NCBI GenBank assembly: GCA_020831525.1
Contig: JAFIGH010000046.1
Location: 1-37,402, forward strand
Origin: Opitutales bacterium
GTDB taxonomy: Bacteria; Verrucomicrobiota; Verrucomicrobiia; Opitutales; Oceanipulchritudinaceae
Reading direction: 5' to 3'
Length of the DNA: 37,402 nucleotides
A program made the translations under genes and the position numbers. Positions 1 to 37,402 of the stretch are shown here, piece by piece (within the stretch, counting starts at the first letter, position 1; each line of letters begins with the position of its first letter). Under the pieces are notes generated by a model, which was not told where the DNA came from, did not search any database, and was given only the letters and a program-made list of their open reading frames with translations.

Positions 1-144
1 TCGGGCGTAGCCGGGGAGCTTCAGCCCCCGGTCGGCGGCGGCGGGGGTGTTGCGGGACGGCGGGGGTGTGCGGCGCCGGTGTTGGGTGCGGGTGGTTGCG
101 GGTGCCCGGTCGCAGCGGTCGGGCGCTGAAGCAGCCCGACTACG
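1..144. other. GC-rich non-coding edge with two small hairpins
   Basis: This stretch lies downstream of the epimerase gene. No convincing gene is visible; the only open frame here is a proline/arginine-rich shadow. Two dyads can be read. GTCGGGC (118-124) pairs with GCCCGAC (134-140), just past the epimerase stop, and CCGGGG (11-16) pairs with CCCCGG (26-31). Neither is followed by a T-run on the minus strand, so a role in termination is only possible. Confidence 0.4.
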
Positions 145-1293
145 TCAGTTGCCGTCGGTGAGAAACCGGTATTCCGTGACTTGGGTGTAGACTTCGCCTG
201 GGCGAAGAATGGTGTTCGGAAAATCCGGTTGGTTTGGCGAATCCGGGAAATGCTGCGCCTCAAGGCAGAATCCGCTGCGGTGTTCGTAGGCGACACCGCG
301 TTTGCCGACGAGGGTGCCGTCGAGGAAGTTGCCTCCGTAGAACTGGAGGCCCGGTTCGGTTGTCCACACTTCCATGATGCGCCCGGTGTTGGGCTCGAAG
401 ACGAATGCAGCTTTGGCGAGTTCGCCGGTCTGGTTGTCGAGGACCCAGTTGTGGTCGAAGCCCTGACCGTATTGGAGTTGTTCGTCGTCGCGGTTGACGC
501 GGTGGGCGATGGCCACCGGGGTGGTCAGATTGAAGGGCGTGTCGAAGACGGGCCTGAGTTCACCGGTCGGGATGAGGCCCTCGTTCACGGGGGTGAAGCG
601 GCGGGCGTGGATCATAATCTCGTGTCCGTTGATGTCGCCGTTGCCTTCGCCGCGCAGGTTGTAGTAGTTGTGCTGGGTAAGGTTGACGGGCGTGGCCTTG
701 TCCGTGGTGGCTTCGTATTCGATGCGCAGGGCGTCGTCGTCGGTGAGCCAGTAGTAGACGGTGACGTCGAGGTTGCCGGGATAGCCTTCCTCGCCGTCGG
801 GGCTGCGGTAGGTGAGGCGCAGGCCGCGCGCATCTTCGCGATGGACGGGCGTGGCGTCCCACATGACCTTATCGAAACCGTGTTCTCCGCCGTGGAGGTG
901 GGCGGGAATTCCGCCCGGTTCGTCGTTGGTGGCGAGTTGGTAGGTCTCGCCGTCGAGTTCGAAGCGGCCATGCGCGATGCGGTTGCCGTAGCGGCCTATG
1001 AGACAGCCGAAGTAGGGCGATTTTTCCTCGAAGTCGGCGAAGTTGTCGAAGCCGAGGAGGATGTCGTCCAGTTCGCCGCCGCGGTCGGGCACGAGGAGGC
1101 GCACCATGGTGCCGCCATAGTTCATGATCTCGGCGTGCAGGCCGTTGGCGTTGACGAGCGTGTAGAGGCGCACTTCTTCGCCGTCTTTGGTTGTGCCGAA
1201 GGGTTCGTAGGTGACTTCGCGTTCAAGCATCGGTTGGCAGGCCGTGAGGAGTAGGGCTCCGGCGAGGAACAGGAGGTATTGTGTCGTTTTCAT
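145..1293 (-). CDS. galM: Aldose 1-epimerase (GalM family), predicted lipoprotein
   Basis: Interconverts alpha and beta anomers of free aldoses. The 382-residue protein has the mutarotase signature set: GRYGNRI near 100, LHGG with His134, TQHNYYNL with His208, GFDHNW with Asp280 and CLEAQHFPDSPN with Glu345. By family knowledge these are the catalytic and sugar-binding His, Asp and Glu residues. I chose the ATG at 1293 because it begins a lipoprotein signal (MKTTQYLLFLAGALLLTAC, lipobox Cys19). A frame extending to 1401 would run into the symporter gene. The signal suggests it acts in the periplasm or on the outer surface, equilibrating anomers released by exo-glycosidases before uptake. It is the last gene of the minus-strand block, 47 bp after the symporter. 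Family is certain; substrate range is not. No Shine-Dalgarno is visible. Confidence 0.93.
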   Translation of the reverse strand: MKTTQYLLFLAGALLLTACQPMLEREVTYEPFGTTKDGEEVRLYTLVNANGLHAEIMNYGGTMVRLLVPDRGGELDDILLGFDNFADFEEKSPYFGCLIGRYGNRIAHGRFELDGETYQLATNDEPGGIPAHLHGGEHGFDKVMWDATPVHREDARGLRLTYRSPDGEEGYPGNLDVTVYYWLTDDDALRIEYEATTDKATPVNLTQHNYYNLRGEGNGDINGHEIMIHARRFTPVNEGLIPTGELRPVFDTPFNLTTPVAIAHRVNRDDEQLQYGQGFDHNWVLDNQTGELAKAAFVFEPNTGRIMEVWTTEPGLQFYGGNFLDGTLVGKRGVAYEHRSGFCLEAQHFPDSPNQPDFPNTILRPGEVYTQVTEYRFLTDGN

Positions 1294-1340
1294 ATTGATT
1301 GATGATGGAGGGTTTGAATGGTAGCGGAAACGAAATTCGG

Positions 1341-2612
1341 TCATTTCGGCGGACGTTTGCTCCAGTAGTTTGCGAGGATGGAGCCGGAGATGTTCATCCA
1401 CGGGCTGAAGACGGCGGCGGCAAGCCCCACGGTGCCGAGCTTGCCCATGGCACCTGCAAGCCCGGAGGCCATGCCGCCGTTTTGCAGGCCGACCTCAAGG
1501 GCCATCGTCCGTGCCGAGCTGCGGTCGAGGCCAAACGCCCGGCTCAGCCAGTAGCCGAAGAAGTAGCCTGAGGTGTTGTGGAGAACGGCGGCGAGAAAGA
1601 GGAGGAAGCCGACTTCGAGGAGGTGGTCGCGTCCCGCCGCCGTGGTGACGAGCGTGAAATACACGATTCCCGCCATGGAGAAGTAGGGCATGACGGAATC
1701 CAGTTTGCGGAACCGGAGGGTGAGGAAGTGGTAAGCGAGGCCGGCGAGGACTGCGCCGGCGAAAAAACCGAGGAGTTCGAGCGTGGTGTAGACCGATTCC
1801 GGGACAGTGCCGTGCAGCCACGCGGCTCCGCCGGAAAGTAGAAACAGCAGCCATACAGCGGAGACTCCCGCGACAGTGAATGCACGCCGCCACCCTGTGG
1901 CAGACGCGCGCTTAAGGTAGTCGTGCAGCATGGCCGCGCCAATCGGAACAAGAACGATCTTAGTGATCTGCACCATCATGCCGATGAACGCGATTTCGAT
2001 GAGTGTGCCCGCGAACACCTGCATGAGGAAGGGCGTCATTATGGGTGCCGCAAGGGTAGCGACCGACGTTACCGTGACGGAGAGGACAAGATTGGCGCGG
2101 GCGAGGTAGGCCATGACATTGGAGGCGAGGCCGCTCGAGCACGAGCCGATGAGAATGATCCCGGCGGCGATCTCGACGGGAAAGTGGAAGATTTTGGTCA
2201 ACGTGAAACCGACCACGGGCATGATGGAAAACTGACAGAGTAGACCGATGAGAACGCCGCGGGGGTGCGTGCCCACACCCCGTAGGTCGGCAAGGCTCAT
2301 TTGCGTGCCCATGCCGAACATGACGAGTTGTACGACGAGAAGAATGAGCCACGGGCTGCGCATGTCGAAATCGCCGACGGTGAGAAACGCCGACGGGTAG
2401 ACCATGGCGGCGATGACGGCGGCGATAATCCAGCCGGTGTACTGGTAGGCGCGTAGGGCGGGGAGCGCGCCGAGGCCGATCGCCGTCCCGACCGCGGCGA
2501 GAACGCCTGCCGGTTGCGCGACAGCATCGGCGCCCGCGATGACGGCGCCGACGGCGGTGACGAAGGCGATACCCCCGAGGGCGAGAGAGAACTGGCGAAG
2601 ACGGAGAAGCAC
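1341..2612 (-). CDS. BASS-family (bile acid:Na+ symporter-like) transporter
   Basis: Inner-membrane secondary transporter of 423 residues with about ten hydrophobic segments. The recognisable core is GSCSSGLASNVMAYLARANL followed by LSVTVTSVATLAAPIMTPF, matching the conserved small-residue crossover region of the bile acid:sodium symporter (SBF/BASS) family. Bacterial members of this family carry organic acids with sodium. The start is a GTG at 2612, six bases after the stop of the racemase-like gene, with no Shine-Dalgarno, so translational coupling is likely. Position after an RLP, an acid-sugar kinase and a racemase-like protein suggests uptake of a sugar acid (an aldonate such as apionate or a related compound) rather than a bile acid. 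Substrate is inference; family call is firm. Confidence 0.88.
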   Translation of the reverse strand: MLLRLRQFSLALGGIAFVTAVGAVIAGADAVAQPAGVLAAVGTAIGLGALPALRAYQYTGWIIAAVIAAMVYPSAFLTVGDFDMRSPWLILLVVQLVMFGMGTQMSLADLRGVGTHPRGVLIGLLCQFSIMPVVGFTLTKIFHFPVEIAAGIILIGSCSSGLASNVMAYLARANLVLSVTVTSVATLAAPIMTPFLMQVFAGTLIEIAFIGMMVQITKIVLVPIGAAMLHDYLKRASATGWRRAFTVAGVSAVWLLFLLSGGAAWLHGTVPESVYTTLELLGFFAGAVLAGLAYHFLTLRFRKLDSVMPYFSMAGIVYFTLVTTAAGRDHLLEVGFLLFLAAVLHNTSGYFFGYWLSRAFGLDRSSARTMALEVGLQNGGMASGLAGAMGKLGTVGLAAAVFSPWMNISGSILANYWSKRPPK

Positions 2613-2618
2613 GGATCG

Positions 2619-3308
2619 TTACTTTTGGTGCGCATGCCCGCCGGGAAGAAAGATCTGCGCGAGATAGCGCATGGCGATGGGAGGGCTCGCTAGAATGGGG
2701 ACGCATTTGTCCTTGTCGTCGAGTGTGTCGACGACACGGGCCATGGAGGCTTGGGCGAGGACAACGACGTCGACTTCGCGTATGAGCGTGCGCAGTGCCT
2801 CCGCGACCATGGCGTCGTGTTTGTCGGCGTCTCCACTCATGAGGGCGTCGAAGGCACCTTCACAGAGGCGGGCTTCTATACGGACATCGCGCCCGGCGAA
2901 GCCGGCGCGCCGTTCGACAAGGTCGGCGGTGGGATCGAGCGTGGTCGGCAGTGTCGCGACCACGCCGATACGTTTGCCGGTGCGGACTGCCGTATCCGCC
3001 ATGGGCTGGTCGACACGGAGCACGGGGACGGCCGTGAACGGGACCGACGCCTCCACAGCCGGGCCGATGGAGGAGCAGGTGACCATTATATAATCGGCTC
3101 CCGCGCTCTCAGCCGAGGCGATGTGATTGGCCACACGCCGGGCGTTCCGCGGTGTCAGGGTGTTCTGGGCGATGACGTCGCGGATGAGGCTGTCGTCGGC
3201 AATGTGGAACGCGTTCACGCCGGGGAGGTGTTCCGCGCAGAGCTTTTGGAACACCGGCACCAGCGTGGCGGAAGTGTGAATGAGGGCGAGAGTGCTCGGA
3301 TGGTTCAT
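2619..3308 (-). CDS. Asp/Glu-racemase-superfamily protein with a single catalytic Cys
   Basis: A 229-residue cytoplasmic protein of the aspartate/glutamate/hydantoin racemase superfamily. The first catalytic-loop motif, VTCSSIG, keeps its Cys (Cys78). At the second loop, where two-cysteine members have a Cys in an LGCxxM-like motif, this protein reads VVLAQASM, so that cysteine is absent. A classical two-base racemisation is therefore unlikely; lyase, isomerase or hydrolase chemistry on a sugar acid is possible. The start is uncertain. The ATG at 3308 follows the kinase stop by 17 bp, has no Shine-Dalgarno and begins close to the family core. A TTG at 3329 overlaps the kinase stop (TTGA) and has AGGAG seven bases upstream, which would add seven residues. 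It sits between the DUF1537 kinase and the BASS symporter. Confidence 0.8.
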   Translation of the reverse strand: MNHPSTLALIHTSATLVPVFQKLCAEHLPGVNAFHIADDSLIRDVIAQNTLTPRNARRVANHIASAESAGADYIMVTCSSIGPAVEASVPFTAVPVLRVDQPMADTAVRTGKRIGVVATLPTTLDPTADLVERRAGFAGRDVRIEARLCEGAFDALMSGDADKHDAMVAEALRTLIREVDVVVLAQASMARVVDTLDDKDKCVPILASPPIAMRYLAQIFLPGGHAHQK

Positions 3309-3325
3309 TGTATGGAAAGTACGGG

Positions 3326-4639
3326 TCAAGGGTCGACTCCTGCCGCGAGTGAGAAGAAATGATCGTTCCCCACTTGTCCTCCTTTGAAGATGACTTCGGA
3401 TTCATGGACGTGCGGATTGGTTGAACGCGCCCGGCACAGCGGGGCGCCCGGCCAGAATTGCGCGGCGGCATCGACGGCGTCGATCCCGAGGGCGCGGGCG
3501 GCGTATCCGGAGGTGTCGCCGCCGGCCATCACGACGCGTCCGGTCTGTGCGTTCCGGAGAACAGCGTCGGCGCATGTCCCGAGTGCTGTGCCGAGGACAC
3601 GGGCGGTGTCCTGCGCACCGGACACCGCTTCGCTGAGTGCATCGGTATGGAGGATGACGTTCTTTCCCTTCGTGATGAGATCAACTACCCCGTCGACCGA
3701 CATGCGGATGGCGTTGTCTCGTTCCGCAGTGTCGAGGAGACGCGGAACGTCGAGCGCGTGGAGCGCAAACCCGCTTTCCCGTGCATGGCGTATTTGCGCT
3801 GTGGTGACCGGAGAGCGACTGCCGCAGAGGACAAGAATCGGCGCTGTCGGTTTCTCCGTTTCGGCGGCATGGAAGTTGCGGTCGGTAGACGAAGAAACGA
3901 GCGCCCTTTCCACCGAAGAGGAACCAACGGCAAAGAGCGGCCGGGCTTTCGAAGCGACCGCTGAAAGGATTTCGCCAACCCTGCGGATGTGCACGTCGTG
4001 GAGAGCGTCAAAGAGGATGTTGGCGAATCCCTTCCGGGCAAGCGAATCAATTTTGCGGATGATCTCAGGAACGGGTCTATCCAGGTCGAGAACATCAATG
4101 AGTCCGGTCTTGCGCCCGGTTTGCTCCGCGAGGTGCAGGCGCAGATCGCTTTCCTTCGCCGGGGTGACCGGATGGCGGCTCATCGAGGGATGGCGGTCGA
4201 GCCGGTGGATTTCGCCCGACCCTCCGATACCCATGCGTGCGAACAGGTTGCCGAAGACACAGTAGCGTCCAAGGCCGGGCGCGCCGACGAGAATAGGAAT
4301 CCACGCGTTCGGAAAAACGTCCGCGCCAATATCAAGGGCTTTGCCAATACTGCCTGTGGCGGGCGACGAATCAAAAGTTGAGCAGACCTTGTAGTGAATG
4401 AGTTGCGGCGAAAGTTTACGGAGAACGGCAAACGCGGGACGAAGCTCTTCCTCCATTGCCTCCGCGGCCAGAGACCGGCTGACACCCGCGATGCCGACGG
4501 CGTCGAAGCCGCGGCATTCGTCAAGCGCCTCTTGATCGGGCAGGCGCATAAAAAGTCGTGCCCTCAAGCCCGCGAGGGCCACTTGTTCGAGGGCGTCGGT
4601 TGAGCCCGTGAAGTCGTCGCCGTAGAACCCGAGAATCAT
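3326..4639 (-). CDS. DUF1537 four-carbon acid sugar kinase family (candidate 3-oxo-isoapionate kinase)
   Basis: ATP-dependent kinase of 437 residues. Motifs in order: GDDFTGSTDALE at 7-18 (substrate domain DDxTG), KVCSTFDSSPATGSIG near 84-99, CGSRSPVTTAQI near 272-283, MAGGDTSGYAARALGI at 371-386 and KGGQVGNDHF at 419-428 (nucleotide domain). This is the full DUF1537 pattern. Known members phosphorylate 3-oxo-tetronates, threonate, erythronate or 3-oxo-isoapionate (OiaK). The ATG at 4639 overlaps the RLP stop as ATGA and has GGAGA seven bases upstream; upstream in-frame codons lie within the RLP gene and encode a shadow. The coupling to an RLP is what points to the apionate route, where the kinase supplies the phosphorylated 3-oxo acid to the RLP. 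Specificity is inference; threonate- or erythronate-type substrates remain possible. Confidence 0.88.
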   Translation of the reverse strand: MILGFYGDDFTGSTDALEQVALAGLRARLFMRLPDQEALDECRGFDAVGIAGVSRSLAAEAMEEELRPAFAVLRKLSPQLIHYKVCSTFDSSPATGSIGKALDIGADVFPNAWIPILVGAPGLGRYCVFGNLFARMGIGGSGEIHRLDRHPSMSRHPVTPAKESDLRLHLAEQTGRKTGLIDVLDLDRPVPEIIRKIDSLARKGFANILFDALHDVHIRRVGEILSAVASKARPLFAVGSSSVERALVSSSTDRNFHAAETEKPTAPILVLCGSRSPVTTAQIRHARESGFALHALDVPRLLDTAERDNAIRMSVDGVVDLITKGKNVILHTDALSEAVSGAQDTARVLGTALGTCADAVLRNAQTGRVVMAGGDTSGYAARALGIDAVDAAAQFWPGAPLCRARSTNPHVHESEVIFKGGQVGNDHFFSLAAGVDP

Positions 4640-5883
4640 CGCTTCTCTCCGAATTTGGCGATGGATTTGGCGAGTTCGGGGTGGCTGCGGGCCGCTTCGT
4701 TGAGGGAGACGCCTGTGACAGCGGCCTCCCATGCCTGCCGCAGCGCGCGCACTCCGCCCGCGGGGCCGTCGGGATGGGCCATGATGCCCCCGCCCGCCAT
4801 GTAGAGGAGATCGACCGTCTGGGTACGCCGCCATGTCTCCGGCGCCTGTCCGCCCCATTGGCCGGACGATACCACCGGGAGGACGGAAAAACCGTCGAGG
4901 AAGGGTTGGAGGCAGGATTCGATGGAATGAACCACCGAGTCGTCGGGTTCCCAGAATTTATTGGCGATGCCGTTGACGTGGATCTGGTCGACGCCCGCGA
5001 GCCGCCACAGCTTTTGGTAGGCGCGGAAGTCGATGCCCAGAAGGGGATGGCGGTTGAGCATGCCCCAGCCGTTGCGGTGGCCGTGGACGGCGAGTTGGCC
5101 GCGGTCGCAGACCGCCTTTACGGCGGATAAGCCGACGCTGTTGATGCTGACCATCGCGCATGTGCCCTCCGCCTTCACGATCATGTCGTAGTGGCTATGC
5201 ATGGCTTCGAGTTCACCGCTGATGTTGAAGGCGTACATGACCCGCTTTCCAGTGCGGTCGGCGTGCCGCCGGAGGACGTCCATGACGGCGGACACACGCT
5301 CGCCGAAAGGCGAGTGCGGGGGGTCAGCCATCAACTCGTCGTCCTTGATAAAGTCGACCCCGGCCTCGGCGAGTTCACCGACGAAGCCCGCCGTTTGCTC
5401 CGGACTGAGGCCGACGCTCGGCTTGATAATCGTTCCGATGAGGGGGCGTCCTTCCACTCCGGTCAGACGGCGCGTGCCCACGACGCCGAAGGCGGGGCCG
5501 CGGAACCGGTCGGCAAAGGAGGGCGGGACCTCAAAGTCCATGAGCTTAAGACCGGAGAACTGGGCCAGCTCGTAGAGATTGCCCTGCAGCGTGGAAACGA
5601 GGGTAGGTAAGTTGTACCCGAAATTCTCGACTGACCATGAGATGGTGACATCGGCGCGCCGGAAATTTGTGCCGGGTGGGCGGCTTCCGGGAAGCGCGGG
5701 TGATTCGGAGGCATCAAGTTCGGTGACGCCTTCAACGCGGGCCCGGAAACGGTTGCGCAGCGCCTCGTCTTCGCCGGGAACCTCGACGAAGGTTCCGGAA
5801 GATTGCTCGCCCGCGAGCGATTCGGCGGCCGCGTGAACGTCGAGGGGCGTCTCGATACGGTATGTGGCACGGACCCGCTCCAT
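4636..5883 (-). CDS. RuBisCO-like protein (form IV), candidate acid-sugar phosphate decarboxylase or transcarboxylase
   Basis: A 415-residue member of the RuBisCO large-chain superfamily. Aligned by eye to the plant enzyme, it keeps Lys154 in GTIIKP (K175), the metal-site triad Lys180/Asp182/Glu183 in FIKDDE (K201, D203, E204), His269-Arg270 (H294, R295), His302 (H327), Lys309 (K334) and the phosphate glycines in AGGGIMAHPDG at 363-373. It loses K177 (Ser156) and H298 (Trp273), so it should not be a CO2-fixing RuBisCO. Known RLPs beside DUF1537 kinases include the 3-oxo-isoapionate-4-phosphate decarboxylase and the transcarboxylase/hydrolase of D-apionate catabolism; I cannot tell which applies. 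The ATG at 5883 lies two bases after the GH78 stop. A second ATG at 5901 would overlap GH78 and add six residues. Cytoplasmic; retains the carbamylatable Lys and metal ligands. Confidence 0.9.
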   Translation of the reverse strand: MERVRATYRIETPLDVHAAAESLAGEQSSGTFVEVPGEDEALRNRFRARVEGVTELDASESPALPGSRPPGTNFRRADVTISWSVENFGYNLPTLVSTLQGNLYELAQFSGLKLMDFEVPPSFADRFRGPAFGVVGTRRLTGVEGRPLIGTIIKPSVGLSPEQTAGFVGELAEAGVDFIKDDELMADPPHSPFGERVSAVMDVLRRHADRTGKRVMYAFNISGELEAMHSHYDMIVKAEGTCAMVSINSVGLSAVKAVCDRGQLAVHGHRNGWGMLNRHPLLGIDFRAYQKLWRLAGVDQIHVNGIANKFWEPDDSVVHSIESCLQPFLDGFSVLPVVSSGQWGGQAPETWRRTQTVDLLYMAGGGIMAHPDGPAGGVRALRQAWEAAVTGVSLNEAARSHPELAKSIAKFGEKR

Positions 5884-5885
5884 GG

Positions 5886-8612
5886 TCAGAATCCGCTCCA
5901 TGTGCTCTCGAACGTGTGCGTGCCCGGCTCTGCGCGGATGACGATGTGCCGCCCTTCGCGCGGGAGGTCGCCGGGCAGCGGATGGCCGTCGGCGTTGGGA
6001 CGGGTCCCGGGGTCGGCGGGGATGAAAACGCGGGCCGATGTGTTCGGGGGGATGCGCACGGTCCAGTGCAGGCGGCCGCCCTCGATGCGCCACTCGCTGC
6101 GGATCTCGCCGTGGATACTGCGATAGCGTGTCTTGGCGTGCCCGAGACGGGAGTCGGGCCATGGTTTGAGGACGAACTGCCGGAAACCGGGGTGATCCGG
6201 ATCCGTTTCGATTCCGCCGACGTGACGGAATAACCACTCGCCGATGGAGCCGAGCGAGTAGTGATTGAATGAATTCATGTGCGGATTAAAGAACCCGTCT
6301 TCTTCCGTCCAACCGTTCCAGCGCTCCCAGATCGTTGTCGCTCCGTGCTTCACGGGATAGAGCCACGACGGGTAGTCATCCTGCAGGAGCAGCTTGTAGG
6401 CGACATCGGCGTAGCCGTAGTCCGTGAGAATCGGGTTGAGGAAGCGGATGCCGATGAAGCCGGTGCTGAGGTGCCAGTCGAGCTTTCGGATGTTTTCGAC
6501 AAGATGTTCGGCGGCGCGCGCCCGCACATCTTCCGGCAGGAGGTTCATGGCAAGCGCGAGGAGGTAGGCCGTCTGTGTCTCGACGGTCAGGCGCCCGTCG
6601 CCGCTGTAAAACTCCTTTTGAAACGCATCACGTACGACTTCGAACATTGCCTCGAAGCGCGCGGCGTCCTCCCTATATCCGAGCGCGTGTGCCATCTCCG
6701 CCATCTTGGCGGCGTCGTCGGCCCAGAACGCCGTGGCGAGGAGGTTCTTCATGGGCGAGTGGGTGCGGAAACTTGTGTCGGAGGGGATGCACAACCAGTC
6801 GCCGTAGTTGTTTCCTAGTTCGTTTTCGCGGATCCCGCGCGGGTTGGTCCGTTCGAGGTAGTCGAGCCACGCGGTCATGGATTTCCAGTGGCGTTCGACG
6901 ATGCGCGTGTCGCCGTAGACCCGCCACATGGTGTGGGGTATGATAACCCCGGCGTCGGCCCAGCCGGCGCCGCCGCCCAGGCCGTCGAGACCGACGAAGT
7001 TGCCTTCGTCTTCCGGCAGACGCGGAGCGGTGTCGGGAAAGATTCCCTCCGGCGTCTGGGCGTCCGCGATGTCGGTCATCCACTTTGTGAAGAAGGCGGC
7101 GACGTCCATGTTGTAGGAGGCGGTGCGCATGAAGACCTCGGCGTCGCCCGTCCAGCCGAGGCGTTCGTCGCGCTGCGGGCAGTCGGTGGGGACGGTGAGG
7201 AAGTTGTCGCGCTGTGACCAAAGGCCATTGAGCCAGAGTCGGTTCACCCCGGGATGGGCGCACTCGAAACATCCGGCGTGGGGGAGGGCGGAGTGCACGA
7301 CGCATCCGATGGCGGTGTCGGCTGTCGGTTCGGTGGGCAAACCGTCGATCTCGAAATACTGAAAACCGTGGAAGGTGAAGCGGGGCTCCCAGATCTCCTC
7401 GCTCTTGCCGTTGCAGATGTAGACGTCCCTTGCTTTGGCGCGGCGGAGGTTTTCTGTGTAGAGATTTCCGTCGTTGTCGAGCCGCTCACCATGGCGCAGC
7501 TTCAGGCGGGTGCCGGACGGTGCCCGGACACGGATGCGTACCCAACCACTGATATTCTGCCCGAGGTCGAAGAGGTATTTGTCCTTGCCGACCGCTTTAA
7601 CGGATACGGGGTGGATTGTCTCCGTGATGCGGACAGGTTCGTTGCGCTGGGCCACGAGCGGTGCCTCCGGTGGATCGACAACGGCGGCGGGGAGCCATCC
7701 GTCGTCATTGTATCCGTGCTGGTCCGCGCCTTTGTTTTCGCGGCGGGCGTCGTAGGTTTCGCCCATCATAAAGTCGGAGGCAAGGACCGGGCCGGTGTTG
7801 CAGCGCCATGAGTCGTCGCTGGCGACGACGATACGTTCGCCCGAATCCAACTCCAGCTCGAGTTGGGCAGCAAGGCTGGTCCGGAAGCCGTAGCGGCCGC
7901 GTGTTTCCTGCCAGCCGACATACCCGCTCCACCAGCCGTCGCCGAGCATGGCGGAAAGGACGTTGGGCCCCTCGCGCAGCCACGCCGTGACATCGTAGGT
8001 CCGGTATTGGATGCGTTTCCGGTAGTCCGTCCATTCCGGGGCGAAGAGATCGTCGCAGATACCGACACCGCCAAGGGTAAATTCAAAGATGCCGCGGGCG
8101 CTTGCGTATAGTGTTGCGCGGCGCACGCCGGAGGGCACGGTGAAAACCTTCCGGAAACACGCCGGTGTGGCTGGTTTGGTTCTGTCGCCGGGCGTGGCTT
8201 TTGAGTCGCGGGCGAAGATCGCCGGGTCGGCTGCAATCCAGTCGGTCTCCCAGTCACCGGCGTCCAGCAGGCCCATGCTCCAGTATTCGGCGTCGGATAC
8301 AGAGGAATTGCCTTCGGAATCCCACACCTCGACATTCCAGTAGCAATACTGCCGCGATTGAAGGGGGCTTCCGCCGTAGACGATGTGCCGGGTTTGGCTG
8401 CTGTCGGTGCGTCCGCTGTCCCAGAGGTCCGCCCCGTCGGCGGCGAGAAACTCCGGTGCCGTGGCGACGCGCACCCGGTAGGCCGTCTGGCGCGCGCCGT
8501 CGCCCTCGGATTCGATGGTCCAGCCGAGGCGTGGACTGCGTTCATCGATACCGAGCGGGCGCGCGAGGTATTCACAGCGCAAGTCGGTGGCTTGGAAGCG
8601 GGAGACTGTCAT
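5886..8612 (-). CDS. GH78 alpha-L-rhamnosidase
   Basis: A 908-residue bacterial alpha-L-rhamnosidase releasing terminal alpha-L-rhamnose. The N-terminal beta domains start with the family's LRCEYLARPLGIDERSPRLGW. The Bac_rhamnosid core carries CPQRDERLGWTGD with Glu483 as the likely general acid, GWADAGVIIPHTMW near 550-563 for the (alpha/alpha)6 barrel, and GATTIWERWNGW with Glu763 as the likely general base, followed by SFNHYSLGSIGEWL. There is no signal peptide, so it probably acts in the cytoplasm on imported oligosaccharides. The ATG at 8612 is preceded by gatttc and no Shine-Dalgarno. It lies two bases from the RLP start and 78 bp after GH127, with a strong hairpin between. Rhamnose is a main component of RG-I and of RG-II side chains. 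Confidence 0.95.
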   Translation of the reverse strand: MTVSRFQATDLRCEYLARPLGIDERSPRLGWTIESEGDGARQTAYRVRVATAPEFLAADGADLWDSGRTDSSQTRHIVYGGSPLQSRQYCYWNVEVWDSEGNSSVSDAEYWSMGLLDAGDWETDWIAADPAIFARDSKATPGDRTKPATPACFRKVFTVPSGVRRATLYASARGIFEFTLGGVGICDDLFAPEWTDYRKRIQYRTYDVTAWLREGPNVLSAMLGDGWWSGYVGWQETRGRYGFRTSLAAQLELELDSGERIVVASDDSWRCNTGPVLASDFMMGETYDARRENKGADQHGYNDDGWLPAAVVDPPEAPLVAQRNEPVRITETIHPVSVKAVGKDKYLFDLGQNISGWVRIRVRAPSGTRLKLRHGERLDNDGNLYTENLRRAKARDVYICNGKSEEIWEPRFTFHGFQYFEIDGLPTEPTADTAIGCVVHSALPHAGCFECAHPGVNRLWLNGLWSQRDNFLTVPTDCPQRDERLGWTGDAEVFMRTASYNMDVAAFFTKWMTDIADAQTPEGIFPDTAPRLPEDEGNFVGLDGLGGGAGWADAGVIIPHTMWRVYGDTRIVERHWKSMTAWLDYLERTNPRGIRENELGNNYGDWLCIPSDTSFRTHSPMKNLLATAFWADDAAKMAEMAHALGYREDAARFEAMFEVVRDAFQKEFYSGDGRLTVETQTAYLLALAMNLLPEDVRARAAEHLVENIRKLDWHLSTGFIGIRFLNPILTDYGYADVAYKLLLQDDYPSWLYPVKHGATTIWERWNGWTEEDGFFNPHMNSFNHYSLGSIGEWLFRHVGGIETDPDHPGFRQFVLKPWPDSRLGHAKTRYRSIHGEIRSEWRIEGGRLHWTVRIPPNTSARVFIPADPGTRPNADGHPLPGDLPREGRHIVIRAEPGTHTFESTWSGF

Positions 8613-8640
8613 GAAATCGTATCTATTAACTACCTAGGCA

Positions 8641-8673
8641 GAACGTCCGCCGGATTCGGACCGGCGGGCGTTC
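8641..8673 (-). terminator. Strong GC hairpin between GH127 and GH78
   Basis: GAACGTCCGCCGG (8641-8653) is complementary to CCGGCGGGCGTTC (8661-8673) at 12 of 13 positions; the remaining pair is A-C or G-U depending on the strand read. The loop is 7 nt. It starts 18 bases after the GH127 stop in transcription direction. No U-tract follows, so it may be a Rho-independent-like attenuator, an mRNA processing or stabilising stem, or an inactive remnant. It could let GH127 and the upstream catabolic genes be expressed at a different level from GH78 onwards. Confidence 0.5.
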
Positions 8674-8690
8674 GCGAAGTGATGCCGGAC

Positions 8691-10790
8691 TCAGCGGGCG
8701 GGAATCCAGACCGCCATATCGGTGTCGCCGCGGTTGCCCCATGCGTAGTAGGGGACCAGCTTCACGTCGATCGTGCGCGGGGTGGTGGTTTGGACCGGGC
8801 GGTAGAGTTCGTCGGACCTCCAGTCGGGCCGGCGGATGTGCAGGCCGGGAACGGTGAGCGTGACGAGGGCCGCGTTCTCGATCGTTTCGCGCTCGGCTTT
8901 GAAGTTGCCGGGCGATTCCGTGATGGAGAGGGCAACATCTTCGATGCGCACGTCGGCGGGGAGGTCGTTGCTCTCGATGCAGTAGACGAGCGGTCCGTTG
9001 CGCACGACCACTTGGTTGAACGATTCCTCGACAAGCGGATTCGATTCCCAGAGGGTGGGCTCGAAGGGGATCGTGAAGGAGACAACGTCGCCTTCCTTCC
9101 ATTCGCGCGTGACTTCGGCGTAGGTGCCCGGCCTGAGGGCGGGACCTTGCGGCACGCCGTTGACCATGATGCGTCCGCTGCCGGCCGTTGCCCATGAGGG
9201 AATGCGCAGTTTTATCGTGATGGGGCGCTCGGGTGCTTCGTCGATCTTGAGCTTTACGGCGCCGTCCCACGGGTAGTCGGTTTCCTGGCGGAGGCTGATG
9301 CGGCCGCCTTCCTTCCACTTCGTCTCCAACGTGCTCGCGCCGTAGAGTTGTACCCAGAGGGTGTCGGGCGAGAGCGTATAGGCGTAGTTCTGCACCTGCG
9401 AGATTACGCGCACGACATTCGGCGGGCAGCAGAAGCTGTAGGGAATGTTCGGCTCGCGCGTGCGCGACCAGCGCATGGGCCAGTCGAATTCATGGTGCTT
9501 GCGCATGGGGTTGACGTAGAAATAGTGCGTGCCGTCGAGGCTGATGCCGGGAAGGACACCGTTGTACATGGCTTGCTCGAAGAGGTCGGCGTATTCGGGA
9601 TCGCCCGTGAGGGTGAGCATGCGCCACATCCACATGGCGTAGCCAATGGTCGCGCAGGTTTCATTGTAGGCCGTGAGGAGGGGCAGTTGCCAGTCGCGCC
9701 CATAAGCCTGGTGGACGAGTTGGATGCCGCGGTGGTCGGTCGAGCCGTCGGGGGAAGCGCCGTCGTAGAGCGCGCCTGTCATCCCGGTGATGTAGAGTTT
9801 CCGCTGCGCGACGTTCTCATGGAGTTTGCGCAGGGTCTCGAAGAGGGTGCCGTCTCCGGCCTCGGCGAACACGTCGGCGACGCCTGCGTAGAGGTAGTTG
9901 GCGCGCACGGCGTGGCCCACAGCCTCATTCATTTCGCGGAACGGGACGCGGTCCTGGTTGTGGTCCCGTTTTTCCCTTACATCGGCGCGGAGTTCGATCA
10001 TCTGCTCGGCGGCCTCAAGGTAGCGCGGGTCGCGCGTGATCCGATAGATCTCCACAATGCCCATGTAGTGGGAAGGACAGATGGCGTTGTTTGCGAGCGT
10101 GAGAGGATCGTTCTTGTAGAGATCGTAGATGTAGTCCGCCGCCTTTATGGCGAGCTTGAGCATGCTGTCCTTACCCGTGACACGGTGGTGGAGGGCGGCG
10201 GCGGTCATGAGGTGGCCCATGTTGTAGGTCTCGAAGTCCTCGCGCCGCTGAAACTCGACCCGCTCGTCGCTTCCGCGCCGCTGCGGGATAATTGTCATGG
10301 TGTGGAGGTAACCGTCCTCACGCTGGGCTTTTCCCACGACGTGGATGATGCGGTCCATGAGTTCGTCGAGTTCCGGGTCGTCGGTGAGGGCATAGATTTG
10401 TATCACGCCCTCGAACCATTTGAGGAAATCGCCGTCATTGAAGACGGGTCCCTGGTGGCTGTCACCCGTGACCTTGTCGTCGTAGCCCGCGGCGAGAAGG
10501 AAGTTCGCCCATGCATGGCTCTCTTCTTCGCTTTGGAAGATCTCCCACATGTAGGGCACCATGGAATGCCGGCAAACGTCGAAACGCTCGGCCCAGAATC
10601 CGTCGGTCCAGCGGGTGTCGCGCAGGCCGGGCATGTACATGACGGCGTGCGGCGACATTCCGGTGTCGACGAGGGCGTGGGCATGCCCGCAACCGTGATG
10701 GTCGCAGACATGAGCCGCAATCTGCCCCGGAAGGGCGGCGGCGAGCGCGGCGAAGACCGCGCGGAATAGGTGAGGATGTAGTGCTCTCAT
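8691..10790 (-). CDS. GH127-family beta-L-arabinofuranosidase-like enzyme (DUF1680)
   Basis: A 699-residue secreted protein with an N-terminal hydrophobic signal ending near the His/Cys-rich segment at 27-38, then an (alpha/alpha)6 barrel and C-terminal beta-sandwiches. The zinc-thiolate site of GH127 is clear: YNETCA with Glu377 and Cys379, and SFCCPPN with Cys454 and Cys455, equivalent to E338, C340, C417 (nucleophile) and C418 of the Bifidobacterium enzyme HypBA1. At the position I align with its acid/base E322 there is Gln361, which is unusual. Family members cleave beta-L-arabinofuranosides, and one gut Bacteroides GH127 acts on the aceric-acid branch of RG-II, so the sugar released here could be either. 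The gene is 31 bp downstream of the FGGY kinase with no visible Shine-Dalgarno. Confidence 0.9.
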   Translation of the reverse strand: MRALHPHLFRAVFAALAAALPGQIAAHVCDHHGCGHAHALVDTGMSPHAVMYMPGLRDTRWTDGFWAERFDVCRHSMVPYMWEIFQSEEESHAWANFLLAAGYDDKVTGDSHQGPVFNDGDFLKWFEGVIQIYALTDDPELDELMDRIIHVVGKAQREDGYLHTMTIIPQRRGSDERVEFQRREDFETYNMGHLMTAAALHHRVTGKDSMLKLAIKAADYIYDLYKNDPLTLANNAICPSHYMGIVEIYRITRDPRYLEAAEQMIELRADVREKRDHNQDRVPFREMNEAVGHAVRANYLYAGVADVFAEAGDGTLFETLRKLHENVAQRKLYITGMTGALYDGASPDGSTDHRGIQLVHQAYGRDWQLPLLTAYNETCATIGYAMWMWRMLTLTGDPEYADLFEQAMYNGVLPGISLDGTHYFYVNPMRKHHEFDWPMRWSRTREPNIPYSFCCPPNVVRVISQVQNYAYTLSPDTLWVQLYGASTLETKWKEGGRISLRQETDYPWDGAVKLKIDEAPERPITIKLRIPSWATAGSGRIMVNGVPQGPALRPGTYAEVTREWKEGDVVSFTIPFEPTLWESNPLVEESFNQVVVRNGPLVYCIESNDLPADVRIEDVALSITESPGNFKAERETIENAALVTLTVPGLHIRRPDWRSDELYRPVQTTTPRTIDVKLVPYYAWGNRGDTDMAVWIPAR

Positions 10791-10821
10791 GGGTATAGGT
10801 ATTGGTTGGTGTTAATGAAAA

Positions 10822-12303
10822 TCAGGCGAGCGTCTTGCGCACCGCGGCTTGCCAGCCGTCGTAGAGTCGCGCGACTTCAGCCTCGTCGAGCTGCGGGGTG
10901 TAGGTGCGGCCTTCGTGCGGGAGCGCGGCGATGGCGGCGGGGCCGTTGAGGATGCCTGCGCCCCACATGCCCGCGAGGACGGCGCCGAGGGGCGATCCGT
11001 CGGAGGTGTCGGCGACGCGCAGCCGCGCGCCGGTGAGGTCGGCGGTGAACTGCATGAGGAAGTTGTTGGCGGTGGGGCCGCCGTCGGCGTGGACAGCCTT
11101 CGGGGCAGCGCCGGCGTCTTCGCCCATGGCGTCGAGGGCGTCGCGCAGTTGGTAGGCGATGGATTCAAGGGCGGCGCGCACGATGTGGCGGCGGTCGCTC
11201 TGTGCGCTCAGGCCGGTGACGGCGGCGCGCGCCTCCGGCTTCCAGTGGGGAAGGCCGAGGCCGGTGAAGGCGGGCACGAGGTAGACGCCGCCGTTGTCGG
11301 GAATGGAGCGGGCGATGGACTCGGCTTCGGCAATGCCGGGGAGGATGCCGAGTTGGTCGCGCAGCCACACGAGGGTTGAGGCTGAGCTGATGACGATGCC
11401 TTCGAAGGCGTAGGTCGGCTGGCCTCCGTGTACCCACGCAAGGGTGGTGACGACGCCGCGGCTGGAGTCGCGCCTCTGCGGGCCGAGGGTCATGAGGATG
11501 GAGGAGCCGGTGCCGAAGGTGACTTTGGCCGAGCCGGGTTCAAAGCAGCGCTGCGCGAGGAGTGAGGCGTGTGAGTCGCCCATGACGCCCTGTATGGGTA
11601 CGGCGCGCGGGAGCAGGCCGCCGAGGTCGGTCTCGCCGTAGGCGGCGGTGCTGTCGCGGACTTCGGGGAGGGCGCGCCGGGGTACCTTCCACAATTTGCA
11701 GAGGTCCGCGTCCCACTCCAGCCGGTCGATGTTGTAGAGGAGGGTCCGGCAGGCGTTGGTGTGGTCGGTGGCGAGGACCTTGCCCTCCGTGAGCGCGTGG
11801 ATAAGGAAAGCGTCGATGGTCCCGGCGGCGGCACTGCCGTCGGCGAGGCGCGCGGCGACGGTGCTGTTGTTTTCAACCAGCCACTGGAGTTTGGAGGCGG
11901 AGAAGTAGGGGTCGATACGCAGGCCGGTGCGCTGCGCGACCGTGTCTCCGTGCCCGGCTTCGAGGTGCGCTTCGCAGAGGGGCGCGCCGCGGCGGCACTG
12001 CCAGACGACGGCGGGGGCGAGGGGCTCGCCTGTTTGCCGGTCGAAGACGACGACGGTCTCGCGCTGGTTGGTGAGACTCAATGAGCGGATGTCACCGAGG
12101 TCGTCGCCGTGGCGGGCGAGGAGGGCATTGAGGGCGGCAAAGGTGTTGGCGCGGATTTCGGAGGCATCGTGCTCGACCCACCCCGGGCGGGGGTAGTGCT
12201 GCCGGTGGTCGCGCGACTCGCGGTCGAGGACGCGGCCGGACGCGTCGAAGAGCAGTGCCTTCGTCGCGGAGGTGCTTTGGTCAATGACGAGGAAGCGCGG
12301 CAT
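10822..12303 (-). CDS. FGGY carbohydrate kinase, glycerol-kinase-like (candidate D-apulose kinase)
   Basis: A 493-residue two-domain kinase. Motifs include IDQSTSATKALLFD at 7-20, LTNQRETVVVF at 77-87, WQCRRG at 101-106, DPYFSASKLQWLV at 131-143, VMGDSHASLLAQ at 240-251 and GTGSSILM at 264-271, with HADGGPTANNFLMQ late in the ATPase domain. Compared with E. coli GlpK, the glycerol contacts Arg81, Glu82, Trp101, Tyr133 and the catalytic base Asp243 are kept. GlpK Gln246 is Ser244 and Phe270 is Ser268 here, opening the pocket. Together with a split transketolase and an isomerase, this fits a ketopentose kinase such as D-apulose kinase rather than a true glycerol kinase. The start lies one base from the transketolase C-subunit stop, so expression is coupled. 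Cytoplasmic. Confidence 0.88.
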   Translation of the reverse strand: MPRFLVIDQSTSATKALLFDASGRVLDRESRDHRQHYPRPGWVEHDASEIRANTFAALNALLARHGDDLGDIRSLSLTNQRETVVVFDRQTGEPLAPAVVWQCRRGAPLCEAHLEAGHGDTVAQRTGLRIDPYFSASKLQWLVENNSTVAARLADGSAAAGTIDAFLIHALTEGKVLATDHTNACRTLLYNIDRLEWDADLCKLWKVPRRALPEVRDSTAAYGETDLGGLLPRAVPIQGVMGDSHASLLAQRCFEPGSAKVTFGTGSSILMTLGPQRRDSSRGVVTTLAWVHGGQPTYAFEGIVISSASTLVWLRDQLGILPGIAEAESIARSIPDNGGVYLVPAFTGLGLPHWKPEARAAVTGLSAQSDRRHIVRAALESIAYQLRDALDAMGEDAGAAPKAVHADGGPTANNFLMQFTADLTGARLRVADTSDGSPLGAVLAGMWGAGILNGPAAIAALPHEGRTYTPQLDEAEVARLYDGWQAAVRKTLA

Positions 12304-12304
12304 T

Positions 12305-13327
12305 TCAGGCGGTTCGGGCGGCGGAGGACTGCGCGAGGGTGAGGGCGGTTTGAGCGAGGCCTTCCATGGTCAGGCCGTAGTGGCGGAAAATGTCGGCCTG
12401 GCTGCCGGTGACGGTGTATTCGTCGGGGAAGGCGGCGGTACGGAAACGGCAGGACACGCCCGCGCGGAGAACGAGCGCGGCACAGGCTTCGCCGAGTCCG
12501 CCGTGGACCATGTGCTCCTCGGCGGTGACAACGGCTCCGCATTCGCGGGCGGCGGCAAGGACGGCCCCTTCGTCGAGCGGTTTGACGAAGGGCACGCTGA
12601 GGACCCGGCACTGCAGCCCTTCGGTGCGCGCGAGGTATTCGGCGGCGAGGAGGGAGTGGATGACAGTCTCGCCCGTGGCGATGAAGGCGAGGTCGGCGCC
12701 GTCGCGCAGCACGCGGGCCGCGCCGTGGACGAAGGGCGCTCCGCGTCCCGGCAGGTCATAGAGGGCGGACTTGCCGAAGCGCAGGTAAAGCGGCGTTTGC
12801 GCGCGCGCGGCATGGCGCACGGCTGCGGCGGCCTCGTGGTTGTCGGCGGGAGCGACGACGGCGAGGTTGTTGATCGCCCGCAGCACGGCGAAGTCGTGGA
12901 TGGAGTGGTGCGTCGAACCGAGCGCGCCGTAGCTCACGCCCGCGCTGATGCCGACGAGGCAGACGGGCTGGTCGGAGTAGGCGACGTCATTCTTGACCTG
13001 TTCGAGCGAGCGTGCGGTGAGGAAGCAGGCGGGGGAAACGGCGAAGACCTTTTTTCCCGCGGAGGCCAGACCCGCCGCAATACCGACGAGGTTTTGCTCT
13101 GCGATGCCCACTTCGACGATCTGCCGGGGCAGCTCTTTGCCGAAGGGGCCGAGTTTGCCCGAGCCGCGCGAGTCGCTCGTCACGGCGAGGATGTTGCCGT
13201 TGGCGCGGGCGAGTTCGAGGAGGGTTTCGGCGAAGATTTCGAGGTTTGCCCGACCGAGGGTCAGGCCGAGCGCTTCCGCGATTTCGCGCGCGGCGGCGCT
13301 GTGCATGGGCGGGGCGGGTGCACTCAT
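12305..13327 (-). CDS. Transketolase, C-terminal subunit (pyrimidine and C-terminal domains)
   Basis: The 340-residue second half of a split thiamine-diphosphate transketolase. It contains EVGIAEQNLVGIAAGLA at 72-88, with Glu77 as the invariant cofactor-activating glutamate, then AVSPACFLTARSLEQVKNDV and GSTHHSIHDFAVLRA, followed by the C-terminal Rossmann-like domain around LSVPFVKPLDE and TAEEHMVHGGLGEA. It starts at an ATG overlapping the N-subunit stop (ATGA) and has a near-perfect Shine-Dalgarno AGGAGGTG five bases upstream, as expected for stoichiometric subunits. Split transketolases in sugar operons include D-apulose-4-phosphate transketolase (AptAB), which transfers a two-carbon unit to glyceraldehyde 3-phosphate. 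The role with the adjacent FGGY kinase is inferred by analogy. A general pentose-phosphate transketolase is the alternative. Confidence 0.92.
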   Translation of the reverse strand: MSAPAPPMHSAAAREIAEALGLTLGRANLEIFAETLLELARANGNILAVTSDSRGSGKLGPFGKELPRQIVEVGIAEQNLVGIAAGLASAGKKVFAVSPACFLTARSLEQVKNDVAYSDQPVCLVGISAGVSYGALGSTHHSIHDFAVLRAINNLAVVAPADNHEAAAAVRHAARAQTPLYLRFGKSALYDLPGRGAPFVHGAARVLRDGADLAFIATGETVIHSLLAAEYLARTEGLQCRVLSVPFVKPLDEGAVLAAARECGAVVTAEEHMVHGGLGEACAALVLRAGVSCRFRTAAFPDEYTVTGSQADIFRHYGLTMEGLAQTALTLAQSSAARTA

Positions 13328-14175
13328 GCCGGCACCTCCTCTCCGAAGGCGGAGAGCTGTTCGTCGATTTCGGTGATCGCCTTGGCGTATTCGACGTCAT
13401 CAGGCACGCCGTGGTGCCACTTGCCGACATCCTCCATAAAGCTCACGCCGCGTCCCTTGCGCGTCATGGCGATCACGACTGAGGGTTTGCCGGGTTCGAG
13501 CGGTTTTTCGAGCGCTTCGGTGAGGGCGGTGAAGTCGTGTCCGTCGACCCGCCGCACGGCCCAGCCAAAGGCGGCGAACTTTTCGTCGAGGGGTTCGTTG
13601 TTCATGACTTCGTGCGTGCGCCCCGTGATCTGGAGGGTGTTGCAGTCGACAATAGCGGTGAGGTTGTCGAGATTGTAGTGCGCGCCCGACATGGCGGCCT
13701 CCCAGTTGGAGCCCTCGGCCAGTTCGCCGTCGCCGAGGAGCGTGAAGACGCGGTAGGGTGCACCGTCGAGCTTTGCCGCGAGGGCCATGCCGACGGCGAC
13801 AGAGAGCCCGTGCCCGAGCGCGCCGGTGTTTTGCTCGACGCCCGGAACTTTGCGCGTCGGGTGCCCCACAAAATGCGACTGGTAGCGGCAAAGTGTTTCC
13901 AGTTCGGCCTCCGGATAAAACCCTTGGTCGGCGAGCACGACGAAGAGGGCCTCGACGGAATGTCCTTTGCTCTGCACATAACGGTCGCGCATCGGATCGC
14001 CGAAGGTATCCGGCGCGACGTTGAGGATGCGGTTGTAGAGCACGTTGAGGATGTCAACGCAGGAGAGGCTGCCGCCGGTGTGGCCGGCCCCGGCGTGCTT
14101 GATCCACTTGAGGACGCTGCGCCGGTAGCGCAGTGATTTCTCCGCGAGTTCGCGGTCGGCCGGACGTTGTCGCAT
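13324..14175 (-). CDS. Transketolase, N-terminal subunit (TPP pyrophosphate-binding domain)
   Basis: The 283-residue first half of the split transketolase. It has HTGGSLSCVDIL at 32-43, SKGHSVEALF at 69-78, TGALGHGLSVAVGMALA around 117-133 and the thiamine-diphosphate motif GDGELAEGSNWEAA beginning at 148 and closing with VDCN (Asn179). I chose the ATG at 14175, four bases after the isomerase stop, with GGAG nine bases upstream; the open frame further upstream lies inside the isomerase gene. It ends by overlapping the C-subunit start. Full-length transketolases are about 650 residues, so the two subunits (283 + 340) together make one complete enzyme. Cytoplasmic. Confidence 0.93.
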   Translation of the reverse strand: MRQRPADRELAEKSLRYRRSVLKWIKHAGAGHTGGSLSCVDILNVLYNRILNVAPDTFGDPMRDRYVQSKGHSVEALFVVLADQGFYPEAELETLCRYQSHFVGHPTRKVPGVEQNTGALGHGLSVAVGMALAAKLDGAPYRVFTLLGDGELAEGSNWEAAMSGAHYNLDNLTAIVDCNTLQITGRTHEVMNNEPLDEKFAAFGWAVRRVDGHDFTALTEALEKPLEPGKPSVVIAMTRKGRGVSFMEDVGKWHHGVPDDVEYAKAITEIDEQLSAFGEEVPA

Positions 14176-14179
14176 AGGT

Positions 14180-15604
14180 TCAGGCTCCGGCCGGCTCGTG
14201 GTGGTAAACGTCCCAGCCGAGGTATACGGTGAAGGCTTCTTCGAGGACGGCGGCGGTGTGGGAGGCATTCATGACAACGTGGTGTTCGAAGCCCTCGCGG
14301 CAAATGTAGCGCATGAGCCCCTGCAGGTCGGGCACCTCTGCGACGGCGCGCGTGCCGAAAGTTTTCAGTTCGTCGTCGGTGAGGCGGCCTTCGCCGATAT
14401 AGGCGCGGATCGTCCCGCGCGTGTCGTCGGTGCTGATCCGCCCGAAGGTGAGCCGTCCCGCCGGCGTGCGCCCTTCCAGTGCGCCGTAGGTGTTCTCCTC
14501 GCCCACCGAGGTGCCGAGAATCGGCGCGGTCGCAACCTTGGTCTGGTCGAGAAACGACTTTGCCCAGTTGCCGCAGTGGAACAGCACGCACTTATCGGGA
14601 TCGTCGCCGTAGTTATTGTTCCAGTCGACCAGCGCGCTGGGTGTGCCCGAGGCGAGCTGCATGGCATACATCGTGAGCACGCCGGTGACATCGACTTCGC
14701 AGGCGCTGGGCAGGAGCTGCTCGCTCATCATGCTCATGCTCGTGCACACGTTGCAGCCGTGGTTCTGCTGCACGGAGGTCCAGCACTGGATGGCGGTGGC
14801 ATCGAGGTGATTGTCGGCGACAAACCCGTCGAGGACGACGCCGAGACGCGCCATCTGCGCGAGCTTTGCGGGCGGCACGCCGGTCGTGTCCGCATAGTCT
14901 TTGATCTCAGCGGTCTTGGCCGCGAGGCGATCATCGTCGTCCTTGATCTTGTTCGCTTCGCCGAGGATTTCGGAAAGGTCGACGGTTGTTACGCTGATGC
15001 CGTTGCGCTCGAGGATTTTCTCGCTGTAGCGCACCGTGTTGAAGGCCCCGGGGCGGGCGCCGACCGCGCCGAGGCGCACCCCGCGCAGCCCGCCGACGAC
15101 GCGGCATACGGCAAGGAAGCGACCGAGGTCGGCGAGGAAGGAGGGATCGTCCGGGCGTACGACGTGGCGCGCCGTGAGCGAATAGGGAATGCCCGCCTGG
15201 CGCAGGTTGTTGCACACCGAGATCTTGCCGCAGTAGGCGTCGCGGCGGCGAATGACATCAAGGCGCCCGAGATCGTCCGGATAGCCCTGTACGAGCACCG
15301 GCACCTTCAGCCCCGAGAGCTTCAGGGTGTCGGCCACGCCCTTCTCGTCGCCGAAATTGGGCAGGACGACGAGGACGCCGTCGATCTCCTCGCGGTGCCG
15401 CGCGAACAGCTCCGCGCATTTGCGCGCCTCCGCGTGGGTTTCCACGCCGCCCAGTTTTGAGTCCGAGGGCGAGAGCATGACCGCGCGGATCCCTTTCTCG
15501 GCGAAGAGTTTTTCGAAGTCCGCACGTGCCTCTTCAACAAGCTTGTCCGGAAAGAAATCCCGGTTGCCGAAGATTACGCCCAGTGTAATGGGGTCTTTTT
15601 TCAT
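14180..15604 (-). CDS. L-fucose/L-arabinose isomerase-family protein (candidate branched-pentose isomerase)
   Basis: A 474-residue aldose-ketose isomerase of the FucI/AraA superfamily, shorter than FucI (about 590). N-terminal Rossmann-like domains contain VLVVLPNFGDEKG near 77-89. The catalytic region has CWTSVQQNHGCN near 274-285, MSEQLLP with Glu295, CEVDVTGVLTMYAMQLASG with Asp305 (like the FucI END-x-LNG motif) and LFHCGNW with His343. These are the likely manganese ligands Glu, Asp and His. It is the first gene of the block and is followed immediately by split transketolase and an FGGY kinase, so it probably makes the ketose that the kinase phosphorylates. The ATG at 15604 is preceded by tatttc and lacks a Shine-Dalgarno; a TTG at 15613 is less likely. 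L-arabinose, L-fucose or D-apiose are possible substrates; I favour a pentose. Confidence 0.85.
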   Translation of the reverse strand: MKKDPITLGVIFGNRDFFPDKLVEEARADFEKLFAEKGIRAVMLSPSDSKLGGVETHAEARKCAELFARHREEIDGVLVVLPNFGDEKGVADTLKLSGLKVPVLVQGYPDDLGRLDVIRRRDAYCGKISVCNNLRQAGIPYSLTARHVVRPDDPSFLADLGRFLAVCRVVGGLRGVRLGAVGARPGAFNTVRYSEKILERNGISVTTVDLSEILGEANKIKDDDDRLAAKTAEIKDYADTTGVPPAKLAQMARLGVVLDGFVADNHLDATAIQCWTSVQQNHGCNVCTSMSMMSEQLLPSACEVDVTGVLTMYAMQLASGTPSALVDWNNNYGDDPDKCVLFHCGNWAKSFLDQTKVATAPILGTSVGEENTYGALEGRTPAGRLTFGRISTDDTRGTIRAYIGEGRLTDDELKTFGTRAVAEVPDLQGLMRYICREGFEHHVVMNASHTAAVLEEAFTVYLGWDVYHHEPAGA

Positions 15605-15945
15605 GAAATACAAATTGAAATAGACTGATTATCTGACCGTGTCCAGCCCTGAAAGGCAAACTTTTTCCAATCGGCCCCTTCCGCTCCTCGGCACCGTTGC
15701 GCGAGCGAATGGCGGGGGCGTCTCCACGTGCAGCGCAAGTGTTTGGCGTGTAGGGATATATCCTATATTACCAAACGCTTACAGATTACGCTGGAACGAT
15801 TCTGTCGGATGGATGCGGGGCATGGGTGGCCGGTGCGGGCAGGTCTTCGGCGCGGCGCGGCGGGGTCGATTTTTGTTGATGAAATTCAAATGAACTTTGA
15901 GATTGGTTGTCTCGACAATCACCAGTTTTTCTTCCTTATGCACCC
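15605..15945. promoter_or_regulatory. Divergent control region between the two catabolic blocks
   Basis: This 341-bp gap separates the minus-strand catabolic block from the plus-strand hydrolase block and should hold both promoters. On the isomerase side there is a TGAAATA pair (15604-15610 and 15616-15622) and a GATAAT-like hexamer further upstream. The middle holds a large dyad at 15737-15780. The beta-helix side has an AT-rich patch around 15870-15900 with ATGAAATTCAAATGAA. I could not place a good -35/-10 pair with normal spacing on either strand. No gene is convincing in this stretch. Confidence 0.55.
15737..15780. promoter_or_regulatory. 44-bp concentric palindrome, candidate operator
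   Basis: Outer arms AAGTGTTTGG (15737-15746) and CCAAACGCTT (15771-15780) match as an inverted repeat at 9 of 10 positions. A perfect inner palindrome GGATATATCC (15754-15763) has exactly the same centre (15758.5). The element sits about 133 bp from the isomerase start and 166 bp from the beta-helix start. The shared centre favours a dimeric or tetrameric regulator site serving both operons. No regulator gene is present in the window. Confidence 0.55.
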
Positions 15946-17844
15946 ATGAAGACACGAATCCACCGAACTTTCGCCTGTTTCGTCGCCGCGCTTTGCCTTG
16001 CCGGATGCTCCGCGGCAGTGGCCGCCCCCGCTGAAATCTGGGTGGCGCCGGACGGCTCGGACCTCAATGACGGCACGCGCGCCGCGCCGCTGGCGTCCAT
16101 TGATCTAGCTCAGCGCAAGGCGCGCGAGATGCGCCGCCTCAATGATCCATCCGCGGAGGGCGGGGTCGAGGTCGTCCTGCGCGGAGGCGTGTACCGCCTC
16201 ATCCAGCCGCTCTTTGTGCGCCCGGAGGATTCCGGGACGGCGGATTCGCCGACGGTTTTCAAGGCGGCGCCGGGCGAGCGTCCGGTCATTAGCGGCGGTG
16301 TGCCGGTGACGGGATGGGAGCGGCTGCGCGAGGATATTGAAGGGTTGCCGGAGGCGGCGCGTGGCAACGTGTGGGTGGCGGAGGCCCCGCGGGTGGGCCC
16401 GGGGCGGGTGGAGTTCCGCGACCTCTGGGTGGACGGCCGCCGCGCCGACCGGGCGCGCGATGCCTATGGCGAGGCAATGAACGAGTTGCTCGTCTGGGAC
16501 CGCGAAAAGCGCGAGGCGTGGATTCCCGCGCCGGAGGGCGAATGGCCGGGTGATCCCGCTCCGATGGAAATGGTGGTGCACCAGATGTGGGCGGTGGCCA
16601 TGATGCGCGTGAAGACCTTCGAGGTGCACGGCGACCGCGCGCGCGTGACCTTTCACGAACCGGAAAGCAGTCTGCAGTTTGAAAAGCCGTGGCCCTTCGT
16701 CTGGATGCGCGGCGAGGGCAACGACTCACCCTATTACCTCACGAATTCCATCCGTCTCCTCGACCGTCCGGGCGAGTGGTACCAGTGCCCGGAGGGCGGA
16801 CGCGTCTACTACTGGCCCCGCGAAGGCGAGAATATGGCCTCCGTGGAGGTGATTGCGCCGTATCTGGAGACGGTGCTGCGCGTCGCGGGCACAGCGGACC
16901 GTCCGGTCTCGCACGTGCACTTCCGCGGGCTTGAGTTTTCCCACACGACATGGATGCGCCCGACCCACTACGGACATGTGCCGCTGCAAGCCGGATTCTT
17001 CATGTATGACGCCTACAACCTTTCGCCGCGGGGTACGCCTGAGAGCGATTCGCTCTGCAATCAGGCGTGGGTCGGGCGCAAGCCCGCCGCCGTCACCGTG
17101 GAGGGGCTCCACGACTCCAGCTTTGAGCGCTGCTTTTTCACGAACCATGCGTCGGCGGGCTTGGATTTTGTCCGCGCCACCCGCGGCAACCGCATCGAGG
17201 GGAATGTCTTCCGCGATATCGGCGGCAACGGCATCGTCATCGGCGCGTTTCAGGAGGAGGGTGTGGAAACACACTTGCCCTACGATCCGGCGGATCCGCG
17301 CGAGCTTTGCAGGGACGAGCGTATCGCGAACAACCTGCTTGTCGATATCGCCAACATTGACTGGGGGTGTGTGGCTATCATCGCGGGATTCGTGCGTGGG
17401 GTGACCATCGAGCACAATGAGATCCGTGACGTTTCCTACACCGGGATCAGTCTCGGCTGGGGTTGGGTCATCGCGGAGAGTGCGATGCGCGACAACCACG
17501 TGCGCAACAACCACATCCACCGCTACGGCATGCACGTTTACGACACGGCGGGCATTTACACGCTCTCTTCGCAGCCGGATTCGTCGATTACCGGCAACAG
17601 CGTGCATTCCATTCTCCGTCCGTCCTACGTGCACGATCCGCACCACTGGTCCTACATCTACCTCGACGAGGGCTCGGACCACTTTCTTGTGGAGGACAAT
17701 TGGACCGAGGGCGTGAAATTCTCCACCAACCGCACCGGCGACAACAATGTCTGGCGGCGCACCGGCCCCCATGCGCCCCGCGAGGTCCGGGAAAACGCCG
17801 GTCTCGAGTCCGCTTTCCGCGATTTGCTCCGCTCTCTGGAGTGA
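15946..17844 (+). CDS. GH141-like right-handed beta-helix lipoprotein
   Basis: A 632-residue lipoprotein: hydrophobic signal then CLAGC with Cys21 as lipobox cysteine. The segment IWVAPDGSDLNDGTRAAPLA, then VVLRGGVYRL and PEDSGTADSPTVFKAAPGE, is the start shared by GH141 and related parallel beta-helix glycosidases. It continues with FRDLWVDGRRA and FRGLEFSHTTW and many Asn-rich helix turns such as NRIEGNVFRDIGGNGIVIG and NHVRNNHIHRYG. GH141 contains an RG-II alpha-L-fucosidase and xylanases. The exact activity cannot be read from sequence; alpha-L-fucosidase or xylanase-like action outside the inner membrane is plausible. The ATG at 15946 is chosen for the lipoprotein signal; an upstream in-frame start at 15907 adds an uncharacteristic leader. 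It is the first gene of the plus-strand block. Confidence 0.82.
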   Translation: MKTRIHRTFACFVAALCLAGCSAAVAAPAEIWVAPDGSDLNDGTRAAPLASIDLAQRKAREMRRLNDPSAEGGVEVVLRGGVYRLIQPLFVRPEDSGTADSPTVFKAAPGERPVISGGVPVTGWERLREDIEGLPEAARGNVWVAEAPRVGPGRVEFRDLWVDGRRADRARDAYGEAMNELLVWDREKREAWIPAPEGEWPGDPAPMEMVVHQMWAVAMMRVKTFEVHGDRARVTFHEPESSLQFEKPWPFVWMRGEGNDSPYYLTNSIRLLDRPGEWYQCPEGGRVYYWPREGENMASVEVIAPYLETVLRVAGTADRPVSHVHFRGLEFSHTTWMRPTHYGHVPLQAGFFMYDAYNLSPRGTPESDSLCNQAWVGRKPAAVTVEGLHDSSFERCFFTNHASAGLDFVRATRGNRIEGNVFRDIGGNGIVIGAFQEEGVETHLPYDPADPRELCRDERIANNLLVDIANIDWGCVAIIAGFVRGVTIEHNEIRDVSYTGISLGWGWVIAESAMRDNHVRNNHIHRYGMHVYDTAGIYTLSSQPDSSITGNSVHSILRPSYVHDPHHWSYIYLDEGSDHFLVEDNWTEGVKFSTNRTGDNNVWRRTGPHAPREVRENAGLESAFRDLLRSLE

Positions 17845-17897
17845 GCTGTGCGGGGCGTCGGCCCGTTCGGGAGGGCATGAAAACGTACGTTCGGTGA

Positions 17898-17937
17898 ATG
17901 AAATAAGAAGAATATTCAAAATTTCATTGAAATTCAT
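17898..17937. promoter_or_regulatory. AT-rich dyad upstream of the CotH gene
   Basis: In the 160-bp gap before the CotH-type gene lie ATGAAATA (17898-17905) and ATTTCATTGAAAT (17921-17933). The latter is a perfect 6-bp inverted repeat around a single T and is followed by TCAT. The same TGAAATA/ATTTCA unit recurs near other operon starts in the window, so this is a candidate regulator site. Confidence 0.4.
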
Positions 17938-18004
17938 CTTGAGTCCTGTTCTTCTTTTGTTGAGTTTTCCCCTGCTACAAACCCCGGACAGTATATTTTA
18001 TTTC

Positions 18005-21000
18005 ATGAAACAAGCCCCTAGACCTTTCTCCGGAACAACGACTGTTTTGGTGTGCGCCATTCTGTTTGCTCACGTCGCGTTGCTTCGTGGCGGCGATGTC
18101 GTGATCAACGAGATCATGGCCTCCAACGGTGCCACGATTGCCGACGAAGACGGTGACTTCCCGGACTGGGTGGAGCTGTACAACCGGGGAGCGACGCCTG
18201 TGGAGCTCACGGGGTGGGGCTTCTCCGACCGCGTAGACAACCCGTTCAAGTGGATCATCGGCGAGGCCGTGATCCCGGCGCAGGGCCGCCTGCTTATCTG
18301 GGCGTCCGGGAAAGACCGTCCCGGCCCGGAGCATCTGCACGCCGGCTTTTCCATAAGCGCGGACGGCGAGCCTGTTGTCCTCACGCGGCCCGACGGATCG
18401 ACTGCCGACATGGTGCCGGCGGTGCCGATTCCGCGCGACATATCCTACGGCCGCATTACCGATGGCGGATTAGAGTTCGGTTATTTCGAGGCCCCGACGC
18501 CCATGGCCGCGAACGCAGACACCGCTGCCGCCTTTCTCCTCGCACCGCCGGAATTTTCGCACCGGCGCGGATTTTACGACGAGCCGTTTGATCTTGAACT
18601 GCGCCACGAGGATCCGCAGGCGACGATTGTCTACTCGCTGGACGGGTCGAAACCGACCCTTGCCTCGGGAATTCCCTACACGGGACCGGTGCCGGTCGAT
18701 GCATCCGCCGTCGTGAGGGCGGCGGCCTTCCGCGAAGACGCGCTCTCCGCTGGCAACGTGGTGACCGCGACTTACCTCTTTCTCGACGATGTTATCCAAC
18801 GCACCCGGGAAGCCCCGGAGGGCTATCCCAATACGTGGACGTGGGGCAACTTCGATCACATCAGCTACGGAATGAGCGAGGTCGTCATCGCCCGCGAGGG
18901 GTACCCCGAGCGCATGAAGGAAGCGCTCCTGGACATCCCCACGGTTTCGCTTGTCATTCCGGTGGACGATATGTTCGGCAGCAACGGTATCTATGCGAAT
19001 CCCACCCAACGAGTGGAGGGCGTTGACTACCGCTGGGAGCGGGAAACCTCCGTGGAGTGGATCGATCCGAACGGCGGACCGGAGTTCAACGTCAACGCTG
19101 GTCTGCGCATCCAGGGAGCGGGCAGTCGGGGGGATGACAGTACGCCGAAGAAGTCCTTCCGGCTCCTCTTCAAGAGTGATTACGGACCAAGCGAGCTGGA
19201 TTTTCCGGCCATGGCGCCGCAGGGCTCGCCGGTGCAGTCTTACAACACGATTATCCTTAAGGCCAAGTACAACAACTCGTGGACGCACTGGTGGCAGCGC
19301 TACAACGGTCTCTACCTGCTCGACCAATGGATGAAGGACCGGCAGGCCGAAATGAGCGGAATCGGCTCCCACGGGCGCCATGTCCATCTCTATATCAACG
19401 GACTCTACTGGGGGCTCTACATGCTTTCGGAGCGTCCGGACGCCGCCTGGGCCGCCGGCTATCTGGGCGGGGAGCGTGAGGAATACGACGCCCGTAGCTG
19501 GCGCGAGGGAATGCGGGACGGTGACGAGGAGCGCTGGAACGCTGATATCCAGGGGGTCGTGCAAAGCGACTTGAGCGACAACGCCAACTATCTGGCTCTA
19601 CAGGAGGTCCTCGATATCGACCACTTTATTGACTACAACCTCACGCAGATGTTCGCCGGTAACACGGACTGGCCGCGCAACAACTGGACCGCCGTCCGCC
19701 ACCGCGAGGACGGGCCTGTCCTCCACGTCGTCTGGGATACCGAAAGCGCGTTCGAGGATGTGAACGAGAATGTCGTCCACACGGCTTGGGATCCGCCGCG
19801 CCGCATCGGCGACCCGCCTACCTTTTTCGGCCCTCTGCGGCACAACGCGGAATTCCGCCTGCGCTTCGCCGACCGTGTGCGCCTTCATATGTTCAACGGC
19901 GGCGCGCTGACACCGGAGGCGACGGTACCGGATCTTGCGCGCGTCGCGGCGGAGGCGCGGCCCGCGGTCTTCGCCGAGGAGGCGCGCTGGGGTTCTTACC
20001 GAATCGAGATCCGCGAGCGCCGCACTCCCGTGCACCGCTACGGCGTGGAGTCGCACTGGGATCCGACCCTCGACCGCATGCTCAATGAATACCTGCCGCA
20101 GCGAACGGAAATCGTCGTCGGTCAATTGCGCGACGCCGGGTTTTATCCTGACGTCGACGCGCCGGACTTTGCGCAACACGGCGGTGGCTTCACGCCCGGC
20201 TTCAACCTTACCATCGAAAATCCGAACGGATCGGGCACCGTCTACTACACGACCGACGGTTCGGATCCGCGCGAGTTCGGGACGGGGGCCGTCGCCGCGG
20301 GCGGGCACACCTACAGCGGCGGCGTCACCCTCACCGGAGCGGTTGTCGTGAAGGCGCGGATACTCGACAACGGCACATGGAGCGCAGTGACCGAGGCGTC
20401 GTTCTTCCCGAATCTCGACGGCTTCGTCTTCCTCCCGGGCGGAAGCGCCGACTGGACGGACGGTGAAAACTGGGACGGCGGCCACTTCCCCAATGGATCG
20501 GGGACGGACGCCGAAATTGCTGCGCCCAGTCCCGACGCCGACCGCAACGTCAACATCCGCGGACCGGTCACCGTCGGTAGCATCTCCTTTCAACAGGGTG
20601 AATCCGCGGGGCGCAACCGCGTGCGCGACCGCGACGCGGGAAACACCCTGACGTTCTCCGACCCCGGTGGAAGCGCGCTCATCGAAGTATCCGGCGACGG
20701 TCCGGGCTTTGTCGAGTTTGACGTCGATGCGGGCACGTTTCTCGCAAGCGACCTTGTCCTGAATGTGCTCAATCCAGAGGGCGACCCCGACCACGGCGCG
20801 CTGCGCCTTCGGCGCGGATGGTCCGGCCCCGGCGGGCTCACCAAGACGGGCGCGGGCTTCGCTTCGCTCACGGGTAGTGGCAAATCCTTCTCGGGTGCCG
20901 TCACGATCACCGAGGGTGCCTTGATGGTTACCGAACCGGCGACACCCCGCTCCGCGAAGAGCGTCGCGGTGGGCTCCGGGGGACAACTCCGCCTCATCTC

Positions 21001-22285
21001 CGGTAGCGGCGGCGGGGATACCCGAATCTATACTTTCGGCGGGCGTGTTTCGCTCGACGGACCGGGCCTTGAATCCTCCGGTCTTCCGGAAGGGGAGGGT
21101 ATGGGATTGCTTGGGGCGCTGCGTTACGATCCCGGTGTGAATGACAACCACGCCGTTCTCACCGATGCCGTCGATTTCTCCGGGCCCGCATCGCTTCATG
21201 TCGACGGGACGCGCAACACCCTCGAACTCACCGGGAAACTCAGCGGTAACCACGGCTTTAGCAAGAGCGGAGGCGGCACGATTGTTCTCACTGGCAGCAA
21301 CGCAGGCTATACTGCGCCCGTGACCGTCTCCCATGGTTCTTTGCTCATCCGGGGCACACTCGGATCGGGTGTCACCGTCGATGACACAGGAGTCCTCGGC
21401 GGAACGGGGCGGGTGGGGGCGCTGAGCGGATCGGGCGGAGTCGTCGTCGACCGGGGCGTGCTTCACGCACCGTCCGCGGACGGGCTCTATCACAGTTTTG
21501 TTCTCTCACAGTCTGTTGGTACCGTGCCGACGGGCGCGCCGCCTCCGGGCAACGGTGTGCTGCGCCTCGATGCCGCCCCGGGAAATGTCGGACTGATTTC
21601 GCTCTATGTCACCGAACCAGCTGACGAAACGCAGGCCCTCGAATACATGGGCGGACTGTTTGTTCCCGCATCCGTAGACCTTGAGGCAATCCTCGGTACG
21701 ACGCATACGCGGGTCTATCTTCCGGATGAGGACGGAGAGCATGAATTTAACGACCGGTCATGGACACGTGCGACTGAAGCGGTCGTCTCTGTGGAAACGG
21801 TCGAATGGTATTTCAACAGCGGTTACGCTACCGGTAAGACCTTGCGTGTCGAGGTGCCGACATTGGAAACGGACTACACCGCGTGGCGGGACAGCCAGTT
21901 CCCCGATCCGGCTGACCGCGCCAATCCTGCCGTCTCCGGGCCGTTCGCCGTGCCGCGCGGAGACGGTGTCGCCAATCTTCAGCGGTATGCCGTTGACATC
22001 GGGCTCGACGCCGATCCCGCGCCCCGTATGCCCGTCGTCCGGATCGACGGCGGCGCGCTCGGCGTAGACTTCTTCCACTTGTCCAGCCGGACCGACCTGC
22101 GCTACCGGGTCCGTGCCTCCGCGGATCTTGTCGACTGGAGTGAAATTCTCTTCGATTCGGCGGAGGATCCGCTGCCGGCATCGGACGGAGGTTGGGTATC
22201 CATTTCCGATCCCGCCTTTTCGACGGGTGTACCTGCCCGATTCTACCACGTGGAAATCCGGTTCCGTGACGGCTTTGCTCCATGA
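18005..22285 (+). CDS. Large secreted LTD/CotH/beta-strand-repeat surface protein
   Basis: A 1426-residue exported protein with a signal peptide (to about residue 29). A lamin-tail domain (31-150) begins VVINEIMASNGA and has DFPDWVELYN. A chitobiase C-terminal-like Ig domain (205-245) has IVYSLDGSKPTLASG. A CotH-like kinase-fold region (about 312-590) carries SVEWIDPNGGPEFNVNAGLRI, then PKKSFRLLFK, HLYINGLYWGLYMLSERPD and VVWDTESAFEDVNENV. A second chitobiase-type domain (730-795) has VYYTTDGSDPREFGTG. Autotransporter-associated strand repeats follow (about 880-1170; LTKTGAGFASLTGSG and FSKSGGGTIVLTGSN), then a C-terminal domain with YRVRASADLVDWSEI. Spore CotH is a protein kinase; secreted homologues are of unknown function and may bind or modify glycans. 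The ATG at 18005 follows tatttc without a Shine-Dalgarno; earlier in-frame starts lie within the previous gene. Likely cell-surface attachment to substrate; this is inference. Confidence 0.82.
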   Translation: MKQAPRPFSGTTTVLVCAILFAHVALLRGGDVVINEIMASNGATIADEDGDFPDWVELYNRGATPVELTGWGFSDRVDNPFKWIIGEAVIPAQGRLLIWASGKDRPGPEHLHAGFSISADGEPVVLTRPDGSTADMVPAVPIPRDISYGRITDGGLEFGYFEAPTPMAANADTAAAFLLAPPEFSHRRGFYDEPFDLELRHEDPQATIVYSLDGSKPTLASGIPYTGPVPVDASAVVRAAAFREDALSAGNVVTATYLFLDDVIQRTREAPEGYPNTWTWGNFDHISYGMSEVVIAREGYPERMKEALLDIPTVSLVIPVDDMFGSNGIYANPTQRVEGVDYRWERETSVEWIDPNGGPEFNVNAGLRIQGAGSRGDDSTPKKSFRLLFKSDYGPSELDFPAMAPQGSPVQSYNTIILKAKYNNSWTHWWQRYNGLYLLDQWMKDRQAEMSGIGSHGRHVHLYINGLYWGLYMLSERPDAAWAAGYLGGEREEYDARSWREGMRDGDEERWNADIQGVVQSDLSDNANYLALQEVLDIDHFIDYNLTQMFAGNTDWPRNNWTAVRHREDGPVLHVVWDTESAFEDVNENVVHTAWDPPRRIGDPPTFFGPLRHNAEFRLRFADRVRLHMFNGGALTPEATVPDLARVAAEARPAVFAEEARWGSYRIEIRERRTPVHRYGVESHWDPTLDRMLNEYLPQRTEIVVGQLRDAGFYPDVDAPDFAQHGGGFTPGFNLTIENPNGSGTVYYTTDGSDPREFGTGAVAAGGHTYSGGVTLTGAVVVKARILDNGTWSAVTEASFFPNLDGFVFLPGGSADWTDGENWDGGHFPNGSGTDAEIAAPSPDADRNVNIRGPVTVGSISFQQGESAGRNRVRDRDAGNTLTFSDPGGSALIEVSGDGPGFVEFDVDAGTFLASDLVLNVLNPEGDPDHGALRLRRGWSGPGGLTKTGAGFASLTGSGKSFSGAVTITEGALMVTEPATPRSAKSVAVGSGGQLRLISGSGGGDTRIYTFGGRVSLDGPGLESSGLPEGEGMGLLGALRYDPGVNDNHAVLTDAVDFSGPASLHVDGTRNTLELTGKLSGNHGFSKSGGGTIVLTGSNAGYTAPVTVSHGSLLIRGTLGSGVTVDDTGVLGGTGRVGALSGSGGVVVDRGVLHAPSADGLYHSFVLSQSVGTVPTGAPPPGNGVLRLDAAPGNVGLISLYVTEPADETQALEYMGGLFVPASVDLEAILGTTHTRVYLPDEDGEHEFNDRSWTRATEAVVSVETVEWYFNSGYATGKTLRVEVPTLETDYTAWRDSQFPDPADRANPAVSGPFAVPRGDGVANLQRYAVDIGLDADPAPRMPVVRIDGGALGVDFFHLSSRTDLRYRVRASADLVDWSEILFDSAEDPLPASDGGWVSISDPAFSTGVPARFYHVEIRFRDGFAP

Positions 22286-22328
22286 GAACGGCTCAACCAA
22301 CTGACAGAGAACCACAAACCTTATTCGA

Positions 22329-23789
22329 ATGATGAAAAAAGACGCACTGCACATTATTGGATACGCTCTCTCCGCGGGGGCGTTTGTTTTGTCGGGCCTG
22401 ACCGCTCCCGCACTCGCCGCCGCGGATGAGAATGCGCCCATTCGCCCGCACGCCGCCAATTCATGGTACTGGGAGTATCATGGCGAGCCCATTATCCTTG
22501 TCGGCGGAAGCCACCGGGACAACTTGTTCCAGTGGGAGGGACAGCCGATGATCGACCACCTCGACCTCCTCGTTTCGGTGGGCGGAAACTACGTGCGCTG
22601 CACCTTCTCCGACCGCAATCCGGGCGATATCTACGCCTTCAAGGAGGTCGAGGACGGCATCTACGATCTCGACCAGTGGAACGATGCCTACTGGGAGCGG
22701 CTGCGCGTCTTCCTGCGCGAAACGCACAGACGCGGCATCATTGTGCAGATCACCCTTTGGGATCCGTTCGATCTCGCGGCGGGGAACTGGTTCCGCCATC
22801 CGTGGAGCCCCGATCAGAATGTCAACTACGGCGAGGATGTCATCGCCAGCCGCGACGACTTCTACGACTCCGTCCGCTCGGAGAACACGGTGATGCTCGA
22901 CTACCAGAAGCGGTTCGTCGACCACATACTCGAACACACGCTTGCATACGACCACGTGCTCTACAACATCAATAACGAGAGCCGCAAGGGACCTGTGTGG
23001 GAGAACTTCTGGGCGAAGCACATCACCTCCGCGGGCGAAGCCGCCGGGCGCGATGTTTATGTCACCAGCATGCACTTTGATCCGTCGAACGCCGTGCGGC
23101 ACGCCATGACGTACCGCGATATCTACAGCTTCATCGAGATTTCGCAGAACAACCAGGACTCCCGCGGCGCCCGGGGCCAGGCGCACTGGGACAACATCAT
23201 GTTCTGGCGCAAGAAGGTGGCGAATATGCCCGGTGGTCCCGTGCCCATGAACAACGAAAAGGTCTACGGCGGCGGCATGGGCTATCGCAATTATTCTTCG
23301 GGTGTTTCGCGCGAAGCGGAGGACCGTTTTTGGCGCAATATCATCGCCGGTTGTGCATCGAGCCGCTTTCACCGCGATGTTGTTGACTGGGGCATCGGCC
23401 TGACAGAGCGCGCGCAGATCAACCTCCGCGCCATGTCGAGCTTCCTCGAGGAAGTGGACATGCTTTCAAGCTATCCGCACAACGATCTCATCTCGGTGCG
23501 CGCGCCTACACGCGGGCTCATGGAAGCGTATGTCACGGCGAATATCGGAAAGCACTACGCGGTGTACTTCCCCGCCGGGCGCTATGTCGTGGACCTCGAC
23601 CCGTGGGTGCATGTCGATCAACTGAAACTCCGCTGGCTCAGTATTGAAGACGGCGAATGGTCGGAGCCTGAGATCGTCGACGTGGAATGGGAGGGAAGCC
23701 AGGATGACTGGGGATTCCGCGGTCGCGTTCGCCTCGAAACCCCCACGAACCGCGCCTTTGTCGCCCTCCTTGAGGTCATCGAGGAGTAA
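22329..23789 (+). CDS. Secreted clan GH-A-like glycoside hydrolase, family uncertain
   Basis: A 486-residue Sec-exported protein (signal ending near SGLTAPALAAADE). It begins the mature part with NSWYWEYHGEPIILVGGSHR and continues as a (beta/alpha)8-type sequence: GGNYVRCTFSD, RGIIVQITLWDPFD, HVLYNINNESRKG with Glu217, and PVPMNNEKVYGGGMGY with Glu310. The two Glu residues at strand-4-like and strand-7-like positions fit the acid/base and nucleophile of clan GH-A retaining enzymes. A beta-sandwich-like tail follows (WVHVDQLKLRWLSIEDGEWSE). The layout recalls DUF4038/GH140 proteins, a family that includes the RG-II apiosidase, but I cannot assign it to GH140 from motifs alone. It lies between the CotH gene and the GPH symporter with about 42-bp gaps, consistent with one operon. 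Tandem ATG codons open the gene. Confidence 0.72.
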   Translation: MMKKDALHIIGYALSAGAFVLSGLTAPALAAADENAPIRPHAANSWYWEYHGEPIILVGGSHRDNLFQWEGQPMIDHLDLLVSVGGNYVRCTFSDRNPGDIYAFKEVEDGIYDLDQWNDAYWERLRVFLRETHRRGIIVQITLWDPFDLAAGNWFRHPWSPDQNVNYGEDVIASRDDFYDSVRSENTVMLDYQKRFVDHILEHTLAYDHVLYNINNESRKGPVWENFWAKHITSAGEAAGRDVYVTSMHFDPSNAVRHAMTYRDIYSFIEISQNNQDSRGARGQAHWDNIMFWRKKVANMPGGPVPMNNEKVYGGGMGYRNYSSGVSREAEDRFWRNIIAGCASSRFHRDVVDWGIGLTERAQINLRAMSSFLEEVDMLSSYPHNDLISVRAPTRGLMEAYVTANIGKHYAVYFPAGRYVVDLDPWVHVDQLKLRWLSIEDGEWSEPEIVDVEWEGSQDDWGFRGRVRLETPTNRAFVALLEVIEE

Positions 23790-23831
23790 CCGCGCAACGC
23801 GCTCCGCCCACAATCGCAACCGCTTGCTCCC

Positions 23832-25292
23832 ATGAACCAGCCTGCCCCGAAACCCTCCGTTCCCACGTTCAAGATATTCGGTTACGCCACCGGCGACGCC
23901 GCGCTCTCCATTTTCCAGAACGGCATCAGCAACTTCGCGATGCTCTACTTCACGCTTGTGCTGGGGTTGAGTCCGGTCTACGCGGGCATCGCGCTGAGCA
24001 TCACGCTGGTCTGGGACGCCGTGACCGATCCGGTCATGGGCTATATTACAGACCAGACGCGGTCCCGCTTCGGGCGGCGGCATGTCTATATCCTCTCCGG
24101 TGGTCTGGTCCTCGGTCTGTGTTTCTTCTGCCTATGGTATGTTCCCACTCTATTCGAGTCGACCTTTGCCATGTTCTGGGTCGTCCTCGGCCTGAGTCTC
24201 ATGGTGCGCACGGCGTCGACGGTCTTTGTCGTGCCCTACGTCGCCCTTGGATTCGAGATCTGTCCGGAATACGCTGAGCGATCCAAACTCCAGGGCATCC
24301 GCTTCTTCGTCATCATGACGACGAACTTCATTTTCGGGGCAATGGCATGGACGCTCTTCTTCCGCGACGGTATCCATCCGGAGACCGGCCGGCGCGTTGA
24401 CGGAACGACGATCGCAGGAAACTATATCACCATGGCGACGGTACTCTCCATCGCCACGATTGTTGCCATCCTCTTCAGTGTCTGGGCCACGCGCGCCTAC
24501 GCTAAGGACAACCGCACGACCGAACTTCCCGGCCGCGGATTGGCCTACTTCTTCCGCAGTATTACGGCGATTTTCAAAGACCGCCTCGCGTGGTTTGTTT
24601 TTGCCTTCTTTGGTGTCGTCCAGTTGGGAATGATGCTGACCTCGCAGGTGCAAATGTTCACATATGTGTTTTTCATGGAGCTGACTCATTTGGAGAAGAC
24701 ATTTGTGCACGGCGCGGGGATGGTTGCTTTTGGTTTTTGTTCCCTCAGCCTCGCCGGTACGGTGAAGCGGTTCGATAAGAAACCGGTCGGGTATTTCGGT
24801 ATCGGCATGGCCATGTTCGGCGGCGCCCTTCTCTTTGTTATGTTCACCCTCGGGATTGTCGACCCGCGCACATCGTTCTCCATTGGTGCGCTGAGTGTTC
24901 CCGCGGGGGTTATCATTTTCGGATTCGGGCAGGCTCTGTGGTGGGGCGGGTGCGGGATGCTCACTCCGTTGGCGACCTCCATGATCGCCGATACGTCAGA
25001 GTTGAGCCACCGCCGTTCCGGTGTCCTCAAGGACGGCAGTTACGCCGCCGCCTTCAGCTTCTTCACCAAGGCGGCGCAGTCCATCGGCTTGGTGATCACG
25101 GGTTTCATGATCCGGCTCTCCGGCATCGATCCGGAGGCCGAAGTGCAGACCGCTTCCGCCGTGCGCAATATCGCGACAATGACCTTCCTCTGCGGCCCGA
25201 TTCTCCTCCTCATCGTCATCTACATTCTGCATAAGTATCCTATTGACCGCGCCTTCATGGACCGCATGCGGGGTGAGGCGCCGACCAAGTGA
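23832..25292 (+). CDS. GPH-family (MelB-like) sugar:cation symporter
   Basis: A 486-residue inner-membrane major-facilitator protein with about 12 hydrophobic segments. The N-terminal KIFGYATGDAALSIFQNGIS and LVWDAVTDPVMGYITDQTRS then RFGRRH match the glycoside-pentoside-hexuronide:cation symporter family, including the WDAxxDPxxG motif whose aspartates bind the cation and sugar in MelB. A central loop holds TRAYAKDNRTTELPG and the C-terminal half has IIFGFGQALWWGGCGM and DTSELSHRRSGVLKDG. It presumably imports the mono- or disaccharide released by the neighbouring secreted hydrolases using a Na+ or H+ gradient. Pentoses, uronides or short pectic glycosides are all plausible. It follows the GH-A gene by 42 bp. 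Confidence 0.92.
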   Translation: MNQPAPKPSVPTFKIFGYATGDAALSIFQNGISNFAMLYFTLVLGLSPVYAGIALSITLVWDAVTDPVMGYITDQTRSRFGRRHVYILSGGLVLGLCFFCLWYVPTLFESTFAMFWVVLGLSLMVRTASTVFVVPYVALGFEICPEYAERSKLQGIRFFVIMTTNFIFGAMAWTLFFRDGIHPETGRRVDGTTIAGNYITMATVLSIATIVAILFSVWATRAYAKDNRTTELPGRGLAYFFRSITAIFKDRLAWFVFAFFGVVQLGMMLTSQVQMFTYVFFMELTHLEKTFVHGAGMVAFGFCSLSLAGTVKRFDKKPVGYFGIGMAMFGGALLFVMFTLGIVDPRTSFSIGALSVPAGVIIFGFGQALWWGGCGMLTPLATSMIADTSELSHRRSGVLKDGSYAAAFSFFTKAAQSIGLVITGFMIRLSGIDPEAEVQTASAVRNIATMTFLCGPILLLIVIYILHKYPIDRAFMDRMRGEAPTK

Positions 25293-25346
25293 ACTGCGGC
25301 GGAGTCTCCATGCTCTTGCATTTCCAAATGACCGAAGGTTTCCATC

Positions 25347-25604
25347 ATGCCTGATCTCCGACCGATCTATTCACCGTGGCGCTATCGCTTGAGGGAATTC
25401 CGTAGGCGGTATTTACCGCTTGCCGTGTTCTGCGTGTCGCTGGGCACTACGGGCGTGCTCTGGGATCTTGAATTTTCCCGCCAGCATCCATTCGGCGAAG
25501 ATCCGTCCAAAGCGACTATCATCAAGGAGGCACGGCAGCCCGGCGATACCGGCAGCAACGTTTCAGGATCCAAAGTTTTATTGACAGTCATCGAGAATTC
25601 ATGA
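25347..25604 (+). CDS. Short single-pass membrane ORF, possibly a gene remnant
   Basis: 85 codons. I do not recognise the protein with confidence. It has a basic N-terminus (YSPWRYRLREFRRRYLP), one hydrophobic stretch around residues 25-40 (LAVFCVSLGTTGVLW) and a polar tail ending in VLLTVIENS. The basic-then-single-TM opening resembles the N-terminus of HlyD/membrane-fusion-type adaptor proteins, which are several hundred residues long, so this may be a truncated remnant with an unrelated tail. GAAGG about nine bases upstream of the ATG is a weak Shine-Dalgarno. It lies 54 bp after the symporter and ends inside an ATGAAATA-type motif. Confidence 0.4.
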   Translation: MPDLRPIYSPWRYRLREFRRRYLPLAVFCVSLGTTGVLWDLEFSRQHPFGEDPSKATIIKEARQPGDTGSNVSGSKVLLTVIENS

Positions 25605-25695
25605 AATATATGAAATAAAATAGATTCTTCATTGGATTCGATTTCCTCTCGCAGCGGAAACGCATAACAAAAACGCCAAAAAATATACGATTATC
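25602..25695 (+). promoter_or_regulatory. AT-rich upstream region with TGAAATA direct repeats
   Basis: The leader of the 345-residue secreted protein is AT-rich, unlike its surroundings. It opens with TGAAATA at 25602-25608 and 25611-25617, spaced 9 bp start to start, followed by AATAGATTC. The same heptamer pair with 12-bp spacing lies at the isomerase start. A new transcription unit probably begins here; no clear -35/-10 pair was placed. Confidence 0.35.
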
Positions 25696-26733
25696 ATGAG
25701 TAGATTCATTCAAAAACTCTTCCGGGCGATCTCAGCCTCCTGTTTTTTCTCTTTTGCGGCTCTGACCGCACCGCTTTCCGCGGAAACGCTTGTCTACGAG
25801 GGCTTCGATATTCCTCCTGGAACCGGTGCCCTGCACGAGGCATCCGGCGCGACCAGTTTCGGCTGGGACGGGCCGTGGCGTTCCGACCCGGGTTCCGCGG
25901 GGAACAACACATCCTTTAACGTGGCGGAGCAGGGCCTTGCCTACGATGGGGCGACGAGCGGCTTCGGTGGCGCGATGGAGGTTGCGAACGGTTTGGAGAG
26001 CACAAGCGGCAATTATTATATCGGCAACGTGAACTCGCACTTCCGCAACCTTGACCGTTCCTACTCGGAGGGCGAATTGTGGTTTGGATTTCTCGCGAAG
26101 CCTTCCGTGCGGATCGAGGGTGGCCCAGGTGGATTCTTCCAGGTCATGCTTACCTCGAGTTCGTTCTTCTACGTGGATGGACGCCACCTCGGCGTGGGTG
26201 CGAACGGCTGGGGGGACATCATGTGGATGGTCGGCGGGCACCTCGTGCAAGGGGAGATCTCCTCTCCTTTCAGCATGCTTGCCGGAGATCTGGTCTTCAT
26301 GGTTGTGCGGGTGGATTTCGAAGAGCCGCGGGTATCAATGTGGGCGAATCCGGATCCGACGGTGTCCGATCCGGGGACGCCGATCTGGACGCAGCCCCTC
26401 GTGACCAATGAGGCCGGCGAAGCGCTCCTCGAGGTCAGCCGCATAGCGATCTTTGACGCGAGCCACCGCACCGGCAGCGCCGTGCGCGACTACTCCGGCA
26501 CGCTCATTGACCAAATCCGCCTTGGGACAACCTATGCATCGATTGTCCCCCGCGACGGTGACGAGGCGGACACATGGAATGGCTACCCGGTGGCCGACGG
26601 TTGGGCCGATACGGGCGATTGGATGGATTGGGTCAACGTCGCCAATGATCCATGGCTCTACAGCCCGGCTTTCGGCTGGATGGAGATGGCTTCGATGGAC
26701 GAAGCGGGTGCATGGGTCTATCTGCCGCGGTAA
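25696..26733 (+). CDS. Secreted LamG-like protein with C-terminal W/Y-rich module
   Basis: A 345-residue protein with a Sec signal ending ALTAPLSAE. The mature part starts TLVYEGFDIPPGTGAL and reads as a concanavalin/LamG-like beta-sandwich: FGWDGPWRSDPG, YYIGNVNSHFRNLDRSYSEG, ELWFGFLAKPS and a conserved RIAIFDASHRTGSAVRDYSGTL late strand, then DQIRLGTTYASI. It ends in a short module, TGDWMDWVNVANDPWLYSPA followed by FGWMEM and GAWVYLPR. The same fold and end module occur twice in the 760-residue protein encoded at 31335-33617, so the two genes are paralogues. Function is unknown; a carbohydrate-binding or surface role is possible. The AT-rich region with TGAAATA repeats upstream suggests its own promoter. 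Confidence 0.75.
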   Translation: MSRFIQKLFRAISASCFFSFAALTAPLSAETLVYEGFDIPPGTGALHEASGATSFGWDGPWRSDPGSAGNNTSFNVAEQGLAYDGATSGFGGAMEVANGLESTSGNYYIGNVNSHFRNLDRSYSEGELWFGFLAKPSVRIEGGPGGFFQVMLTSSSFFYVDGRHLGVGANGWGDIMWMVGGHLVQGEISSPFSMLAGDLVFMVVRVDFEEPRVSMWANPDPTVSDPGTPIWTQPLVTNEAGEALLEVSRIAIFDASHRTGSAVRDYSGTLIDQIRLGTTYASIVPRDGDEADTWNGYPVADGWADTGDWMDWVNVANDPWLYSPAFGWMEMASMDEAGAWVYLPR

Positions 26734-27048
26734 AGGGCGGGGGGATAGGGGTAGTCTTGTGGTCCGGAATTGGAAGTGGATTTGCATCGGTTCGCCGTGC
26801 CCTTCCGGATCGAACTCGCCGGACTGAAACCGCTCGTCGGCAACGTCGGCGCGTTTTGTCCCCGATGGCGCTCGGAAAAGCCCGTGATTGAAGAGCGTAC
26901 CAACGGTATTATGCGGTCTAAAGAGCCGCACTCCTGTAAGCCAGCAGCTTATCCGAGCGCCATTGCGTTTTGTCCCGCCGTAGCCCGGAACGGTGGAACG
27001 ACTCGGCAATGACAGGGCAATTGGTTCCAGAGCGGCGCTTTCACATTT
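26734..27048. repeat. 315-bp intergenic stretch with REP/MITE-like repeat (core 26851-26976)
   Basis: No gene is seen here. GCGTTTTGTCCC occurs as a direct repeat (26851-26862 and 26965-26976). Between the copies, GATGGCGCTCGGAAAAG (26864-26880) and CTTATCCGAGCGCCATT (26948-26964) are inverted copies matching at 15 of 17 positions. A small TGCGG/CCGCA hairpin (26912-26930) sits at the centre of the loop. The layout, direct repeats outside a long inverted repeat, resembles a non-autonomous or REP-like element with target-like flanks. It separates the LamG-like gene from the SUMF1-sialidase gene. Confidence 0.5.
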
Positions 27049-29094
27049 ATGAAAATACCAGTGAGGCAATCCCGATATCAAAAAAGCAGAAAATTGCTGT
27101 GCATGCCTGTGCGCGTCCTCCGCGCCGCGGCATTGCTTGTGATCCCTGTCCCCGTTGCCACGGCCGCATCCCCGGAACCGGAGACCGGCGGAGGTCTTGT
27201 GAATACGCTGGGTATGGAAATGCTCCGCATTGAGCCGGGCACGTTCGAACGCGGGAGTCCGCGCGGTGACGATGAAGCGTCATACAGTGAGCGGCCTGTG
27301 CACACCGTGCATATCACGCGACCCTTTCATGTCGCATCCACGCCCGTAACGAACGCGCAATACGAAAGGTTTGATCCGGATCACCGGGAACAGCGCGGGA
27401 AATGGGGGATATCCGAAGAAGATGACGAGGCGGTCGTCTTTGTCAGCTGGGATGAGGCGGTTGCCTTCACCGAGTGGCTCAGTGCAAAAGAGGGTGAGCC
27501 GTACCGCCTCCCGACCGAAGCGGAGTGGGAATACGCGGCCCGCGCCGGAACGACGACGCCGTTTTTCACGGGAGAGGAGCTGCCCGATGCCTTCCACCGG
27601 TACCAGCGGAACGCTCCGCGCCCGGAGCCGGTTGATTTGCGGGTGGGGCAGACCCCGCCGAACCCGTGGGGCCTGCACGACGTTCACGGGATCGTCGAGG
27701 AATGGACGCTCGATTGGTACGGCCCGTACCTCGCCGGGGAGCAAACGGATCCGGTCGGTTACGACGACGGTGACGCGAAGGTGACGCGCGGCGGAAGCCA
27801 TAACAGCCCGTTGCCGTGGTTGCGTAGTGCCGCCCGGTTGGCCAACCTTCCGGAGAATAAGAATTGGCTGATCGGTTTTCGGGTGGTCAGAGGGGCGAGG
27901 CCGGACACGACGCCGTTGTCCCGGGATATCCATGAAACACCGCAGTGGGCACGGGATGTTGTTCAGGAGCGGCATGAATGGCCGGTCTCGGCGGAGCAAG
28001 TGCCGCACTTCGCTGGTCCGCGCATTTACGTTCACCTGCCGGGGGAGGCTCCGTGGGACGGTTTCCTTGCGCATTGTCCGGCGCTCACCCTCCTGCCGAA
28101 CGGTGATTTGTTTGCTGCATGGCATGTAATGGGCAGCGAACGGGGGCGCGGGCTGTTGATCGCGGCTGCACGTTTCCGTGCGGGCGGGGAAGCATGGGAC
28201 ACGGCGGCGAAGTTTTTGACCGTTCCGGGACGGAATTTGCATGGGCCGGCCCTCTATACGGACGGTGACGGAACCGTCTACCACTTCAACGGATACTCGG
28301 CCGGCGGTCAGATTCACCATATTCTCGCCATGATCATGCGGACAAGCACGGACAACGGCCGGACATGGTCGAAGCCGAAATTGATCGGTCCCGAGCATGG
28401 CTCCCGTCATCAGGTGATCGACCGCGTCTTCGAAACCGGCGACGGGGCAATGGTATTGGCGGCCGATTCGAACCCCGGCGGCACGGCCCTGCACCTCAGC
28501 CGGGACGGTGGCAAGACCTGGAGCGATCCGGGCGGCACGATTCCGGGCATTCACGCCGGTGTTGTGGAACTCGCGGACGGCCGCCTGCTGGCTATCGGAC
28601 GCGGCCGCAATATCGAGGAACGCAGTCCGCTCAGCGTTTCCGCCGACATGGGGGAGTCGTGGGAATCCCGCGCGAGCCCCTTCCCGCCGGTCGGCAGCGG
28701 GCAGCGGCCGTATCTGCTGAGGCTGGATGAGGGGCCGATCCTTTACGTCGCCTTCACCGACGACCGCAACGAACCGCGTGAACGGGGAATGATGTTCAGA
28801 AACCAAAAAGGTGAGGAATTCCGCGGACACGGAATGTTTGCCGCGCTTTCCTACGACGAAGGCGAAACCTGGCCGGTGCGAAAGCTCATTACCCCTGCGG
28901 ACGGCGAAGAGTACTTTGCGCGTCATGTCCGCGGACCGTCCGCTCCTTTCACGGCAAGTTACGACAATGCGGAACACCAGGGATACGTGACGGCGGTGCA
29001 GGCGCCGGACGGTATCATCCATCTGATCTCCAGCCGGCACCACTACGAGTTCAACCTTGCGTGGCTGGAAGAACCTGCCTCCCTACCGCGATGA
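27049..29094 (+). CDS. Secreted SUMF1 (FGE-like) - sialidase/BNR fusion protein
   Basis: A 681-residue exported protein with two parts. Residues about 50-282 are a formylglycine-generating-enzyme (SUMF1) fold: EMLRIEPGTFERGSPRGDDE, RPFHVASTPVTNAQYERF, YRLPTEAEWEYAARAG, NPWGLHDVHGIVEEWTLDWY and GGSHNSPLPWLRSAARLAN then WLIGFRVVRG. The two catalytic cysteines expected in the GGS-to-R segment of true FGE are absent, so sulfatase activation is unlikely. Residues about 330-670 are a six-bladed sialidase-type propeller with Asp-boxes STDNGRTW, SRDGGKTW, SADMGESW and SYDEGETW. Such fusions occur in Planctomycetes and Verrucomicrobia without known activity; a secreted glycan-binding or hydrolase role is inference. 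The stop overlaps the next ATG (ATGA). Confidence 0.82.
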   Translation: MKIPVRQSRYQKSRKLLCMPVRVLRAAALLVIPVPVATAASPEPETGGGLVNTLGMEMLRIEPGTFERGSPRGDDEASYSERPVHTVHITRPFHVASTPVTNAQYERFDPDHREQRGKWGISEEDDEAVVFVSWDEAVAFTEWLSAKEGEPYRLPTEAEWEYAARAGTTTPFFTGEELPDAFHRYQRNAPRPEPVDLRVGQTPPNPWGLHDVHGIVEEWTLDWYGPYLAGEQTDPVGYDDGDAKVTRGGSHNSPLPWLRSAARLANLPENKNWLIGFRVVRGARPDTTPLSRDIHETPQWARDVVQERHEWPVSAEQVPHFAGPRIYVHLPGEAPWDGFLAHCPALTLLPNGDLFAAWHVMGSERGRGLLIAAARFRAGGEAWDTAAKFLTVPGRNLHGPALYTDGDGTVYHFNGYSAGGQIHHILAMIMRTSTDNGRTWSKPKLIGPEHGSRHQVIDRVFETGDGAMVLAADSNPGGTALHLSRDGGKTWSDPGGTIPGIHAGVVELADGRLLAIGRGRNIEERSPLSVSADMGESWESRASPFPPVGSGQRPYLLRLDEGPILYVAFTDDRNEPRERGMMFRNQKGEEFRGHGMFAALSYDEGETWPVRKLITPADGEEYFARHVRGPSAPFTASYDNAEHQGYVTAVQAPDGIIHLISSRHHYEFNLAWLEEPASLPR

Positions 29095-31301
29095 TCCGGG
29101 TCATCGCGTTTGTCATAGTTGCCGCCGCCGCCCCTTTGCTGGAGGCGGACGACTTGCTCCGCCTCGAAGCGGCCGCCGTACGTTCGGGTTCCGTCGACGC
29201 CGTCCTCGAAGAGGCTCTCCCTGCCGCGGTTGCCGCGCTTACTTCCGGGGATGCGGACGAAGACGTCCGTCGCGCAGCCGTCCGCATCCTTGATCATGCC
29301 GGGGTGCGCGCCGCCTCTCACGTTCCGCAATTGCTCGAGCGCCTCCCGGCGATCCCGCCTGAGACCCGCTGGCGCATCGGCAGGGTGTTTGTCGACGTAA
29401 TGAATGCGGATCCCGGGCTGACCGAAGCTTTTGCGGCGATGGCATTGCACCATGGAGATGCTGAACTCCGGCTCTTCGCGGTCCGCATGTTGAGCGCCGC
29501 CGGAAATGTCGATGAGTCCGTTGTCGATCTGTTCGTCAAGGCTGCGGCGGACGATGCATCCGCCGTCCGGCGCGCCGCGCTGCGGGCTCTCGAAGAGCAT
29601 GCTGCCGCCGACACATGCGCCATAACCCTGTTTATCAGTAAGCTCGACGATGCGGACGAGAACCTTCGCCTGATTGCGTCGCGGGGTCTCGGGCGCGCGG
29701 GTTCCGGCGCGGAAAGAGCCGTGCCGCACCTCTTGGCGGCCCTGACCGCGGAAGGCGAACTCTCGCACATCCGCGCTGAGATGTGGCGCTCCTTACTCCG
29801 CATTGCACCCGAGGATCCGCGTATCGCCGGCCCGAAGGCGCACCGCGGCCACCGCGCCGATGATGACGAGTTCATTCCCGGAATGCGGCAACGTCTCGGC
29901 GCGGCTCTCCAAAGCACGGCCGGAAGCGGGTCGTATGAATCCGCGGGCATGGGCGGCAGCCAATTCTTTTCGACGCGCGGATGGCGCGGCGGCGAAGTGA
30001 TGATTCCCGCTTTTCCCGAAGCGCGGGGGTTCGGGATGTGGACGCCGGGTGGAAGAGGCGGAGATATCTATCGCGTGACGACCCTTGAAGACGGGGGACC
30101 GGGTTCACTCCGTCACGCCATTGAGAGCGCCGGGGGGGCGAGGATCATTCTATTTGAAGTGTCCGGAACGATACACCTGCAGCGTCGCCTCGACATCACT
30201 TCGCCGTACCTCACGATTGCCGGTCAGAGCGCGCCCGGCGACGGCATCACGCTCGCGGGTGCCCGTACGGAGGTCGGGGCGAACGACGTGATTCTCCGGA
30301 ACCTCCGTTTCCGTCCCGGCTCCGGATCGGCCACGACGAGCGACAAAGGGCTCAATGTGCGCGAGGCGGAAAATATCATTGTGGACCGGGTCTCCGCGAG
30401 TTGGGCGATGGAAGAAGTGCTCTCAGTTGTCGAAAGCGGCCGCGTGACGGTTCAGCGGAGTTTCATTACCCACCCGCTTGTTGCGCCCGCGCGCCGCCCG
30501 GCCGGCCGCGGATTCGGGTCGCTCGTCCGCGGCGCCGGACCCGGCCGGCAGGATTACGCGCAAGGGTCGAACTACAGTTTTCTCAACAATCTCTGGGCAC
30601 ATTGCCGTTCACGGGCACCACGGCCGGGCAACTACGTCCATCGCGACATCGATCCTGTCGGGCCGCTCTTCGACTTCCGCAACAACCTCGTCTACAACTG
30701 GGGTGGCAACCGTGCCGGCGACAACTACGACAACGAGAGCGTCTCCCGCTACAACTTCATTGCCAACTACTACAAGCCCGGTCCGGACAGCAGCGGCTTG
30801 GCCGCATTCAACAACGATGCCCCGCATGCGCGGGCTTATGTCGCGGGCAATGTCATGGCCGGAGAGAAACCGGTCGACCAGTGGAGCCTGGTCCTCAATT
30901 ACGCAGAGGCGGAAAACCGCCGTGATAATCCGTTTTACGCAGGTATCGTGGATACAAAGACCGCTGAAGAAGCATACGAATACGTTCTCGCCAACGCGGG
31001 CACCCAACCCCGCGACGCGTATGATCGAGCCGTCGTTGACGAGGTGCGAAGCGGCACCGGTACCCTGATCGATGAAGACCACGAGGTGGGCGGTCTGCCG
31101 GAACTACGCCCCGCCTTGGCACCCGTGGATTCCAGCGGGAACGGAATCCCCGATTGGTGGCAGATCCGGTTTGGCATCAGCCCGGAGGGCGATCTGAACC
31201 CGTCAGGCGATATGAACGGCACGGGCTACACCGACATTGAGGAATACCTCAACGGCACTGACATGGAGGTCTTCGTGGCGTATCGCCGGGATCGCCAGTG
31301 A
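29091..31301 (+). CDS. HEAT-repeat / pectate lyase (PL1-like) fusion with Ca-binding tail
   Basis: A 736-residue exported protein; the ATG at 29091 overlaps the previous stop and opens a signal peptide (MIRVIAFVIVAAAAPLLEAD). Residues about 30-240 are alpha-helical HEAT-type repeats (DEDVRRAAVRILDHAG, DAELRLFAVRMLSAAG, ASAVRRAALRALEEHA, DENLRLIASRGLGRAG). Residues about 303-620 are a pectate-lyase beta-helix: PAFPEARGFGMWTPGGRGGD, TTLEDGGPGSLRHAIES, YLTIAGQSAPGDGITLAG, SDKGLNVREAENIIVDRVSA then SWAMEE, and YNWGGNRAGDNYDNES. The tail DSSGNGIPDWWQIRFG and GDMNGTGYTDIEEYLNG is a dockerin/thrombospondin-3-like calcium motif. It should cleave de-esterified homogalacturonan by beta-elimination, linking the locus to pectin. 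The lyase assignment is solid; PL1 subfamily and HEAT function are uncertain. Confidence 0.85.
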   Translation: MIRVIAFVIVAAAAPLLEADDLLRLEAAAVRSGSVDAVLEEALPAAVAALTSGDADEDVRRAAVRILDHAGVRAASHVPQLLERLPAIPPETRWRIGRVFVDVMNADPGLTEAFAAMALHHGDAELRLFAVRMLSAAGNVDESVVDLFVKAAADDASAVRRAALRALEEHAAADTCAITLFISKLDDADENLRLIASRGLGRAGSGAERAVPHLLAALTAEGELSHIRAEMWRSLLRIAPEDPRIAGPKAHRGHRADDDEFIPGMRQRLGAALQSTAGSGSYESAGMGGSQFFSTRGWRGGEVMIPAFPEARGFGMWTPGGRGGDIYRVTTLEDGGPGSLRHAIESAGGARIILFEVSGTIHLQRRLDITSPYLTIAGQSAPGDGITLAGARTEVGANDVILRNLRFRPGSGSATTSDKGLNVREAENIIVDRVSASWAMEEVLSVVESGRVTVQRSFITHPLVAPARRPAGRGFGSLVRGAGPGRQDYAQGSNYSFLNNLWAHCRSRAPRPGNYVHRDIDPVGPLFDFRNNLVYNWGGNRAGDNYDNESVSRYNFIANYYKPGPDSSGLAAFNNDAPHARAYVAGNVMAGEKPVDQWSLVLNYAEAENRRDNPFYAGIVDTKTAEEAYEYVLANAGTQPRDAYDRAVVDEVRSGTGTLIDEDHEVGGLPELRPALAPVDSSGNGIPDWWQIRFGISPEGDLNPSGDMNGTGYTDIEEYLNGTDMEVFVAYRRDRQ

Positions 31302-31334
31302 AAAACGCCAGGGGAGTGATTGAACCGGAATTGC

Positions 31335-33617
31335 CTACAGATTCATGTCGTAGACATAGGCCCAGGCGTCTCCGCCCGCGTTGTGTTCTTCCGGCAGGTA
31401 GAACCACAGGCCGAGGTCGTGGCTGTAGATCCACGGAGCGCGGCCGACCCACACGGTTCCGATGCGCGGGCCCGCGTAGACGTACCCGTCGCGCGAAACT
31501 TCGGCCCCGAGCCACTCAGTCGGTGCGGCGGGATCCGTCGGATCGACACGGTCGGGATCCTCGCCGACGTAGGGCGTGACGGAAGCCCATGTTGTGCCGA
31601 CGCGGATTTCGTCCACCAGCATGGCGGAGACGGGACGGTTGTGGCTGGCGTCGAGGGTTGACAGGGCAATGGCGTGCACCTCGACATCAAATGGATCGGC
31701 CCCGTCGAGGAGAACGGTTTCGCGGTGGGCGTCGCCGGGGTCCTCGAGCGAGAGGTCGCGCGGGTTGACCCACACCGTCGCGCGGGTGCCCGTGCGGTCG
31801 ACCGGCTCGCCGCGCAGGTTCGGCATTTGGTGGCCGCTGTAGTCGAGTCGGACGACGATGAACGCCGGCTCATGGAACGGGAGATCGTCACGGATTTCCG
31901 TCGCGTCGGCGAAGAACCCCCACCGGTTGTCGGACTGATTGGAGATGTTGCCGATCTGCGCGGACGGGTTGTGGTTGTCGAAATCGCGTAGAAACTGCAC
32001 CGTTGCGCCGCGGGGATAGAGATTGTCGCCGAAGGGGTAGCCATTGGGGTAGATCGAGGTGTCCTGCCAGATTTCAGCGTCGGGGTCCGCCGCTTCGCCG
32101 GTGCGCTGCGCAATGAAGGAAAGGTAGACGCGGTTGTCCGGAATCGCCGCGGGGGACTCGGCGAGGGCGCGTTTGACAAAGGTGTGGTAACCATTGGGGT
32201 TGAACGCTTCTTCCGGCGTCGTTCCGGAGATAAAAGCATGGTGGCCGCTGGTTTGCAGGGTGCGCCCGCTCTCGTCGATATAGCCGAGGCTGCCTTCATC
32301 CACGGGTGCTCTCGTGGAGATGGCGCCCAGCTCTGTCTGCCACGGTGTGCTCCAGCCGAAACCGCCGTCGAGCTGACCGCTCGTTAGGTTCGCGCCCGCC
32401 GCCGGATCGTAGTCAAACCCTTCATACGCGAGGAGCCCGTCGGGCTCCGGCGGGGCAATGGACTCGATACCGCCGGCAAGGATCTCCGGGAGAAAGATCC
32501 ATCCGCCGCCCGACCGGGCTTCGCCTTCAGGGAGGTGGATCCAGCCGCGCAGGGTCCATGACCATGCCCACGACGGAGACTGTGTCAGCCGCAGCCAGCC
32601 GAGGTAGCGGTCGCCGGTGTGGATTTCGTTCTCCGCGAGCAACGGGTAGGCTCCCTGAAAGTCGCCGCCGGTGTGCGGTGTGACCGACTCCCATGTCGGG
32701 CCGAGGCGGAATTCGTCGAGGATCACTTCGGCGTGCGGACGGTTGCCGCTCCCGTCACCGACAACGATGCTGATCCAGTCGGGGGCGATGTGATGCGGGT
32801 CATTGCGGACGGTCCAGTCGAAGAGCATGGGAAGTCCGTTGGCCGCCTCTGTCGCGAGGTCGGGATTGATCCACACGCGGAAGCGGTCGGCCCGCGAACC
32901 GCCGCCGCCGTGGTCGATACGGATGACGACAAAGGCCGTTTCGCCGCCGAAGGGCACCGTGCTGCGCGGATCGCGGCGCCCGTCCGTGCCGTAGAGGTCC
33001 TCGCCCGTCACGCGCCAGACGTTGTCGTTGAGATTGGATAGATTGCCGAACCGCATCTGCCGGCCGTCGCGGCCGGAAAACTTGAGTGAGGCGGCCCGCG
33101 GGTAGAGATTGTCGCCCCACGGGTAGTCGTCGGCGTAGACCGGGTCATTCGGGTCGGCGGCAGCGCCGGTGCGGTGAAAGAGGAAGGAGATGTATGTCGT
33201 GCGGCCGAGCCACGGCTCCGGGCCGCTGTGCGGTAACGCCTCGGGATCGACGATGCGGGCGAGATTCACGGAGCCGAACTCCCCCGTCACCCAGAGACTT
33301 CCGCCCGAGGTCTCGAGGGTGCGGATGCCGTCCGAGTAGCTCAGACTCGTATCAAGGACCTCGGTGTATTCCATCGCCGGAGCGCCGCCGGTCGCTCCGG
33401 TCACGTTGAGGGCGGCCTCGGTGTCCCATTCGCTTGCAAAGCCGATTCCTCCGGATTGCCCGGCAATATGGGTTCCCGGCGCGTAGTCCGTGAATCCCTC
33501 GTAGACGACCGGCTCCGACGCGACGACGGCGACCGCCGCGAACAGAAGCGAAAGGGGGGCCACGGCGCGTGAGGCAATGACCGGGCGAAGATTCCTAGAG
33601 GATGTAGTTGCGGACAT
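31335..33617 (-). CDS. Secreted tandem LamG-like protein, 760 residues
   Basis: An exported protein with a signal ending near VAVVASEPV. It consists of two copies of one module. Copy 1 (about 37-375) starts VVYEGFTDYAPGTHI and has YPWGDNLYPRAASLKF and FGNLSNLNDNVW; copy 2 (about 390-755) starts LLAYEGFDYDPAAG and has YPFGDNLYPRGATVQF and IGNISNQSDNRW. Each copy ends with the W/Y-rich module also found in the 345-residue paralogue (TGDRYLGWLRLTQSPSWAWS and APWIYSHDLGLWFYLPE). Function is unknown. It is convergent with the pectate lyase gene (33-bp gap) and divergent from GH31, with AT-rich motifs and a perfect palindrome between. A binding or surface-scaffold role in glycan use is inferred from company only. 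Confidence 0.72.
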   Translation of the reverse strand: MSATTSSRNLRPVIASRAVAPLSLLFAAVAVVASEPVVYEGFTDYAPGTHIAGQSGGIGFASEWDTEAALNVTGATGGAPAMEYTEVLDTSLSYSDGIRTLETSGGSLWVTGEFGSVNLARIVDPEALPHSGPEPWLGRTTYISFLFHRTGAAADPNDPVYADDYPWGDNLYPRAASLKFSGRDGRQMRFGNLSNLNDNVWRVTGEDLYGTDGRRDPRSTVPFGGETAFVVIRIDHGGGGSRADRFRVWINPDLATEAANGLPMLFDWTVRNDPHHIAPDWISIVVGDGSGNRPHAEVILDEFRLGPTWESVTPHTGGDFQGAYPLLAENEIHTGDRYLGWLRLTQSPSWAWSWTLRGWIHLPEGEARSGGGWIFLPEILAGGIESIAPPEPDGLLAYEGFDYDPAAGANLTSGQLDGGFGWSTPWQTELGAISTRAPVDEGSLGYIDESGRTLQTSGHHAFISGTTPEEAFNPNGYHTFVKRALAESPAAIPDNRVYLSFIAQRTGEAADPDAEIWQDTSIYPNGYPFGDNLYPRGATVQFLRDFDNHNPSAQIGNISNQSDNRWGFFADATEIRDDLPFHEPAFIVVRLDYSGHQMPNLRGEPVDRTGTRATVWVNPRDLSLEDPGDAHRETVLLDGADPFDVEVHAIALSTLDASHNRPVSAMLVDEIRVGTTWASVTPYVGEDPDRVDPTDPAAPTEWLGAEVSRDGYVYAGPRIGTVWVGRAPWIYSHDLGLWFYLPEEHNAGGDAWAYVYDMNL

Positions 33618-33761
33618 AGGGCATAGTAGTTAGTGAATTATGATGTGAAATAAATCTAATTTCATTGATGTTCATATGGAATTGCGCGTCAATGGAAAAC
33701 TCCGGCAACTTGCCGGAGCCAATGAGAATTCTTGTTTTTGAGTTATCGAAATTTCGTTTTC
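33618..33761. promoter_or_regulatory. Divergent promoter region, 760-aa protein / GH31
   Basis: This 144-bp AT-richer gap holds TGAAATA (33646-33652) and ATTTCA (33659-33664) in inverted orientation, a 19-bp palindrome at 33700-33718, and CGAAATTTCG (33747-33756) just before the GH31 start. TTGACG occurs on the minus strand (33692-33687) but I found no good -10 at standard spacing. Confidence 0.5.
33700..33718. promoter_or_regulatory. Perfect 19-bp palindrome, candidate operator
   Basis: CTCCGGCAACTTGCCGGAG has 9-bp arms that are exact inverted copies around a single C. It ends 43 bases before the GH31 ATG. No T-run follows in either direction, which makes a terminator less likely than a repressor site. 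As RNA it could form a 7-bp stem with a 5-nt loop in the GH31 leader, so attenuation is an alternative. Confidence 0.5.
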
Positions 33762-36026
33762 ATGAAGCCCGTAAACCACCCCGTTGTTGATTTTCTCGAT
33801 TTCGATCCGTCCTTTGCCGGGCCGGAGCGGTTGTGGCGGGCGCTGAAACCGACCCGCGTGGAGACGGACGGTCCGGATGTTTGCGTGACGGTGCCGTTCC
33901 AAGCGCAAAAGCCCGGAGTCGACATCGTTCCGGACCGGGAAGTTGCGCCCGTCGAACACTGCCTGCGCTTGCGCGCTTATGGTCCGGCGATTCTCCGCGT
34001 GGCTGTCGATGCAAAAGGCGGTGCGATGACCGATTCGGAGATGATCGAGCTTCGTCCGGACCTGGCGGTCGATCCGCTCCGGATCGAGAGCGGGGAGAAT
34101 GAATGGCGGGTCGTGGACGGTGCCGGTGCGGTGCGTGCGCGGTTTCTCCTCGGCGAACCCGCGACCGACCCGTGGAGCGACCTCCTGCCTCCTCCCGAAC
34201 CCACTTTGGAGGCAATTTTCTATCCGGACGGAAAGAGAGCGGTGCCGCTGCGGGCCTACGACCAGTTCTTTCCCGCCCGGCACGATGCCTTCGCCCTTGC
34301 CTTTGTGAAGGAAGGCGGGGTGGTCAAGCGGTCCGCGCTCTCGCTCGCGGCGGGACCGGACGAGTGCTTCGCGGGTACGGGGGAGCGCTTTGCGAAGATG
34401 GACCTCGCCGGGAGGACCTTCCATCTCGTCAACCAGGACGGCCAGGGGGTGAACAGCCGCCGCACCTACAAGAACGTGCCGTTCTATCTTTCCAGTCGCT
34501 TGTACGGCGCCTTTGTGCACACCTCGGCCCCGACGGGGCTGTCGCTCACCGACCACTCCACGCGCTCTGTGCAGGTGATGACAGAGGAGAGCGGAATCGA
34601 TCTTTTCCTTATGGCGGGAGAGAGCGTGGAAGAAGTGATTTTCCACTACCGGAGTCTCACCGGATTTCCGTCGGTTCCGCCTCTGTGGAGTTTTGGTGTG
34701 TGGATGAGCCGCATGACCTACTTTTCCGCCGACGAGGTGGAGCGCATCTGTGACCGCCTGCGCGCGGAAGACTTTCCCTGCGATGTCATTCACCTCGACA
34801 CGGGGTGGTTCCGCACTGATTGGCTCTGTGAGTGGAAGTTTAATCCGGAGCGCTTTCCCGATCCTCCGGCCTTCGTCGAGGGGCTGCGCAAACGGGGATT
34901 CAAGGTGAGTCTGTGGCAGATGCCGTACATCGCGGAGAAGGCGGAGCAGCACGAAGAGGCGGTCGCGAACCGCTACATCGGACCGCTCAAGGAAACAAGG
35001 CGGCAGGGCGGGTCGAATTTCAGCGCGCTCGACTACGCGGGCACGATTGATTTCACCTATCCCAAAGCGGTCGAGTGGTACAAGGGTTTGCTGCGCCGCC
35101 TCCTTGAAATGGGTGTTGTCTGTATCAAGACCGACTTCGGGGAGACGATCCACCTCAACGCCGAATACCACGGCATGCCGGCGCATACGCTCAACAACCT
35201 CTACGGGCTGCTCTACCAGAAGGCGGCCTTTGAGGTGACGAAGGAGGTGACGGGCGACGGAATTGTCTGGGCCCGGGCGGGGTGGGCCGGTTGTCAACGC
35301 TATCCCCTGCACTGGGGCGGTGACGCGGCGGCAACGTGGGACGGACTCGCCGCTTCGTTGAGAGGCGGGTTGCACCTCGGTCTTTCCGGCTTCGGCTTCT
35401 GGAGTCACGATATTCCCGGCTTTCACGGCGTGCCGGACTTCATGAATTCCGTCATTCCGGACGACCTTTACGTGCGGTGGACGCAGTTCGGCGTGTTTTC
35501 CTCGCACATGCGGTACCACGGGACATCGAAGCGCGAACCCTACGAATATCCGCGCATCGCCGGTATCGTGCGGCGGTGGTTTAAGTTGCGTTACGCGCTG
35601 ATCCCCTACATTCTGCGCGAGAGTGAACGCTGCGCGACGACGGGCTATCCCGTCCTGCGCGCGCTCGCGTTTCATTGGCCGGAGGACAAGACCGTCTGGC
35701 ACATCGACGATCAATACTGTTTCGGCGGAGATCTTCTCGTCGCACCGGTGATGAACAGCGAAGGGGTGCGCGATGTGTATCTGCCGGAGGGTCGGTGGGT
35801 ACACTTCTTCACCGGTGAAGCGGTGAGCGGCGGGCGCTGGCTGCGGGATGTCCGCACCCCGATGGACGAGATGCCGGTGTGGGTACGGCACGGCGCGGTT
35901 GTCCCGGTACACACCCGGGCGGTTTCCAACACCGATGAGATGGACCTCGGATCGGTCCGGGAAATCACTGCCGATGACGGATTTGCGGGAATTTTTAACT
36001 ACATTGACGCGGGAAAGAAAGTTTGA
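33762..36026 (+). CDS. GH31 alpha-xylosidase (YicI-like)
   Basis: A 754-residue cytoplasmic GH31 enzyme. The barrel starts LWSFGVWMSRMTYFSADEVE and HLDTGWF. The nucleophile motif is CIKTDFGETIHLNAEYHG with Asp458. The acid/base motif is HWGGDAAATWDGLAASLRGG with Asp521, followed by GLSGFGFWSHDIPGFHG. KTDFGE and WGGD-x-x-A-T-W are the E. coli YicI pattern, which favours alpha-xylosidase over alpha-glucosidase. It would remove alpha-linked xylose from oligosaccharides such as xyloglucan fragments or pectic side chains; methylated xylose is also possible since RG-II carries 2-O-methyl-xylose. The ATG at 33762 follows gttttc without a Shine-Dalgarno; a frame start at 33732 is less likely. The stop is one base before the next ATG. 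Confidence 0.92.
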   Translation: MKPVNHPVVDFLDFDPSFAGPERLWRALKPTRVETDGPDVCVTVPFQAQKPGVDIVPDREVAPVEHCLRLRAYGPAILRVAVDAKGGAMTDSEMIELRPDLAVDPLRIESGENEWRVVDGAGAVRARFLLGEPATDPWSDLLPPPEPTLEAIFYPDGKRAVPLRAYDQFFPARHDAFALAFVKEGGVVKRSALSLAAGPDECFAGTGERFAKMDLAGRTFHLVNQDGQGVNSRRTYKNVPFYLSSRLYGAFVHTSAPTGLSLTDHSTRSVQVMTEESGIDLFLMAGESVEEVIFHYRSLTGFPSVPPLWSFGVWMSRMTYFSADEVERICDRLRAEDFPCDVIHLDTGWFRTDWLCEWKFNPERFPDPPAFVEGLRKRGFKVSLWQMPYIAEKAEQHEEAVANRYIGPLKETRRQGGSNFSALDYAGTIDFTYPKAVEWYKGLLRRLLEMGVVCIKTDFGETIHLNAEYHGMPAHTLNNLYGLLYQKAAFEVTKEVTGDGIVWARAGWAGCQRYPLHWGGDAAATWDGLAASLRGGLHLGLSGFGFWSHDIPGFHGVPDFMNSVIPDDLYVRWTQFGVFSSHMRYHGTSKREPYEYPRIAGIVRRWFKLRYALIPYILRESERCATTGYPVLRALAFHWPEDKTVWHIDDQYCFGGDLLVAPVMNSEGVRDVYLPEGRWVHFFTGEAVSGGRWLRDVRTPMDEMPVWVRHGAVVPVHTRAVSNTDEMDLGSVREITADDGFAGIFNYIDAGKKV

Positions 36027-36027
36027 G

Positions 36028-37092
36028 ATGAAGACCTGGAAGACGAATTTCGAAGAGTCGAAAGAGAACTACCTGCGGTGGTGGAAGGGCGAAGGCCTGG
36101 TCATCAGCATGTGGGAGCACTTGGAGAAGGACGGCGCGCCGCACGAGACCGTTCCGGAGCCGCCGCCGCCGGCTTCGCTTGAACAGCGGTGGTTCGACCC
36201 GGACTGGCGCGCCGCGCGGATCCACTACGAGTTGTCACGCAGTTCCTTCAAAGCCGATATCCTTCCGGTGGCCAACACCCACCTCGGGCCGGGATCGCTC
36301 GCCGCCGCGCTCGGGGCGGATCTGGAAGGGCGCGCCGACACCATATGGATCACCCACGGCGACGAACCGGGCGACGAAATCGTCTTTGACGAACAGGGCA
36401 AGTGGTGGCAGTTGCACCTCGATCTGCTTCGTGCCTGCAAAGCCCGCTCCGCCGGGCGCTACCTTGTCGGGTGCCCCGACCTGGTGGAGGGACTCGACAC
36501 CCTCGCCAGCCTGCGCGGTCCCGAAGCCGTCCTCATGGACACAGCGATGCGCCCGGAGGTCGTCGAGGCGCAGTTGCAGGCGGTGAACGACGCCTACTTC
36601 AAGGCCTATGACACGATTTACGACATCATCAACGTCGAGGGTGAATCGGCCTTTTGCTACTTCTCCATCTGGGGACCGGGAAAGGTCGCGAAGCTCCAGA
36701 GCGACATCTCCATAATGATCTCGCCGGCCGACTTCCGGCGCTTTTGCCTGCCCTATCTCCGCGAGCAGTGCCAAAAAATCGACTACACCCTCTACCACCT
36801 CGACGGGGTGGGGGCGATGCGCCATGTCGACGCTCTCCTCGAAATCGAAGATCTCAACGCCATCCAGTGGACCCCGGGCGTCGGCGAGCCGCAGGGCGGC
36901 GATCCGCGTTGGTACCCGCTCTACCGAAGGATCCTTGAAGCCGGAACGTCCGTCATGCCCTGCTGGGTCGAAATCGACGAACTCGAACCCCTCCTCGAAA
37001 ACGTCGGCGCCAAAGGCCTCAACTGCCTCATGCACTTCCGCACAGAGGCGGACATCGACCGCGCCCGGAAAGTCGCGGAGCGTTACCGGTAG
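36028..37092 (+). CDS. URO-D-superfamily protein of unknown function
   Basis: A 354-residue cytoplasmic protein resembling the uroporphyrinogen-decarboxylase/corrinoid-methyltransferase (MtaA/CmuA-like) barrel. It opens KTWKTNFEESKENYLRWWKG, has GEGLVISMWEH, GRYLVGCPDLVEGLDTLASL, IWGPGKVAKLQSDISIMISP then ADFRRFCLPYL, YTLYHLDGVGAMRHVDALLE and NAIQWTPGVGEPQGGDPRWY, and ends with a regular helix-strand pattern (VMPCWVEIDELEPLLENVGA, NCLMHFRTEADIDRARKV). True URO-D porphyrin-site arginines are not evident. The zinc ligands of methyltransferases (HxC...C) are not clear either; YHLDG and PCW are the nearest. It is translationally coupled to GH31 (1-bp gap), so a role in handling a product of that enzyme, perhaps a methylated sugar, is a guess. 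The start follows GGAAAG with loose spacing. Confidence 0.7.
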   Translation: MKTWKTNFEESKENYLRWWKGEGLVISMWEHLEKDGAPHETVPEPPPPASLEQRWFDPDWRAARIHYELSRSSFKADILPVANTHLGPGSLAAALGADLEGRADTIWITHGDEPGDEIVFDEQGKWWQLHLDLLRACKARSAGRYLVGCPDLVEGLDTLASLRGPEAVLMDTAMRPEVVEAQLQAVNDAYFKAYDTIYDIINVEGESAFCYFSIWGPGKVAKLQSDISIMISPADFRRFCLPYLREQCQKIDYTLYHLDGVGAMRHVDALLEIEDLNAIQWTPGVGEPQGGDPRWYPLYRRILEAGTSVMPCWVEIDELEPLLENVGAKGLNCLMHFRTEADIDRARKVAERYR

Positions 37093-37112
37093 AATTACGT
37101 TCTTCCCGTATA

Positions 37113-37131
37113 GAATCTCCCCCGGAGATTC
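37113..37131 (+). terminator. Hairpin after the GH31/URO-D unit
   Basis: GAATCTCC (37113-37120) and GGAGATTC (37124-37131) form a perfect 8-bp stem with a 3-nt loop, starting 21 bases after the URO-D-like stop. It is well placed to end the transcript, although no T-run follows. Confidence 0.5.
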
Positions 37132-37150
37132 GATTGTCGACAGAGATCCG

Positions 37151-37342
37151 GGATTCCAGCGGAGCTGGAGAAAACCGGAGGCTACGATAAGCGTCCATTA
37201 GCGAAGATGAGCCCCGTTGTGACGGGATTTCGCAAGCTCAACGGATGGTTCCCGGCTCCGCCGGGTTGCGGTGGAGGGGAATTCTTGGGCGCAGCTTTCC
37301 AGCAAAGCTGGAGACCGCTAATATGCGCTAATTTACGCTAAT
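37151..37342. repeat. Hairpin cluster with heptamers in 10-bp register
   Basis: The rest of the right edge has no gene. CCAGCggaGCTGG (37156-37168) and CCAGCaaaGCTGG (37299-37311) are copies of one hairpin, each followed by AGA. Between them are CCCGTtgtgACGGG (37213-37226) and CCCGGCtccGCCGGG (37251-37265). Outside are heptamers in exact 10-bp steps: ATAAGCG (37187) and ATTAGCG (37197) on the left, and CGCTAAT at 37316, 37326 and 37336 on the right in inverse orientation. The arrangement looks like a repetitive element or a regulatory/structured RNA region. The last 60 bp (37343-37402) show nothing further. Confidence 0.5.
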
Positions 37343-37402
37343 GAGTAGATGGTTGGATGGATTCGTGTGCTCTTTGAGATCCGCAGTGGAGAAATACCTT
37401 TG

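Follow-up and report, generated by a model that had tools for sequence, protein, structure and literature searches.

Within 37,402 nt of DNA from an Opitutales bacterium (the window, meaning here the whole stretch analysed), genes for a RuBisCO-like protein (RLP), a DUF1537 kinase, an Asp/Glu racemase-fold protein and a BASS-family symporter lie side by side, which raises the question of what compound they act on. We propose, with a probability of about two in three, that these four genes constitute an aceric acid catabolic module within a rhamnogalacturonan-II (RG-II) operon, a proposal in which the substrate and every reaction are what we infer. Aceric acid (3-C-carboxy-5-deoxy-L-xylose) occurs in plant pectin as a rare branched sugar; all plant cell walls contain RG-II, whose breakdown to free sugars is known.

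The initial annotation of this locus had the coordinates, order and families of the four genes right, as well as the ATGA overlap between the RLP stop and the kinase start (4636-4639) and the gaps of 17 bp between the kinase and racemase-like genes (3309-3325) and of 6 bp between the latter and the BASS gene (2613-2618). The racemase-like ORF starts at the ATG at 3308, the listed ORF end at 3329 corresponding to an upstream TTG. Describing the set as a mini-cluster is accurate insofar as the four genes are adjacent, but they are not free-standing, since only 2 bp separate the GH78 gene from the RLP start and genes on this strand continue the run both ways (Table 1). They belong to an 11-gene minus-strand run from 15613 down to GalM at 145, in the order putative apiose isomerase, split transketolase, FGGY kinase, GH127, GH78, the four genes and GalM, whose spacing suggests a single transcript.

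Table 1. Genes of the minus-strand run and the divergent neighbour; L123-L125 are the apiose-type clusters of Klebsiella, Sodalis and Rahnella.
Feature	Position	Strand	Evidence
Aldose 1-epimerase (GalM), apparent lipoprotein signal	145..1293	-	PF01263 301 bits
BASS-family Na+ symporter, PanS-like; proposed aceric acid importer	1341..2612	-	PF01758 102 bits
Asp/Glu racemase-fold protein, one catalytic Cys; candidate aceric acid aldose-ketose isomerase	2619..3308	-	PF01177 80 bits
DUF1537 (four-carbon acid sugar kinase) family, OiaK-like; proposed kinase of isomerised aceric acid	3326..4639	-	PF07005, PF17042
RuBisCO-like protein (RLP), OiaX-like; proposed aceric-ketose 1-phosphate decarboxylase	4636..5883	-	PF00016 228 bits, PF02788
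GH78 alpha-L-rhamnosidase, 2 bp upstream of RLP	5886..8612	-	PF17389 404 bits
GH127, putative aceric acid hydrolase (BT1003-like)	8691..10790	-	NF049879 899 bits, cut-off 950; best solved structure 5mqo, 679 bits
FGGY kinase, putative D-apulose kinase (AplK)	10822..12303	-	PF00370/PF02782; 36-38% identity to L123-L125
Transketolase C-terminal half, putative AptB	12305..13327	-	PF02779/PF02780; 39-43% identity to L123-L125
Transketolase N-terminal half, putative AptA; true start uncertain, ORF overlaps isomerase gene	13324..14268	-	PF00456; 52% identity to L123-L125
L-fucose-isomerase-like, putative D-apiose isomerase (ApsI)	14180..15613	-	PF02952; 55-56% identity to L123-L125
GH141-type protein, divergent from operon	15907..17844	+	PF21231 183 bits

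A genome-collection scan (346 relatives, 80 loci kept) detected the order RLP-kinase-racemase-BASS automatically in 59 of the 69 loci with enough downstream flank, which argues that the arrangement is not due to chance, and a tblastn map recovered several further loci with this order that had been missed by clustering. The survey of genome neighbourhoods that the initial annotation had suggested thus found the set to be widespread, in Bacteroidota, Verrucomicrobiota and Planctomycetota, one of the carriers being Pedobacter nyackensis (L061); uniqueness to this genome, named in that annotation as evidence against its reading, was not observed. The closest locus (L033, RLP 89% identical) belongs to an Opitutales MAG and carries the same operon, from the isomerase through GalM. 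In two loci (L099, L111) the kinase gene is not beside the RLP but at a different place on the contig. Upstream of the RLP in some Mucilaginibacter and Anditalea loci (L065, L078, L089, L097, L106) there are CaiB CoA-transferases, a MaoC dehydratase, Gfo/Idh and solute-binding-like proteins; genes of these types near some Pedobacter and Mucilaginibacter RLPs were considered as part of the core and rejected as lineage-specific. An RLP from Croceibacterium was not counted as a member because it groups with ApnO-type proteins in the tree and the GH127 is only 26% identical.

The RLP has the PF00016 and PF02788 domains and the KDDE motif with the carbamate Lys and metal ligands, as expected for a form IV member of the RuBisCO superfamily. 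K180, D182, E183, H269 and K309 (carbamate Lys, metal ligands, active-site His and loop-6 Lys) are kept in 91 of 91 RLPs, while the equivalents of K177 and H298 are Ser and Trp. These 91 proteins form one clade (support 96/95), placed next to annotated OiaX with support 96/96, a sister relation that hangs on one long branch. Among curated models OiaX (NF042437) is the top named family, with 525 bits for the window RLP and 500-506 for its relatives against a cut-off of 700, which annotated Paracoccus OiaX exceeds with 777. Similarly, OiaK (NF042436) is the best named family of the kinase, at 376 bits against a cut-off of 700 that appears strict, as kinases from loci of the ApnO type also score just 441-473. 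The BASS protein has the SBF domain, and its 199 bits against the PanS equivalog model fall below the cut-off of 400; PanS, a BASS relative, transports pantoate-type hydroxy acids.

Adjacent DUF1537 kinase and RLP genes, RuBisCO catalytic residues and the ranking of OiaX recall the OiaK/OiaX arm of D-apiose catabolism, which is said to have been described by Carter et al. 2018. Together with the fact that apiose is an RG-II sugar and that OiaK and OiaX are the best named families, this would be compatible with an oxidative D-apiose/apionate pathway, in which the kinase would phosphorylate 3-oxo-isoapionate and the RLP would decarboxylate or transcarboxylate the product, as OiaX or OiaT. The window differs from that arm in the scores well under both curated cut-offs, in the added racemase-fold and BASS genes and in the nearby RG-II glycosidases. 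RLP-kinase loci of Paracoccus (annotated OiaX), Halalkalicoccus, Roseibium and Microvirga contain a '6-phosphogluconate dehydrogenase C-terminal' gene, taken to be ApnO (apionate oxidoisomerase), and no racemase-fold or BASS gene, Shinella being similar; conversely, two ApnO homologues used as queries gave 0 matches in the window and in loci L013-L114 (~90 loci).

A further difference lies in the remainder of the operon. The isomerase, half-transketolase and FGGY kinase genes, found together at 10822-15613, match adjacent-gene clusters in Klebsiella, Sodalis and Rahnella (identities in Table 1) whose gene content agrees with that published for ApsI, AptA, AptB and AplK, the growth-tested non-oxidative D-apiose pathway (PMC13001218). 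All four homologues are consecutive in the window, as in that pathway, whereas in genomes with the RLP set they behave as a separate module that is sometimes elsewhere or absent. In one genome (G010) the RLP set is together with GH127, and the apiose genes lie on a different contig next to a gene of the apiosidase type; another (G140) carries the apiose module plus the hydrolase and lacks the RLP set. The 26 RLP-positive genomes tested, 25 from Bacteroidota and one from a planctomycete, include 9 without the apiose isomerase. In G140, apparent GlcD and GlcF glycolate oxidase genes, identified by eye, follow GH78 (L144, 5696-8436), at the place where other Opitutales carry the RLP set. The absence of ApnO from the window and the loci searched, and the separate apiose module, here within the same operon, led us to reject apionate as first choice, and we regard this reading as very improbable. 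The sugar-acid pathway with dedicated uptake and an extra step that had been put forward for these genes therefore stands in part: there is a candidate carboxylate uptake gene, and a protein missing from canonical OiaX/OiaK loci, but apionate, 3-oxo-isoapionate and linear tetronates are not supported as substrate, given the lack of ApnO, the apiose module in the operon and a distribution that tracks the aceric acid hydrolase and not the apiose isomerase. Most probably, the set is a variant of the OiaK/OiaX pair acting on a new substrate.

That distribution was observed at two levels. Among 387 Verrucomicrobiota genomes, a GH127 scoring at least 873 bits against the aceric acid hydrolase model occurs in 13 (next score, 762); these comprise 11 of the 11 genomes that have a close RLP homologue and only 2 of the other 376; a distant RLP (34% identity, in G130) was left out of this count. 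In Bacteroidota (296 genomes), all seven RLP-positive genomes are among the 16 above the curated cut-off of 950. Fisher tests gave 1e-19 for Verrucomicrobiota and 6e-9 for Bacteroidota (seed excluded), both values ignoring shared ancestry. When genomes were picked for carrying the set, the hydrolase was present in 34 of 34 (33 above 950, one at 943), also where it was not nearby. The racemase-fold and kinase genes follow the same pattern, being present in 17/17 RLP-positive versus 0/12 RLP-negative genomes that have the hydrolase. Locally, no other non-core family neighbours the set as often as GH127, which occurs in 31 of 65 well-flanked loci (15 for the families ranking next) and in 13 loci immediately precedes the RLP, more often than any other gene.

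The window GH127 itself is 51 bits below the curated cut-off of NF049879, and its closest solved structure, PDB 5mqo, is one that we take to be BT1003. BT1003 is the characterised aceric acid hydrolase of Bacteroides thetaiotaomicron (PMC10850190), whose RG-II utilisation the window resembles in this gene and in the RG-II-type glycosidases; the window additionally holds what appears to be an intracellular route for the sugar once it is released. Other neighbours fitting RG-II are GH106, GH95, GH2, GH141, BT1020-like proteins and a sialate-type acetylesterase; acetyl groups of RG-II are carried by 2-O-methylfucose and aceric acid (PMC11360243).

The association between set and hydrolase might be a sign of RG-II use as a whole, and it is indeed genome-wide, with neighbours that include other RG-II-type enzymes such as the BT1020-like proteins. 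The four genes might then serve a different acidic constituent of RG-II (Dha or Kdo, or else an acidic fragment). Being 3-deoxy-2-keto acids, Dha and Kdo differ from the branched beta-keto acid of OiaK/OiaX-type enzymes, and both the prominence of GH127 among non-core neighbours and the 12 hydrolase-positive genomes without the set speak against this explanation, which we consider distinctly unlikely.

The chemistry of aceric acid agrees with the preferred substrate. Its 2-ketose, COOH-C(OH)(CH(OH)CH3)-CO-CH2OH, is 3-oxo-isoapionate with CH(OH)CH3 replacing CH2OH. OiaK phosphorylates the CH2OH adjoining the ketone and OiaX decarboxylates a beta-keto acid, and the ketose is so close to 3-oxo-isoapionate that OiaK-like and OiaX-like enzymes would need just a slightly larger pocket. 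In the aceric acid pathway that we envisage, GH127 would free the sugar from RG-II, the BASS symporter would take up its anion, isomerisation to the 2-ketose would fall, by elimination, to the one-Cys racemase-fold protein as aldose-ketose isomerase, the OiaK-like kinase would phosphorylate its C1, and the OiaX-like RLP would decarboxylate the phosphorylated beta-keto acid to 5-deoxypentulose 1-phosphate and CO2. The kinase and symporter roles are assigned from family membership, and the uptake, kinase and RLP steps are all deduced in this indirect manner. A sugar-phosphate aldolase encoded elsewhere could finally yield DHAP and acetaldehyde; cleavage of this type is discussed in PMC6302742.

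The operon contains no aldolase gene, which would also suit an OiaT-like RLP acting on the same substrate by the same logic, with the ketose 1-phosphate transcarboxylated and then hydrolysed to 3-phosphoglycerate and L-lactate; both outcomes are reported (PMC6302742) for RLPs on 3-oxo-isoapionate 4-phosphate. The loop-6 'KFWEPDD' and 'SGQWGGQ' motifs, of which 'WEPDD' and 'GQWGGQ' are in common with annotated OiaX, and the tree position match that decarboxylase, so this evidence from sequence favours plain decarboxylation, and we deem the OiaT-type outcome unlikely. Separately, proteobacterial and haloarchaeal RLP-DUF1537 loci of the TRAP type (L155, L156, L160), which have a separate RLP class, contain enolase and/or pyruvate kinase genes, a content that would suit an RLP yielding 3-phosphoglycerate.

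The substrate is proposed with moderate confidence and the individual steps with less, the isomerisation among them. The AlphaFold model of the racemase-fold protein (pLDDT 95) matches aspartate racemases with Z 20.7 (1jfl; rmsd 2.6 A over 211 residues), while a PDB sequence search with this protein returned a marginal match only (2eq5, E 0.018). The one-Cys character noticed initially was confirmed: C78, the first active-site Cys of the Asp/Glu/hydantoin racemase superfamily, is invariant, and an equally invariant Gln (Q186) occupies the position where racemases carry the second. With this replacement, the two catalytic Cys of two-base Asp/Glu racemases are not both present and two-base racemisation is unlikely; a single base suits a proton shift or a decarboxylation better. 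We propose the protein as the aldose-ketose isomerase because the pathway needs one and no other core gene could serve, a guess by elimination at about even odds or less. The complete intracellular pathway, combining a racemase-fold carboxy-sugar aldose-ketose isomerase with an RLP that decarboxylates 3-C-carboxy-5-deoxypentulose 1-phosphate, is accordingly offered as a tentative and rather doubtful scheme. As other candidates for the isomerase, the fucose-isomerase-like gene is disfavoured by its absence from the nine RLP-positive genomes mentioned above, and a xylose-isomerase-like TIM-barrel protein (c45) was rejected, being found in few loci and apparently exported. Relatives of the racemase-fold protein in rhizobia and Deinococcus (46-50% identity) have no adjacent RLP, and its chemistry may therefore be more general. 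In Deinococcus (L122, 7995-9565), one relative has glycosidase genes around it and a class II aldolase gene next to it.

The literature searched gave no description of aceric acid metabolism by any organism, and according to a 2025 review (PMC12168206) there is a lack of standards for aceric acid. A specific and widely conserved gene set in cultivable species makes the question of aceric acid metabolism testable and, if the assignment is true, there would be new activities for RuBisCO-like proteins and for the racemase-fold superfamily. The plus strand of the window also encodes a 1512-aa protein with LTD, CotH kinase and chitobiase-C-like domains (17747-22285), an FGE-sulfatase-type domain fused to a BNR sialidase-like domain (27049-29094), and a protein with HEAT repeats and a stretch resembling the pectate lyase PelZ (29061-31301), relatives of which are found near several RLP loci.
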